A stretch of 64,000 bases of DNA from Thermogymnomonas acidicola JCM 13583 (lineage in GTDB: Archaea > Thermoplasmatota > Thermoplasmata > Thermoplasmatales > Thermoplasmataceae). This document shows, piece after piece, positions 1 through 64,000 of this stretch. The notes beneath the pieces are model-generated. The model made no database searches. It saw only the letters and a program-made list of their open reading frames with translations, and was not told the origin of the DNA. The DNA is taken from contig NZ_BBCP01000001.1 of the NCBI RefSeq assembly GCF_001316105.1, forward strand, positions 1 to 64,000, read 5' to 3'. Positions within the stretch are counted from its first letter, which is position 1; every line of letters begins with the position of its first letter. The position numbers and the translations under genes are program-made.

Positions 1-363
1 CAAAGCCTGGGGGGGAGAGCAATGTGGAGTGCGCAGTCAGGGAGACGCGGGAGGAGGTCGGGATCTTGCTGGGCATGGGTAGCCTTGTGGGTGAAATGGG
101 GCCATTTCACCCATTTCGCTTTCCGCACATCAGCGTCTTCCCTGTGCTCTTCAGGATAAGTGAGGAGGTTGAGCTGAGGCCGGGGGCCTGAGGTGGCTGA
201 GGCTAGGTTTGTGCCTCTCCATGACCTCCGGCCAGATTACCTTGGAGAGCACCCTGCATTCAGGTACAGGGACTGGTACATCTGGGGGGGGCTCACCTTC
301 AGGATCCTCCAGGAACTCCTCGGCGACAGCGACCTGCTCTGCAGGCTGTACTCTGGCCAGTGA
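1..363 (+). CDS. Nudix hydrolase, 5'-partial, frame-broken
   Basis: The gene enters from the left edge. The frame starting at the first G run reads a Nudix box (GES, then RETREEVGI), the Mg-binding helix that hydrolyses nucleoside diphosphate derivatives. It appears to stop at 189-191, but a +1 slip in the G5 run at 182-186 restores a continuation that ends WGGLTFRILQELL and a natural stop at 361-363. The WG-x-TFRIL tail resembles CoA-pyrophosphatase-type Nudix proteins, but the substrate cannot be told. The G8 run at 284-291 adds one Gly to an expected WGLTF. It converges with the GHMP kinase 31 nt downstream. Confidence 0.75.
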
Positions 364-394
364 GAACGCACCCAGAGTGGTGCATCCCTGTGGC

Positions 395-1414
395 CTACCT
401 GAGTATCCTCGTTCCCTGGGGGGGGTCAAGCGAGACCCTGAAAACGAATTCCGATTCCGACATCAGCCTGGACTGTATCCTGTCCACATCACCAGGCCTG
501 CATAGGACAAGGACGAAACCATCACGCCCTCCGCCCATGAGCCTGGCAGCCCTGGCGCCCGAGGACAAGGCTGTGCCTATTATCCTCTCAACCCTCTCGC
601 TTGTTACCCTGGATCCAAGCCTCTTCTTGATTTCCCATGCGGCGTTCACGAGGGAGTAGAAGCCGTCGAGGTCTCCGGAGAGGGCCGAATGGAGCATCTT
701 CTCTGCAACATCCTTCATCCTCTCCAGGTTCCCTATGGTTTCCATGTCCCCCCCGCTCCTTGAGGCCTGGACCTGATCCTTCAGGGCCTCAGTGCTTTCC
801 CTTGTTTTTCCTGTGTAGACAAGGATTGTGCCACCGTCTATTTCGCTGAAAATCCTGCTGCCTACCTGGATCGGGTGCACAGTGAACTCCTTCCCTCTGA
901 ACGCCATCCCCCCCTTGAAACCCCCCTATTGCTATTGCGTAGGGGGTCCTGGCGCCCGAGAGTGACACCGAACCGGTTCATCTCGATGTCGTAGGCCTCC
1001 TCTGCCATCTTGCCCGGGGGATCGACCGCGCCCCCCCTGAGTTCGCCTATGAGCCTGAGTGTGGCAGTTATCAGGGCGCTGGAAGAACCGAGGCCAGAGC
1101 CGGGCGGTACGTCTCCGTTGAGGAGTATCCGCCCCCCCCTCTTCACTCCGTTCACCTCAAGGAGCTCAACCATCCTGTCGAGCACCTCTGTGTGCTCATT
1201 GGCCCCCCCAACTATGTAGCTCCTGAGAAGGTCCCTGGAAGATATCTCGAGGCTGTGCCCATCATCCTTGTAGGATACCCTAACGCCCCCCCTGTCTATG
1301 GTCGCGTTGACCACAAAGCCGCCGTGGGTGGAGATGAAGGGTTCTATGTCTGTCCCTCCCCCCACCAAAGGTTATCCGGAAGGGGGGGCTGTAGGAAGTG
1401 ATGGTGCTGCTCAA
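395..1414 (-). CDS. GHMP-family sugar kinase (HddA/LmbP-like), frame-broken
   Basis: A small-molecule kinase of the GHMP fold. The N-terminus carries the FGGGTDI motif typical of heptose-7-phosphate/sugar kinases, followed by the ATP-binding motif PPGSGLGSSSALITA, then GRQDP-YAIAIGGF, and the C-terminal glycine motif near RLMGGGRDGFVLVL. TTG at 1414 gives a start just before SSTITSYSP. The frame breaks at the G run in FGGGTDI (about 1367-1372 on the minus strand) and at the C/G runs of 907-950, where YAIAIGGFKG must be rebuilt. Length after repair, about 335 residues, is normal. The substrate is unknown; mevalonate-pathway kinases of the same fold lack the FGGGTDI start. Confidence 0.75.
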
Positions 1415-1511
1415 GCGCCTTAAAAACACTAAAGGTGTTAATAAAAATATTGGGCAGACTCTCCCTGGCCTGGGCTAAGGTTATATCCATGGTTTGAGTT
1501 TCACTGGTGTC

Positions 1512-1679
1512 ATGGCTGATAAGAGGAGTACAGAGGGATTCCAGTCAGGGGCTGGACTCATAAGGTACTTTGAGGAAGAGGAGATTAAGGGGGCCCGCCA
1601 TGGATCCGCGCCTCATAATTTACATAGGCATAGCATGGCGGTCATAGTGGAGCTTGCTAAGATCTTCTGGCCGGTCTGA
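1512..1679 (+). CDS. secG: Preprotein translocase Sec61-beta (SecG) subunit
   Basis: A single-span accessory subunit of the SecYE-beta channel. The N-terminal part reads SGAGLIRYFEEEEIKG, the archaeal Sec61-beta signature, and the C-terminus is the transmembrane helix ending AVIVELAKIFWPV. Between them a +1 in the G5 run at 1589-1593 and a -1 near 1634-1637 scramble about 13 residues. Undoing both gives GPAMDPRLIIYIGIAMAVIVEL, exactly what the family has. The ORF therefore looks intact although its middle is wrong. About 55 residues, normal length. ATG 1512 follows a weak GGTG element. Confidence 0.85.
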   Translation: MADKRSTEGFQSGAGLIRYFEEEEIKGARHGSAPHNLHRHSMAVIVELAKIFWPV

Positions 1680-1727
1680 GGTTGTGTGTCAGAAAAAAAT
1701 AAATGATCAATCGCTATTTCGCACAGA

Positions 1728-1802
1728 GCTCCCGTGGTGTAGTCCGGCCAAGCATAAGGGACTCTCAATCCCTCGACTCGGGTCCAAATCCCGACGGGAG
1801 CA
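1728..1802 (+). tRNA. tRNA-Glu (CTC)
   Basis: Cloverleaf with acceptor GCTCCCG paired to CGGGAGC, D arm with GTAGTCCGG, anticodon stem AGGGA/TCCCT enclosing loop CTCTCAA (anticodon CTC), and a T arm with TCCAAAT loop. The discriminator is A and no CCA is encoded. No intron is visible. Confidence 0.93.
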
Positions 1803-2645
1803 TCCACAAAAGGTCAAAGGCATACGCCCTTCCTTGAAAGGTTGCAGATGGCCTGTTTTCCTTGTCCAGTTATTACCTTCACCTTCCACACCAGCGATTA
1901 TGAGGCAATCCTGACAACAGGGAGCCAGAATGGAACCCGGGTATAGGTAAATGGCCTGGTACGGGAGTGTTGCTGGGCCTTAGTGCACGACGCAAACCTC
2001 AGCATTACAGACTTCCCGCGGTTGTTCAGCTACCTCGAGGGAACACCGATAACATTCGCTGTTGCGGTGGCCATCTTCTACCCGCCCGGTGTCTTCTCCG
2101 GCTTCAGGAGGCAGTTCTGGCACAGGGGGGTGGACTCAGCAGTACATAGAGGGGGGGAGGAACTAAACGGGCCGAAACCGACACTTCCAGGCCAGTGGCG
2201 CTGTCCCATGGGGGGGGTGGGCCATGCATTGAACGCACGTGGATGGGCTCACCATGGTGCCCTCCCTCCCTGCCACCCAACGTGTGCAGACCCACTCCAT
2301 CTTGTCTCTGTCCCAGGCTGGAGGCTGTTGCGCCATTACGCAGTGTTCGCAAGCCCCATGGAATCTGTGGCGAGAATGGGGGGGAGGAGCTGGTGGTGTG
2401 GGGGGGCAGACTGCAGGGCTGCAGGAGGTAGGCACTCCTTACAGTGTGAAGTGTGGAACCTTAGCCGTGGTGAACGGGCTGCACGGGCTCTGGCTCGACC
2501 GTGCAGACTCTAGGGAGGGCCTGACTGTAGGGCAACCTCAACCACGCTTGAGGCCTCATGACCGTGATGAGGGTGCCAAAGTTAAATACATGCACCCAAT
2601 ACGTTAAGATGCACAGGCATGTCCTGTGATGGGACAAGATGATAG
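1803..2645. other. Gene-poor stretch, no recognised gene
   Basis: Between tRNA-Glu and the helicase no frame gives a recognisable protein. A short plus-strand stretch around 1983-2140 reads hydrophobic (FAVAVAIFYPPGVF) and might be a decayed or unrecognised membrane segment, but it runs into G tracts and non-coding-looking sequence. I looked for RNase P RNA and SRP RNA landmarks on both strands and did not find them. GTTAAATA at 2581-2588 is a plausible TATA element for the helicase. Confidence 0.5.
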
Positions 2646-3779
2646 ATGGGAAGTTTTGAAACACTTGGCATTCCAGACCAGGTTCTGAGGAACATAAGGC
2701 TTGCAGGGTACAGGGTGCCCACCGATATACAGGCCCAGGCGATCCCGGTCCTGCTTCAGGGGGGGATGGATGCTGTCATCAGTTCGGAGACAGGTTCCGG
2801 CAAGACAGCGGCTTTCCTGATACCGGGCATAGTGAGGTATGTGGAGGGCAGAAGGAGGCTACTGGTGCTTTCCCCCCCAACAAGGGAGCTTGCGATACAG
2901 ACAGACAGGCAGGCCGGCACGCTTGGTCGTGGCCTCCTCAGGCACGCCCTGGTATACGGTGGTGCACCCATGGGCAGGCAGGTCTCCGATCTTTCCATGG
3001 GCCCGGGGATAGTCACGGGCACACCAGGTAGGGTCCTCGACCTGCACAGGCGCGGAGCCATTGACCTCGGAGCATTCGACTCTGTGGTGCTGGACGAGTG
3101 CGACACAATGCTCGACATGGGCTTTGTGGAAGACGTGACGGAGATCCTGTCGCACGCCAGTGGAAGGTCGCAGACCTCCTTTGTGTCCGCCACGGTTACC
3201 GCCCCGATCCTCTCCCTGATTTCCGAACTCGGCACAGACCCCGTTTACATAGGCTTAGGCCGGGTGAGCGGCACGGGGGGGGTCCCGCAATCGAGCACAC
3301 CTATGCGGTTGTCAGGCCCGGCGGAAAGTTCCAGGCCCTGCTGGAGTATATAAGGCATGCCAGGCCTTCCAGGGCCATAGTCTTCACGGGCACACGGAGG
3401 TACGCGGGCATACTTGCCCAGAGGCTGAACAGGCACGGGGTGAGCGCGCTGGCAATCCACGGTGACATGACTCAGAGGGCCAGGGAGAGCGCCATGGAGG
3501 AGTTCAGAAGGAGGCCAGGAGTGCTCGTGGCAACGGACGTCGCATCCAGGGGGGGCATAGACATAAAGGGGGGGATCGACGCCGTGGTAAACTTCGATGT
3601 CCCCCCGTGATCCCAGGCTCTACGTGCACAGGACTGGCAGGACAGCCAGGATGGGTGCAGTGGGTCTGGCCCTGACCATAGTGGAGAGCGGGGGGGAGGT
3701 CGGTGCACTCGAGGAGATAGAGAGGGAGGCCGGGGGGGTCAGGATGATGAAGGTCGACCTTGGCGCAGCGGCAGAGTGA
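2646..3779 (+). CDS. DEAD-box ATP-dependent RNA helicase, frame-broken
   Basis: An RNA-unwinding superfamily 2 ATPase. In order: Q-motif region (FETLGIPDQVL), motif I SETGSGKT, Ia PTREL, GG, Ib TPGR, II DECD (rather than DEAD), III SAT, then in the second domain FTGT, motif V region ATDVASRG-IDIKG, and VI HRTGRTARMG. About 375 residues, a minimal core without extensions. The frame breaks at the G8 run 3275-3282 and the C6 run 3601-3606; other tracts add Gly in-frame (ASRGGIDIKGGIDAV for an expected ASRGIDIKGIDAV). DECD occurs in some family members, so activity is still expected. Role (ribosome or mRNA) unknown. Confidence 0.88.
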
Positions 3780-3782
3780 GGC

Positions 3783-4052
3783 CTAGGCCCGGGCTGGGGG
3801 GGCCCTGGCCATGCCCTTCAGCTCCCTGATCTTGGCCGCCCACAGGTGTGCCCTGCACACCGTGATCTCTATGTCGTTCACGTACAGGGTTGATGTCACG
3901 AACTCCGTCTTTTTGAAGGAAACGCGCTCTATTCTCTCAAGAGGTATCGAGAACTGTTCCCTCTTCCCCCCCCTGAACTCCAATCCTCTCTCGCTCAGCT
4001 TCAGGGTGCCCTTCGAACCCTTGTAGAGGGCAAGGTCAATCAATCCCACCAC
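3783..4052 (-). CDS. Small hypothetical protein, PH-like beta pattern
   Basis: About 89 residues, GTG start at 4052, overlapping the end of the permease by 17 nt, which suggests co-transcription. The protein alternates short beta-like strands (GTLKLSERGLEF, FSIPLERIERVSF, LYVNDIEITVC) and ends in a helix (HLWAAKIRELKGM), a pattern reminiscent of PH/GRAM-like domains. I do not recognise a family. The C-terminus after a G run (ARAPPARA) may be altered by tract length. Confidence 0.5.
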   Translation of the reverse strand: MVGLIDLALYKGSKGTLKLSERGLEFRGGKREQFSIPLERIERVSFKKTEFVTSTLYVNDIEITVCRAHLWAAKIRELKGMARAPPARA

Positions 4053-5627
4053 TCTCCTCCTCGACCATGTTGACGAGGCGGCCAGCTCTCTTCACTGTCT
4101 CTGGCCTTTTCTTGGACAGGACCACCACATATAACACCGCGAGCACCAGGTACACTGAGCTGATGAGCACTGCTGGGTGACCGGAAAGATCGGTGGCACG
4201 ATGCTCTCGTAGAGCACGAAGATGAATATGGCTGTGGCAACGGCTGGCATTATGTAGTGCTCTATGGGGTGCAGGATCTTCTGGCCCAGGGTTATGTGCC
4301 TCTCCCTCAGCCTCCTGAACATTGTCATGACGGATGTGTTCAGGAGCGTGTGGGTCAGTATGAGCCCGACCAGTGCCACAGTGGTGAGGAGCTGGAAGGT
4401 GTTGGACAGTGCGCTGGAGATGGCTGCGGAATTCGCAGACCCGCTGAGCAGTTCCACCGGTGAGAGGCCCATGGCGGCAGAGATGGTAAACGTGGCCCCC
4501 CCAACTGCAACAGCAGACGAGACCGTGCCTATGAAGGCCAGGGACTTCCAGGGAGTGGCGAACCTCTCGCTGACCTCGGAGAAGAACTTCGGTATTATGC
4601 CGTCCCTGGCCATGGCGAAGTATACCCTTCCCGCGTTGCTCTGCATCGCCACTGAGTCCGAGAAGGCAGAGTTGAAAGCAACAAGGGCCAGCATGAAGCC
4701 ACCGGCAATGCCTGTGTAGAGGGTTGCCACTATGATGCCGGGTATGTTGCTCTGGGCGAAGCTCTGCATCATGCTGGTGCCCCCCCAGCCCACCGTGAGG
4801 GCGTATGCCACCTCTGTGAGTATTATGCCCACCAGCACCAGGCCGTAGATGAGGGCCTTGGTCACGCTCCTCGGGTGGTCAACCTCCTCACCGAGGGGTG
4901 CGGAGCCACCGTAGCCTATGAAGCTCGTCAGGCCGAATATCATGCCAAGGCCGAGGCCTGCCACTGGCCCGCCCTCATTGGCGAAGAGGCTGCTGTACTG
5001 CTTCCATGCAAATGGGTTGAAAACAGCCGCGGTGTTGTCCGGGGGGGCGCGGAGTATTATAATGAGCGATAGCACCCCAAGGAACGCTATCTCGAAGAAT
5101 GCGGCGACCCTGACATACTTCATCTGTGGCCTTATGCCGACGATGGCCAGCACTATCGGGACAACAATGAAGACCAGGATGAACGGGATCCATATCCAGG
5201 CTGGCAGGGCCACGTGGAAGAAGTAGTAGATCACCCCCCCTGGCAGCACAACGCCGGCCACATAGACCGGTATGGCAGCAGTGCTGGCGATCTGGTAGAG
5301 CACGTAGAGCAGCCCAGATACTATGGCAGGCCTGGGGCCGAACGCTGTGGATATGTATCCATAGTACCCGCCGGCACTTGCATGCCTCTTTGATAAGTGG
5401 TACAGGGTGTTGACCTCAAGGAACATTGTGAGCATCGCTATGAGGAAGGCCAGGGGCGTGAGCATGAATGCAAAGGCCGCTGCGCTGGTGACGAAGGCGA
5501 CTGTGTCGCATGCCGGTGCCATGGCAGCGATCTCCTCTGCAACTGCGCCCCCCCAGAACCCAACCTGCCCCCCCCTCTTCAGTCTGTGGTAGTTCTCACC
5601 TGAGTACGTTTCGGCGTTGTCTGCCAT
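4036..5627 (-). CDS. Amino acid permease, APC superfamily
   Basis: Multi-spanning cytoplasmic-membrane transporter for amino acids or related amines. The N-terminus has the APC helix I signature region (LKRG-QVGFWGAVAEEIAAM), then about twelve hydrophobic segments; the middle carries GLTSFIGYGGSAPLGEEV, the conserved helix VI region. ATG 5627 (MADNAET) is preferred because a TATA-like element lies about 45 nt upstream. Near 4179-4184 one base is missing; restoring it gives a last membrane span (AVLISSVYLVLAVLYVVV) and a basic tail ending EEESGGID. About 530 residues. Substrate not predictable. Confidence 0.85.
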
Positions 5628-5670
5628 GTATTTGCACCGTCCTAACTGAATTAGGGTTATACTAAAACAA

Positions 5671-5678
5671 TATTTAAA
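5671..5678 (-). promoter_or_regulatory. TATA-like element of the permease
   Basis: On the minus strand the sequence reads TTTTAAATATTG within an AT-rich stretch (5655-5685), about 45 nt before the permease ATG. Spacing and composition fit an archaeal TATA box; no BRE was confirmed. Confidence 0.5.
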
Positions 5679-5781
5679 ACTTAATGCCCTGCAGAGCACC
5701 TTAAAACTGTAGCATATACGGAGGGAGTTAAGCAGGCCTGAAAACCAGGCGTAAAATGCAGGGACCATGCAGGCATGTCAG

Positions 5782-5864
5782 CGCTGGGAGGAGATTTGAA
5801 CTCCCGAGCTACTACGAGCACAGGTTTTCCAGACCTGCGCCTTACCAGGCTAGGCTATCCCAGC
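5782..5864 (-). tRNA. tRNA-Ser (GGA)
   Basis: Minus-strand cloverleaf with acceptor GCTGGGA/TCCCAGC, D arm AGCCTAGCCTGGTAAGGC, anticodon stem CAGGT/ACCTG around loop CTGGAAA (anticodon GGA), a long class II variable arm, T loop TTCAAAT, discriminator G. No CCA encoded. Its short G and C runs are intact, unlike the second tRNA-Ser in this window. Confidence 0.93.
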
Positions 5865-5967
5865 AGAAGCACCGATCGGTCATGGGAGAATGGTTTATTA
5901 GAATTTCTAATCCTGGTGGGGGGCAGCATGCCCTGCCATGGAGCACCCGTGCATCCAGGTGCGCATC

Positions 5968-5978
5968 GCTTTTAAGTG
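5968..5978 (+). promoter_or_regulatory. TATA-like element of ferredoxin-reductase pair
   Basis: CGCTTTTAAGTGCC lies about 25-30 nt before the ferredoxin ATG, implying transcription starting at or next to the start codon (leaderless). Weak sequence match; position is the main argument. Confidence 0.4.
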
Positions 5979-5998
5979 CCGTTCGCATGATCGGTGCA

Positions 5999-6214
5999 AT
6001 GAGGCTTAGCACGGACTCCTGGCACTACAGGACTGAACTACTTGATATCGATAGGTCGCTCTGCAACTACTGCGGGGCCTGCGTGGGCATGTGCCCGACT
6101 GATGCCATATGGATGGACGATACGATCATAGAGGTCAACGATTCTAGGTGCATAAGGTGTTCGTTCTGCGTGAGGGGTTGCCCGACCGGGGGGGCGATAG
6201 CCGGGAGGTGGTAG
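5999..6214 (+). CDS. 2[4Fe-4S] ferredoxin
   Basis: Small electron carrier with two cluster motifs, CNYCGACVGMCP and CIRCSFCVRGCP, each CxxCxxCxxxCP. About 70 residues. The stop at 6212-6214 is two bases before the GTG of the geranylgeranyl reductase, so the two are very likely translated together. In Methanosarcina a ferredoxin encoded beside the reductase is known to supply its electrons; the same job is inferred here. The G7 run near 6188-6194 adds a Gly to an expected PTGAIAG. Confidence 0.9.
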   Translation: MRLSTDSWHYRTELLDIDRSLCNYCGACVGMCPTDAIWMDDTIIEVNDSRCIRCSFCVRGCPTGGAIAGRW

Positions 6215-6215
6215 G

Positions 6216-7415
6216 GTGCGCTATGACTGTGTCGTGGTGGGCGCAGGGCCGCCGGGAGCACAGCAGCCAGGTACCTGGCGAGGGGCGGCATGAGCGTACT
6301 CATGCTTGAGAAGAGGCCGGACATAGGCTCCCCCCCGGTGAGGTGCGGTGAAGGGATATCCAGGGACTGGCTGGGCGAGCTCGGTATAACGCCGAGCGAC
6401 AGGTGGGTGGACAACGAGGTGAAGGGGGGGCCAGGATATTCGGGCCAAGCGGAAACAACTACATATCTGTGTCCGCGTCCATGGCCGGGAACGAGGTGGG
6501 CTACGTCATAGAGAGGGACAAGTTCGACAAGTACCTGGCTTCAATGGCCGCCGACGCAGGTGCGGACATTATGGTTAAGACGCCTGCTGTGGATGCAATC
6601 GTTGATGCCGGTGGCGTGGTCGGGGGGGTGAAGGCGAGGGTGGGAGGCAGGCTCGAGGATATACGTTGCGACTTTGTCCTTGCCTGTGACGGGTTTGAGA
6701 GCGAGTTTGCCAGGTGGGCTGGCATGAAGGATTTCCTCCTGCCCCCCCCGTCTGACATGGTGTCGGCCCTGCAGTACAGGCTGCGTGGCATTTCATGCGA
6801 TAGGGACTACGTGGACTTCCACTTCGGGAGCATAGCGCCAGGTGGTTACATATGGGTCTTCCCAAAGTCCGAAGGGGGAGGCCAACGTTGGCATAGGCGT
6901 TAACCTCTCCAGGGCAGGCAAGGGCATGGCCAAGGAACTCCTCGACTCTTTCATAAAGCGGAACCCCCCCGCGCTGTCCAGGGGAAAGCCAATCCAGGTT
7001 GTATCAGGGGGGCGTCTCTGTGTCGAAGGTGAGGAAGCGCCTCCACATGCCAGGCCTCCTGGTGGTGGGTGACGCTGCCAGGCTCATCGACCCCCTCACC
7101 GGGGGGGGCGGGATATCAAACGCCTGCATATCGGGCAAAATGGCGGCCGAGAGCATCCTCCTGTCCAGGGACAGGCAGGAGGCAGGACAAATATACGAAG
7201 ACAGGGTCAGGGAGCGCTTCGAGGTCCCCCACATGAGGGGGGGCTGGTTCATGAAGGAGAAGCTGATGGAGGTAAGTGACGAACTCATAGAGGCGGTGGT
7301 GGACGCCCTCCACTCTGTTGACCTTGGCACATTCTCACCCCAGGAACTCATAAACGCCGTTGCCTCCACGAGGCCATCCCTCATGGAGGAGATAAGGCGC
7401 TTTGCGGGCCTATGA
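6216..7415 (+). CDS. Geranylgeranyl reductase family flavoprotein (archaeal lipid saturation), frame-broken
   Basis: FAD enzyme that reduces the double bonds of (di)geranylgeranyl chains of ether lipids at the membrane. Rossmann motif GAGPAGSTAARYLA at the start, the substrate-site motif PGGYIWVFPKS in the middle, and the second FAD motif GDAARLIDPLTGGGI. GTG 6216 is the only in-frame start ahead of the Rossmann motif. Breaks: one C missing near 6246-6254, a 7-G run at 6424-6430, G5 for G4 at 6874-6878, and G6 at 7007-7012. About 395 residues after repair, usual length. The 3' end overlaps the SRP54 3' end by 6 nt (convergent). A second paralogue lies at 10813. Confidence 0.88.
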
Positions 7416-8809
7416 TGATTCAGTGCCCTTGATTATGTCGTCCAGCGAGAAGTTACCGTTCCTAAACTGGGCACGCATCAGCTTCCTTATGCCCCCCCTG
7501 TTGCCCTTGAGCATCTTCAGGTTGTTCTTCATGGCCTTGTATTCCCTCAGGAGTTCCCTCACCTCGGATTCCGGCCTGCCGGACCCCCCCTCGCAACCCT
7601 CTGTATCCTCTTGGAGTTCAGTATATCCGGGTTCTCAAGTTCCTCAAAGGTCATCGAATCAAGGATGACACGGTACCTCTGCAGCTTCTGCGTGGCACCC
7701 TCTATGTCCGCCTGACCCACCCTTGAGGCCAGGGGGGGCGACCTGGCCAGTGGCATGTTGTCCAGGATCCTCCTGAGCAGGCCTGGCTGTGCGAACTTCT
7801 CCCACACATCGTACATGTCCTTGAGGTTGAACTTACCGGACATCAGCTTGTTGAACGATTCCTCGGCTTCCTCCTCTGTTATGTTCGCCTCCTGCACTGC
7901 CTCCATCAAAGACTCAAGGTCCCCCAAGGCCCAGGAGCCTGGAGAGGAAACGCGTCGGGTTGAATATCTCGAAGTCGTCCAGGTGCTCCCCCCCTGTGCC
8001 TATGAAGAACACGGGCGCCTGATCTCGGCCACAGCGCTCAGCGCTCCACCTCCCTTGCCCGTGCCATCCATCTTTGTGATTATCACGCCTGTGATGCCAA
8101 CTGCATCGTTCATGGCCTTCGCCTGCGGCCCAGCCTGCTGGCCCACCGTAGCGTCCATGACCAGGAGGACTTCGTCCGGCTCAACAGCCTTCTTCACCCT
8201 CTTGATCTCCTCGATGAGATCCATGTCGAGCGAATCCCTGCCGCTCGTATCCACTATCTTCACCTTGAAGTCCTCAAGCCTGCGGAGCCCCCCCTCCTGC
8301 ACGATCTTCACAGGGTCCTTCTCTCCCTTGATGCCGAAGAACCCGCAGGAGAGCTGCTTCGATATCTGCTCGAGCTGCTCATAGGCCGCCGGCCTGTGCA
8401 CGTCTGCCGCTATGAGGCCCACGTTGAGCCCCCCCTTCTTGCTGAAGAACCTTGCCAGTTTCCCTGCAGACGTGGTCTTTCCCTGCCCGTAGAGGCCCAC
8501 GAGCATGATCTTCTGGGGGGGCCTTATCTTGATCGTGGAAGGCTCTCCGAGTATTGAGAGCAGCTCCTCATAGATGATCTTTATCATGAAGTCCTGTGGC
8601 GCCATTCCTGCAGGCGGCTTCTCCTCCATCGCCCTCTTCTCAAGCTTCTTGGTGAGTTCCAGGGCAAGCCTCACATTGACATCTGCCTTGAGGAGCGCCC
8701 TCTGGACATCCCTGACTACCTCTCTCACGGTCTCCCTGTCGATGTAAGAGGAGTTCGATATCTTCCTTATGGTCTCCCTGAGTGATGTGGCCAGGTTGTC
8801 CAGCACCAT
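7410..8809 (-). CDS. srp54: Signal recognition particle GTPase SRP54
   Basis: Binds signal peptides and SRP RNA and docks ribosomes on the Sec channel through GTP-dependent pairing with FtsY. N domain (four-helix, residues about 1-90), G domain with P-loop [24 protein letters not shown] (canonical DTAGR has Ser here), [11 protein letters not shown], and a C-terminal M domain ending [22 protein letters not shown] 8809 ([14 protein letters not shown]) is the family start. Frame breaks at about 7584-7590 (C7), 7921-7925 (C5 for C4) and 8021-8024 (missing base before PVFFIGTG). About 455 residues after repair. Confidence 0.93.
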
Positions 8810-8995
8810 ATTACTTCGAAACAACACCGTTTATTAAACCTTATCGGGCGCGCTCAATGCTTCGCTAGGCAAATCTGGAGGCACTCCATGCCACCGACTG
8901 AATTTCACGCCTACCTGTCAGCCTTTAAGGCGGAGAAGCGCATAGGTGTGGGCCCAGGATAGGGTCATTTCCCAGTGGCCCCACTAGGAATGGTG

Positions 8996-9316
8996 TCAGT
9001 ACTCCCTCCACCTGTAGCCGCATGATGCGCAGGTGTAAAACTTGGTCTCTGGCTCATCTGCGGACCTTGTCTGCTTGAGGAGGTAGTAGGCACCCCCCCT
9101 GTGCTTGCACTTCGGGCAGACAGCTTCCGAGTCCAGGGGGGGCTCAGCCGTGACCTCGCTCTCGATCATGATGACTTCCTTGGAGCTGCTCTTGTTAACT
9201 ATCCTTCCAGTGCCATCTCTGCTGTTGCTCTTCTTCACCTCGTAACCGCAGCTTGAACACTTGTAAGTCCCACCGTTGGGGGGGGACATGAGGGAACCGC
9301 ATTTCGGACAGAACAT
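8996..9316 (-). CDS. tfs: Transcription elongation factor TFS
   Basis: Transcript-cleavage factor that rescues backtracked RNA polymerase. N-terminal zinc ribbon FCPKCGSLM...CSSCGYE and C-terminal zinc ribbon CPKCKHRG...CASCGYRWREY, with the catalytic acidic hairpin RSADEPET, the family hallmark. About 106 residues, normal. ATG 9316 is chosen because the first Cys ribbon begins right after it; GTTAAATATC some 20-30 nt upstream on the minus strand is a fair TATA element. G7 runs add Gly in the linker and in KHRG-GAYY. Confidence 0.95.
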   Translation of the reverse strand: MFCPKCGSLMSPPNGGTYKCSSCGYEVKKSNSRDGTGRIVNKSSSKEVIMIESEVTAEPPLDSEAVCPKCKHRGGAYYLLKQTRSADEPETKFYTCASCGYRWREY

Positions 9317-9690
9317 AGGGCATGCATATCTGTTAATGATATTTAACGTAATGGGGGGGTCATGGAGTTCGACCTGCGCCAGCGAGGTATGGGATTGCGG
9401 GCTCACTCCCAAGGGATCTCCTTGAGGTTGCTGGAAGACGAATGTAACTGGACCGTGCAACCTCCTCAGGTACCGCATTGGCCCACTCTCCCGTGCCAGT
9501 GGGCGGGAGACATCTCATTGGCATTCGATTCTCCGGGGGGGCAGTGCGTATCGACTACGATGAGGAAGGAGGAAATCCGATCGTAGGGCCGAAATGGTCA
9601 GCCCGCTTGGCCTGCGCAGAACAAGTTGACCGGAACTATACATCCTTACGGCCATCGCCATGTTTAACTAAGCGGAAAAAATGTTACTGC
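9317..9690. other. Intergenic region with one unrecognised small ORF
   Basis: Between divergent TFS and the CoA-binding protein. An open frame on the plus strand (ATG 9362 to 9586, 74 residues, MEFDLRQRGMGLRAHSQGIS...) matches no family I know and has no clear ribosome binding site. The left end holds the TFS promoter; a TTTAACTA near 9663-9670 may serve the gene at 9691. I see no structured RNA here. Confidence 0.4.
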
Positions 9691-10119
9691 ATGCCTCTGC
9701 TGAATGGCGATGAAGAGATATCGGGAGTTCTCAGGAAATACAGGAACATTGCTGTAGTGGGCATCTCTGACAAGCCGGACCGGGACAGCTACAGGGTTGC
9801 ATCTTACCTGAGGGAGCACGGTTACAGCATAATACCAGTCAACCCCCCCACGTTGAAGGAGTGGAACGGCATCAGGGCTTACCCAAGCCTCTCCTCGATA
9901 CCAGGTGACCTGAAGGTGGAGGTTGTCGATATATTCAGGAAGCCAGAGGCAGTAACGGAAGTCGTCAGGGAGGGCCTGCAGCTGAAGCCCAGGGTCTTCT
10001 GGATGCAGGAGGGCGTTGTAAACAGGGAGGCCGCGGACCTTGCTGTGCAGAACGGCGTGGACGTCGTCATGGACAGGTGCATGATGAAGGAACACAGGCG
10101 GCTCCTCGGTGGTAAGTAA
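9691..10119 (+). CDS. CoA-binding domain protein (YccU-like)
   Basis: Single Rossmann-like CoA-binding domain of about 142 residues. The glycine loop is IAVVGISDKPDRDSY, followed by VNP (typically YPVNP), a VDIFRKPE segment and the C-terminal signature VVMDRCMMKEH, all diagnostic of this family. Members bind CoA; a biological reaction is not established. A C7 run puts PPT where PT is expected. ATG 9691 sits 13-20 nt after an AT-rich element and no Shine-Dalgarno is visible, so it may be leaderless. Confidence 0.85.
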   Translation: MPLLNGDEEISGVLRKYRNIAVVGISDKPDRDSYRVASYLREHGYSIIPVNPPTLKEWNGIRAYPSLSSIPGDLKVEVVDIFRKPEAVTEVVREGLQLKPRVFWMQEGVVNREAADLAVQNGVDVVMDRCMMKEHRRLLGGK

Positions 10120-10148
10120 TATTAGCCAGTGATCAATCGGGTCTCTGT

Positions 10149-10235
10149 GTCGGGGGGGTAGCCTAGCCCGGTAAGGCGGTAGACTCGAGATCTACTGCTC
10201 TCTGTAGCTCGGGAGTTCGAATCTCCCCCCCGACG
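10149..10235 (+). tRNA. tRNA-Ser (CGA) with three surplus G residues as written
   Basis: Class II tRNA: D arm AGCCTAGCCCGGTAAGGC, anticodon stem GTAGA/TCTAC around CTCGAGA (anticodon CGA), long variable arm, T loop TTCGAAT, discriminator G. The 3' acceptor strand CCCCGAC pairs with GTCGGGG, leaving exactly four G, but the 5' strand has seven G (10152-10158) before TA of positions 8-9. Three G are therefore unpaired in the acceptor/D junction. As written it could not fold normally. Confidence 0.9.
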
Positions 10236-10283
10236 TCCCTGCAAAAATTTTCCCTTTCCCGGCATGCTGGACAGTTTTGAGCT

Positions 10284-10294
10284 TTATTTAAATA
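10284..10294 (+). promoter_or_regulatory. TATA box of the Lrp regulator
   Basis: TTTATTTAAATA, a strong archaeal TATA match, lies 22-32 nt before GTG 10316, which places transcription start at or near the start codon. Confidence 0.6.
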
Positions 10295-10315
10295 CTGGTT
10301 AACAGATTTCGTAGG

Positions 10316-10752
10316 GTGAGCGGCTGGATAAAAAGGACATTCTCATAATCCGCTACCTCTCCGAACATGGGAGGGACAAGATATCGAACATATCTTCAAG
10401 CCTCGGGATACCCAGGGCAACGGTGTTCGAGAGGATCCAGAAGCTGGTCGCTTCCGGATACATCAAGAAGTTCACGATTGAGGTGGACTTCGAAAAGCTG
10501 GGGTTGCCGATCCTCTCCTACATCCTCCTGCACCACGGCTTGGGAAGCGTTGAGGACACTCTCCGGAGGCTTTCCTCCCTTGACTGCGTGGTGAGCGCTG
10601 CTCTCACCACGGGGTGCTGGGACATCATCATGCTCACTGCCCACCGCTCCATGAAGGACCTGTCTGACTTCGTGGTGAACGAGCTGCAGAGGCTCACTGG
10701 CTCCGGCAACTTCCAGATACTCCCCCCCGTCATGAGGCTTGAGAAGCAGTGA
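10316..10752 (+). CDS. Lrp/AsnC-family transcriptional regulator
   Basis: N-terminal winged HTH (LDKKDILIIRYLSEHGRDK, then SSLGIPRATVFERIQKLVASGYI) and C-terminal ligand/oligomer domain (ILLHHGLGSVEDTLRRLSS...). About 145 residues, usual length. The GTG 10316 frame needs one base restored in AGCGG near 10319-10324 to join the LDKKDIL frame. It is followed 60 nt later by the second geranylgeranyl-reductase-type gene, which has its own TATA element; control of that gene is possible but not shown. Confidence 0.85.
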
Positions 10753-10770
10753 CCAGGGATGTGAAATAGA

Positions 10771-10778
10771 TTTATATT
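10771..10778 (+). promoter_or_regulatory. TATA box of second reductase
   Basis: TAGATTTATATTGC lies about 35-42 nt before ATG 10813, a good archaeal TATA match in the 60-nt gap after the Lrp gene. Confidence 0.6.
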
Positions 10779-10812
10779 GCTAGGATCATACTCGTCACAG
10801 CTTGCGATCGGT

Positions 10813-12276
10813 ATGACAGCGGATGGAAAGTATGATGTGATTGTGGCAGGGGCAGGCCTGGCAGGTTGCCTCGCCGCCACTACTGCTGCGAAGGCTGGGG
10901 CAAATGTGCTGTTACTTGACAGGAACCCGGAGAGCGAGGTGGGAAAGAAAACAGTATGGGGATGGACGTGCGGAGATGCGGTTGCCAAGTCCCACCTGGA
11001 CTTCGTGAACAGGAAGACGGGCATCACCTTCTCCAGGCCAGAGCTTGACAACCCTGTCACGGGCGTTCTCGCCATCTCACCGGACATGCAGACGAAGTTC
11101 ATGTTCGATGGCGAGGGCTTCATCCTGGACAGACCGGAGTTTGAGGCAAAGCTCCTGAGGGCGGCCCTTTCTGCCGGAGCGCATTACGAGAGCAGCTTTG
11201 AGGTCGAGGCCCCGGTACTCGAGGACAGCAGGGTCGTCGGGGGGGTGGAGGGAAAGGACAGGAACGGGCAGAAGCGCGAATACAGAGCAAAGGTCGTTGT
11301 GGACGCCCTGGGGGGGATATCCACTGTCCTCAGGAGGAAACTGCCAGAGAACCCCCTACGTGGAGAGGCAGATAGATATCGACGACATTGAGAGCACGGG
11401 CCGCTACATATATGAGTTCGACCTAGACCATGAGGATCTGAACTATTACGACCCGAAGAACGCGCTGATCCACCTTAACCCTGTGCTGGCACCAGGCGGT
11501 TACGGCTGGGTGTTTCCGAAGAGCGGGAACAAGGTCAACATAGGCCTCGGCGTCCAGAAGAAGAGCCTTGAGATAAGGAACAAGAAGCTCGGGAAGAACG
11601 ACAACCTGCAGTCCCTCATAGACCAGTACGTGAAGTGGAACCCCACACTGAAGAACCTGAGGCTGTTCAACAAGAACAACAACGGCAAGGGCATGTGGTC
11701 CGTGGCCGTGAGGAGGCAGATGGAGAGCCTCGTCTTCAATGGCTACATGGGGGGGCTGGGGGGGACAGCATGGCCATGCCGAACCCCCCCATAAGTGCCG
11801 GTGGCATAGGCCCGGCGCTCATATCCGGTTGCCTCGTTGGGGAACACGCGGCCAGGGCAGCGCTTGAGAACGACACGAGCATAAGTAACCTCTGGCAGTA
11901 CAACCTTGACTTCAACCAGGCCTATGGGAAGAGGATGGCGGGCCTGGAGGTGTTCAGGATATACCTGCAGTCTCTCAACACGGATATACTGAACTACGGC
12001 ATGAAGACGTTCCTGACGGTCAAGGAAGCCACCGAGATAACCTACGGTCGCATACCGAAGCTGAGCCTGGCCTCGAAGTTCAAGATGGTGCTCAAGGGTG
12101 CAGCGAACATAAACGCCTTCTCCAGCATGCTTTTTGCAATCAACAGGATGAAGGAACTAAACGAGATCTACGAGCAGTACCCGGAGAAGCCGGAGGGGGG
12201 GTTCCTGCCCTGGAAGAAGAAGGTGCAGGCCATAATAGAGGATGCAAAGGAGAGGTTCAAGCCGAACCCGATCTGA
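10813..12276 (+). CDS. Second geranylgeranyl reductase family flavoprotein, frame-broken
   Basis: FAD-dependent paralogue of the gene at 6216. Rossmann motif VIVAGAGLAGCLAATTAAKAG, substrate-site motif PGGYGWVFPKSGNKVNIGLGV, and the second FAD motif GLGDSMAMPNPPISAGGIGP. It carries a longer helical C-terminal region of about 150 residues than the first copy. ATG 10813 fits the TATA spacing; the upstream in-frame start at 10777 is less likely. Breaks near 11346-11362 (accccctacgtgg) and in G7/G6 runs at 11748-11764. About 485 residues. Likely acts on archaeal lipid or isoprenoid quinone side chains; substrate unproven. Confidence 0.85.
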
Positions 12277-12914
12277 CCTTTTTCTTATAGTACTCACAGT
12301 ACTGTGAGACCTTACACTCCCCCCCACATTTGGGGCCTACCGGCCTGCACACGTGCTTCCCGAACTCCACAAGTGTGGGGTTGAAACCGAGCCAGAGGTC
12401 CTCCGGGACTATCCTTCTCAGGTCTTCCTCAGTCTCCTCTGGCTTCTTTGTGCTTACCCAGCCTATCCTGTTGGCTATCCTGTGGACGTGGGTGTCCACA
12501 GCGATCGCGGGAATGCCGAACGCATCTGCAAGCACTACGTTTGCGGTTTTCCTCCCAACTCCGGGTATTGTCACGAGCTCCTCCAGCGTGCTCGGCACCC
12601 TGCCACCAAAGCGTCCCACCACTGTCTTTGCAACCTCAATGACCCTCCCTGCCTTGACCCTGCTGAACCCGACCCTCCTTATGATCTGCCTGACCTCCTC
12701 CGGGTCCGCCCTGGCCAGGGCCTCAGCTGTCCGGTAGCGTTCGAAGAGGGCCCTGGCAGAGGCATCCGTGACCTCGTCCTTTGTCCTGTGCGAGAGCACC
12801 GTTGTTATGAGGACAGAATGGGTCGGAGAACTCGAAGTGGTGCGGCGGGCTCTGCGACTTTATCAGCCCGTAGATCTCCCTCACTTTCCCTGCTGCCTGG
12901 TCTCCAGCTGGCAT
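12257..12914 (-). CDS. nth: Endonuclease III (bifunctional DNA glycosylase/AP lyase)
   Basis: Removes oxidised pyrimidines from DNA. Helix-hairpin-helix IPGVGRKTANVV holds the catalytic Lys; the catalytic Asp is in AVDTHVHRIANR. The C-terminal cluster motif is C-x6-C-x3-C-x5-C as written, whereas the family invariably has C-x6-C-x2-C-x5-C; the surplus Gly comes from a 7-C run near 12319-12325. The N-terminal half is joined by restoring two bases near 12813-12816 (DPF-WVLITTVLSHRTKDE). ATG 12914 overlaps carB by 34 nt; its 3' end overlaps the reductase by 20 nt (convergent). Confidence 0.93.
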
Positions 12915-15900
12915 ACCCAGTACTCTGATATCTCCCTTGCATCGGTAGGCGTATTATAAAGCAAGCTGTCGACCAAGGCCTCAGCCAGGCGCACGTTTGT
13001 GACCAGGGGTGTACCCTTCATGATCGATACCCTCCTTATCTCGAAGCCGTCCCTGATGGAGCCACTCATATCGGTTGGCGTGTTTATCACGAATGACACC
13101 AGGCCGAGGGCTATGGCCTCGTCCACCCTGGGCCTCCTGACGTCATCTATGCGGTAGACCACATCGGCCTCTATGCCATGCCTGGAGAGGAACTCCTTGG
13201 TGCCAGGGGGGGTGGAATATATCTTGAAACCCTTCTCCCTCAGCTTCCTGGCTACCCTGAGCACGTCTGGCTTGTCCCTGTCACTGACCGTTATCAGGAC
13301 GGAGTTCCCAAGACTGGACTTTCCGAACATCACCTGTGATGCCTTGTATATGGCCTCATTCAGTGTCATCCCGGCACCGAAGCCTTCGCCTGTGGACTTC
13401 ATCTCCGGGCCCAGTACCGTGTCCAGGTCCCTGAACCTCTTGAACGGGAACACCGGCACCTTCACGAAGTAGGCCCTGGGCTCCACGTGCTCCACAGACA
13501 GCCTGCCTCCGAGCATGCACAGCACCCCCCCTCCCTCACCCAGTCGACACCAGTTGCCTTGGCAACGAAGGGGAGGCTCCTGCTTGAGCGTGCGTTCAGC
13601 TCGATTATGTAGACATCGCCTGACTTCACAGCGACCTGAAGGTTGGAAAGCCCGCACAGGCCGAACTCAAGGGTCAGCCTGTCCACTATGCCCACTATCT
13701 TCGAGTAGATGTCCTGGGGGCACCATGCCGGCCCGAGGACCATGGTGGCATCTCCGGAGTGTGTCCCGGCCTCCTCTATGTGCACGGAGATCCCGGCTAT
13801 CACGCTCCTCATGCCATCAGAGACGAAGTCCACGTCCATCTCAGTGGCGCTCTCTATGTACCTGCTCACAACGACAGGGTATCCCGGGCGGTCCTTGAAT
13901 ATCTCTGCGACCCTCTCCCTGACGGCCTGGATGTCGTAGAGTATGTCCATGGCACGGCCACCGATGATGAAACTCGACCTGACTATGACCGGCAGGCCAA
14001 CCTTTTCTGTCTTCCTGATCGCCTCCTCATCGTTTGAAACGATGGCGAACTCTGGCTGCAGCAGCCCCCCCAGGCGGTTGAGTGCGTTGGCGAAGAGGCC
14101 CCCCCTGTCCTCGATCCTGTTTATCGATGATGGCTTCGTGCCCAGTATCATGCCCTCTCCGAAGAGTTTCCCCCCCAGGTCTCCTGCCATGTTCTGCCCC
14201 GTCTGGCCAGAGAACTGTATTATTATGCCGTCTGCCCTCTCCCTGGCCACGATGTTCGACACATGCTCCAGGGTGAGGGGGGGCTCGAAGTAGAGGGCAT
14301 CGGACACGTCAAAATCTGTGGACACCGTCTCAGGGTTGCTGTTCACCATTATTGTCCTTATGCCCAGCGCCCTAAGCGCCATAACTGCCTTAACGGAGCC
14401 GTAGTCGAACTCCAGGCCCTGGGATATCCTGTTCGGGCCGGATCCCATCACGATTATGCTCTTCCCACTCTTCTCCGGCAGGAACTCGCTCTCACTCTCG
14501 TAGGTGGAGTAGAGGTATGGCGTGTCCGCCTGGAACTCCCCCCCTGAACAGGTGTCTATGGACTTGTATGCAGGCAGGATGCCCCCCCTTTCGAGCCTCC
14601 ACCTGACCACGTCCGCTTCCGAAATGCCGGTGAACCTCGCTATGAGGTAGTCAGGAATGCCCATCCTCTTGAACTCGTAGAGGTTGTCAGGTATCTTCCC
14701 CCCCCACTCCAGCTCCTTGAGCTTGTCCACTATGTTCTTCATCTTGTGCACAAAGTAATCCGGGTAACCGCACATCTCCGCTATGTCCTCAGGCCTCCAC
14801 CCCCTGAAGAGTGCCTCGAAAACGGCGAAGAGCCTCCTGTCATTAGGTACGGTGAGGAGCCTGCGCAGCTCGCTGTCCGATGCGTCAAGCCTGAGCCTCC
14901 TGCTGTCCTCGGTCTCCAGGGAAGCGACCGCCTTCATCAGGGCCTCCTCGAACGTCCTGCCGATGCCCATGACCTCGCCGATGGACTTCATCTGGACACC
15001 AATCGTCCTGTCGACGTGGAACTTGTCAAAGGGCCACCTCGGTATCTTCACTGTTATGTAGTCCAGTGACGGCTCGTATGCGGCATAGGTGTTGCCCGTT
15101 ATGGGGTTCCTTATCTCAGGAAGGAGGTAGCCAAGGGCGATCTTCGCTGATACCCTGGCTATGGGGTATCCGCTGGCCTTGGACGCCAGTGCCGATGACC
15201 TCGATGTCCTCGGGTTTACCTCAACCACATAGTACCTGTGTTCCCTGCTGTCAAGGGCGAACTGTATGTTGCACGCCCCCTTTATGTCCAGCGCACTTAT
15301 CACATGGATGGCAGCATCCCTCAGCATGTGGTACTCCTCATCACTGAGCGTCTGCGACGGCGTCACCACTATGCTTTCGCCTGTGTGCACTCCCATGGGG
15401 TCGAGGTTCTCCATGTTGCACACCGTGATGCAGTTCCCAGCGCTGTCCCTGATCACCTCATACTCGAGCTCCTTGAGGCCAGCAATGGACCTCTCCACCT
15501 CAATGGTCTCCTCAGGGTTGAGCCTGAAGTACTCATCGCAGATCTCTCTGAGCTTCTGGAGGTTCGGCACAATGGTGCCCCCCCCGGAACCGCCCAGGGT
15601 GAATGAGGTGCGCACTATGTACGCAGATTCCTCCATTCCCTGCAGTGTGTCCATGTAGTTTTCAGCGCTTAGCTCGTATGATTCAGGTATCGGCTCCCCC
15701 CCTATCTGCTCCATGAGCCTGTGGAACAGCGTCCTGTTCTCCGCCAGCCTGATCGATTCCACGCCTGTTCCCAGGATCCGCACGTTCAGTTCCCTGAGTA
15801 TTCCCCTCCTGTCTAGCTCCACCGCCATGTTGAGGCCTGTCTGGCCCCCCCATGGTCGCTATGATCGAATCAACGTTCTCAGCCTTTATGATCTTCACTA

Positions 15901-16129
15901 TGTTCTCCACAGTTATGGGTTCCAGGTAAACACGGTCCGCCACGGCGTGGTCTGTCTGTATGGTGGCGGGGTTTGAGTTTATCAGGACCACCCTCACACC
16001 CTCCTCCCTCAGGGAGAGGCATGCCTGCGAGCCCGCGTAGTCAAACTCAGCCGCCTGCCCGATAACAACCGGGCCGGAACCTATAACGAGGACGCACTTC
16101 ACGTCAGGTATCTTTGGCACCTCAATCAC
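12881..16129 (-). CDS. carB: Carbamoyl-phosphate synthase large subunit, frame-broken
   Basis: Makes carbamoyl phosphate from ammonia, bicarbonate and two ATP for pyrimidine and arginine synthesis. N-terminal carboxyphosphate half ([24 protein letters not shown]), central oligomerisation helix region, second ATP-grasp half starting [20 protein letters not shown], and a C-terminal MGS-like regulatory domain ([11 protein letters not shown]...). About 1,080 residues, normal. GTG 16129 overlaps the carA stop (GTGATTGA), implying translational coupling. Breaks at the C7 runs 15845-15851 and 13525-13531; other runs add Gly in-frame ([11 protein letters not shown]). Confidence 0.95.
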
Positions 16130-17183
16130 CTACCCTTTCAATGAGGGAATCGAAGAAGGCACTGGCATCGTGGGGCCCAGGCGAGGCCTCGGGGGGGTGG
16201 TACTGCACCGAGTAAACATTCCTGGCCCTGTCCTCCATGGCCTCCACAGTACCGTCGTTCACATCCCACTGGAGAACCTTGAGCCTGTGCCCTTCAGCGT
16301 GTCCGGGTCAACCGCATAGCCGTGGTTGTGGGTTGTCACTATGCTCCTCCTGCCGTCCGTGACCGCATGGTTAGAGCCCCCCCTGTGCCCGAACTTCATC
16401 TTCCTCGTGGACGCGCCGTACGCCTGGGCTATTATCTGGTGCCCCAGGCAGACGCCGAAGGTAGGTACCCTTCCTATGCAGGACTGCACGAAGTTGACAA
16501 CGGGCCTAAGAGACTGGTGGGCCGGGTCACCGGGCCCGTTTGATATGAAGAGGAGGTCGTAATCATCAATATCGATGGCAGAGAAGTCGTGGTCATAGTT
16601 CACGGTGTGCAGCGTGAACCTCCTAGCCATCTGCTCCCTGAGGCTGAACTTCGACCCAACGTCTATGTAGAGGCATTTGAGCCTACCGGAGCCCATGGTG
16701 GCCTCTTCCCTGTCCCTGCAGACGCGCCCCCCCACAAGGTCCAGGGACATTGTGTCGACCCACTGGCCGTGGAACTCCTTGCTGTCAGAGATGACTGCCT
16801 TCATGGCACCCTTCTCCCTTATGTGCCTCACCAGGGCCCTGGTGTCCACAAGGTCAACGCCCGGCACGCCGTTCCTCTCCAGGAACTCCTCAAATTCATC
16901 CCCCTGGCTTCCCTGCACCCAGCACCGAATGGGCGTCCCTGGTGATTACGCCGGACACCCTCGCCCTCTCCGACTCCATCTTTCCTGCCGAAAGGCTGTA
17001 GTTGGCAATCGTGGGAGACGCAAAGACCAGCATCTGGCCCTCGTACGAAGGGTCAGTGATCGCTTCCAGGTAGCCAGTCATGGCTGTGGTGAACACGATC
17101 TCGGACTGGGCCTCTCTGTCTGCACCGTATGGCACGCCGTCAAACACAGTGCCATCCTCCAGTATAACATACCTCCTTTCCAT
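16122..17183 (-). CDS. carA: Carbamoyl-phosphate synthase small subunit, frame-broken
   Basis: Glutamine amidotransferase that feeds ammonia to CarB. N-terminal CarA domain ([30 protein letters not shown]), then the class I GATase domain with nucleophile motif [11 protein letters not shown] and catalytic His in [12 protein letters not shown]. The His motif carries a surplus Pro from the 7-nt run at 16191-16197; the family has YHPEAS. Further breaks: C5 for C4 at 16900-16904 and a missing base near 16288-16292. ATG 17183 ([11 protein letters not shown]) is the family start. About 350 residues. Confidence 0.95.
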
Positions 17184-17312
17184 CAGAACCACCAATCAGG
17201 AAAAAGCAGATCCCCCCCCGGTTGAGCTCACAATCCCAGATGCTTCCCAGGGGGTTCACCTTGCTGACCTCTAGGGGATTCCTTATCTCTCTTGTAATAA
17301 ATTGTTTTCTGT

Positions 17313-17320
17313 TATAAAAT
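17313..17320 (-). promoter_or_regulatory. Possible promoter for carAB
   Basis: The 148 nt between carA and cutA are AT-rich; on the minus strand AAATTTTATAACAG is a TATA-like element about 130 nt before the carA ATG, leaving a leader of roughly 100 nt. No attenuator-like hairpin was recognised. Confidence 0.35.
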
Positions 17321-17331
17321 TTCAAACGGTG

Positions 17332-17682
17332 TTAAAAATTTTGACCATTGTCGGTAATCTTAGCTTTACTATTAACAGTTCTGTCAATCCAGTCAAGGTA
17401 CTCGCCACTTCCCGCATCTACTGGCATGAATATTATTTCAGGCAGCTGGTATGAATGTTCTCTCTTCACAAGATCGATTATCCCTGGCACCTCGGTTTCT
17501 GTTGTCTTCACCACGGCCAGGTACTCCCGGTCATCCGCGATCTTCCCTTCCCACCAGTACATGGAGTTCACTGGCACTATGTTAACGCACGCTGCCAGCT
17601 TCCCCTCGAGGATCTTGAGCGAGATCTTCCTTGCCTCCTCCTCACTGCCAAAGGTCAGGAGGCCTATGAGGTGCTTCACCAT
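17332..17682 (-). CDS. cutA: CutA divalent-cation tolerance protein
   Basis: Trimeric ferredoxin-like protein of about 116 residues with the family segments KILEGKLAACVNIVP, MYWWEGKI, EYLAVVKTTE and HSYQLPEIIFMPVDAGSGEYLDWI. Physiological role is not settled (metal tolerance in bacteria). The ATG overlaps the sfsA stop (CTATGGTGA), so the two are co-translated. No frame damage; it contains no long G or C run. Confidence 0.95.
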   Translation of the reverse strand: MVKHLIGLLTFGSEEEARKISLKILEGKLAACVNIVPVNSMYWWEGKIADDREYLAVVKTTETEVPGIIDLVKREHSYQLPEIIFMPVDAGSGEYLDWIDRTVNSKAKITDNGQNF

Positions 17683-18365
17683 AGTACCTGGATCTCCTCC
17701 CTGTAGATTACACTGCGCCCATCGAACCTGAAGCCCAGTGCACGCACCTCCACCCCTCCATCGTATGCCTGCCTGAGGGCCTCACTGAACGCCGGGTCGC
17801 GTTCCCTGTTGGCCATGAAGAACCTCGCCCCCCCTGACCTCAGCACAAGGAATAGGACAGCGGCCCTGCTCCCTGCTCAGAGATCCTCCTCAGCCCCCCC
17901 TCAGGTGCCTCACGCCCCCCCTCTCCGTGGGTGCGTCCGGGAAGAGGGCAATGTCACCCTGGATGAGAGAGCAGCCCTTGACCTCCACAACCGTACCGTC
18001 AACAAGGAAGTCGAACCTCGAATCGCCGACCTTCACCTCAGGCCTCGCCTCTCTGCCAAGCAGCGATTCAGCGATCTTCCTGTGAACGCTGCTGTCAGTG
18101 AGGGCCCACTCCCCACCTTGCTGGAAGGCAATGAGCCAGAGGCCGGTCTTTCCCCCCCGTGGGGGGGCCTGAGCAGCACCGGCGTACCGGGATGGTGAAC
18201 TCCTGCAGCCGTCCGGGGTCGTGCAGGTGTGCGGTCACCTTCCTCCCCTCAACCTCCACCACAGTGAGGAACCTGTTTGGCCTCTCAATGAACCTCCCCT
18301 GGAACAGCGGCCCGCTGTAGGTGAAGCAGGGACTCGGGCCTCAGGATGCGCACCACGCCTACGGC
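17676..18365 (-). CDS. sfsA: SfsA-family protein (sugar fermentation stimulation), multiply frame-broken
   Basis: Assembled from three frames: [29 protein letters not shown] (DNA-binding OB-like part), then VGDSRFDFLVDGTVVEVKGCSLIQG, ALFPDAPTERG, and a nuclease-like C-terminus FFMANRERDPAFSEALRQAYDGGVEV...FRFDG. These are the SfsA blocks in order, including the VEVKG and FPDAPTERG signatures. Breaks cluster at C7/G7 runs near 17829-17835, 17893-17925 and 18150-18170. The start is uncertain; GTG/ATG candidates near 18345-18365 precede RILRPESLLHYSGPL. About 225 residues. Biochemical role unclear. Confidence 0.75.
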
Positions 18366-18578
18366 ATGGGTTCGGTGCATAACAATGTGTTCTTCCACCG
18401 GCACAGGCAGTCCGGATGTGCTTTAACGGCATTTTCCCGGGGGCAACATGTAATCTGGGCCGATCTCCATGACAGGCGCGCTCCGGGGGGCGGATAACAT
18501 TGCATGGATGTCCACTGCCATCCCCCCCTTCGGATTGTGGACCGCAACTGAAATTAACGGTGCACCGCATTATCATCC
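18366..18578. other. Intergenic region between divergent sfsA and the QueE-like gene
   Basis: No gene recognised. The right end has TGAAATTAACGG (18549-18560), a weak TATA candidate about 20-30 nt before ATG 18579. The left half presumably holds the promoter of the sfsA-cutA pair. Confidence 0.4.
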
Positions 18579-19159
18579 ATGCTCGTTGAAAGTGGTCACA
18601 GGATCAAGGGTGGCAGGTACAGCGGTTCTGCGTCGCTCTACATATCGGTTCCAGGGCCGGTGGCCGGTGGCGGGGGCGCCGGGGGCAGCTGGCCCAGGAC
18701 AGGGAGACGTTGGCCGGTATGAGGAGCGATGGCAGTGTGAGTTATGCTGTGATCGGTGGGGCAGACCCCCCCCTGGTGTACCAGGCCTCTGATTCGCTTG
18801 TCCAGATGGTCAGGGCGCTGCACGAGCTCAAGTATTCTGTGATCCTGGAGGTCAGGGGCAACATCAGGCCACAGGAGTGGGTGAAAAAAGAGGCGGATCT
18901 GTTCCTAGTGCGCCTTGAGCCTGAAATGAAAAGCGTATTCTATGAGGACTCGGTGTTGCTCACATATCCACGCGAGAAAACTGACTACACCGTCGTGTGC
19001 GATGGTGTTGACGATGCCCTGCTGGCCCACTTCTGCCTCACATTCCTGAGGGGGGGTGTTGAGGCCGTATACCTCATCCACAGCGCAGGCCGCGATATAT
19101 CTGCCCTGTCGGAAAAGGTAAAGAAAATCGGGATCAATCCGGTGGATTGCCCGTCCTGA
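18579..19159 (+). CDS. QueE-like radical-SAM-fold protein without cluster cysteines
   Basis: The order of blocks follows 7-carboxy-7-deazaguanine synthase (QueE): ESGHRIKGGRYSGSASLYISVPG corresponds to the family's S-I-QGEG...G-pa-FVRL-aG start, AVIGGADPPLVYQ to the TGGEPLLQ motif, ILEVRGN to the ETNG motif, and a C-terminal strand-helix series follows. But where QueE has the CxxxCxxC/CxxxxxxCxxC cluster motif after that first Gly, the sequence is Gly/Arg-rich and has no Cys codon in any of the three plus frames (18640-18700). A frame break lies in that stretch. About 190 residues. It may be a degenerate paralogue; family assignment is moderate. Confidence 0.45.
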
Positions 19160-19171
19160 CCCGGGAAGGCA

Positions 19172-20409
19172 TCAGACCTCTATTTCCCTTCCGTTGAACG
19201 GGAGGACAACGTTGTAGCCTTCTAGGGCCTCCTGAAGCTTCTCCCTCTGGTCACCGTGGCACAGTACCACAGTCTCGGGATCGACCTGCTTCACGAAGGA
19301 CACAAGGTCATCGTGCCCTGCGTGCGCTGACAGGTCGAAGAATTCCACCTTCATCTCAGGCTTCACGGCGGCACCCGCTATGTTCATGGTGCCGCTCTCC
19401 AGGAGAAGCCTCCCGTTGGTGCCCTCAACCTGGTAACCGGTGAGGAAGATCGCGCTCTTCCTGTCATTGAGCATGTTCTGTATGTAAAACAGGGCTGGGC
19501 CCCCGTCCAGCATGCCACTTGTCGTAATTATTATGTCGCTCTTCAGGGCACGCTGCCTCATCCTGTTGCCCCCCCTCACCTCTATGACCTTCTCCAGTGC
19601 CCTCTGGAACTCCTTCTTCGATCGCAGGAACCCGTTCGTGTTCAGGTATATGCTCGTGATGGAATTCCCCATGCCGTCGACGTATATCTCGTAGCCCGTG
19701 TCTGCCAGGTTCATTATCAGCTCCTGCGTCCTTCCGACTGCGAAAGTGGGCAGTATCACCCTGCCGCCGTCGTCTATGACCTCCTTTATCCTGGCCTTGA
19801 GCCTGGCCATCACCTGCTCTCTGTCCTCGTGGTTCCTGCCTGCATACGTGCTCTCCATGATCAGGATGTCAGATTTCACAGGCTTCGCTCCCACAAGGAG
19901 CTTCGTGTCCCTTGTGTACAGGTCGCCAGTAACCAGGATGCTCCTGGAGTCCTCCATCATCCACATCGTGGAGCCTGGTATGTGGCCCGCGGAATACGGG
20001 GGGGTCACCTGGAACCTCCCCCCCACCTCCTGCGTCTCCCCCCATACCTGGCAACGTCGAGGTACGCGAACAGGGATGAGACATCGTCCTTGTTGAACCT
20101 CACCGGGTAGCCCTCCAGGTTCATGATCTTGACGGAGTCGTCCAGCAGCGGCTTCATGCTGTTTGCTGTCATCAGGGTGGCATGTATGGTCGGCGACGCA
20201 CCCTGGTAGTACAGTGGCAGGGCACCTATGTGGTCAAGGTGCGCGTGTGTTACGAATATGTCACTGACAGGCTCCGGTGGCATCGGGTACTCCGGAGGTT
20301 TGTCAGGTATCACGCCGTAGTCCACGAGCACTTTTGTGTCTCCGTCCGTTATCTTTATTGCCAGCCTGCCTACCTCTTCCGCTCCTCCCAAAAACTTCAG
20401 TTTCGTCAT
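19172..20409 (-). CDS. Beta-CASP metallo-beta-lactamase RNase (aCPSF2-like)
   Basis: RNA endo/5'-exonuclease of the archaeal CPSF/RNase J group. Zn ligands THAHLDHIG (motif 2), SAGHIPGS (motif 3), LVTGDLY (motif 4); beta-CASP motifs ESTYAGR, LPTFAVGRTQEL, TTSGMLDGG and DLSAHAGHDDL. It begins directly with the lactamase domain (MTKLKFLGGAEEVG), so it lacks the N-terminal KH domains of aCPSF1. About 412 residues. One break, a C6 run at 20038-20043 (ARYG-ETQEV). The 7 nt gap to the MTA phosphorylase gene suggests one operon. Confidence 0.92.
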
Positions 20410-20415
20410 GTCATC

Positions 20416-21200
20416 TCACGCCTTTGCATTTTCTAACCTTGATGAACAGTTGCACTTCCTCTCCCCAGATATCCTCGGCACCGTCTCCCTCACCACTTCC
20501 CTCACTACATCCTCGTTCTCCTTCATCACCCTAAGCACCTCTGACGTATCTACCGGCTTTTCGGACCACACATCGTAGTCTGTGACGGTGGCGAGGACGG
20601 AGTAACACATGGCCATCTCGTCCGCAAGGACAACCTCAGGCACCAGCGTCATGCCTATTATGTCCCCCCCGAACTGCCTGAACATCTTCGATTCTGCCCT
20701 TGTGGAAAACCTTGGCCCCCCCTCTATGACGACATACGTCCCGCTGTCATGGACCCTCTTCCCCCCCATGGCCCTGGCCTGTGAGGCCAGTGCTGAATTC
20801 ACATCCGGGCAGAACGGGTCTGCGGTTGAAATGTGGTACACCGAGGGCCCATCATAGAAGGTGCTATCCCTCCTTTTTGTGAAGTCTATGAACTGGTCAG
20901 GGATCACGACATCCCCCCCTGGCCTCATCTCCTCCTTCAGGGAGCCCACGGCGTTTATGCCTATTATCCTCTTCACGCCAACGCTGTTAAGGCCCATATG
21001 TTGGCCCTGTAGTTAACCCGGTGTGGAGGTATGCTGTGCTTCTTGCCGTGCCTGGCTATGAAGGCGACCTCCACACCGTTTATCGTCCCGATATCAATGC
21101 TTGAAGATGGCCTTCCAAAGGGCGTATCGACATCGATGCTCCTCGGGCTGTCCATCAGCTGGTAAAGGCCACTTCCTCCGATTATGCCTATGTACGTCAT
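20416..21200 (-). CDS. mtnP: S-methyl-5'-thioadenosine phosphorylase (PNP family)
   Basis: Splits methylthioadenosine with phosphate to adenine and methylthioribose-1-phosphate. Starts [12 protein letters not shown], then phosphate-site [28 protein letters not shown], and [10 protein letters not shown], all PNP/MTAP family-2 blocks; [20 protein letters not shown] holds the ribose/base site. About 260 residues. One frame break near 20990-20993, where CCC is read as CC (IWAL-NSVGV). The product is the substrate of MtnA encoded at 56445, so the two likely form a methionine salvage route. A minus-strand ACATATAGTAG lies about 20 nt upstream. Confidence 0.93.
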
Positions 21201-21346
21201 TGGACCACTGTAAGCTTAACTACTATATGTTTGAGACCATATCCGTACACAGTATTTAACCATGATATCATGCTCCGTGTAATAAATGGGAACCCCCCCT
21301 CGCCTGCAAACTTGGCGGAATGCACAGTCACCGGTGCATACAAGAG

Positions 21347-22124
21347 TTAAGGGTTGACCTTCCTGAGAATTTTCTGCACCCCGGAACCGTACTGTGCAGC
21401 CTTCTTTCCCCTTAGCGCTATCTCCATTGGTAGGCCGCTCCTAATTGCAGTGTACCTGAGGAATGCCTTCTCTACCCTGCGTAGAGGTGTATCCATTTGG
21501 GTATGGAATTCGCTATTTCAACGACCTCCGTGTTGAGGTACGGTGTCACCAGTTCCTTGCCGAACATCCTGGCCATCTTCACCTCCCTTGGCAGCACTGA
21601 GTCCTGCAGTTTCCTCAGGCTATCCCTGTTGTCAGGCTCCCTGACCCTGAACTTGTGATAGCCGTAGAATAGCTCGTCTGATCCCTGCCCGCACACAACC
21701 GTATCGCCCTCACACCTCTGGACTACAAGGAGGAGCACTATCTCGAACCCCCCCATGTCTTCCCTCGGTATCTGCGGTCGATGGACCTCAGGGCCTCCCT
21801 GGCCCTCCTGACATCTTCCTCGGATACCTCTATGTGACGGAGCCCCCCCGTAATTCAGTGCCCTGGCCGAAGCCAGAGAGGCCACCCTGTCGTGCGTGTT
21901 CGGGGGGGCAGACACATTCACGGGGGGACAGCGACCCACCGGATAGGAAGAGCAGAAACGAACTGTCAACCCCCGCCAGAGAAAGCGAGTTCCGCAGCAC
22001 CTATACCCCTCACAGTATCCCTCAGGATCCCGTGTAGCCTGTCGGCCAGTTCGGGGGGGACGCTGCTTCCATCCAACGTTTCCTTCTCGATCCTCTCGTA
22101 CCACTCCATCCCGACGCAGGTCAT
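21347..22124 (-). CDS. Asparagine-synthase-type ATP pyrophosphatase without glutaminase domain, frame-broken
   Basis: The PP-loop AELAFSGGVDSSFLLFLS and the second signature VVCGQGSDELFYGYHKF are those of the synthetase half of AsnB; the C-terminus TPYLNTEVVEIANSIPKW...GLPMEIALRGKKAAQYGSG matches too. There is no N-terminal Ntn glutaminase domain: ATG 22124 is only about 27 residues before the PP-loop region, giving about 255 residues. It may use free ammonia or be a divergent amide/adenylation enzyme. At least four breaks, all at G/C runs (near 21748-21754, 21843-21849, 21901-21907, 22053-22059). Confidence 0.75.
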
Positions 22125-22233
22125 GAAGGCACTGCACCGATATTAAACATTCCAGGGGCAACCACCATTATAGCATGCGCCCGGGATAGGTTGGTGCTGG
22201 AAACCATTTTTACCGTATTGTGCATAGCCATGT

Positions 22234-24051
22234 GTGGATTACGTCCCCCCCGACACTTCGGTCATAGTGGATGGCAGGTTCACCTCCTTCCTTTCTAGGA
22301 AGAGGGATGTACGTGTGATTCTGCCGGAGGCGATGATAGCGGAAGTCGAGCACCAGGCCAACGAGGGGGGGAGGGCCATCGGTCTCGCTGCCCTGGAGGA
22401 GCTCAAGGCCCTGAGAAAGATGGCGGATGAGGGGGGGAAGATATACCTGGAGATCCAGGGGGGGGCAGGCCAACCAGGTCGGAGATAAGGAACGCCAGGT
22501 TGGGGGATATCGATAACATAATCAGGGAGGTGGCTCTCGAGAACGACGCCACACTTGTCACGGGTGATGCCATCCAGAGGGACATAGCATTCGTGAAGGG
22601 CATAAAGGTGGAGTACATAGAACACCCTTCCAAGTCCTTCAGGAAGATAGAGGAGTTCTTTGATGAGGAGACGACTTCTGTGCACCTCAAGGCAGGCCTG
22701 AAGCCCATCCTGAAGAAGGGGGGGAGGCCTGGGGGGGAGACAAGGTACGTGGAGAGCGGGAACACCATAAGCCACAGGGAGCTGGAGAGCATAGCCAACA
22801 ACATTGTGAAGAGGTGCAGGACAGAGCCAGAATCGTTCATCGAGCTCGACCTGAACGGGGGGGCAACAGTGGCGCAGCTGGGCCCAATGAGGATAGTGAT
22901 AACCCGGCCCCCCCATTCTCTGACGAGATGGAGATAACGGCAGTGAGGCCGATAACCAAGCTGAGCCTGGAAGACTACAACCTCGATGCTGAACTGGTGA
23001 ACAGGCTGAAGGACCAGGCCAGTGGCATACTCATAGCCGGTGCCCCCCCTGGAGCCGGGAAGAGCACCTTCGTGCAGGCCCTTGCTGAGTTCCTCAGCGA
23101 CCAGGGGAAGATGGTGAAGACCATGGAAAGGCCAAGGGACCTCCAGGTCAAGAAGCAGATCACGCAGTACACATCACTTGAGGGCTCCATGGAGCGCACC
23201 GGAGACATCCTGCTCCTGGTCAGGGAGGACTACACCGTGTTCGATGAGATGAGGGTCACATCGGACTTCAAGGTATTCTCGGACCTCAGGCTTGCGGGCG
23301 TCGGCATGATCGGTGTCGTCCACGCTACAAGGCCAATAGACGCGCTACAGAGGTTCATCGGGAGGATCGAGCTTGGCCTGATACCACAGGTGTCGATACG
23401 ATCCTGTTCATCAGGAACGGAGGTGTCAGTTCAGTTCTCACAACAGAGCAGGTGGTGAAGATACCTGAGGGCATGACGCAGGAAGATCTGGCCAGGCCTG
23501 TCATAGTGGTCAGGGACTTCAAGACCTCCAGGCCCCCCCTGTACGAGATCTATTCATATGGAGAGCAGGTCGTTGTCGTGCCGGTTAACAGGTCCGAAGC
23601 AACAGGCGTCAACTCACTTGCGGCCCAGAAGATCGAGGAAGATCTGAGGCGCTTCCTAGGTACGCAGGAGGTGAAGGCCGAGCTCCTGTCAGGCAGCAGG
23701 GCCAGAGTCTTCGTTCCTGAGGAATACATACCGAAGCTCATAGGGAAGAAGGGTTCCACTATATCGGAGGTGGAGAAGAGGCTGAACATAAAGCTCGAGG
23801 TGGAGCCCCCTGCAGGTGAAGCCCGCGGGCAGGAGGCCGGTTGGCGTGGAGATAAAGAACAAGATAATTTACCTTGATGTGGGGGGGAGAAGGACAGGTT
23901 CGTGAAGGTCTACGTCGACGACATACTGATCCTACAGGCCAAGAGCTCGTCAAAGGGCATAATAAGGATAAAGATCAACAGTGAAACCGGCGCTGCCCTG
24001 TACAAGTACATAAAGGAGGGCAAGAGGATAGAATGCTCCTTTGTTGATTGA
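22234..24051 (+). CDS. PIN domain-ATPase-KH protein (PINA-like), frame-broken
   Basis: Residues 1-140: PIN nuclease domain ([11 protein letters not shown] with the first acidic residue, [20 protein letters not shown]). Residues about 250-430: PilT/secretion-type ATPase with Walker [14 protein letters not shown], acidic box [15 protein letters not shown] and [13 protein letters not shown]. Residues about 500-570: a KH RNA-binding domain ([26 protein letters not shown]), then a beta-rich tail. This is the conserved archaeal PIN-ATPase; Sulfolobus PINA is a hexameric ATPase tied to Holliday-junction processing. GTG 22234. Breaks near 22457-22463, 22910-22916, 23388-23395, 23812-23820. The tail overlaps the next gene region closely. 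Confidence 0.88.
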
Positions 24052-24062
24052 GGCGCCAGGCC

Positions 24063-25015
24063 ATGAGATGCTCTTTCTGCCGCGGGGAGGCGGTGTACGA
24101 GGCCAGGTACAGCGGTGCCAGGATGTGCAGGTACCACTTTACCGAGAGTGTGGAAAGGAGGGTGAAGAGGGAGATCAGGGCACAGATGGATCTCAAGGGA
24201 AACACAAAGAGGATAGCCGTGGCAGTATCGGGGGGGGAAAGGACAGCTCCACCCTGCTCTTCCTGCTGCACAAGATCCTGGGCAACAGGAAGAACGTTGA
24301 GATATTCTCGTTCACCATAGATGAGGGCATAGAGGGCTACAGGCCACCTGGAGTGGAGTCGGCAAGGCGCCTCTCAGAGAGGCTGGGCGTTGAGCACCGC
24401 GTCCTCTCATACAGGGAGGCCTTCGGGGCAACGCTTGATGATATGGTCAAAATGGACAGTGGCCGCACCATACCATGTTCCATATGCGGCCCCCATGAGG
24501 AGGAGGCTCATCAACGAGGCCTCATTGAGGATAGGCGCGGACTACGTGGCCCTGGGCACGAACCTGGACGACTACGCGCAGTCCATACTCATGAACGTGT
24601 TCAGGGGGGGGACGTCGCGAGGATGGCAAGGCTCGGGCCCCACAGCACCGTGAAGGAGGGCCTCGTACCGAGGGTCTTCCCGCTCAGGCTGGTGCCCGAA
24701 AAGGAGGTCATGCTCTATGCAATACTCAACGGCATTGAGTTCGACGCCGGGTGGTGCCCTTACTATTCCAGGGCCCAGAGGAACGAATTCAGGGACATAC
24801 TGAACAGCGTGGAAGAAAGGTCGCCGGGCACAAAGTTCTCCATAGTGAGGTTCTATGACGGAATAAGGGATATTCTGGCCGATGCATACCAGGCGGAGGG
24901 CCTGGGGGGGCACTGCAGGGTCTGCGGATCCCCCTCCTCATCCGATGTCTGTCCGGTCTGCTCATTCTTGGAGAGGGTTAAGGGCAGCGGGGGGGTGCCG
25001 GAACAGAAGGGATGA
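24063..25015 (+). CDS. tRNA 2-thiolation ATP pyrophosphatase (NcsA/TtuA family), frame-broken
   Basis: Adenylates and thiolates a tRNA uridine. N-terminal zinc knuckle CSFC...MCRYHF, PP-loop AVAVSGG-KDSSTLLFLL, central catalytic CSICGPMRRRLIN, LGTNLDDYAQSILMNVFRGD, and a C-terminal zinc finger HCRVCG...CPVCSFLERV. This is the full Ctu1/TtuA/NcsA layout, about 310 residues. ATG 24063 starts 12 nt after the preceding stop; a TTG at 24048 is possible. Breaks at the G8 run 24230-24237, C5 for C4 at 24490-24494, and the G8 run 24604-24611. Confidence 0.9.
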
Positions 25016-25091
25016 GATATGTATGCCCGTTGGATAACTGCAGAGCATTCCGTAAAATCCATAAACTCAGAAACATTCAGGTCAAACGGCT

Positions 25092-25173
25092 GGGGGGGTT
25101 GTAGCTTAGCATGGTTTGAGCACCCGGCTGATAACCGGGGAGGTCATCGGTTCAAATCCGGTCAACCCCCCCA
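25092..25173 (+). tRNA. tRNA-Ile (GAT) with both acceptor strands lengthened
   Basis: D arm AGCTTAGC...GAGC, anticodon stem around CTGATAA (anticodon GAT), T arm ATCGGTTCAAATCCGGT, discriminator A. The acceptor should be GGGGTTG/CAACCCC, but seven G (25092-25098) and seven C (25166-25172) are written. Both strands are longer by three, so the written gene would have a ten-pair acceptor stem. The extra 3' C residues precede the discriminator, which is incompatible with normal tRNA geometry. Confidence 0.9.
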
Positions 25174-25425
25174 CTCTGTAAATGTGTAGGGTTTCTCTTA
25201 TTTCCGGAACGTCTCGACGAGTACCCGAGGCCATCAGGCAGGGCCGATCGGAACCCCAACACTACAGAGCCTTATTATGGGGACTGTGTGCAGCCTGATC
25301 TTAATAGAGAGCATCAATCACATGGGGGGGAGCACTTAGGGAACCAAGATCGACATTCGATAAAACATGAGACACACAATTATCTCATCTTACAACATCT
25401 GGAGCATGTTGGACAAATGGAGAAG
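25174..25425. other. Intergenic region between two tRNA genes
   Basis: About 250 nt flanked by tRNA-Ile (plus) and tRNA-Lys (minus). No frame of note, no strong hairpin noticed. The AT-rich right end (25368-25400) probably belongs to the transcript end of etfA/tRNA-Lys on the minus strand. Confidence 0.4.
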
Positions 25426-25499
25426 CGGGTCCGAGGGGATTTGAACCCCTGGCCTATGGATTAAGAGTCCATCGCTCTACCTAGCTAAGCTACGGACCC
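25426..25499 (-). tRNA. tRNA-Lys (CTT)
   Basis: Minus-strand cloverleaf, acceptor GGGTCCG/CGGACCC, D arm AGCTTAGCTAGGTAGAGC, anticodon stem ATGGA/TCCAT around CTCTTAA (anticodon CTT), T arm AGGGGTTCAAATCCCCT, discriminator G, no CCA. The T-stem runs of four G and four C are written with the expected length, so tract lengthening is not universal. Confidence 0.93.
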
Positions 25500-25535
25500 A
25501 GCGGGAGGAGATTGTTTGGATAGATTTATAACTTA

Positions 25536-26614
25536 TTATGATCCTTTCTGTTCCGCCGCCTCCTCGACCTGGCCCTGCTTCAGTCTCCTTATCTCCTCGA
25601 TCATCTTAGGTATCACTGTGTAGAGGTCGTCTACTATTATGTAGTCTGCAAACTTGTGGATGTCAGCCTTCTCGTCAGTGTTGATGGAAATCACGGTGCC
25701 GCTGTCCATCATGCCCACAATGTGCTGAGCTTTCCGGAAATGCCAGCTGCTATGTAGAGCCTGGGCCTGACTATCTTGCCGGTCTGCCCGACCTGGTATT
25801 CCCTCGGTACCCAGCCAAGATCTGCCACTGGCCTCGTTACACCTATGTTGCCACCGAGTTCCTTCGCCAGCTCTCTGAGGAGCTCTATGCCCTTGGGGCT
25901 GCCCAGGCCCAGTCCTCCTGCGACGATGACCTTTGAAGCGGTTATGTCATCACCGCCGCGCGGTGTGAAGCCCAGGATCTCCTCCCTGAGCTGCTCCTTC
26001 TTGAACTCGAAATCTACCTTCTCCACACTGTACCTGTGGTCCTTCAGCTTCGGGGGGGGTATCTCGAACGTCCCGGGCCTGGAGGTGGCCATCTGGGGGG
26101 CCTGTGCTTCTCGCACCTGATCTCTGACATCGTGCTGTCGCCGTAGTCAGGCCTCCTGGCCAGGAGTATACCGGTATCTGTCTCTATGTCTATGTCCATG
26201 CAGTCCGCTGTCAGGCCGCTCTGCACCTTGACCGCAACCCTTGCGGCCAGGTCCCTCCCGTTCTTGGTCCCGGGCACTATGAGCACGTTGGGCTTTGCCC
26301 TGAACACGAAGTCCGCCACCACCTCAGAGTAAGGTGTGGAACGGTAGAGCTTCAGCTCAGGGTTGTCTGCAACCATCACCACATCGCAACCGTATTCGCC
26401 AGCTTCCCTTGCCATGCTTTCTGTCTGGTACCCCGCAAGCGCACATATGAGCCTGCTCTTAGTCTTGTCAGCAAGCTTGCGCCCGACGCCGATCATCTCC
26501 AGGGAAGCGTTCTTAAGCTTCCCCCTGCCAGTGATCGAGGTATACCATCACATCCCTGTATTCCTCCGGGTGCTGAGGCGGCTCAGCCCTCGCAAACTTC
26601 GCCAGCTCACTCAC
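25536..26614 (-). CDS. etfA: Electron transfer flavoprotein alpha subunit, frame-broken
   Basis: Carries FAD between acyl-CoA-type dehydrogenases and the membrane chain. N-terminal AANH-like domain (CALAGYQTESMAREAG, VLIVPGTKNGRDLAARVA), C-terminal FAD domain with GLGSPKGIELL, PVADLGWVPREYQVGQTG, IAAGISGKAQHIVGMMDS and SINTDEKADIHKFADYIIVDDL, the ETF-alpha signature. GTG 26614 overlaps the etfB stop (GGTGAGTGA). Breaks: C5 for C4 at 26521-26525, near 26047-26100 in G/C7 runs, and a single-base slip near 25723. About 350 residues. No dehydrogenase or ETF-QO gene is adjacent. Confidence 0.92.
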
Positions 26615-27402
26615 CTCCCAGCTCTATGATGCCTTCCTTAACCAGCTCCTCGAGCATCTGCCCGATCTCCTCGGTCTTGACCCTCTTGGCCTTCCTGTCC
26701 TTCCTTGGGAACGGCAGCATCTTCTTCACGACAGTTGGTGAGTTCCTGAGGCCCACCCAGTCCGGTGGTATGCCAAGGTCCTTCATTGTCCACACGGTCA
26801 CTCCCTTCCTCATGGCGTCTATCTTCCTCCTCAGTGACGCTATCCTGGGCGTGTTTGAGTTTGTGACTATAGTGACCACAGCTGGTGTCGGTATCCTGAC
26901 CACCTCAACACCCTCTTCGAGTTCCCTCTCGGCCACCACATAGCCATCCTCGTAGGTGCAGTCCCTCACATAGGAGGCCAGTTCAGCCTCCAGGAACTCT
27001 GCAACACCCGGACCAACATGGCCTGTGCTTGAGTCTGACGTCTTCTCGCCGGCAAATATTATGTCGTACTTTCCCAGCTTCTTTATCGCCGCGGCCAGTG
27101 TGAGGCTCGTGGGTAGGTATCGGAGCCTGCTATCGCCCTGTCGTTGACCAGTATGGCATTGTCGGCCCCCCCCTTGCCATGCACTCTATAAGTGCCGCCT
27201 CCGCGAATGAGGGTGCCATGCTGATAACTGTGACAGTGCCACCGAACTTGTCCTTGATCCTGAGCGCGGCTTCCAGGGCATTCTCGTCAGCCTGGTTGAT
27301 CACGTTGGTCGCCTGCGACCTGTTGAGTGTGAACGTGACCGGGTCAACGAAGACCTCGTTGCTGTCAGGCACAACCTTGATGAGGACCACCATATCGGGC
27401 AT
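26607..27402 (-). CDS. etfB: Electron transfer flavoprotein beta subunit, frame-broken
   Basis: Partner of EtfA; binds AMP or a second flavin. Starts VVLIKVVPDSNEVFVDPVTFTLNR, with INQADENALEAALRIKD, AIAGSDTYPTSLTLAAAI and IIFAGEKTSDSSTGHVGPGVAEFL, then TPAVVTIVTNSNTPRIASLR, all ETF-beta blocks. About 262 residues. Breaks at the C7 run 27167-27173 and near 27108-27120. ATG 27402 follows the long upstream region shared with the divergent ribosomal operon. Confidence 0.92.
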
Positions 27403-27771
27403 TGTAAATCATGACTGTATCATGTGAAGATAGATAAACGGAACGATCGGGCATTCGGTTTGGGGTGTCTCCACCTGTGCTGTACCGTGCACTGCACTGA
27501 ACAGTAGGCCCGGTGCTGGAACCCAAGGCCAGGAGAACGGTGGGAAGGCGGGAAAATGCCGTATGGGTGTCTGGTTTCGAGCAACCGCAGCATTGTCGCA
27601 CCCCGCACGTTCTAGGCTCGGGCCACCGGGTATAAAGGTTTAAATAACTTCTTCCACTAACCTACAACCATACCATACACTAATGGGCAATGCCTCCTGT
27701 GGCATCCCAGTGTCGCCTGGAGCGTTCTTCCGGGCGAATGTGAGTGTAACGGTTATGGACGGTGGTACGTA
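27403..27771. other. Divergent promoter region, etfBA and ribosomal protein operon
   Basis: About 370 nt. The right part contains the ribosomal promoter (27631-27646) followed by a 120-130 nt leader before uL3. The leader has an open frame of 29 codons (ATG 27683 to TAA 27770) of no known family. The left part should hold the etfBA promoter on the minus strand. No other gene recognised. Confidence 0.5.
27631..27646 (+). promoter_or_regulatory. Promoter of the ribosomal protein operon
   Basis: CCGGGTATAAAGGTTTAAATAAC holds two overlapping TATA matches (27631-27637 and 27639-27646) 125-140 nt before the uL3 ATG; it is the strongest promoter-like element ahead of the 17-kb co-directional run. 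Confidence 0.65.
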
Positions 27772-28776
27772 ATGGCGACTCCGCATCACCCCCCCAGACG
27801 GGGGGGTCTATGGGTTACTATCCGAGAGTGAGAGCGAAGAGCATATTCGGCACCATAAGGTCATGGCCTGAAATACAGGGCCGGTGAAGGTTCAGGCCTT
27901 CGCGGGGGGGTACAAGGTGGGCATGACCCATGTGCTCATGGTCGACTACAGGAAGAACAGCCTCACCGCTGGCCAGGAAGTGATGGCAGCGGTCACAGTT
28001 GTGGAGGTCCCGCCGCTCACGGTTGCAGGCCTTAGATTCTATGATGAAAACGAGAACGGCTTGTTCGTCAGCTACGAGAAGTGGGCGGACAACCTTGATA
28101 AGAGCATATTCAGGAGGATACCGGAGAGGAAGAAGAGCAACGAGAAGCCCATGGTGACCAAGGTGGCGGATGTAAGGCTCATTGTCCACACGAACCCGCA
28201 GCTGGTTAAATCAATACCCTCGAAGACGCCGGAGATATTTGAGGTGAGGGTTGGGGGGCGGGACAATTGAGGAGAGGATAAAGTACGCCCAGGAGAAGCT
28301 GGGCAAGCAGATCACTTTCGATGAGTTCTCCAAGCCCGGTAAGTTTGTGGATGTCATAGGGGTGACCAAGGGAAAGGGCTTCACGGGCCATGTGGAGAGG
28401 TTCGGAATAAAGCTGCTGCACCACAAGAACAGGAAGCACAGGAGGATGATAGGCACCCTGCCCGTGGCACCCTGACTGGGTCAGGAACACTGTGCCCCCC
28501 CAGGCCGGTCAGATGGGGGGGTTCCAGCAGAGGACGGTTCACAACATCAGGGTAATAAAGTATATCAGCGACCCGACCAAGGAGAACGTGAATGTCAAGG
28601 GTGGCTTCCCCGGGTACGGGGGGGTGGTGACGAACCCGTGCGTGCTTCTCCATGGTTCAATACCGGGCCATATGAAGAGGCTAATCAAGATGAGGGATCC
28701 GGCTAGGCAGACGTCGCCAGACGTAACGGATCTCGTGATACGCTACGTCTCAACCGAATCCAAGCAGGGTGATTGA
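27772..28776 (+). CDS. rpl3: 50S ribosomal protein uL3, frame-broken
   Basis: First gene of the operon. Family blocks in order: MGYYPRVRAKSIFGTI, VQAFAGYKVGMTHVLMVD, VTVVEVPPLTVAGLRFY, IGVTKGKGFTGHVERFGIKLLHHKNRKHRR, QAGQMGFQQRTVHNIRVIKY, and GYGVVTNPCVLLHGSIPGH. About 330 residues. Breaks at C7/G7 near 27788-27801, in G6 near 28254-28259 and at 28467-28475 (IGTLP). In-frame surplus Gly at FAGGYKVG and QMGGFQQR. ATG 27772 follows GGTGGTACGTA. Confidence 0.95.
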
Positions 28777-28777
28777 T

Positions 28778-29549
28778 TTGAAGTCAAACGTTTACTCGAA
28801 GGATGGCAATGCCGTTGCTGAGATCGAGCTCCCGAGGGTGTTCGAGACCGTGCCGAGGGAGGACATCATAAGGAGGGCCTTCAGGGCTGTGACCCTTTCC
28901 ATGCGCCACCCCCCCTACGGTACATCGCCGACGGCCGGTCTCAGAAGGGTGGGTCATAACTACGGGCCAGGCCACGGGATAGCGAGGCTGCCCAGGGTGG
29001 CAGGCTCCACCAGGGGTGTTATACTCGCAAACATGGTCGGTGGGAGAAGCGCGCATGCACCGACAACGCAGAAGGTGCTCGTCAAGCGCTTCAACAGGAA
29101 GGAACTCCGCATGGCAAAGTTCAGCGCCATAGCGCTTACAGCAGTCCCGGAAAAGGTCAGGGCGAGGGGGGGTCACAGGGTACCAGAAGGGCTTTCCCTG
29201 CCCGTGGTTGTCAAGGACGATGTTGTGGAGGTATCAAAGGCAAAGGATGCGATGAGTGTCCTCTCCAGCCTTGGCCTCGATGAGGATGTTATGAGGGCCA
29301 AGGAGGGAACCAAGATCAGGGCAGGTAGGGGGGGAAAGATGAGGGGGCAGGACGTACAGGGAGCCGAAGAGCATACTGATCGTGTGCACTGACACCAGGA
29401 AGGCGAGGGGGGGGTTCAAGTCACTCCCGGGTGTGGATGTTGCGAACGTCTCCTCACTCGGCATACGCCATCTAGCCCCTGGAGGAGTTGCAGGCAGGCT
29501 CACCCTCTTCACGGAATCAGCAATAAGGAAGCTGTCGGAGGTGGAGTGA
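28778..29549 (+). CDS. rpl4: 50S ribosomal protein uL4, frame-broken
   Basis: Blocks: SKDGNAVAEIELPRVFETVPREDIIRRA, GTSPTAGLRRVGHNYGPGHGIARLPRV, TTQKVLVKRFNRKELRMA, and AGRGKMRG-RTYREPKSILIV near the 3' end. TTG 28778 is chosen because it follows GGTGATTGAT and gives the family start KSNVYS; an in-frame GTG lies at 28769. G5 for G4 near 29342-29347 breaks the frame; the rest (KARGFKSLPGVDVANVSSLGIRHLAPGG) continues to 29549. About 255 residues. Confidence 0.95.
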
Positions 29550-29807
29550 GTGGACACCCAGAGCGTTATACTGACTCCTGTGGCAACCGAAAAGACGATG
29601 CTCATGATGGAGAAGGAGAACAAGCTCACGTTCATAGTCCACAGGGCTGCCAGGAAGGCGGACATAAAGAAGGCCGTGGAGGAGTCCTTCAACGTCAAGG
29701 TAGTGAAGGTCAACGTGGTTATAGGCAAGGAGGGAAAGAAGGCCATTGTGAAGCTGGCGCCTGAGTTCTCGGCGGAGGAGATCGCCGGGAGGATAGGCAT
29801 ATTCTGA
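29550..29807 (+). CDS. rpl23: 50S ribosomal protein uL23
   Basis: About 85 residues: VILTPVATEKTMLMMEKENKLTF, HRAARKADIKKAVEESFNVKVVKVN. Complete and intact; it has no long G/C run. GTG 29550 immediately follows the uL4 stop. Binds 23S rRNA domain III at the exit tunnel and docks SRP. Confidence 0.96.
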   Translation: MDTQSVILTPVATEKTMLMMEKENKLTFIVHRAARKADIKKAVEESFNVKVVKVNVVIGKEGKKAIVKLAPEFSAEEIAGRIGIF

Positions 29808-29816
29808 GGTGAAGGT

Positions 29817-30521
29817 ATGGGTAAGCACATTGTTGCTCAGAGGAGGGGGGGCCGCGGGGGGGGTCTTGTCTACAGGAGTCCGAGCCACAGGCACGTGGCA
29901 CCAATAAGGCACCCTTCCCCCCCCGGAGAGTACACGGTCAAGGACATTATACATGCCCCTGGCAGGAATGCACCCCCCCTGCTGGTGCTGGAGGACGGGA
30001 CTGGAAAGCACCAGTTCCAGATCGCGTTCAACGGTGCATACGTCGGCCAGAAGTTATCTGTAGGCTCAGGCTCACCTGCACCGGGCTGCACGCTACCTCT
30101 TGGCTCAATACCGGATGGGAGCCTCGTCTACAACATTGAGAGCATGCCAGGCGACGGCGGCAAGTTCTGCAGGACCGCCGGTACGGCTGCACTCGTGGTC
30201 AGCCACGGGGAGCGTGTGACACTGAAGTTCCCCTCCGGAAAGATGAGGCAGTTCCACCCGTTGTGCATGGCCACTGTGGGCATAGTATCCGGCAGCGGTG
30301 CGAAGGACATACCCATACTGAAGGCCGGTACACACATACACTACCTGAGGAGCAAGGCCAAGTGGCCGTTCACCGTGCGCGGTGTGGCAATGAACGCGGT
30401 GAACCACCCGCACGGGGGGGGAGGCAACCACCAGCATGTGGGCAGGCCAAGCACGGTTGGAAGGGGGGGAACGCCACCTGGTAGGAAGGTCGGTAGGCTG
30501 TCTCCTAAGAGGAGGAGGTGA
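29817..30521 (+). CDS. rpl2: 50S ribosomal protein uL2
   Basis: Peptidyl-transferase-region protein, about 234 residues, in one frame throughout. [12 protein letters not shown] start, [65 protein letters not shown], ending PPGRKVG. All six long runs (lengths 7 or 8) each add exactly one residue to the expected protein: [40 protein letters not shown]. The invariant HPHGGGNHQH is thus lengthened. Confidence 0.96.
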
Positions 30522-30523
30522 AC

Positions 30524-30980
30524 ATGCCGGTAAAGAAGCAGGCATCTGTAAAGTCGATCAAGAGGAAGGCCAGGAAGTCACAGAAAGTGGTCCTGGGCAG
30601 GGCGAAGGAATTCACATACAGGGGGGGGTACACACTCGAGCAACTCCAGAAAATGGACCTGCAGGAAGTCATGAAGCTCCTGACCGCCAGGGCCAGGAGG
30701 TCCCTGACCAGGGAGATGAACTACGAGCAGAAGGTGCTCTTTGAAAAGCTGAACTCAGATGAGCAGAACATAAAGACCCACGTGAGGGACATGATAATAC
30801 TCCCGAGGTTCGTTGGCAAGATTGTTGAGGTCTACAACGCAACTCATTCGTAAAGTTCGAGATAAAGCCCGAGATGATAGGCCATTACCTGGCGAGTTTG
30901 CCATGACAAGGAAGGAGGTGAAGCACTCCGGCCCAGGCGTTGGTGCTACCAGGTCATCGAAGTTCATGCCGCTGAAGTGA
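30524..30980 (+). CDS. rps19: 30S ribosomal protein uS19, frame-broken
   Basis: Head protein of the small subunit. Archaeal N-terminal extension, then [100 protein letters not shown]. Two single-base losses (GGC to GC near 30838-30841, GGG to GG near 30891-30894) shift the 3' third; repairing both gives a perfect family C-terminus. About 152 residues. Confidence 0.94.
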
Positions 30981-30985
30981 TGCAT

Positions 30986-31436
30986 ATGAAGGGTTACTCT
31001 ATCCAGAATGTGGGTGAGAGGAGCGCCAGGGCAAGGGGGGAAGGAACTGGACATATCCCTCAAGGACTCCGTGAACATAGCACACTTCCTGAGGGGGGAA
31101 GAGGCTCCAGTGGGCCATAGATGCGCTTGAGAAGGTCACCCAGAAGAAGCTGGCTGTGCCTTACTTCAGGTACCTTGACTCCGTGTCACACAGGAAGGGC
31201 ATGTCTTCCGGGCGCTACCCAGTAAAGGCCGCCAGGGCATTCCTAGAGGTGCTCAGGAACGCCGAAGCAAACGCAGAGTTCAAGAGCCTTGACACGGAGA
31301 ACCTCGTGATCCGCCACATAGCAGCCACCAAGGCAGGATGATCAAGAAATACCTGCCGAAGGCCTACGGCAGGGCCGGCGCATGGTTCAAGGACCTCGTC
31401 AATGTGGAGGTAGTCGTTGAGGAGGTGGAGTCATGA
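30986..31436 (+). CDS. rpl22: 50S ribosomal protein uL22, frame-broken
   Basis: Lines the exit tunnel. [107 protein letters not shown]. Breaks at G6 near 31034-31041, G6 near 31092-31097 and a lost A near 31336-31340. About 150 residues. The stop overlaps the uS3 ATG (TCATGA). Confidence 0.93.
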
Positions 31437-32086
31437 AGGAGAGGAAGTTCGTGAAGGAGGCCGTGAACAAGCTCCTCGTGGCCGAGTTCATCAGGAAGGC
31501 AACCGACAACGCTGGCTTCGGCGGCATAGAGATGAAGAGGACCCCCCCCTTCGGCACGAACATAACCCTCTACGTTAACAAGCCCGGCCTGGTCATAGGC
31601 AGGCACGGTGCCAAGGTGCAGGAGATCACGGACGAGCTGGAGAGGAGGTTCAAGGTGGAATCTCCGCAGATAGAGGTCAAGGAAATACCGAACCCCCGAC
31701 CTGAACCCCCAGGTTGTCTCGAAGAAGATCGCACTGTCCCTTGAGAAGGGCTGGAACTACAGGAAGGCAGGGAACACGTCTCTAAGGAGGGTCATTGAGG
31801 CAGGCTCCAAGGGCGTCATGATCAGGATAGGGGGGGCAAGATATCCGGCGAAAGGGCCAGGGCACAGAAGTTCATGTACGGGTCGATAAAGTACTCCGGC
31901 GAACCCGGCAGGAGCGGCATGGAGACGGGCTTCTCCATAGCAAAGCTCAAGCAAGGCGTGATCGGCGTCACGGTCCGCATGCTGAAGAACGATTACAAGC
32001 TGCCCGATGTGATAAGCGTCGGGGGGGAGCTCCCAAAGCAGGAAGTAAAGGAGGTAGTGTCACAAGATGGAGCTAAGGGCGAGTAG
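31433..32086 (+). CDS. rps3: 30S ribosomal protein uS3, frame-broken
   Basis: KH-domain protein at the mRNA entry. [20 protein letters not shown], the KH core [76 protein letters not shown]. Breaks near 31690-31712 and at the G6 run 31831-31836. About 218 residues; C-terminal tail short and acidic. Confidence 0.94.
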
Positions 32087-32267
32087 GATTAGGGAGATGA
32101 GCAGGCAGGAGAGGGAGGAGACCCTGAAGAACCTCAGGGAATCCCTGCTCAGGGAGAGGGCAAGCCATGCCATGGGAGGTGCACCCTCCAACCCGGGCAA
32201 GATAAAGTCCATAAAGAGGCAGATAGCCAGGGTCCTGACAGTGATGACGGAGGAAAACAAAGAATGA
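32067..32267 (+). CDS. rpl29: 50S ribosomal protein uL29
   Basis: About 66 residues: [26 protein letters not shown] and the C-terminal [16 protein letters not shown]. Intact. It starts 20 nt inside uS3, and its stop overlaps the aIF1 ATG (GAATGA). Confidence 0.94.
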
Positions 32268-32566
32268 AGGACAAGAATTTCACGGGCATCCCGAAGGAGT
32301 TGCAGCCCTGGGAGGGCTTCAGCAGGGACACCCAGACTGTGAAGATAAGCGTGGACAAGAGGAGGTACGGCAAGAGCGTCACGATCATAGAGGGCATAGA
32401 CCCAAAGGCGGAGAACATACAGGAGATTGCGAAGACGCTGAAGAAGAAAGTGGCCTCTGGGGGGGGCACCGTTAAGGACGGGAGGATAATAGAGCTCCAG
32501 GGTGATCACAGGGAAACCGTGAAAAAGCATCTGGAGGAGATGGGCTTCAGGACTGAGGTCGTATGA
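32264..32566 (+). CDS. Translation initiation factor aIF1 (SUI1)
   Basis: About 100 residues, SUI1 fold with KISVDKRRYGKSVTIIEGID, EIAKTLKKKVASGGTVKDGRIIELQGDHR. Start-codon fidelity factor binding near the P site. The G7 run at 32460-32466 gives ASGGGTV for the family's SGGTV, in frame. The gene sits between uL29 and Rnp1, the usual archaeal order. Confidence 0.95.
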   Translation: MKDKNFTGIPKELQPWEGFSRDTQTVKISVDKRRYGKSVTIIEGIDPKAENIQEIAKTLKKKVASGGGTVKDGRIIELQGDHRETVKKHLEEMGFRTEVV

Positions 32567-32871
32567 GGAACCTTAGGGACTACCTTGATGACCTGATTGG
32601 CTACCACTGTGAGGTCGTGAGGTCCAGCAACAGTGCCCTGGTGGGCATAGGCGGAAAAATAGTGGACGAGACCAGGAACATGGTCTATATAGGGTCTGGC
32701 AGGAGGGTCAGGGCAGTCCCAAAGGGCGTGGTAACACTCAAGATCTCAAAGCCAGGCAGGGAAGTCTACCTGAAAGGGCCCTTGCTCTGTTACAGGCCTG
32801 AGGATAGGCTCAAGGAATCAAGGAGGATTGAGAGGAACCTGAGAAGGGGGGGTGGTGTTAATGGCAACTAG
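32563..32871 (+). CDS. rnp1: RNase P protein component 1 (Rpp29/POP4)
   Basis: Sm-like beta-barrel protein of archaeal RNase P, about 100 residues: LIGYHCEVVRSSNSALVGIGGKIVDETRNMVYI, VRAVPKGVVTLKI, LCYRPEDRLKES. ATG 32563 overlaps the aIF1 stop. The C-terminus runs into uS17 through a 7-G run at 32846-32852, so the last residues are uncertain. Confidence 0.93.
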   Translation: MRNLRDYLDDLIGYHCEVVRSSNSALVGIGGKIVDETRNMVYIGSGRRVRAVPKGVVTLKISKPGREVYLKGPLLCYRPEDRLKESRRIERNLRRGGGVNGN

Positions 32872-33193
32872 GAACATCGGTATAGATGTGAAACCGCCAG
32901 CCACTGAGTGCAAGGACAAAAAGTGTCCTTTCCACGGCAGCCTGGTCGTGAGGGGGGGCCAGGTGATGACTGGCGTCGTCAAGTCTGCATCCATGATAAG
33001 GAGTGCAGTAGTGACCAGGGAGTACAAGAAGTACATAAAGAAGTACGAGAGGAGGACCAGCGTCCTGAAGAAATACCATGTGCATGTGCCCGGATGCATA
33101 TCCGTCAAGCCGGGCGACGTGGTCAAGATCGCTGAGTGCAGGAAGCTGGCCAAGACCATATCATATGTTGTGGTGGAGAAGGTGACCACATGA
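32861..33193 (+). CDS. rps17: 30S ribosomal protein uS17
   Basis: About 110 residues, archaeal type: [85 protein letters not shown]. In frame; one G7 run (32952-32958) adds a Gly. ATG 32861 lies within the end of rnp1. Confidence 0.95.
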
Positions 33194-33595
33194 AGGGAGT
33201 AGCGGGCAGACAGCACAGGGGGGGACTACCGCTCGGCGCAACCATGATATGCGCGGACAACAGCGGTGCCAAGATGATCAGCCTCATAGACGTCAAGGCG
33301 TACCACGCGTTGCCAGGCGCATACCGGCCGCTGGCGTAGGCGATATGTTCGTTGCGAGCGTGAAGAAGGGTACGCCTGAGATGAGGAGCAAGGTGGTCTA
33401 CGCCGTCGTGATAAGGCAGCGCAGGCCGTACAGGCGCCTGATGGCACGATGGTCGAGTTCGAGGAGAACGCAGCGGTGCTTGTAACGCCTGACGGAGAGG
33501 TGAGGGGGGGATCCGAGATAAAGGGGGGGCCCGTGGCCAGGGAGGCGGCCGAGAGGTGGCCAAGGATAGCGGCAATTGCCTCCACAATAGTATAG
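33190..33595 (+). CDS. rpl14: 50S ribosomal protein uL14, frame-broken
   Basis: Subunit-interface protein. [24 protein letters not shown], then after a slip [41 protein letters not shown], then after a second slip [43 protein letters not shown]. Breaks near 33318-33322 and 33438-33443 (single-base changes in short runs), with in-frame surplus Gly at the G7 runs. About 132 residues. ATG overlaps the uS17 stop. Confidence 0.94.
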
Positions 33596-33604
33596 GGTGA
33601 TATC

Positions 33605-34096
33605 ATGATCAAGAGGCTGAATGTGCACCTCTCAAGGGACCTCCAGAAGAAGTTCGGCATACGCACCTTTCCCATAGTCTCCGGCGACGTGGTCAGGATT
33701 GTCAAGGGATCGAGGAAGGGAGAAGGCGGAAAGGTCGTTGAAGTCGACCACGTCGCGGGAAGGGTCTCGGTGGAGGGAATAACCATAGCGAAGGCGGACG
33801 GCAAGCAGAAGCCATTCTTCCTGAGGCCGGAGGAACTGGTCATCACAAGGCTCGACCTCTCCAGGCAGGAGCGGCAGGACAGGCTCAGGCAGCTGGCCGC
33901 ACTCAGGAACGTCACGGTGTCTGAAGAGGTCATAAAGGAAGAACAGCAGGCGGCTGTGGCAGAGGAGAAGAAGGAGGTCAGCGAGCAGCCGGCGCAGGCA
34001 GTGGAGGGCACAACCACGGATGAGGCCGGATCAGTGGCCGCATCTGGTTCAGAGGATGAAGTGAAGGAGGCCGAGGGAAATGATAACGAAAACTAA
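33605..34096 (+). CDS. rpl24: 50S ribosomal protein uL24 with long acidic tail
   Basis: KOW-domain protein that starts 50S assembly: FPIVSGDVVRIVKGSRKGEGGKVVEVDHVAGRVSVEGIT. The family core ends near residue 105; here about 55 further residues are low-complexity and acidic (EEQQAAVAEEKKEVSEQ, then repeated Glu/Ala/Ser/Thr up to EAEGNDNEN). 163 residues in one intact frame, against about 120 usually. The tail's 3' end overlaps the eS4 start by 17 nt. Confidence 0.95.
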   Translation: MIKRLNVHLSRDLQKKFGIRTFPIVSGDVVRIVKGSRKGEGGKVVEVDHVAGRVSVEGITIAKADGKQKPFFLRPEELVITRLDLSRQERQDRLRQLAALRNVTVSEEVIKEEQQAAVAEEKKEVSEQPAQAVEGTTTDEAGSVAASGSEDEVKEAEGNDNEN

Positions 34097-34809
34097 GAGG
34101 CTTGTCCTTCCCAGGACAATCAAGATCGCGAGAAAGACCCACTTCTGGGGGGGAGCGAGTGCATCCCCCCGGCAAGCATGACAGGGAGCACTCAATACCC
34201 CCTCCTGATCCTGTTAAGGGACTACCTCCACCTTGGCGACAAGGAGAGGGAGATAGCCAGGATGCTTGCCAACAGGCAGGTTGCCGTGGATGGCAAGGTA
34301 GTCAGGGAGAAGCGCTTCGGTGTAGGCTTCATGGATGTGGTCTCAATACTACCGACAGGGGGGGAACACTTCAGGATAACCTACGATACCCTGGGAAGGC
34401 TCGTCCCTGTGAGGATCGAAGAGGGGGGGAGGCACAGATAAAGCCCCTCAGGATAAAGGGAAAGAGGAGCATAGACAACAGCCGCTTCCAGATAACCTTC
34501 CATGACGGGAGGAACATGATCACACAGGACAAGGACCTGAGGCCCGGTGACGTAGTGATATTTGACCTGAAGTCTAGGTCGGTTGTGGAGAAGCTGAAGT
34601 TCCAGCCTGGGAACAGGGCCTTCCTAACAGGCGGCTCGCACGTGGGGGGGGAAATCGGCACGATCAAGAAGATCGAGGTCAAGGAGTCATCGCACGCCAA
34701 CCTGGTGCACTTTGAGGAGGGCTTCAGCACCGTTCAGGACTATGCGTTCGTCATATCGTCACCGAAGTACTCATTCAACATCAAGGTACAGGGAGGTGCG
34801 CAGTCTTGA
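34080..34809 (+). CDS. rps4e: 30S ribosomal protein eS4, frame-broken
   Basis: Start LVLPRTIKIARKTHFWG matches the family. S4-type RNA-binding stretch YLHLGDKEREIARMLANRQVAVDGKVV, then MDVVSILPTGGEHFRITYDTLGRL, KPLRIKGKRSIDNSRFQITFHDGRNM, and the KOW part LTGGSHVGGEIGTIKKIEVKESS. Breaks at the G7 run near 34148-34154, at 34195-34201 and at the G7 run near 34425-34431. About 238 residues. ATG 34080 overlaps uL24. Confidence 0.94.
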
Positions 34810-35323
34810 GCAATCCGATGCAGGAAATTGTCATAGACAAGGTCGTGGTCAACATAGGCGTTGGCCAGGCGGGCGACAGGCTTAACAAGGCGGCCAGGGT
34901 CGTGGAGATGTTGACTAACAGGAAGCCGGTGTTCACGACCGCGAAGAGGACCGTCAGGGACTTCAACGTGAGGAAGGGCCTGCAGATAGGAGTCAAGGTT
35001 ACCCTCAGGAAGAATGATGCTGTGGAGTTCCTCAAAAAGGCGCTCTACGCAAAAGGATATAAGATCCCGCACTACTCCTTCGACAGGCAGGGAAATGCCT
35101 ACTTCGGCATAGCGGACTACACGGACTTCAAGGGCATGAAGTACGATCCGGAGATCGGCATATTCGGCATGGACATAGCCGTGGTGCTCAAGAGGAGGGG
35201 GGGCGGGTACAGGCTGGAGAGGAGGAGGGTAAACAGGAAGCACCTGCCTCTAAGATCAGGGTCACCAGGGAGGAGAGCATGGAGTTCCTTGAAAAGAATT
35301 TCAACGTGCAGGTGGTGAGGTAA
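34806..35323 (+). CDS. rpl5: 50S ribosomal protein uL5, frame-broken at the 3' end
   Basis: 5S rRNA binding protein: [100 protein letters not shown] 34806 gives MSNP; ATG 34818 is an alternative. A single-base slip near 35243-35247 separates the last 28 residues ([23 protein letters not shown]). About 172 residues. Confidence 0.94.
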
Positions 35324-35485
35324 TGGCACAGGTCAAGCTGCAGCCCAAGAAGAAATTTGGCCACAAAGAGGGTTGCCTGAGGTGCGGGAGGAAGAGAGGG
35401 ATAGTGAGGAGGTACGGCCTGCACCTCTGCAGGCAGTGCTTCAGGGAGACGGCCCCCCCAGCTTGGCTTCAGGAAGTACAGTTAA
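35323..35485 (+). CDS. rps14: 30S ribosomal protein uS14 (zinc-binding type)
   Basis: Short zinc-ribbon form of about 53 residues: [31 protein letters not shown] with CxxC...CxxC. A C7 run at 35453-35459, one longer than the six the frame needs, shifts the last ten residues (PQLGFRKYS). ATG overlaps the uL5 stop (TAATG). Confidence 0.93.
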
Positions 35486-35494
35486 GGTGATGTT

Positions 35495-35887
35495 ATGAGA
35501 CATGACCCGCTCAATGATATAATAAACAGCATCAAGAACGCTTCCAGGATAGGGAGGAAGGAGATCGTAGCTGAACCTGCAGGCAGGCTCATAGGCAGGG
35601 TCCTGAAGGTCATGCAGGAGTACAACTACCTGAAGAGCTTCGAGGTCATAGACGAGGCCAGGGGGGGAGGGAAGTTCAGGATCGTGCTCAGCGACACCAT
35701 TAACAACTGTGGTGTGATCAAGCCAAGGCTCCCTGTCAAGATATCAAACATGGACAGGTACGAGGCCAGGTACCTCCCCGCCCAGGACTTCGGAATCCTG
35801 ATACTCACAACAACAAAGGGCGTGATGAGCCACATAGAGGCCAGGAAGCTGGGAATAGGCGGTAAGCTGCTTGCCTACGTCTACTGA
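35495..35887 (+). CDS. rps8: 30S ribosomal protein uS8
   Basis: About 130 residues: DPLNDIINSIKNASRIGRKEI, LIGRVLKVMQEYNYLKSFEVID, KFRIVLSDTINNCGVIKPRLPV, GILILTTTKGVMSHIEARKLGIGGKLLAYVY. In frame. EARGGGKFRI carries a surplus Gly from a G7 run. Confidence 0.96.
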   Translation: MRHDPLNDIINSIKNASRIGRKEIVAEPAGRLIGRVLKVMQEYNYLKSFEVIDEARGGGKFRIVLSDTINNCGVIKPRLPVKISNMDRYEARYLPAQDFGILILTTTKGVMSHIEARKLGIGGKLLAYVY

Positions 35888-35897
35888 GGTGGCGCGC

Positions 35898-36452
35898 ATG
35901 GAGATAAAGTGGAAGGAAATGTTCTCATTAAGCCCTCCGCAGGGCGTCACGTTCACGGTGAGCGACCACACGGTGGAGGTGAAGGGTAAGCTGGGCACGG
36001 TTGTCCGTGTCTTCAAGGACAACTATGTCCGCGTGGTGCCTGACGGGAACTCCATAAAGATAATGGTGAGCAAGGAGAACCGCAGGAACAGGGGGGGGAT
36101 AGCGGGCACCTGGTACTCCGAGATCAGGAACGCCTTCAGGGGGGGAGTGACAGAGGGGGGGTTCAGGTACGAGATGAAGATCGATTACACGCACTTTCCC
36201 ATGAGGGTCTCTGTCAGGGGGGGCAACAGGGTAGTGATTGAGAACTTCCTGGGGGGGGAGAGGTCACCCAGGTATGCAGACATAGTGGGCAACACAAAGG
36301 TGAGCGTCAAGGGTGATAGGGTTACGCTTGAGGGCATAGACAGGCGCCAGCTAGGCGAGACCGCCGCAAACATAGAGAGGGCCACGAAGATAAAGGGCTT
36401 CGACCTCAGGGTCTTCCAGGACGGCGTCTACCTGATTTCAAAGGGTGAGTGA
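35898..36452 (+). CDS. rpl6: 50S ribosomal protein uL6
   Basis: Two-fold repeat RNA-binding protein, about 184 residues, one frame. Five long G runs (four of 7, one of 8) each insert one Gly: [22 protein letters not shown] (two), [12 protein letters not shown] and [10 protein letters not shown], where archaeal uL6 has [21 protein letters not shown]. Otherwise a textbook archaeal uL6 ending [20 protein letters not shown] 35898 follows GAGGTGGCG. Confidence 0.96.
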
Positions 36453-36453
36453 G

Positions 36454-36870
36454 ATGAACACTCTGAAACCTTCGCTGTCGGAATACGAGAAGAGGTTACT
36501 GAAGATCAAGGTCGAGCAGGCAAGGAAGCGTCCAGCCTTCAGGAGGCAGGAGTGGTTCAGGTACAAGAAGCTCGGGGGGGATGCATGGAGGAAGCCCAGG
36601 GGGGGAAAACACTCCAAGATGCGTGAGCACCTTGCCAGGAGGCCTCCTGTAGTCGATTCGGGTTTCAGGTCTCCAAGAATCGTGAGGGGGGGCCTGCACC
36701 CGTCCGGCTTCAGGGAGGTGCTGGTGAACAACGTTTCTGAGCTGGAGAGGCTGGACAGGAACAGGGAGGCGGCCAGGATTGCCTCCAAGGTGGGGGCCAA
36801 GAAGAGGGAGGCGATCCTGAAGAGGGCAGATGAACTTGGCATCAGGGTCATCAACAGGGGGAGTGAGTGA
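36454..36870 (+). CDS. rpl32e: 50S ribosomal protein eL32
   Basis: About 138 residues. Core [32 protein letters not shown], then [54 protein letters not shown]. In frame with surplus Gly at LGGDAW, PRGGKHS and VRGGLHP. ATG 36454 is two bases after the uL6 stop; an in-frame GTG at 36445 is possible. Confidence 0.95.
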
Positions 36871-36872
36871 GC

Positions 36873-37334
36873 ATGAAGATGGAAACAGCGAAGAGGCTGG
36901 CTGCAGAGGAGTTCAAGTCCGGCGTCTCCAGAGTCTGGATCGACACGAACAGCACCGAGGAGGTGCTCGAGGCCGCATCGAGGGAGGACATAAGGCAGCT
37001 CATAGAGAGGAACGTCATACAGCTCAAGCAGAAGAAGGGCAACTCCAAGGGGGGGAGGTTCAAGAAGAGACTCAAGCAGCTTTCCAAGGGCCGCAGGCGC
37101 GGGGAAGGTTCCATAAGGGGGGGTACCAAGTATGCTAGGTTCCCGAGAAAGGAGCGCTGGATCAAGACGATCAGGCCACTCAGGGAGGAGCTCAGGAACC
37201 TCCGGGACAGAGGTAGCATAGACAGGAAGACTTACAGGCGCTTTTACAGGATCATAAAGGGGGGGCTCGATAAAGTCCAGGGCCAGCTGGTGGCCCAGAT
37301 AAAGTCGCAGGGCCTCCTAAAGGGCGGTGAATGA
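36873..37334 (+). CDS. rpl19e: 50S ribosomal protein eL19
   Basis: About 153 residues: METAKRLAAEEFKSGVSRVWIDTN, EEVLEAASREDIRQLIERNVIQ, then the basic GRRRGEGSIRG-TKYARFPRKERWI and RPLREELRNLRDRGSIDRKTYRRFYRIIKGG. One frame, surplus Gly at SKGGRF and SIRGGTK. Either GTG 36867 or ATG 36873 starts it. Confidence 0.95.
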   Translation: MKMETAKRLAAEEFKSGVSRVWIDTNSTEEVLEAASREDIRQLIERNVIQLKQKKGNSKGGRFKKRLKQLSKGRRRGEGSIRGGTKYARFPRKERWIKTIRPLREELRNLRDRGSIDRKTYRRFYRIIKGGLDKVQGQLVAQIKSQGLLKGGE

Positions 37335-37335
37335 T

Positions 37336-37838
37336 ATGCACGTTAGAGTGTTCAAGAGGAAGAGGGAGGGCATTACCGACTACAGGAAGAGGCTTGCCCT
37401 CGTCAAGTCAGGCCTACCGAGGCTCGTGGTGAGGCCTTCGGGAAAGGGGGGGATACAGGCCCAGATAGTGAAGTTCAGCCCGAGGGGGGGTGACATAGTG
37501 GTCGCCACGGTCAACGAGAGGAGCCTCAGGAAGAGGGGGGGCTCCAGGTTGATGGCAACAGCACCCCCCGTCTGCTACCTGGTGGGCTACATGCTGGGAA
37601 AGCTTGCGCTTTCCAGGGAGGTGGAGGAGGCTGTCCTTGACATAGGCCGCAGGAAACTGACACGGGGGGCGGAAGGATAACGGCTGTCCTCAAGGGTGCC
37701 GTCGATGCTGGCCTTTACGTTCCGCACGACGAGAGCATCCTCCCCTCGGAAGACAGGATAAAGGGAAAGCACCTGAAGGACAGCAAGAGGTTCAGCGGTA
37801 TCGATGAGATGAAGAGGGCCCTGGAGGTGGTTCAGTGA
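37336..37838 (+). CDS. rpl18: 50S ribosomal protein uL18, frame-broken
   Basis: 5S rRNA binding protein. [33 protein letters not shown], then [33 protein letters not shown], then after a slip in CACGGGGGGCGG (37662-37673) [31 protein letters not shown]. About 168 residues after repair. The stop CAGTGA overlaps the uS5 GTG. Confidence 0.94.
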
Positions 37839-38504
37839 CTGATGAAGACTGGGTCCCAAAGACGCAGCTCGGGAAGCTGGTGGCCGAGGGCAAGATAAAG
37901 ACGATGTCAGAGGCCATCAGGTCAAGGCTGCCACTGAAGGAGTACCAGATAGTTGACATCCTCTTACCAAACCTGATGGATGAGGCAATATACATAGAGA
38001 GGGCACAGAGGATGACAGACTCCGGAAGGAGGATGAACTACTCTGTGACCGCGGTGGTTGGCAACGGCGATGGCTTTGTCGGTGTGGGAAGGGGGCAAGG
38101 CCAAGGAGGCTGCACCTGCCATAAGGAAGGCAGTGAACAACGCGAAGCTCAACATACTGGAGATCAGGAGAGGCTGTGGCTCCTGGGAGTGCGGCTGTGG
38201 CAGGGCCCACACGCTGCCGTTCCTGGTCGTCGGGAAGTCGGGCTCCGTTGAAGTGGTGCTCAAGCCTGCGCCACAGGGCCTGGGCAGGGCAGTCGGAGAT
38301 GTGGCCAAGATCATACTCAGGATGGCAGGCATCGAGGACGCCTGGGGCTTCGCCAAGGGCCACACGAAGACCACTGTGAACTACGCTCTGGCCACATTTG
38401 ATGCCCTGAGGCAGACCTCCATAATGAAGATAAACCCTGCGCTCAAACTGTCAACGCCAATATATGCGGGGAGTGTTGCTAATGCTGGCAGTGTTAAGAG
38501 TTAG
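37835..38504 (+). CDS. rps5: 30S ribosomal protein uS5, frame-broken
   Basis: Decoding-fidelity protein. [66 protein letters not shown], the archaeal insert [19 protein letters not shown], then [29 protein letters not shown]5 for G4 at 38091-38095 causes the only break. About 222 residues. Starts with GTG overlapping uL18. Confidence 0.95.
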
Positions 38505-38980
38505 GGGGAAGGACCGGCATCAGGCCGGACGCGGAGAAGACCGCGGCACTCATGAGGTTGCACAGGATCAACCACCTGGTCCTGGTGCCCGAGGACGATG
38601 TGCACAGGGGCATGCTGCAGGTGGTGAAGGATTACGTCACGTGGGGTGAGATAGACCGGGAGACACTGGTCATGCTTCTCAAGTACAGGGCACAGCTGAA
38701 GGGCCACAGGCCTCTCGACAGGGAGGCACTGTCATCCCTCGGCTACTCCTCTTACGAGGAACTGGCGGACGCAATACTGGCCGGAAAGAAGCTCACAGAC
38801 CTGGAGCACTGGTGCCGGTGTTCAGGCTGAACCCGCCTGTGAAGGGCTACGAGTACATAAGGAAGCCCGTGACACAGGGGGGGGCACACTGGCTACAGGG
38901 GGGGTAAGGCCATAAACCAGCTGATCAAGAGGATGCTGATCTCAGGGGGGGTTGATCTCAATGGTAAGGGAGAAAACTAA
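38482..38980 (+). CDS. rpl30: 50S ribosomal protein uL30, frame-broken
   Basis: [35 protein letters not shown] needs one G removed near 38511-38513. [44 protein letters not shown], then after another slip near 38812-38818 [22 protein letters not shown]. The 3' end is uncertain because G7 runs at 38877-38885, 38899-38905 and 38945-38951 precede it; the TAA at 38978-38980 keeps the frame and overlaps uL15. Confidence 0.88.
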
Positions 38981-39422
38981 GAAGCTGAGGGGGGGCGGTC
39001 ACTACGGCCGTGGCTGGAAGGCAGGAAGGGGGGGCAAGGGAAAGCGTGGAGGCTCAGGGAACGCAGGAATGGGGGGGAAGCACAGGTGGATATGGATGCT
39101 CAAGTACGACAGGCTCCACCTGGGCGGAAAGGGGGGGTTCGTGAGCCACCACAGGAAGGCGCCAGAGAACCCGATAAACATATCGAAGCTCAACCAGCTG
39201 CTGCAGCAGCTCGAGAGGGATGGCTACGCGACCAGGGATGGGGGGGATGCTGTGACAGTTGACCTCAGGGCCGCTGGCTACACCAGGCTCCTCGGGGGGG
39301 CCGGTGTGCCTGAGTTCAGGGGGGGCCACATAAAAGTGGCCAGGGCGACGCAAAAAGCAATAAATAAGCTTTCCAATCATGGTGTCACGGTTGAAGTAGA
39401 TGGCGGAGATTCAGAGGAATAG
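38961..39422 (+). CDS. rpl15: 50S ribosomal protein uL15
   Basis: About 153 residues: [39 protein letters not shown], then HHRKAPENPINISKLNQLLQQLE and ATQKAINKLSNHGVTVEVDG. One frame, with about eight long G runs each adding a Gly (KLRGGGH, GMGGKHR, HLGGKGGF, LLGGAG, FRGGHI). Overlaps the secY start by 23 nt. Confidence 0.95.
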   Translation: MVREKTKKLRGGGHYGRGWKAGRGGKGKRGGSGNAGMGGKHRWIWMLKYDRLHLGGKGGFVSHHRKAPENPINISKLNQLLQQLERDGYATRDGGDAVTVDLRAAGYTRLLGGAGVPEFRGGHIKVARATQKAINKLSNHGVTVEVDGGDSEE

Positions 39423-41176
39423 AGCGGCCGCTATCCCGGTCGTAATTTTCTACGCACTGGTAATCGTCGGCTTCTGGTACTTCGGGCACTACGGGGCAGC
39501 GAAGCTGGTGGTCGCGGCGGTCCTCACCTCACCCGTATTTTACCTCATTTACCTGGTGGCCAGCTACAAGGGCCCGAAGAAGAGCAGGCTCTACGGGCTT
39601 GAGAACCTCACGTCCAAGCTCCCGGCCATCAAGAAGCCCAAGGGGCACGTCCAGTTCAAGTACAAGCTGATGTGGACTGCCCTTGTGGTGATCCTCTACT
39701 TTGCTCTCACAAACGTCTACGTCTACGGCCTGAACAGGACCGATACAATCGACGTATTCGCTGCGTTCAGGGCAATATTTGCAGGCGCATCTGGCTCGCT
39801 CATGGACCTCGGTATCGGCCCCATAGTCACTGCGAGCATAGTGATGCAGCTCTTCGCAGGCGCGAAGATATTCAACCTTGACCTACAGGACACATCAGAC
39901 AGGGCCATTTACCAGGGCGTCCAGAAGCTCATGGTAATAATAATGATATTTGTGGAGGCCATACCGCAGGCATTCGGGTACCTTGTACCGGACGCATCCC
40001 TCGTTTCCAGGCTGAACGCCCTTGCGCCAGGATTCGGGCACTTCCTTGCGGAGACAGTGATAGTCCTCCAGCTATTCTTCGGCTCATACCTCGTCTTCCT
40101 GATGGATGAGGTCGTTTCGAAGTACGGGATAGGCTCTGGAATATCTCTCTTCATCGCAGCAGGTGTCTCACAGCAGCTCATTACGGGCACGTTCAACTGG
40201 CTCCCCACAACCCCGACATCGCCGCTCTCCCTCTCGAACCCGCCTGCGGGCGCACTGCCGAAGATGTTCTACATCCTCACGCACTCGTCCGCATCATACC
40301 TTAGCAACACAGGGATGCTTTCAATACTCTTCCAGCAGCCAAACCCGATGATAGCCCTCATTGGAACGCTCTTCATATTCTTCCTCGTTGCCTACTTCCA
40401 GAGCAGCAAGATTGAGCTGCCTATAGCACACGAGAGGGTGAGGGGGGGTGCCAGGGGGGGCAGGTACCCGCTCCAGCTGCTCTACGCATCCAACATACCT
40501 GTTATCCTGGCAACTGCACTCCTGGCCAATGTATCCATGTGGACACTCCTCTTCTGGTCCAGCCCAGTCCTGAGCAAGGTGCCCATCCTGGGCCATGACA
40601 GGTACCTGGGGGGGGCTTACCCGACCGCTTCCCAGATCTCGCAGTACGGCATATCCAGCACCACCCTGTGGGCGGGCTGGCGTACTACCTCGCTGCACCC
40701 AATGGCCTGTCTGACTGGCTGTTTCCGATACTGCAGCCCTCAACGGGACAGTCAGTCCTGCTCGGGCACACGCCCTGGGAGGAGGCTATACACGTCATTG
40801 TGTTCGTCCTCTTCATGGTGGGGGGGCCAGCGTGCTCTTTGCCAAGTTCTGGATCGAGACTACGAACATGGGCCCGTCTGCTGTGGCCAGGCAGATAATG
40901 TCCTCAGGCATGCAGATACCCGGGTTCAGGAGGGACCCGAAGGTGATGGAGAGGGTGCTCCAGAAGTACATCCCTGCAATCACCGTCTTCAGCGGCGCTG
41001 TGGTGGGCCTTCTGGCTGCAGGGGGGGCAAACCTCATAGGCACAGTGGGGGGGGACACCAGCGGTACGGGTCTCCTGCTCGCTGTTGGCATAGTGATCCA
41101 GTTCTACGAGGCAATGGGCAGGGAACAGCTCATGGAGATGCACCCTGTGATAAGGCAGTTCTTCGTCGGTGGTTAA
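39400..41176 (+). CDS. secY: Preprotein translocase channel subunit SecY, frame-broken
   Basis: Ten-span protein-conducting channel. Plug and TM2 region (MDLGIGPIVTASIVMQLFAGAKIF), TM5-6 (SKYGIGSGISLFIAAGVS), the cytoplasmic loop [30 protein letters not shown], the late helices (VGG-ASVLFAKFWIETTNMGPSAVARQI) and the C-terminal VGIVIQFYEAMGREQLMEMHP. Breaks: one G lost near 40670-40672 (LWGGLAYYLAAP) and a 7-G run at 40820-40826. The two G7 runs at 40442-40448 and 40454-40460 add Gly to the invariant RGARGRYP. About 590 residues. Confidence 0.95.
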
Positions 41177-41721
41177 ATGCGCGTTGTCATTGCAGGTGTT
41201 GCTGGAGTTGGCAAGTCTACAGTCCTGGAGATAGTGGCGAAGAGGTCGAAGTACGAGATCGTGAACTTTGGCACCCTCATGTTTGAGATGGCAAAGGACA
41301 TAGGACTTGTGAGCAACAGGGACGAGATCAGGAAACTCCCCGTGGACACGCAGATAAACCTGCAGAAAAAGGCCTCATCTGCGATAGGCAGGATGGATGA
41401 TGTGATAGTCGATACCCACATGTCCATAAAGTCCAAGAACGGCTACCTCCCGGGCCTTCCAGAGTGGGTGCTCAGGGAGCTCAAGATCGCTTCATACTTC
41501 CTGATCGAGGCAGACCCTGTGCTGATAAAGAGAAGGAGGGAGATGGACCCACACGCTCGAGGGATGACGACACCGTGGAGGAGATACGGACGCACCAGGA
41601 AGTCAACAGGTACTTCGCAGTGGCCTATTCCATATACACAGGAGCGACAGTTAACTTCATAGAGAACCCAGAGGGAAAACCTAACATAGCTGCTGAAAAT
41701 ATATTATCGAAGCTGGTGTGA
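41177..41721 (+). CDS. adkA: Archaeal adenylate kinase, frame-broken
   Basis: AMP + ATP to 2 ADP; the trimeric archaeal type. P-loop VVIAGVAGVGKSTVLEIV, NFGTLMFEMAKD, KKASSAIGRMDDVIVDTHMSIKSKNGYLPGLPEWVLREL, then TRSRDDDTVEEIRTHQEVNRYFAVAYSIYTGATVNFIEN. One C lost near 41548-41551 (CCCC to CCC) shifts the frame in the lid region. About 181 residues. Follows secY directly. Confidence 0.95.
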
Positions 41722-41723
41722 CC

Positions 41724-42428
41724 ATGGCAGAGCAGAACACTCAGGTGAGTCAGCAGCAGGCTCAGCAGGAAGCGATGAGGAAGATGCTGAGCTTCCAGAT
41801 GATATATATGATGGTGAGCCTGGTCATGCTGTTCATCGTTGCATCCCCCCCATCACTCAGGACATACATAGGGATGGGGATGAACAGGGTCTTCGTTCCC
41901 CCCCTCCTCGGCTTCAATTACATGTACCCTCTCATATCCCTCATATTCACAGGCCTGATACTCGGCATAATAACTTCCGTGCCCAGGTACTTCTTCACCG
42001 ACTGGGTCAAGATGGGCCAGATCCAGGAGAGGTCCAGGGCACTGTCAAAGGCAATCACAGAGGCGTACAGGAACAACCAGAGGGACAGGCTTCAGAAGCT
42101 CCAGAAGATAAGGATGGACATGGCTCTGGACCAGCAGGTCATATCCATGAACACGCTCAAGCCCTTCATGGTCCTGACAGTCTTCACCTTCCTGATATTC
42201 GCATGGCTCTACGTCTTCGTGGGTGAGATACCTTACAGGGTCGTGGCTTTCCCATGGGACTTCAACGTGAACATACAGCTAGCCCACGCTTGGATCTTCC
42301 CGTACTGGATAATCATGTATGCCCTGGTGAGCCTCGTTGTCGGGTACTTCATAACAATGGTCATGAAACTGGTTGACTTCACGTACAAGATAAGGGAACT
42401 GGAGAAGAAGACGCAGACAGTGGACTGA
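41724..42428 (+). CDS. DUF106/EMC3-like membrane insertase (Oxa1 superfamily)
   Basis: Membrane protein of about 234 residues. A Gln-rich N-terminus, a first span (MIYMMVSLVMLFIVA), a second (LISLIFTGLILGIITSV), the cytoplasmic coiled helix hairpin (TDWVKMGQIQERSRALSKAITEAYRNNQRDRLQKLQKIR) and two C-terminal spans. This is the archaeal DUF106 arrangement, related to EMC3/TMCO1 and YidC, thought to insert membrane proteins. Location right after secY-adk is typical. Intact frame. Confidence 0.9.
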   Translation: MAEQNTQVSQQQAQQEAMRKMLSFQMIYMMVSLVMLFIVASPPSLRTYIGMGMNRVFVPPLLGFNYMYPLISLIFTGLILGIITSVPRYFFTDWVKMGQIQERSRALSKAITEAYRNNQRDRLQKLQKIRMDMALDQQVISMNTLKPFMVLTVFTFLIFAWLYVFVGEIPYRVVAFPWDFNVNIQLAHAWIFPYWIIMYALVSLVVGYFITMVMKLVDFTYKIRELEKKTQTVD

Positions 42429-42968
42429 ATGAGGATCGCCATCAGTGGTGGAATCGGGAGCGGAAAGTCCACAGTGGCAAGGCTACTGGCGGAGAGGACT
42501 GGTTACGAGTACGTATCAGGCGGCGTCTTCTTCAGGCAGAAGGCGAGGGAGCTGGGAATGACAATAGAGGAGTTCAACGAATACGCCGAGTCCCATCCTG
42601 AGATCGACATGGAGCTGGACAGCGACCTCCTGTCCTTCCTGAGAAGGAGCGACGATTTCGTGATAGAGAGCCGCCTTGTGGGCTGGCTCTGTTACCGGAA
42701 CGGCATAGATGCGCTCAAGATATTCCTGGAGGCGAGCCGGGAGACGAGGGCCAGGAGGCTGGCCTCCAGGGAGAGGCAGAGCTACCAGGAGGCCTTCAGC
42801 GACCTCGTGAGGAGAGAGGAGAGCGAGCTGAGGAGGTACAGGCACCTGTACGGCATAGACTACATGGACAGCTCCTTCTATGACCTTGTGATAGATACGG
42901 AGAATCTCTCTCCGGAGGAAGTTGTGAATGAGGTCTTCTCAAGGCTCAGCAAGGGCTACCGGTGCTGA
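42429..42968 (+). CDS. cmk: Cytidylate kinase
   Basis: About 179 residues: P-loop [99 protein letters not shown]. Intact. Starts at the codon after the DUF106 stop (GAATGA overlap) and overlaps Cbf5. Confidence 0.95.
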
Positions 42969-43839
42969 ACTGAACGGCTTCATAGTGATAGATAAGCCGA
43001 AGGGCCCCCCCACGAGCCACCAGGTGGACTACTGGATCAGGACTATAACCGGCACGGAGCGTGTTGGGCACGTCGGCACGCTGGACCCTCAGGTAACCGG
43101 GGTACTTGTTGTGGCCCTGGGGGGATGCAACGAAGCTCATAGAGGTCGCGCACGAGCAGAGCAAGGAGTACGTATGCGTGATGCTGTTGCACAGGGATGT
43201 GCCCACTGAGAGGCTCCAGCAGGTGTTCCAGGAATTCACAGGCGACATATACCAGCTGCCGCCGGTGAAGTCCGCTGTCTCCAGGAGCATCAGGGTGAGG
43301 CGCATCCACTCCCTGAGCCTGGTCGAGAGGGATGGAAGGTACGTGATGTTCAGGGTTGTCTGCGAGTCCGGGACATACATCAGGACGCTGTGCGTGGACA
43401 TGGGCTACGCCCTAGGCACGGGGGGGCGCAGATGGTAGAGTTGAGGAGGGTCAGGACCGGCCCGTTCACAGAAAAGGAGGCGGTGACACTGCAGCAGGTC
43501 AGCGACGCCTTCGCCCTCCTGAAGGCCGGCGATGCCAGGCTGGTCAAATCCGTGGTAAAGCCCATGGTCTCCCTGTTCTCCGACGTACCGAAAGTGGTTG
43601 TTAAGAAGAGTGCTGTGGAGAACATCGCCCACGGTTCGGACCTTTACGCTGGCGGGATTAAGCACATAATCGGCCATCCCGGGCCAGGGGGGGACAGGGT
43701 ATGCGTGATCACGGACGATAACCAGGTGGTCGGCACGGGCAAGATGCTCGTGCCACACGACAGCATGGACTCCCTGAAGGTCGTGGATTTCGACCGGGTG
43801 CTTGTGAAGCCCAGGGAGCGCCGGGAGGAAGAAGCCTGA
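42928..43839 (+). CDS. truB: tRNA/rRNA pseudouridine synthase Cbf5 (TruB family), frame-broken
   Basis: Catalytic subunit of H/ACA RNPs. [20 protein letters not shown], catalytic [59 protein letters not shown], then a C-terminal PUA domain ([21 protein letters not shown]...). ATG 42928 is the only in-frame start close enough before NGFIVIDKP and overlaps cmk by 41 nt. Breaks near 43121-43127 and 43420-43427 (G runs). About 300 residues. Nop10, its partner, is encoded at 47881. Confidence 0.92.
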
Positions 43840-44701
43840 TGTCAGGAAGGAGCGTAAGGTGGTACGGGGTCAGGCGAGGAGAGGCCACTGAATTCTTCAG
43901 GGATTTAGACAGGGATTTCATAGGGGGGGTCTTTGACAGCCTCAGGTCAGGGTCGGTGCCAGAGACCGGTGGGACGAGGCCGGGAATAGACCTCAGGCAG
44001 GCGATGATAGAATATGCTAAAAAGAGGCTCAGGGAGGAGTTCACAGAGGACCAGGTACTCATAAGGGGGGGTTACCTGCTGAAGAAGGAATTGGACACAG
44101 CCCTGAACAGCCTGGTCTCCAGGGTATCTTACATTGAGGAGGCGGAGGGCAAGGAGTACTCCTCCGGGGGGGACATCTGCTCCTACCTGAGGGCCCTGAG
44201 GCCTGGATCGATTGATGAGAGTGTGATATCTGGCATAAGGTCTCTGTGCGATGCCAGGGAGACCCTCCTCTCAGACCTGGAGGGCAAGGCACTCAAAGTC
44301 GCACCGAACACCCTGCGGCTGGTGGGACTGGAGGCAACCCTGGAGCTGCTTTACAGGACAGGTGGCCTGAGGCGCCTGGCATCATTGCCAGCAAGCAGGA
44401 TCCAGTTAGTGGGGGGGCCGAGAGAGCGCTGTTCAGGCACCTCACCTCTGGGTCGCCACCGCCCAAGCACGGCTGCATATTCAAGGCCCCACTGATCTCC
44501 TCTCTAAGGGCAGAGGACAGGGGGGGCCGGGCTGCGAGGGTGCTTGCCTGCAAGATAGCCATAGCCTCAAGGGCCGACCTGCTGGGAAGGGACCTGGGGG
44601 GGGAAGAGGCTATAGCTAGGTTCGTTGCTGATGTGAAGAGGGCAGGGTTCAAAAGTTCTCGAGTTCGCTCTGGGCGGCATGCCTCTCGCCGGGTATCGTG
44701 A
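43839..44701 (+). CDS. nop5: C/D box RNP protein Nop5 (Nop56/58), frame-broken
   Basis: Scaffold of the box C/D 2'-O-methylation RNP. N-terminal fibrillarin-binding part (about residues 1-120), coiled-coil region, then the Nop domain [61 protein letters not shown]. Break at the G7 run 44411-44417. About 280 residues. The reading frame as written ends at 44701, inside the 3' end of convergent purF; no fibrillarin gene follows, although the pair is often adjacent. Confidence 0.9.
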
Positions 44702-46104
44702 CAGGGTACTTACCTGTCAGGCACCCCAGGCACAGGGATTCTGCGGGGGGGAAGCCTATTGCATCCACGAGGCCCTCTATTGACACGTATCCAAGCGAAT
44801 CTGCACCGATCTCCTTCCTTATCTCCTCGGTTGTCCTTCCAGCCGCAATGAACTGGTCCTTTGTCTTCATATCTACGCCGAAGTAGCAGGGCGCGATTAT
44901 CTCTGGAGAACCTATCCTGACGTGTATCTCCCTGGCCCCGGCCCTGCGCAGTATATCGACGATATGCTTCATCGTGTTGCCCCTGACTATGCTGTCGTCC
45001 ACGAGCACTACCCTCTTGTCCTTCACCGTCGACTTTATTGCATTCAGCTTGACCTTGACAGCGTTCCGCCTCTGTTCCTGCGTGGGCATTATGAACGTCC
45101 TCTCCGAGAACCTATTCTTTATCAGGCCCTCGTTGTATGGAATCCCAGATTCCATGGAGTAACCCAGTGCCTGAGACCTGCCGGAGTCTGGTACCGGTAT
45201 GACCAGATCCGCATCTACGGGGGTGCTCCCTGGCGAGCCTGCGTCCGAGTTCGATCCTTGTATCGAAGACCTCCCTCCCGTCTATGATGCTGTCAGGCCT
45301 CGCGAAGTAGACATACTCGAACATGCAGTGAGATATGCTCTTGCTTGCCTGAACGAAGAGTGTATGCAGGCCGTCCTCCCTTATCTCAACGACTTCGCCC
45401 GGCATGACGTCCCTGAGGAGCTCACCACCTAGGACATCGATAGCGCAGGATTCGGAGGCCACCAGGTACCCATCTGGCAGCCTTCCTATGACAAGGGGCC
45501 TGAAGCCGTGAGGGTCCCTGATGGCGAAAAGCCTGTCGTTTATCAGGAGGGTTGCTGAGTATGCCCCCCCCTTGAGCCTGTTCATGGCCTGCTTTATCCC
45601 GTTGACGATCCCGAACTCGTTTACGTCTCGGGATATCTCCATTAACATGACTTCAGTGTCGGACGTGGTCTGGAAGGTTGCACCCCCCTCCTCTTCATGC
45701 TCTCCTTCAGCTGCTCTGCGTTCGTTATCTCGCCGTTGTGGGATATCGCTATGTAACCCACGGAGCTCGAGACCACAAATGGCCCCCGCATTCTCAACCG
45801 TCTTCCTGCCGGCGGTGGAGTACCTGGTGTGCCCTATTCCTACCCTTGAGCCGTCCAGGAAAGAGAAGTCCGAGTACTTTGGGTTGAAGACCTCCGATAC
45901 CAGGCCCATGCCCTTGTGAACCTGTACAGACCCTGACTTGAAAACTGCAATGCCAGCGCTCTCCTGGCCACGGTGCTGCAGGGTCTTGAGGGAGGTCAGG
46001 AGGCTATCGAGTGCTTCCCCACCGCCCTTGTAACCTACGACAGCACAGTATTCACTTGGCTTTTGCCCATCTGTATGATCTGATCCTAGGGGCAGGGAAT
46101 CCAC
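44649..46104 (-). CDS. purF: Amidophosphoribosyltransferase, frame-broken
   Basis: First step of purine synthesis. Ntn nucleophile Cys in [10 protein letters not shown], followed by [62 protein letters not shown]; PRTase motif [20 protein letters not shown], and Fe-S type Cys near the C-terminus ([13 protein letters not shown]). If ATG 46104 is used the Cys is residue 20, an unusually long propeptide, and the start lies inside eL37. Breaks near 45681-45687 and 45215-45225. About 480 residues. Confidence 0.92.
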
Positions 46105-46216
46105 AGTGGGAGCACCTCTTCTTCCTCACGTGGTAGGTGTGATGCCCACACCTGCGACATGTCACGTGCACCTTCCTATTGTTCATCTTGCCCAGAGCGG
46201 CAGTTCCATTGCTCAT
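46052..46216 (-). CDS. rpl37e: 50S ribosomal protein eL37
   Basis: Zinc-ribbon protein of 54 residues: [48 protein letters not shown]. Four Cys in CxxC pairs. Too short for many gene finders. ATG 46216 is two nt from the LSm stop, so LSm-eL37 (and probably purF) are one unit. Confidence 0.95.
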   Translation of the reverse strand: MSNGTAALGKMNNRKVHVTCRRCGHHTYHVRKKRCSHCGFPAPRIRSYRWAKAK

Positions 46217-46218
46217 CT

Positions 46219-46470
46219 TCAATCACCCTTTGATGGTGAGACAAAGATCACGTTATCCCCTCTCACCAGCACCCTCTCATAAACTCCCTTGTTCTCTCCG
46301 CCTATAATCTCACCGGCATTCCTGATCACTAGGTTCATGTAGATGTCGTATCCTTCCAGTATGCCAGAGTACCCCCCCCTGTTTCCCTTAACGTCCACCA
46401 GGACGTTCTTGTCTATGGAGTTCCTCAGAACATCCATGGGCTTCACTATGTTTCCGGTGTTCTTCGCCAT
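46219..46470 (-). CDS. Sm-like (LSm) RNA-binding protein
   Basis: About 83 residues with Sm1 (VLVDVKGNRGGYSGILEGYDIYMNLVI) and Sm2 (YERVLVRGDNVIFVSP). Forms heptameric rings on oligo-U RNA. ATG 46470 fits a TATA element about 27 nt upstream. GNRGGYSG has a surplus Gly from a C7 run (46374-46380). LSm beside eL37 is a widespread archaeal pair. Confidence 0.95.
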   Translation of the reverse strand: MAKNTGNIVKPMDVLRNSIDKNVLVDVKGNRGGYSGILEGYDIYMNLVIRNAGEIIGGENKGVYERVLVRGDNVIFVSPSKGD

Positions 46471-46496
46471 GAACTTCACGTGGTAATACCGGTTCC

Positions 46497-46505
46497 GTAT
46501 ATAAT
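46497..46505 (-). promoter_or_regulatory. TATA box of LSm-eL37
   Basis: Minus strand AATTATATACGG, 27-35 nt before the LSm ATG; the transcript should begin almost at the start codon. Confidence 0.6.
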
Positions 46506-46573
46506 TATGTTGAATTCGCAGGCTTACAGGTAACAGAGAAGGCCTGGCCCCCCCTGAAAGGAGACTCCGAAAA

Positions 46574-46581
46574 CTTATATT
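46574..46581 (+). promoter_or_regulatory. TATA box of the eL42 operon
   Basis: GAAAACTTATATTGAG sits about 60 nt before the eL42 ATG and 75 nt from the divergent LSm element; this short region controls both directions. Confidence 0.55.
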
Positions 46582-46638
46582 GAGAGCAGACATAACCCTG
46601 AGGCACACTCAAGATCAGGAGATGTGGTCTGTTTGAAA

Positions 46639-46918
46639 ATGCCAAAGAGCATCAAGATGTACTGTCCTTACTGCAAGAAGCACACGATGCACGAGGTGGA
46701 AAGGGTAAGGAAAAAGAAGGCAAGTGAATTTAAGGCAGGACAGAGGAGGTTCAGGAGGGTCACCTCAGGTTACGGAGGTTTCCCCCAGGCCAAGGTTCGA
46801 GGGCAGGGAAAAGCCAACCAAGAGGCTGTCCCTGAGGTTCAGGTGTGAGGAGTGCGGTAAGGCCATAACCAGGCCCACACAGAGGGCAAAGAAGTTCGAG
46901 CTGCTGGAGGCGCAGTAA
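46639..46918 (+). CDS. rpl44e: 50S ribosomal protein eL42 (L44e), frame-broken
   Basis: E-site zinc protein, about 92 residues: [72 protein letters not shown]. The frame is broken by GG for G near 46795-46797 (not a long run). ATG 46639; an in-frame TTG/GTG lies upstream. Confidence 0.94.
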
Positions 46919-47121
46919 ATGGCCGATGCTAAGTTCAAAAAGATTAAGTTCGCCGGCAATAAGTTCATAAAGGTTAAGTGCAAGGACTGCGGTAACGAGC
47001 AGATCACGTATTCCAAGGTCTCTTCCAAGGTGGTGTGCTCCATATGCGGCTCAACGCTGGCGGTTCCCACGGGGGGGGATCCACAGCGGTTGCCTCAGAT
47101 GTTGTTGAGGAGGTAAAATGA
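46919..47121 (+). CDS. rps27e: 30S ribosomal protein eS27, frame-broken at the 3' end
   Basis: Zinc-ribbon protein: [38 protein letters not shown], then [13 protein letters not shown] after repair of the G8 run 47071-47078. About 66 residues. Its stop overlaps the aIF2-alpha ATG (AAATGA). Confidence 0.94.
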
Positions 47122-47883
47122 GGAAGGACCTGCCTGAGGTCGGTGACCTCGTCGTTGTTACGATAAAGGAGGTCAAGAACTTCGGCGCAAAGGTGGAGCT
47201 CGACGAGTACAAGGGCAAGGAGGGCTTCATCCACATAGCTGAGGTGGCCACAGGGTGGGTAAGGCACATCAAGGACTACCTGAGGGAGGGTCAGAGGACC
47301 GTATGCAAGGTGCTTAACGTTGACCAGACCAGGGGGGGCTATGTGGACCTCTCCCTCAAGAGGGTCAACGAGCACCAGAAACGTGAGAAGATCCAGGAAT
47401 GGAAGAACGAGCAGAAGGCTGAAAAGCTCCTCGAAATTGTGGCCCAGCAGTTGGGAAAGAGTGTTGAGCAGTGCTACACTGAGTTCGCAGACGACCTGGT
47501 TGAGAGGTATGGAAACCTCCATGCTGCCTTTGAGGACGCTGCGGCATCGGAGGAATGGCTTCCAGACGTGGATGGGGACTGGAAGGAAGTATTTCTGAAG
47601 GTGGCAAAGGAAAACATAACTGTACCTTACGTAAAGATAGGCGGCTATGTGGAGGCATACTCCCTGTCGTCCAGGGGAGTTGAGGACATCAAGAAAGTGC
47701 TTGTGCCGTGCTCAGCCAGAAGGTGAACATACAGTATGCCGGGGGGGCCAGGTACAGGCTCACAGTGATTGAGAAAGATTATAAGTCAGCTGAGGATGTA
47801 TTGAAAAACACGGTGCAGATTCTGCAGGAAAATGCAAGGAAATACAACGTATCCCTTGAGTTCACAAGGTTCCAGTCGAAATG
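47118..47883 (+). CDS. Translation initiation factor 2 alpha subunit, frame-broken
   Basis: aIF2-alpha: S1 domain (VGDLVVVTIKEVKNFGAKVELDEYKGKEGFIHIAEVATGWVRHI), helical middle, and C-terminal alpha-beta domain (NIQYAGGARYRLTVIEKDYKSAEDVLKNTV). About 252 residues. One base lost near 47706-47710 (VLV-AVLSQKV). Archaeal order eL42-eS27-aIF2alpha-Nop10 is typical. Confidence 0.95.
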
Positions 47884-48066
47884 AAGTCCCTGATACGCAA
47901 GTGCCCCCCCAGGTGCGGTGCATACACGATGCGCGAGAACTGCCCGCAGTGTGGTGGCCTGACCATGATGGCCCTGCCCCCCCCGAGGTACTCGGAGAAG
48001 GACAGGTTCCAGAGGTACAGGTTGAGGGAGTTGGTGTCCGATGGTGCTGAACAGGATAGAAATTAA
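47881..48066 (+). CDS. nop10: H/ACA RNP protein Nop10
   Basis: About 60 residues: LIRKCPRCGAYTMRENCPQCGGLTMMALPPRYSEKDRFQRYRL. Zinc ribbon CPxCG...CPQCG and the basic C-terminal helix. C7 runs add Pro (KCPPRCG, ALPPPRY); as written the first zinc motif is C-x3-C instead of C-x2-C. ATG overlaps the aIF2-alpha stop; the 3' end overlaps PAC2. Confidence 0.94.
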   Translation: MKSLIRKCPPRCGAYTMRENCPQCGGLTMMALPPPRYSEKDRFQRYRLRELVSDGAEQDRN

Positions 48067-48813
48067 ATATTACAAGAAACCAAAGATCTCAAAGTCAATC
48101 CTCGTGAGTGGCCTCCCAGGTATCGGCAACGTGGGCAAGATAGCGGCCGATTACCTGGTGGAGACACTGGGGGGGATGGAGAAGATAATAGACATATTCT
48201 CGCAGTACTTCCCGCCTCAGGTGTTCATAGGCGATGACAGCGTTGTGAGGCTTGTGAGGAACTCCATCTACCACAAGAAGATCCCAAGGAAGTTCGACCT
48301 CCTGGTGCTTGTGGGCGACTTCCAGGGCACGACTCAGGAGGGGGCAGTACGAGCTCTCCGGCGCCATACTTGACATTGCGAAGGAGCTGCGCGTCAACAT
48401 GATCTATACCCTGGGCGGCTACAGCACTGGCAAGATAGTCGAGGCCCCCCCGAGGGTGCTAGGTGCTGTCACGGATGAGGACATAGTGGAACCCCTGAAG
48501 AAGGGGGGGTGTTGTCTTTCCTAAGGGCGAGCCCGGTGGTGGCATAGTTGGGTCAGCTGGCGTTATACTCGGCCTGGCCAAGGAAGTGTACTCGATAAGA
48601 GGAGCATGCCTCATGGGCGAGACCTCCGGCTACTTTGCGGACCCGAAGGGGGCCAGGGAGGTACTGAGGGCGCTGTGCAGGATACTCAACATAGACGTCG
48701 ACATGTCAGAGATAGAGGAGAGGAGCAGGGAGATAGAGCAGATAACGGAGAAGATGCAGGAAGACATACAGAATAAGGTCCAGCAGAAGGAGGACCTGGG
48801 CTACTTCGGATGA
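48041..48813 (+). CDS. PAC2-family proteasome assembly chaperone homologue, frame-broken
   Basis: KISKSILVSGLPGIGNVGKIAADYLVETLG is the PAC2 start; PPQVFIGDDSVVRLVRNSIY, DLLVLVGDFQGTTQEG-QYELSGAILDIAKEL, TLGGYSTGK, GGIVGSAGVILGLAKEVYSIRGACLMGETSGYFADPKGA follow. C-terminal coiled coil (EIEERSREIEQITEKMQEDIQNKV). About 256 residues. Breaks at 48340-48348 and at the G7 run 48504-48510. Function in archaea is inferred from fold only. Confidence 0.92.
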
Positions 48814-48819
48814 GGCAGG

Positions 48820-50684
48820 GTGGTTCCTTTGCCCCCCCAGGCCCCGAGGGACGAGGGCAGGTACAGGGAGGCATCGATAAGCGAGTTCTTTGAGAAGAAC
48901 AGGCACATCCTGGGGGGGTTCGATTCTCCCCCCCAGAAGGCCCTCTTCATGGCAGTCAAGGAGGCGCTGGACAACTCCCTGGACGCGTGCGAGGAGTTTT
49001 CCATCCTCCCTGAAATATCCATTTCCATTGATAGGCAGGGCGGGGATGTCTTCACGGTGACTGTTGCAGACAACGGGCCCGGGATAAAGAGGCGCTTCAT
49101 TCCTGAGGTTTTCGGCCGCCTTCTCTACGGTTCGAGGTTCCACTCGTTCAGGCAGTCCAGGGGGGGTCAGCAGGGTATCGGGATAACCGCCGCAGTGCTG
49201 TACGGGCAGATAAGCACAGGGCAGCCTTCACGGATAGTGTCGAAGACGGAGGACGAAGACGTTGGCTATGAGGTCGTGATGGGCATCGACGTGGCCAGGA
49301 ACAGGGCGGACATACACTCTGAGAAACCGGTAATAGTGGGTTTTGAGCACGGCACAGTGGTGAGCATGCCCCCTGAGGGGGGGAAGGTACCAGACCGGCA
49401 GACAGTCTGTCCTTGAGTACGTGAGGCAGACCGCGGTAGCTAACCCACACATGGAAATGAGGTTCAGGGACCCAGATGGAAAGGTGTACGTCTTCCACAG
49501 GTCAACAGGAGTGGCCCCCTGCCCCCGCCGAAGCAGAGCAAGCCATACCTGAGGGGGGGCCTGGAGGCAGGCGAGATAAGGCAGCTCGCGCAGGCCTCAC
49601 CCTCGAATGACATGCTGCACTTCCTCACAGACACTTTCGGGAGGATGAGCGAGGACGTGGCTCAATCGGTACTGTCGAGAGCAGGCATAGATCCAAGAGG
49701 GAGCCGCAGTCCATCACGCCCGCCGAGGCGATGAAGATCAGGGAAGTGGCAGAGGGGGGGCCGACCTCCCCCCCGCCAAGGACTGACGTGCTCTCACCAC
49801 TGGGCGGGGGGGAATTCATAAAGCTGGGCCTCAGGGCAGTGTACGGCGACCTGGAGCCCTCGTTCTACGCGGAGCCCATCGTCAGAAAGCCATCCGTCTA
49901 CAACGGCATGCCGTTCCAGGTGGAGGTGGGCATGGTATACGGCGGTGCCCTGAACCCCCATGGAACAGGTGCAGGTGGTGAGGTACGCCAACAAGGTACC
50001 GCTGCTTTACCAGCCGGGCTCGTGCGCCATAACGCAGGCCGTGCAGTCTGTGGACTGGAGGCCATACGGCCTCGAGCAGAGGAACGGACAGGGCATCCCG
50101 TTCGGGCCAGCAATAATCCTGGTCCACGTGTGTGGTATAAGGCTGCCTTACTCGTCGGAGTCGAAGGAAGCAATAGCCCCCCCCGTTGACCCGATAGTCC
50201 AGGAGATAAGGAGTGCCTCATGTCTGCGGGCAGGCAGCTGAAGCTCCACCTGCAGAGGAGGAAGAGGAGGGAGAAGAACAAGGAGAGGTTCCAGCTTGTT
50301 AGCGAGCTGATCCCGGAAATAGCCAGGAAGGCGGCCAAGATAGCAGGGAGGGATGAGCCAGACATAAGGCCCCTCCTTGTAAGGGTCGCCAGGGTCGTCC
50401 TCTTCAGCCTTGGAAGGAACGGGACACTCAGGGTCATCAACTCTCCGGCAAGGAGAGGGAGTTCGACGTTTTCGCAAGGGTGAGGGGGGGAGCGGCGAGA
50501 GAGGACAGGCACCTCGGGCACCTGAGCCTTGCCCCCGGAGAGGAGGCGGAGTTCCACCTCGGCACCGAGGCACAGAACATCTCGGTATTCTACAGGGGGG
50601 GGCTCAGCGAGGAGCAGGTACTGGGGTGCCGACCCGCTGCCCGGAGACTGGGGGGGCCTGGTGGTGGGCGAGCATGAAGGATGA
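48820..50684 (+). CDS. top6B: DNA topoisomerase VI subunit B, frame-broken
   Basis: ATPase half of the type IIB enzyme. GHKL domain: [88 protein letters not shown]; H2TH and transducer regions follow (LRAVYGDLEPSFYAEPIVRKPSVYNGMPFQVEVGMVYGG). At least six breaks at G/C runs (49377-49383, 49513-49520, 49690-49700, 49962-49966, 50440-50490, 50630-50650). GTG 48820 is favoured; ATG 48810 would overlap PAC2. About 615 residues. The end overlaps top6A by 11 nt. Confidence 0.93.
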
Positions 50685-51774
50685 GGTCAGCGCCAGGATA
50701 AGGAGCCTCGCGGAATCCATATACCAGCAGGTAGTCAGCGGTGAAGTGCCATACCTGGAAGTTCCGGCCAGGACTAAGGATAACATTGTCTTCGACCCAC
50801 TTGCCTCCGTGTGGAAATACGGCACATCAAAGGTGGTGAGGGGGGGGCCCAGACAACGGACGGCGCAGGGTACCTGGTCAAGGCCCTTTACGTCATGGAC
50901 TTCATCGAGGAGATGCTCTCGGCCAACAAGTCTTCAACGCTCAGGGAAATGTACTACATTTCCGAGGGCTGGGGGGGCACGGGGAAGTTCGCCACCCAGG
51001 ACGAGTCGAACATGATGGCAGAGGACCTGGAGATCCTCCTTGGCCTGCTGCGCGAGGACATGAAGCTGAGGCCTGAGGAGAACGGAGCCAGCGTCATAGG
51101 GAACCTTACTGTGCTCGAGAGGAACAGGAAGGGGGGGCAGATGAAGAAGATAAACTGCAAGGACGATGTGGGTGAGGGCGGGTACGCGATACCATATAAC
51201 GTGGAGAGGGACAACCTGGTCCTGAAGGACGCTGATGCAGACCTAGTGCTTGCCGTGGAGACCGGTGGTATGTTCGACAGGCTCGTTGAAAATGGCTTCG
51301 ATGAGAAGTTCAGGGCGATAATAGTGCACCTCAAGGGGCAGCCGGCAAGGAGCACAAGGAGGCTACTCAAGAGGCTGAATGAGGAGATGCACCTGCCTAT
51401 CTACGTATTCACGGACGGGGGACCCGTGGTCGTTTAGAATATATGCATCCATAGCATACGGTGCAATAAAGACCGCCCACATCTCGGAGTACCTTGCTGT
51501 TCCCACTGCGGAGTTCGTCGGCGTAACAGCGTCTGACATACTTAACTACGACCTGCCCACCGACAAGCTGAACGAGAAAGACATTGCGGCACTGCACGCG
51601 GAACTCTCCGATCCCAGGTTCCAGACAGAGTTCTGGAGGCAGGAGATCGAGACAATGCTGTCCATCAACAGGAAGGCGGAACAGCAGGCACTTGCGAAGT
51701 ACGGGCTTGACTACGTGACGGACACATACCTGCCCGAGAAGCTCGGCTCCAGTGGTGGTGACCTGCATGCATAG
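50674..51774 (+). CDS. top6A: DNA topoisomerase VI subunit A (Spo11 homologue), frame-broken
   Basis: DNA-cleaving half. WHD with the catalytic Tyr in [13 protein letters not shown], Toprim domain [45 protein letters not shown] and the acidic pair in VFTDGDPWSF. C-terminal [17 protein letters not shown] and [19 protein letters not shown]. Breaks at the G7 run 50840-50846 and near 51418-51422 (DGD). About 365 residues. Co-transcribed with top6B. Confidence 0.94.
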
Positions 51775-52584
51775 GTTCAGCGTGGAGATTGTCCAGATGT
51801 CCCCCCCTCAGCCTCGAAGGAGGAGAACCTTGAGAAGTGCCTCAGGGCATTCGATACTGTCAGGCCTGGTTCCACGGACCTTGTGGTCTTCCCTGAATAC
51901 CAGATGCTCATGCCAGACTTCGAAAACCCGGAAAGGGTGAACAGAGAGGCCGAGGCCATCTCCGGCCCGTTCATGGAGAGGATGGTCGAATCTGCCAGGA
52001 AGTACTCAACGAACCTGGTGGTCAGCATTGTGGAATCGAACTTCGGGTCGCTGAGGCCCTTCAACACCTCAACAGTAGTCACGGAGCTGGGGGGGCTGGT
52101 GGAGAGGAAGTACCAGAAGGTGCACCTGAACGCCAGGAGTGGCCCGCAGGAAAGGCGGGTGTTCGAGAAGGGGGGGTACGCACCCATAGAGCCCTTCTAC
52201 GTGGGCGAGCTGAACATAGGGATACTGAAGGGCGAGGACATCCTGTACCCTGAGCAGGCCAGGTACCTCACTCTCCTGGGCTCCGAGGTACTCGTTGTCC
52301 AGGCCGCGTGGTCATCTGTCACGGACATCTCGGAGATGTGGTTCCCGATACTCCGCACCAGGGCCGTGGAAAACTCCTGCTTCGTGATAGCATCAGACAA
52401 CGCTGGGGGGGGCCAATTTTACGGCCACTCGTGCGTCATATCGCCCCCCCTGGGCCAGGTCATATCCGACGCAGGCCAGGACGAGTGCGTAATACATGTG
52501 GACATAGACCTCGACCTGCTGAGGGTTGCCAGGGGGGAGAGGGTGACCCGTTCGAGGACAGGAGGCGTGACCTATACAACATAA
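51767..52584 (+). CDS. Nitrilase-superfamily protein lacking the catalytic cysteine
   Basis: Carbon-nitrogen hydrolase fold of about 270 residues. The Glu ([10 protein letters not shown]) and Lys (YQKVHLN) of the Glu-Lys-Cys triad are present, but at the nucleophile, where the family has G-x-x-I-C-Y-D-x-x-F-P-E, this protein reads [15 protein letters not shown], with Gly in place of Cys. The codons there (AAG GGC GAG) lie outside any long run. Other landmarks ([36 protein letters not shown]) fit. Break at the C7 run near 51800-51806. ATG 51767 overlaps top6A. Likely inactive as an amidase. Confidence 0.8.
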
Positions 52585-52589
52585 ATGGG

Positions 52590-54697
52590 CTATGACCTCC
52601 TTATGAGCTCCCTGAGCAGCGACCTCATCTCCATGTAATCCGAGACCCTGTACCTTGCGGAAGTCTCCCCCCCCGGCCCGACCTTGACTGTCAGGGCGTC
52701 AGAGTTCTTGATGAACGCCTCCTCGTCGGTGATGTCGTCACCGGCGATCAGGGCCTTCCTGCCATGTTTCCTGAACTTCCTTATGGCGTCTCCCTTGTTC
52801 ACTCCAGGGATACGGAGCTCAACCACCTGTTTGCCCAAGTAGAGTTCCATGCCGCTCTCCTCGGCAAGCGAGCGCATGAAATCCTCCAGCCGTCCCCCCC
52901 TGGTAGCCGTGTCCATGAGCCATGTGTTCACAGTTATGCCGCCCACCTTGTTGTAGAGCCTGGCGCCATGGAACATCTCCCTTATCTCGTTCTTCCTGAG
53001 GGCGATGGAGTTGCAGATCTCCACGTACCTGCTGTAATCTGGTATGAGGGGGGGACATCCCCCCTCACTGGTGAGGAGAAGTGCCCCCGTGGAGCGCTAT
53101 CACCCTGTACCTGGGGGGGGCAGGAACCTCCTCATGTCCTCGGCACTCCTGCCCGTCACAATGTACATGTCATATTCCTCGCCTAGGCCGTCGAGGATGG
53201 ACAGCAGTTCTCTGTCTGCAAAGCACGATGTTGGGTCGCTGGATATCGGAACCAGGGTGCCATCGTAGTCAAGGAACACCTGGTCGCCTGGCCCCCCCAT
53301 CTGTTCCAGTATCTCAGCTGTACCTGATCTCCCCCCCTGGTTGCGCTCTGCACTCCTCTCACCCATGATGTGCTCTGCCACCCTGCTTATCTGTGCCGTC
53401 CACCAGAAGAGGTTGTGCTCACTGACCTCTCTCTTCATGTTCTCGAGTCTTCTCATTATCTCCTCCTTAGTCATCCTGAAGGCTGCCACTATGGAATCCG
53501 CGACCTGGTCTATGTCGTTCGGGTTCACTATCAGTGCGTCTTTGAGGTCGTAGGCCGAACCAGCGAACTTCGATATTATCAGGACGCCACTGTGAGACGC
53601 AGCGACGAACTCCTTGCTCACCAGGTTGAGGCCATCGATGAGTGGGGGGTAATGAGGGCAACGTCAGCACTCCTGTAATAGGAAACAAGCCCTGTCGCTT
53701 ATCTTCCTGTACATGTATATTATCGGGAACCAGGAGATCGAGCCGAACTCACCGTTGACCCTACCTATGGTCATCTCCAGCTCCCTTTTCATCATGGCAT
53801 ATTCCGGCACAGTGATCCTGCTCGGCGTCACGATCATCACGTACACGAACCTGCGACGTACTCCGGGTAGCGCTTGAGCAGGTTCTCTATGGCCAGGACC
53901 CTGTTGGTGAGGCCCTTCGTGTAGTCCAGGCGGTCTATGGAGAATATGATCTTCTTTCCCTCCAGCAGCTCCCTCTTCATCTTCTTCCCGCGCCTCATCC
54001 TGTAATACGCGTCGTCAATGCCCAGGGGGGGAAGGGCCATGAGCTTCTTCTCGAGTTCACTGCTGTCGCCCACCAGCATCCTGTAGGAGTTGAGGAAGTT
54101 CTTCAGGTAGACCTCAGTGTGGAAGGTTACCAGGTCGCTGGAGGCGATGCTCCTTATCATCTGGGCGCTCTCTGGCAGTATGGCGAAGAACTCACCAGCC
54201 ACCCATGGTATGTGCCAGGTGAACACAATCACGTTCTCTATGCCCTTTTCCCTGAGCATGCCGGGGACCAGGGTAAGCTGGTAGTCGTGTATCCACACGA
54301 TCATATCGTTTTCGATGTACTTGCTTATCTTCTCGGCGAACTTCTCATTGACTGCCCTGTAAGCCTTGAACGCGCTGTGGGACATCTTTATCCTGTCCCT
54401 GAAGTAGTGGAAGAGTGGCCAGAGTGTGCCGTTCGAGTACTCGTCGTAGAAGCCCTCCTTCTCCGTTCTGTTGAGTATGACCCTCACTATCTTGTACTTG
54501 CCGAGGTCCTCGACCTCATAGTTGCTGTCCAGGTTGCCGTCTCCCCCCCAGCAGACCCAGACGCCACCCTCCCTCTGCATGAGCTTCCTGAGGGCCGTGG
54601 CCACTCCCCCCCCAACGTTCTCTTTCACAGTCTCCTTTCCCTTTGACTGTTCATGTGTGATGGGGGGGCAGCGGCTTGTGACTATAAGGTAGCTCAC
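52590..54697 (-). CDS. Fused trehalose-6-phosphate synthase/phosphatase (OtsA-OtsB), frame-broken
   Basis: Residues 1-470: GT20 synthase (YLIVTSRCP, GGVATALRKL, VWIHDYQLTLVPGMLREKG, FTWHIPW, IFSIDRLDYTKGLTNRVLAIENLL, DGLNLVSKEFVAA). Residues about 490-700: HAD phosphatase with FLDYDGTLVPIS, YIVTGRSAED, NKGDAIRKF and AGDDITDEEAF. One frame spans the junction (HNLFWWTAQISRVAEH to DYDGTL), so the two are a single protein. Breaks near 53850-53856, 53644-53650, 53108-53118 and 53048-53062. Makes trehalose from UDP-glucose and glucose-6-phosphate. Confidence 0.9.
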
Positions 54698-54714
54698 ATG
54701 TCATTATGCTTATT

Positions 54715-54724
54715 CAATATAAAA
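54715..54724 (-). promoter_or_regulatory. TATA box of the otsA-otsB fusion
   Basis: Minus strand ATTTTATATTGAATAAGC, about 20-28 nt before ATG 54697; suggests a leaderless or nearly leaderless transcript. Confidence 0.55.
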
Positions 54725-54835
54725 TAGTGATAGATGCGGCAAGGACGCAAGCCACACTTTCCCGGAGGCCTCTTGTTGCCCTGGAGGCCATGGGAAACCG
54801 CCAGTTCGAACTGCCTGCAGGTCGAGTGCGAAACA

Positions 54836-54844
54836 ATTTTATAC
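54836..54844 (+). promoter_or_regulatory. TATA box of 5S rRNA
   Basis: CAATTTTATACAG lies 20-28 nt before the predicted 5S 5' end; the correct spacing for transcription beginning at the gene. Confidence 0.65.
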
Positions 54845-54863
54845 AGATTCCATATTCAGTGGT

Positions 54864-54986
54864 CGTGACGGCCATAACAGCGGTGTCACACCCGGTCTCA
54901 TTCCGAACCCGAAGGTAAAGGCCGCTGTGTGCCGCGTTGTACTGTCTTCCGCGAGGGGGGGACGGGAAGCGCGGCTCGCTGTCATG
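54864..54986 (+). rRNA. rrf: 5S ribosomal RNA, unlinked
   Basis: Conserved 5S segments: GCCATAACAGCGG, CACACCCGGTCTCATTCCGAACCCG, AAGGTAAAGGCCGCTG and the loop D/E region CGTTGTACTGTCTTCCGCGAG...ACGGGAAGCGCGG. Helix I pairs CGTGACGG with CTGTCATG. No 16S or 23S gene is near and no tRNA is linked; it has its own TATA box. The G7 run at 54955-54961 is about three longer than archaeal 5S RNAs have in GCGAGGG-ACGGG. Ends are set by helix I and are good to a few nt. Confidence 0.92.
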
Positions 54987-55086
54987 CTTCTGAAAGTTTC
55001 TCGATGTGCCGGTGTCTCCTAGCAACAGGACATTGCCGTGGATGACTATTAAAGAGTGAGGTTGAAGGCAGGTTTATTGCCTTCTG

Positions 55087-56278
55087 TCAGCGCATTACCT
55101 TGTCAATTGAAAACCTGTAAGCGTCCACCTCACTCCTGACCTCTTCCCTCCTGGCCCTGAGCTCCTCGAGGAACTCGTTTATCTTGTCCGTCGCTATCTG
55201 CTTCATCTCTCCGCTGAGCAGTGCCCCCCCTCTCCTGTACTCCTCGTAGACTTTCCTCACCTTCCCCCCCTGGTCCGGCTCAAGCAGTTTATATATGTTG
55301 TAGGCGAAGTCTATTTCCGGCACCGCACCGAACTTCCTCTGCTCTTCTGCCGTGGCCCTGCCCCCCCAGAGAATGCGTATTTCATCATCTTCTTCCTCAC
55401 GGTCTTGGGGGTCGTCGTCCAGGTAGATGCCCGAGTTCGGATCCGAGGAGGACATCTTGCCGGAGCCCTTGAGTGCAGGCATGAACTTTGAGATGATTGA
55501 GGATGGCTTCCTGTAGCCTATCTTCGGCAGCACGTCCCTGGCCACAAGGAAGTGGGGGTCCTGGTCGATGGCGTATGGTATGAGGCACCTCTCGTCCCTC
55601 CCTGTGAGTGCCGGGATCAGGAAGGCCGGGACCGCCTGCATGGATGTGAAGAAGAACTTGCCAACGTTGTCGCTGTCAGAAAAGCCGAAGACATCCCTGG
55701 CCAGAGAGACGTTTATGTGCCTGGCGACCCGGATGGCCTGGTTGTACAGTATCCCTGCCTGCTCACTGTCCACTATTATGTGCGTGTTCTCGGGCCTGAA
55801 GCGAGGGAAAGGATGTCCAGTATGTTCTCCTCAGTGTACTTCCTTATGTCCTCCATCTCCAGGTCTCTGAAGAGGAACTTCTCGTCATCAGTTATCTGGA
55901 TGAGGAGGTCAGCTCCGAACCTGTCCTGCAGCCACTTTGTGAATATGAACGGTATTAGGTGGCCAAGGTGCATCTTGCCTGATGGCCCCCCCTGCCGGTG
56001 TAGAGGTAGAAGCGCTTTCCACTCCGGTAGTCGCTGAGCAGCATGTCGAGGTCCCTATGTGCGAAGAAGGTCCCGTTTGTGATGTAGGGATGTACCTCGC
56101 CAGCGGCGCTCCTTATCATCTCCGTCAGTTCTGGATCGATGATCTTCGCGCCGAACTCCCTTGCGACCTTCTGGTAATCAGTGTCCGTGAGCTCCCCCCC
56201 CTGGACCTCCCACGGTGTTATCTGTTTCTCCTGAGCCACGTCAGCGTATCCCAACGTCTCTATAAACTTTGATTGCAC
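55087..56278 (-). CDS. trpS: Tryptophanyl-tRNA synthetase, frame-broken
   Basis: Archaeal/eukaryotic-type class Ic synthetase. HIGH motif in GPSGKMHLGHLIPF, AIDQDPHF, and KMSSS in GSGKMSSSDPNSGIYLDDDP. C5 for C4 near 55405-55409 and the run near 55363-55369 shift and then restore the frame, so about 14 residues after DDDP are wrong (DREEEDDEIRILW for TVRKKMMKYAFSGG). Two further breaks at 55987-55993 and 55797-55805. GTG 56278 starts QSKFIETLGYADV. About 395 residues after repair. Confidence 0.94.
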
Positions 56279-56444
56279 CCCCCCTACCCCCCCCATGCCT
56301 CGGGAGCGCAACCGGGGCCGCCACACGGGCTTTCAGCACACCGTGCGGGAGTATAGGGGATTCAGGCTTAAGGCCCTTGGAAAAGCAGGTTTTTACGTTC
56401 TTGGCCCGTGAAGCAGGGGGGGAAACTTGTGGAGGCCCAGGGCC

Positions 56445-57473
56445 TCACACCCTCATGAACAGGTCCCTCTCTATCTTGGCCTTCATCTGTGATAGTTCGC
56501 TGGGCTTGTATATGCCGTATTCTGTTATGAAGCCGGTGACGTACTTCGCAGGTGTCACGTCGAAGGCCGGGTTCTTTGCCCTGCTCTCCTCTGGGCCTAG
56601 CCTCTTACCGTTAACGAAGAGGACCTCGTTCTCGTCCCTCTCCTCTATGGGTATCTCATCCCCCCCGCTTTTCAGGGAGAAGTCAAACGTGCTCCCGGGG
56701 GCTGCCACGTAGAATGGTATCCCGTTCTCCTTTGCCAGCACAGCCTTCTCATATGTGCCGATCTTGTTTGCGAAGTCCCCCCCGTTGGAGGCTATCCTGT
56801 CAGCACCCACTATTACAAGGTCCACCTCGCCCCCCCTCCTCATGTAAAAACCGGCGGCGTTATCCGCTATTATTGCGTGGTCTATGCCCTCCTGGGCCAG
56901 CTCCCACGCGGTCAGTCTGGCACCCTGAAGCCTCGGCCTCGTCTCATCCACGAACACGAACGGGTTCTTGCCCTCCATCTTTGCAAACCTGATCGGGGCA
57001 AGCGCAGTCCCCCCAGTCAAGGACGGCCAGGGCCCCTGCATTGCAGTGTGTCAGTATCTTCCCGTTCTCCGGTATGAGCTCGTTCCCGTACTCGCCTATC
57101 TTCCTGCACCTGCCGGATATCTCGTTCGCGTACCTCCTGGCAGCGTTCATGTCGTAGTTGTTCTCCTTCATGTAGCGTATGGCCTTGAAGAGGTCGTAGG
57201 CTGTTGGCCTGGTTGAGCCTATCTTCCTTACCGCGCTCTCCATGTCCTCTCCGTTCATCTTTGCCAGGCGAGGCCATATGCCGCGGTCACTCCTATGGCC
57301 GGTGCCCCCCTTACAACCATGTCCTTTATTGCGAAGGCTATGTCGTCGGAATTCCTTGCCTTGAAGACCTCAACGCTCTCCGGTATCTTCCTCTGGTCGA
57401 TGATCTTGACAACGTTGTCCTCAAACCACACTGCAACGAGAGTCCTGACCTCGCCCTCTATTGCTACCTTCAT
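56445..57473 (-). CDS. mtnA: S-methyl-5-thioribose-1-phosphate isomerase, frame-broken
   Basis: eIF2B-fold isomerase of methionine salvage. [61 protein letters not shown] (catalytic Cys), [48 protein letters not shown]. About 340 residues. Breaks near 57265-57270 and 57008-57015; surplus Gly at [23 protein letters not shown]. Related eIF2B-like isomerases (ribose-1,5-bisphosphate isomerase) share the fold, but the motifs fit MtnA. Works with the phosphorylase at 20416. Confidence 0.9.
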
Positions 57474-58356
57474 ACCTCTGCATACCTCCTTCTCTTAAAA
57501 AATGATCTGCACTCCCTCTCCACCTCCTCCAGCTCCGGGGAGGGGTGGATCTCCTGGAATGGCTCAACCGTGTAGCTGGAAGGTTCGGCCTCTCCAAGCA
57601 CGATCCTTCTGAAGAGGTAGTTGTGGATCACAGGCACCTCATACTTCGATATGACCTCCACGACCCTCTTCACCCTCTCCTGGGCCTCCCTTGCCTCTTC
57701 TTTCTCCCCCCCGTGTACTATGACTGCTGTGAGGTTGGTGAAGTTCGCCGTGGAGCATATGCCCCCCCCTCTGCACCAGCCTCTATGGATTCGAGGAGCA
57801 CGCTGTCCTTGCCCTGGAAGACGCTGATGCCAAGGCCTGCAAGTTCAGCGATCCTTTTTACGCTCCCCCCCGAACTGTCCTTGATGCCCACCACGTTGCT
57901 GCACTCCTCATGGAGCCTTCTCACGGTCTCCAGGGAAAGTGATGTCCCTGTAAGGGCGGGGGGGTTGTCGTAGAGGTAAACATCGAGATCCAGCGAGGAG
58001 GATATGAGTGAGAAGTAGCGGAACATGGAGGCCTGGCTGTACCTATGGTAGTATGGCGTGACCAGGACCGCCCTTCTGATGCCCAGGTCAGAAACGAACC
58101 TACCCATCTCCAGGGTCTCATCCACGTTGTTCCTGGAAATGCCTGCAAGGACCTCTACACCGCCCTGGCTGGCAGCGAATTCCATGAGCTCCATGTGCTG
58201 CTTCCTGCTCAGGGCCGCAGACCAGCCGGTGGAGGAGCCGAAGAAGAGGCCGTCAAAGCCCATGGCCCTGGCAAACTCAACGAGCCTAGATGCCGCCTCC
58301 CTGTCCAGGCTGCCGTTCCTGAACGGGGTCACGGCGGCGACCATAGCCTTTGCCAT
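57470..58356 (-). CDS. DapA-family aldolase/lyase (KDG aldolase or dihydrodipicolinate synthase type), frame-broken
   Basis: TIM-barrel Schiff-base enzyme. [42 protein letters not shown] (family GTTGE...LS-x-E), [34 protein letters not shown] with the catalytic Tyr region, and the Schiff-base Lys in VVGIKDSSG. Two late parts are joined across the C7 run 57764-57770. About 292 residues. Substrate is open: archaeal 2-keto-3-deoxygluconate aldolases and DapA share these motifs, and no lysine or sugar-acid genes are adjacent. The stop overlaps mtnA by 4 nt. Confidence 0.82.
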
Positions 58357-58420
58357 GCGTCTCAATCCCCCCCTGGCTGCTATTTACGGTTTGCGTGCGG
58401 ACGCAGAAGATCTCGGAACG

Positions 58421-58428
58421 TTTATATT
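58421..58428 (+). promoter_or_regulatory. TATA box of tRNA-Lys/rpoH
   Basis: CGTTTATATTGG, about 36-43 nt before the tRNA 5' end. No second TATA was seen in the 20 nt between the tRNA and rpoH, so they may be co-transcribed. Confidence 0.55.
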
Positions 58429-58463
58429 GGGTCTAATAATCAACGTCACCGCAGCTCAAGGGG

Positions 58464-58538
58464 GGGCCCGTAGCTCAGCTAGGTAGAGCATCTGGCTTTT
58501 AACCAGGTGGTCGGGGGTTCAAACCCCCCCCGGGCCCG
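58464..58538 (+). tRNA. tRNA-Lys (TTT)
   Basis: Acceptor GGGCCCG/CGGGCCC, D arm AGCTCAGCTAGGTAGAGC, anticodon stem around CTTTTAA (anticodon TTT), T arm GGGGG-TTCAAAC-CCCCC, discriminator G. Structure needs seven C in the T-loop/T-stem/acceptor run; eight are written (58524-58531). A G7 run precedes the acceptor. Sits 20 nt before rpoH. Confidence 0.92.
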
Positions 58539-58558
58539 CAGGAGGGGGGGATGAGGAA

Positions 58559-58822
58559 ATGGCGAAGTTCAACGTGCTCAAACACGAGCTGGTGCCAGAG
58601 CACCACCTGCTCAGCCCGGAGGAAGAGGATAAGGTTTTAAAGGAGTTAGGGATATCAAAAGAACTCTTGCCAAAGATAAGCAGGAGTGATCCAGCGGTGC
58701 TGGCTTTGGAGGAGATAAATGGCCCTATTGAGGAAGGTAGGGTCATTAAGATAATCAGGAAGAGCCCAACCACTGGATATGCTGTATATTACAGGGTTGT
58801 AACGAGTGAGGTTTTCAGATGA
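58559..58822 (+). CDS. rpoH: RNA polymerase subunit H (Rpo5)
   Basis: About 87 residues: FNVLKHELVPEHHLLSPEEEDKVLKELGIS, LPKISRSDPAVLAL, GRVIKIIRKSPTTGYAVYYRVV. Complete and intact; it has no long run inside. Its TGA overlaps the rpoB ATG (GATGA). Confidence 0.97.
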   Translation: MAKFNVLKHELVPEHHLLSPEEEDKVLKELGISKELLPKISRSDPAVLALEEINGPIEEGRVIKIIRKSPTTGYAVYYRVVTSEVFR

Positions 58823-61800
58823 GGGAGCTAGTGGATGTTTTCTTCAAAAGGGAGAGTGTAGTCAACCATCAGATCGAATCGATGAACCACTTCTACGCCG
58901 AGAGGGGAGACCCGGACAACGGCATGCAGGCCATTGTGGACGAGACAAAGGTTACCGATGAGGATGAGCCAGGCGTGATCGTCCTCGACCCCCCCAGCAA
59001 GACCGGCGGAAGGGACATAAGGATCTACTTCGGCAGGATCAGGGAGAACGGCAGGCCCGTTGGGGAACAGACAATATGGGTTGAGAAGCCAGAGATCAAG
59101 GAGGCCTCCGGTGCCTCGAACCAGATAACGCCGAATGAAGCGAGGCTCAGGGGCCTGAACTACGTGGCCCCCCGTCATACTGAAGCTCAGGATCGTCGAG
59201 GACGGCGTGGAGAAGGAGCCTGAGACGCTCAAGATTGGGGGGGACATACCTGTGATGGTCAGGTCAAAGATATGCACGCTCTACGGCACCAACCTCGACC
59301 AGTATATAGAGAAGAACAACGGGCCGGTGAACGCCACAAGGACGGAGAAACTACAGTATGTTGGCGAGGACCCGGATGACCCGGGCGGTTACTTCATAAT
59401 CGGCGGTTCAGAGAGGGTCATAGTGTCGCTGGAGGACCTTGCGCCAAACAAGATAATGGTGGAGTACGAGGAGAAGTACGACACCAAGGTCGAGGTGGCA
59501 AAGGTATTCTCACAGCAGGGCGGGTACAGGGCACTGACATCCATGGAGAGGGGGGGCAGTGACGGCATTATCAACGTCACGATTCCCAGCGTGGCAGGTA
59601 CGATCCCCCTCGTGATCCTGATGAAGGCCCTTGGCCTGGAGAGGGATGTGGACGTGCACAACGCCATTGCGTCAGTGCCGGAGATGGAGCCCATAATATA
59701 CGCGAACCTTGAGGAGGCCAGGAACCCGAAGAACCTGCCCCCCCCAAACGGCGTGAACAACCAGGAGGACGCCATAAACTACCTGGAGAAGAGGTTCGCG
59801 GCCGGCCAGGCCAAGGAGTTCAGGGAGAAGAGGGTTGCGCAGATGCTGGACAAGAACCTCCTCCCGCACCTGGGCGACTCGCCGGAGGACAGGCTCAAGA
59901 AGGCGATATACCTGGGCAGGATGGCGAGGTCCCTGCTCGAGCTGCACCTGGGCATAAGGAAGGAGGATGACAAGGACCACCTGTCGAATAAGAGGGTCAA
60001 GCTGGCCGGAGACTGATGGATGAGCTGTTCAGGAATGCCTTCCAGGCTGTCATGAAGGACCTCAAGTACCAGCTGGAGAGGACATACAACAGGAAGAAGT
60101 CGCAGATAAGGCTAAAGCCTTCCGTGAGGCAGGATCTGCTAACGCAAAAGCTCCAGCACGCCATGGCCACGGGGGGGAACTGGATCGGCGGCAGGACAGG
60201 GGGGGTTTCACAGCTTCTGGACAGGGTCTCCAACGTGAGCACCATAAGCCACCTGAGGAGGATAATATCGCCCCCTCACGCGTTCGCAGCCGCACTTCGA
60301 GGCCAGGGACCTCCACCCGACACAGTGGGGGGGCAGGATATGCCCCAACGAGACGCCTGAGGGCCAGAACTGCGGCCTGGTCAAGAACGCTGCCCTCATA
60401 ATCAACGTGACCGAGGGCGTCGACCCCCAGTCTGTCCTCGAGTTCCTGCGCTCCCTCGATGTGAAGGAGGTCATGGAGGAGAACCCGAACGCAGGCAGGG
60501 TGTACCTGAACGGTGACCTCGTTGGCTACCACGATGACCCAGAGGGTCTCACCAACAGGATAAGGGAGGAGAGGAGGAAGGGCAGGATCTCCGATGAGGT
60601 CAACGTGAGGTGGGACCCTGGCACGAGGGAGGTCATAGTGAACTGCGACAGGGGCAGGATCAGGAGGCCCCCCCTGCTCGTCCTCAGGAACGGAAACACA
60701 GTCATCGATTCGACCATGCTGAAGCGCCTTGAGACAGGCGAGTACTCGATAAAGGACATAACGAGGAAGGGCGCCCTGGAATGGTCGATGCGGAGGAGGA
60801 AGAGAACCTATACATAGCGGTCTATGCTTATGACGTGCCTGAGAAGTGCCCGTCATGCGGTGAGTACCTGTACCGTGGCAAGGTGGACTGGTGGATCCAG
60901 GCGAGCCCAGCAGCAGCGGCGACAAGGTAACGCTTGAGTGCCTGTACTGCCACGGCAGGTTCCAGTCCAGGAAGCTGATAACGGAGGAGCACACGCACCT
61001 TGAGATCGACCCTTCGTTCATACTGGGCGTTGTTGCATCTGTAATACCGTATCCGGAGCACAACTCCTCGCCGAGGATCACGATGGCAGCTGCAATGACG
61101 AAGCAGTCCATAGGCCTCTCAGCCACGAACTACAGGATAAGGACGGACACGAGGGGGCCATGTGCTCCACTACCCGCAGGTCCCGCTGGTGAAGACCAGG
61201 ATCATGGACTTCATAAGGTACGAGAAGAAGCCAGCCGGGCAGAACTTCGTCGTTGCGATCCTCTCCTACCAGGGCTACAACATACAGGACGCCATCATAC
61301 TCAACAAGGCGTCTGTGGAGAGGGGGGGTCTGGGTAGGAGTTCGTTCTTCAGGACTTACGAGGCGGAGGAGCGCAGGTACCGGGAGGCCAGGAGGACAGG
61401 TTCGAGATACCTACCCACGACGTCCTGGGCGCCAGGGACGAAAAGTACTACAAAAACCTGGACGATAACGGGATAATAAGCCCAGAGATGGAGGTTGAGG
61501 GCTCCGATGTGCTGGTAGGAAAGACCTCCCCGCCGAGGTTCCTGGAGGAGGGCGCTGAGAAGCTGGGGGGGCCACAGAGGAGAAGGGAATCGTCAGTGAC
61601 CATGAGGCCCAACGAGACCGGCATTGTGGACAACGTCTTCCTCACCGTCTCAGAGAGCAACAGCAGGATAGTGAAGATCAAGGTGAGGAGCCTCAGGATC
61701 CCGGAGCTTGGCGATAAGTTCGCCTCCAGGCACGGCCAGAAGGGTGTCATAGGCGCAGTCATACCGCAGGAGGACATGCCTTTCACCGAGGACGGCATAA

Positions 61801-62465
61801 TACCTGACCTCATATTCAACCCCCCCCACGCCGTGCCTTCGAGGATGACTGTGGGGGGGCACATACTGGAGATGATAGGCGGCAAGGTTGCCTCCAGGCG
61901 CGGTGACTTCGTCGACGGGACTATATTCAGCGGGGGGGAGCCAGAGCAGAGCCTGAGGGCTGCACTGGAGAGGCTAGGGTTCAGGAGATCCTCCAACGAG
62001 GTCATGTACGATGGCGTGACTGGAAGGAAGTATGTGGTCGACATCTTCACAGGCGTCATATATTACCAGAAGCTGCACCACATGGTTGCCGGGAAGTTCC
62101 ACGCGAGGTCGAGGGGGCCGGTGCAGATACTCACCAGGCAGCCAACGGAGGGCCGTTCCAGGCAGGGAGGCCTCAGGTTCGGGGAGATGGAGCGCGATAC
62201 CCTGATAGCGCACGGTGCGGCAATGGTGATAAAGGACCGCCTCCTGGACCAGAGCGACGGCACGATACTCTACGTGTGCGGGAACCCGAAGTGTGGCCAC
62301 ATAGCCATACTGGACAGGAGGAAGGGCACCCTGAAGTGCCCGGTTTGCGAGAATACAGGCAACATACACCCCCCCATAGAGACGAGCTATGCCTTCAAGC
62401 TGATGAGGGACGAGCTCGCTTCCATGGGTGTCATGATGAGGTTATCCCTGGGTGATCTCAAATGA
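58819..62465 (+). CDS. rpoB: RNA polymerase subunit B, unsplit, frame-broken
   Basis: Second-largest subunit, about 1,215 residues. Protrusion/lobe ([20 protein letters not shown]), fork ([37 protein letters not shown]), zinc-like [12 protein letters not shown]...CLYCHGRF, hybrid-binding [46 protein letters not shown], and C-terminal [11 protein letters not shown] plus zinc ribbon CGNPKCG...CPVCENTG. Breaks near 59168, 60010-60014, 60280-60345, 60785-60790, 60890-60905, 61150-61160, 61380-61392. The break at 60010 is a lost base, not the methanogen B''/B' split. Confidence 0.96.
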
Positions 62466-64000
62466 TGAGTGGTATTTCGAAGAGGATAAACAAGATACAG
62501 TTTGCCCTGCTCTCACCTGAGGAGATCAGGAAGATGTCCCAGGTGAAGGTCATCACAGCCGACACATACGATGACGACGGCTACCCCCCCATTGAGAGGG
62601 GCCTGATGGACCTCCACATGGGTGTCATAGAGCCGGGACTGAAGTGTGCCACCTGCTACGGACGCGTTGATGAATGCCCTGGGCACTTTGGCCACATCGA
62701 ACTGGCCATGCCAGTGATACACGTGGGCTTCGTGAAGGAGATAAAGACGATCCTGGAGAGCACGTGCAAGGTGTGCGGCAGGATAAAGCTCACGGACGAC
62801 GAGATCAAGATCTACAGGGAGGAGATGAGCAACCTGAACTTTGCCCAGGGTGACCCCCCCGAGGTAATAGCAATCAAGTCGAAGAAGATCACGGACCTGG
62901 CATCTTCCAGGATGGTCTGCCCACACTGCGGCGCACAGCAGAGCAAGCTCATCCTGGACAAGCCAACAACGTTCAGGGAAGAGAAGGTGGGCATAAAGGT
63001 CACCCCAAAGGAGATAAGGGAGAGGCTGGAGAGGGTGCCGGACGAGGACCTCATATTCTTCGGCCTCAACCCGGAGGTGGCAAGGCCCGAGTGGATGGTC
63101 CTCACAGTGCTGCCCGTGCCGCCCATAAACGTCAGGCCCTCCATAACGCTAGAGACGGGAGAGAGGAGCGAGGACGACCTCACCCACAAACTCGTTGACA
63201 TAATAAGGATAAGCCAGAGGCTCAGGGAGAGCAGGGACAACGGGTCGCCGCAGCTCATAATAGAGGACCTCTGGGACCTTCTCCAGTTCCACGTCACGAC
63301 CTATTTCGACAACCAGACAGCAGGCATACCTCCGGCGAGGCACAGGTCAGGCAGGCCACTGAAGACGCTGGTCCAGAGGCTCAAGGGGGGGAAGGAGGGC
63401 AGGTTCAGGTCAAACCTCTCGGGCAAGAGGGTAAACTTCTCCGCACGCACGGTCATTTCCCCCCCGGAACCATTCCTCTCAATAAACGAAGTGGGTGTGC
63501 CAGAGAGGGCTGCCAGGGAGCTCACTGTGCCGCTTGTGGTGAACGCCTTCAACATTGACTATGTGCGCGAACTGGTGAAGAGGGGGCCCGAGCCCGTGGA
63601 TGAGCAGGGAAGGTACGTCACCGGCGTCAACTACATCATCAGCCAGACGGCAGGAGGATAAAGATAACTGCGCAGAACGCCGAGGAGAACAGCAAGAGGA
63701 TAGACATCGGCTGGGTCGTTGAGCGCCAGCTCACTGAAGGCGACATAGTGCTGTTCAACAGGCAGCCGTCACTCCACAGGATGTCCATGATGGGCCACAC
63801 CGTCAGGATACTGCCCGGCCACACCTTCAGGTTCAACCTGCCTGTATGCACCCCCCCGTACAACGCTGACTTTGACGGGGACGAGATGAACCTGCACATA
63901 ATTCAGAAGGAGGAGGCCAGGGCCGAGGCCAGGATCATAATGAAGGTGCAGGAGCAGATAATGTCACCCCCCCGTTTCGGCGGCCCCCCCATCATAGGCG
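62462..64000 (+). CDS. rpoA1: RNA polymerase subunit A', 3'-partial
   Basis: Largest-subunit N-terminal part. Clamp zinc site [29 protein letters not shown], second site CKVCGRIK...CPHCGAQQ, rudder/lid [28 protein letters not shown], and the catalytic loop [14 protein letters not shown]. One base is missing near 63655-63660 ([28 protein letters not shown]). In-frame extra Gly/Pro at LKGGKEG, ISPPEPF, CTPPYN. ATG 62462 overlaps the rpoB stop. The gene runs off the window after [10 protein letters not shown]. Confidence 0.96.

Follow-up and report, generated by a model that had tools for sequence, protein, structure and literature searches.

The tRNA-Ser(CGA) gene of Thermogymnomonas acidicola JCM 13583 that lies in the window (the whole stretch of 64,000 nucleotides analysed here) is written with three more Gs on the 5′ side of its acceptor stem than the opposite strand can pair, which raises the question of whether these Gs belong to the tRNA at all. 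We consider it very nearly certain that they are a sequence-data artefact, produced by a systematic error in the length of G/C runs; the surplus bases are almost certainly absent from the DNA of the organism and do not represent a biological feature. The error is genome-wide, strand-symmetric and independent of coding, is absent from the relatives, and affects positions of rRNA and tRNA where inserts should not be tolerated.

Both ARAGORN and Rfam detect a tRNA at this locus, its type being assigned by ARAGORN. The gene starts with GTCGGGGGGGTAGCC, that is, GTC, GGGGGGG, TA and GCC, and its 3′ portion, written as GGGAG TTCGAAT CTCCC CCCCGAC G, ends in CTCCCCCCCGACG. Because the C7 run on the 3′ side consists of three T-stem Cs followed by four acceptor Cs, the 5′ strand can pair just four Gs. 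Apart from the surplus Gs, the gene has the 7-bp acceptor, CGA anticodon, long variable arm and close orthologs of a canonical tRNA-Ser(CGA). However, where a canonical tRNA joins the acceptor to the D stem by only two bases (positions 8 and 9), this gene is written with GGG plus TA; the same interval in the relatives is TA alone. A covariance-model search of the gene as given, proposed in the first-pass annotation, bore out the anomaly: the Rfam score is 43.8 bits, and the fit requires the 5′ end to be shifted to 10152, with two broken (non-standard) acceptor pairs as a result. ARAGORN calls a tRNA with any number of Gs from 3 to 7, its favoured ends moving as the run changes, and thus does not discriminate between run lengths.

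Orthologs in other genera of the same family (Thermoplasmatales) read GTCGGGG-TAGCC or GCCGGGG-TAGCC, i.e. G4, in the alignment rows that have the orientation of the query, to which this reading was limited, with opposite-strand rows left out; on their 3′ side the same rows mostly show the same C7. Since the relatives have G4 and the window has G7, the surplus is exactly three, and the first-pass annotation had both its position and its count right. Any three of the seven Gs may be the surplus ones. The best two orthologs (loci L136 and L137) are 98% identical to the gene, and the tRNA genes of relatives at matched positions score 52.8–59 bits with Rfam, the exception being locus L145 with 38.4. 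Compared with a canonical archaeal tRNA-Ser(CGA), the arms, the anticodon, the long variable arm and the discriminator G agree with those of the family relatives, but the 5′ acceptor run has its three surplus Gs and the variable arm (window 10196–10209) exceeds that of several orthologs by one base. The longer arm may be natural, as its length also varies among the relatives. No other genome of this genus is represented in the set of relatives used here.

Table 1. Features of the window discussed in the text, with positions counted from its first nucleotide.
Feature	Position	Strand	Basis or comparison
tRNA-Ser(CGA) gene	10149..10235	+	ARAGORN, Rfam RF00005; orthologs in other genera, up to 98% identity
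tRNA-Ser(CGA) ends: 5′ acceptor GTCGGGG, discriminator G; anticodon CGA	10149..10235	+	
G7 run of tRNA-Ser(CGA), G4 in the relatives read, three surplus	10152..10158	+	Ortholog comparison
C7 run of tRNA-Ser(CGA), genuine length, same as in relatives	10225..10231	+	Ortholog comparison
G7 run, 5′ end of tRNA-Ile(GAT); same +3 artefact	25092..25098	+	G4 in relative
C7 run, 3′ end of tRNA-Ile(GAT); same +3 artefact	25166..25172	+	C4, then discriminator A, in relative
Protein genes conserved in relatives; most of the G/C runs compared here with relatives' proteins	29012..50678	+	
C8 run, T arm/acceptor of tRNA-Lys(TTT); +1 only	58524..58531	+	C7 in relative

The anomaly extends far beyond this gene. 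The window contains 125 G/C runs of length 4, 54 of length 5, 24 of length 6, 224 of length 7 and 50 of length 8, with none of 9 or more, and the 224 runs of length 7 compare with about 19 expected from dinucleotide composition; counts of A/T runs match expectation. A further 20 stretches from 16 contigs of the assembly (376 kb) gave 637, 273, 125, 1266 and 259 G/C runs of lengths 4 to 8, respectively, and three of at least 9. These three, with lengths of 9, 10 and 11 (loci L169, L170 and L185), are exceptions to an otherwise sharp ceiling. In each of the 20 stretches, length-7 runs make up 0.60 to 0.77 of the runs of lengths 4 and 7 taken together. A spike at 7 is present in every sampled locus and contig of the assembly and in none of the 54 loci of independently sequenced relatives, which in 1.0 Mb contain nine runs of length 7 and none longer. 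By extrapolation, about 7,000 runs in the 1.74 Mb genome would be 7 or 8 long, the majority of them in excess of their true length, with roughly 20 kb of spurious sequence in all. Local damage to one contig and a binning mix were rejected, given the similar ratio in every stretch across the 16 contigs.

Ribosomal RNA genes show what the run lengths should have been. When the 16S and 23S genes of the assembly were each aligned to 11 relatives, true G/C runs of 3 were written as 3 in all 58 cases, whereas true runs of 4 were written as 4 nine times, as 5 once, as 6 once and as 7 ten times. Likewise, true runs of 5 appear as 7 (once) or 8 (twice) and true runs of 6 as 7 (once) or 8 (once), while 62 of the 63 A/T runs of 3–5 are unchanged. 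Two of these lengthenings fall in conserved 16S motifs whose segments are kept in the relatives: GTAGGGGTAAAATCC has three Gs inserted, giving G7 in this genome, and CCGTAGGGGAACCTGCGG has two, giving G6. The G7 form of the former was found in this genome only among the 390 searched in the phylum; the other 389 without the signature are counted as genomes searched, not as genomes that hold the segment. A G7 run is also present in the 5S rRNA gene (54864–54987, run at window 54955–54961), where it is probably the same artefact.

Other tRNA genes, compared with a single-contig relative, are affected similarly. In addition to both ends of tRNA-Ile(GAT) (Table 1), the same type of insert is found in tRNA-Gln(CTG), in tRNA-Thr(TGT), in tRNA-Gly(CCC), where it lies in the anticodon stem, and in tRNA-Arg(CCT), where it lies in the T stem; tRNA-Thr(CGT), like tRNA-Lys(TTT), has gained a single base. 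A tRNA with inserts in its stems could hardly be expected to function. Strongly constrained sites are hit in the rRNA core, in tRNA stems and in conserved reading frames. A real tRNA variant with an expanded acceptor junction was rejected because the change is not restricted to tRNAs and recurs in 16S, 23S, other tRNAs and protein genes. The tRNA-Ser(CGA) gene itself had been regarded as the cleanest evidence for the phenomenon, but stronger cases are provided by the T-stem insert of tRNA-Arg(CCT) and by those in the conserved motifs of 16S.

The protein genes of the window were compared with proteins of relatives by frameshift-aware alignment. Runs written as 4 agree with the relatives in 35 of 35 cases, runs written as 3 in 492 of 500 and A/T runs in 213 of 217. 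Runs written as 5 are one base longer than in the relatives in 10 of 14 cases, and those written as 6 exceed them by one base in five cases and by two in another two; an excess of three is seen in 48 of the 64 runs written as 7 and in 15 of the 17 written as 8. Expressed by true length, runs of 4 were written as 4 (35), 5 (10), 6 (2) or 7 (48) and runs of 5 as 5 (4), 6 (5), 7 (5) or 8 (15). Of the runs lengthened by one to three bases, 71% gained three, in protein genes (63 of 89) as in rRNA (12 of 17), which leaves no role for reading-frame selection. The earlier view that +3 reflects the way in which runs were written, and not protein selection, therefore holds, with the qualification that +3 is the commonest change and not a rule, since +1 and +2 occur as well. 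Lengthening is also confined to G/C runs of at least 4, with an output that almost never exceeds 8.

The +1 and +2 lengthenings in protein genes disrupt reading frames. Of the 82 frameshift intervals listed, among which an event may recur through several alignments, 55 include a G/C run of at least 5. The ORFs in the window are short and the completeness of the assembly is 50.5%, probably because of such frameshifts. Compared with many of the relatives, single bases also appear to have been deleted at about window positions 30842, 30886, 31327, 33304, 33435, 35226, 40660 and 41540; these sites have no G/C run of at least 4, and the deletions, which frameshift conserved genes, form a second class of error in this assembly.

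The error acts on G/C runs of at least 4 and leaves runs of 3 and A/T runs correct. About half of the true 4-base runs are turned into 7 and about half of the true 5-base runs into 8, with at most three bases added and a ceiling near 8, beyond which runs are almost never written. In the explanation that we favour, the source would be a long-read consensus step, most likely in nanopore sequencing, and run lengths may have been decoded separately for each nucleotide by a miscalibrated model. The restriction to G and C, the strand symmetry, the near-insensitivity to neighbouring bases, the maximum of +3 and the stop near eight all fit such decoding. The organism's own tRNA-Ser(CGA) would then have an ordinary GTCGGGG/CCCCGAC acceptor stem.

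Homopolymer errors in nanopore-only assemblies are mostly shortenings or one-base changes; unlike these, the runs in this genome are lengthened, mostly by exactly three, in G and C only and up to a ceiling of 8. The likeness lies elsewhere: frame-shifting homopolymer indels are a known residual error of nanopore data and, as here, are homopolymer-centred, systematic, gene-fragmenting and visible against homologs (PMC8011154). Among the papers on nanopore homopolymer errors that were found, none describes this exact +3 pattern.

A narrower form of this explanation, in which the miscalibrated, nucleotide-specific decoding model was of the kind found in MarginPolish, HELEN or Shasta, is possible and may well be wrong; assignment of the artefact to any particular tool is a guess. 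Decoding of this type accounts for the action on G and C only, the sparing of runs of 3 or fewer, the strand symmetry and the ceiling near 8, and the additional −1 deletions outside runs are compatible with a nanopore-only consensus. According to the passages of the Shasta paper that deal with these programs, the Bayesian repeat-count model of Shasta, also used by MarginPolish, is trained on one basecaller and appears sensitive to calibration errors (PMC7483855). However, those same passages give no +3 over-call at 4-base G/C runs; the link is one that we infer, and other polishers (e.g. the homopolymer mode of nanopolish) or the basecaller could be responsible instead.

We think it very improbable that the trigger is biological, namely that modified DNA, or an unusual structure, in G/C runs of at least 4 in this archaeon changes the sequencing signal and makes a standard decoder over-call exactly these runs. 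A methylation-like motif was looked for at the affected runs and no recognition motif was seen; the flanks of 4-base runs that were kept and of 7-base runs barely differ, expansion being slightly commoner after A. A single-strand effect was rejected because G and C runs behave alike.

We give almost no credence to the reading of the longer runs as real, through a genome-wide expansion of G/C runs in this lineage, for instance by slippage or a mutator polymerase, for which the sole support is the consistency of the deposited sequence over all sampled contigs. Inserts in tRNA stems and in 16S motifs that are conserved, the +1 and +2 frameshifts in conserved protein genes, the unexpanded A/T runs and unaffected runs of 3, the sharp ceiling at 8 and the lack of any trace in the relatives all speak against such an expansion. 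Equally negligible is the chance that this copy of tRNA-Ser(CGA) has decayed into a pseudogene and gained a local insertion: its Rfam score does lie below that of most relatives, but other damage is slight, identity to orthologs outside the G run reaches 98%, a DNA search of this genome returned no second close copy, and the same type of insert occurs in many other genes. A frame-aware polishing step that retained only multiples of three would explain why runs in protein genes most often gain three bases, but is scarcely conceivable given the equal share in rRNA, the inserts in tRNAs and the +1 and +2 errors that persist in genes.

Recognition of the systematic run-length error removes a false lead on odd tRNA anatomy and provides a simple, checkable signature of corrupted public genomes, in which the length distribution of G/C runs dips at 5–6 and peaks sharply at 7. 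Neither extra residues and frameshifts nor the low completeness score obtained from this genome should be taken as biology. The 628-aa ORF at window 39400–41286, which we take to resemble heme-copper oxidase subunit I, is a composite in which residues 1–428 are in frame with the relatives and the remainder matches them only in another frame; it has a −1 near 40660 and, at 40820, a run that is two bases too long.
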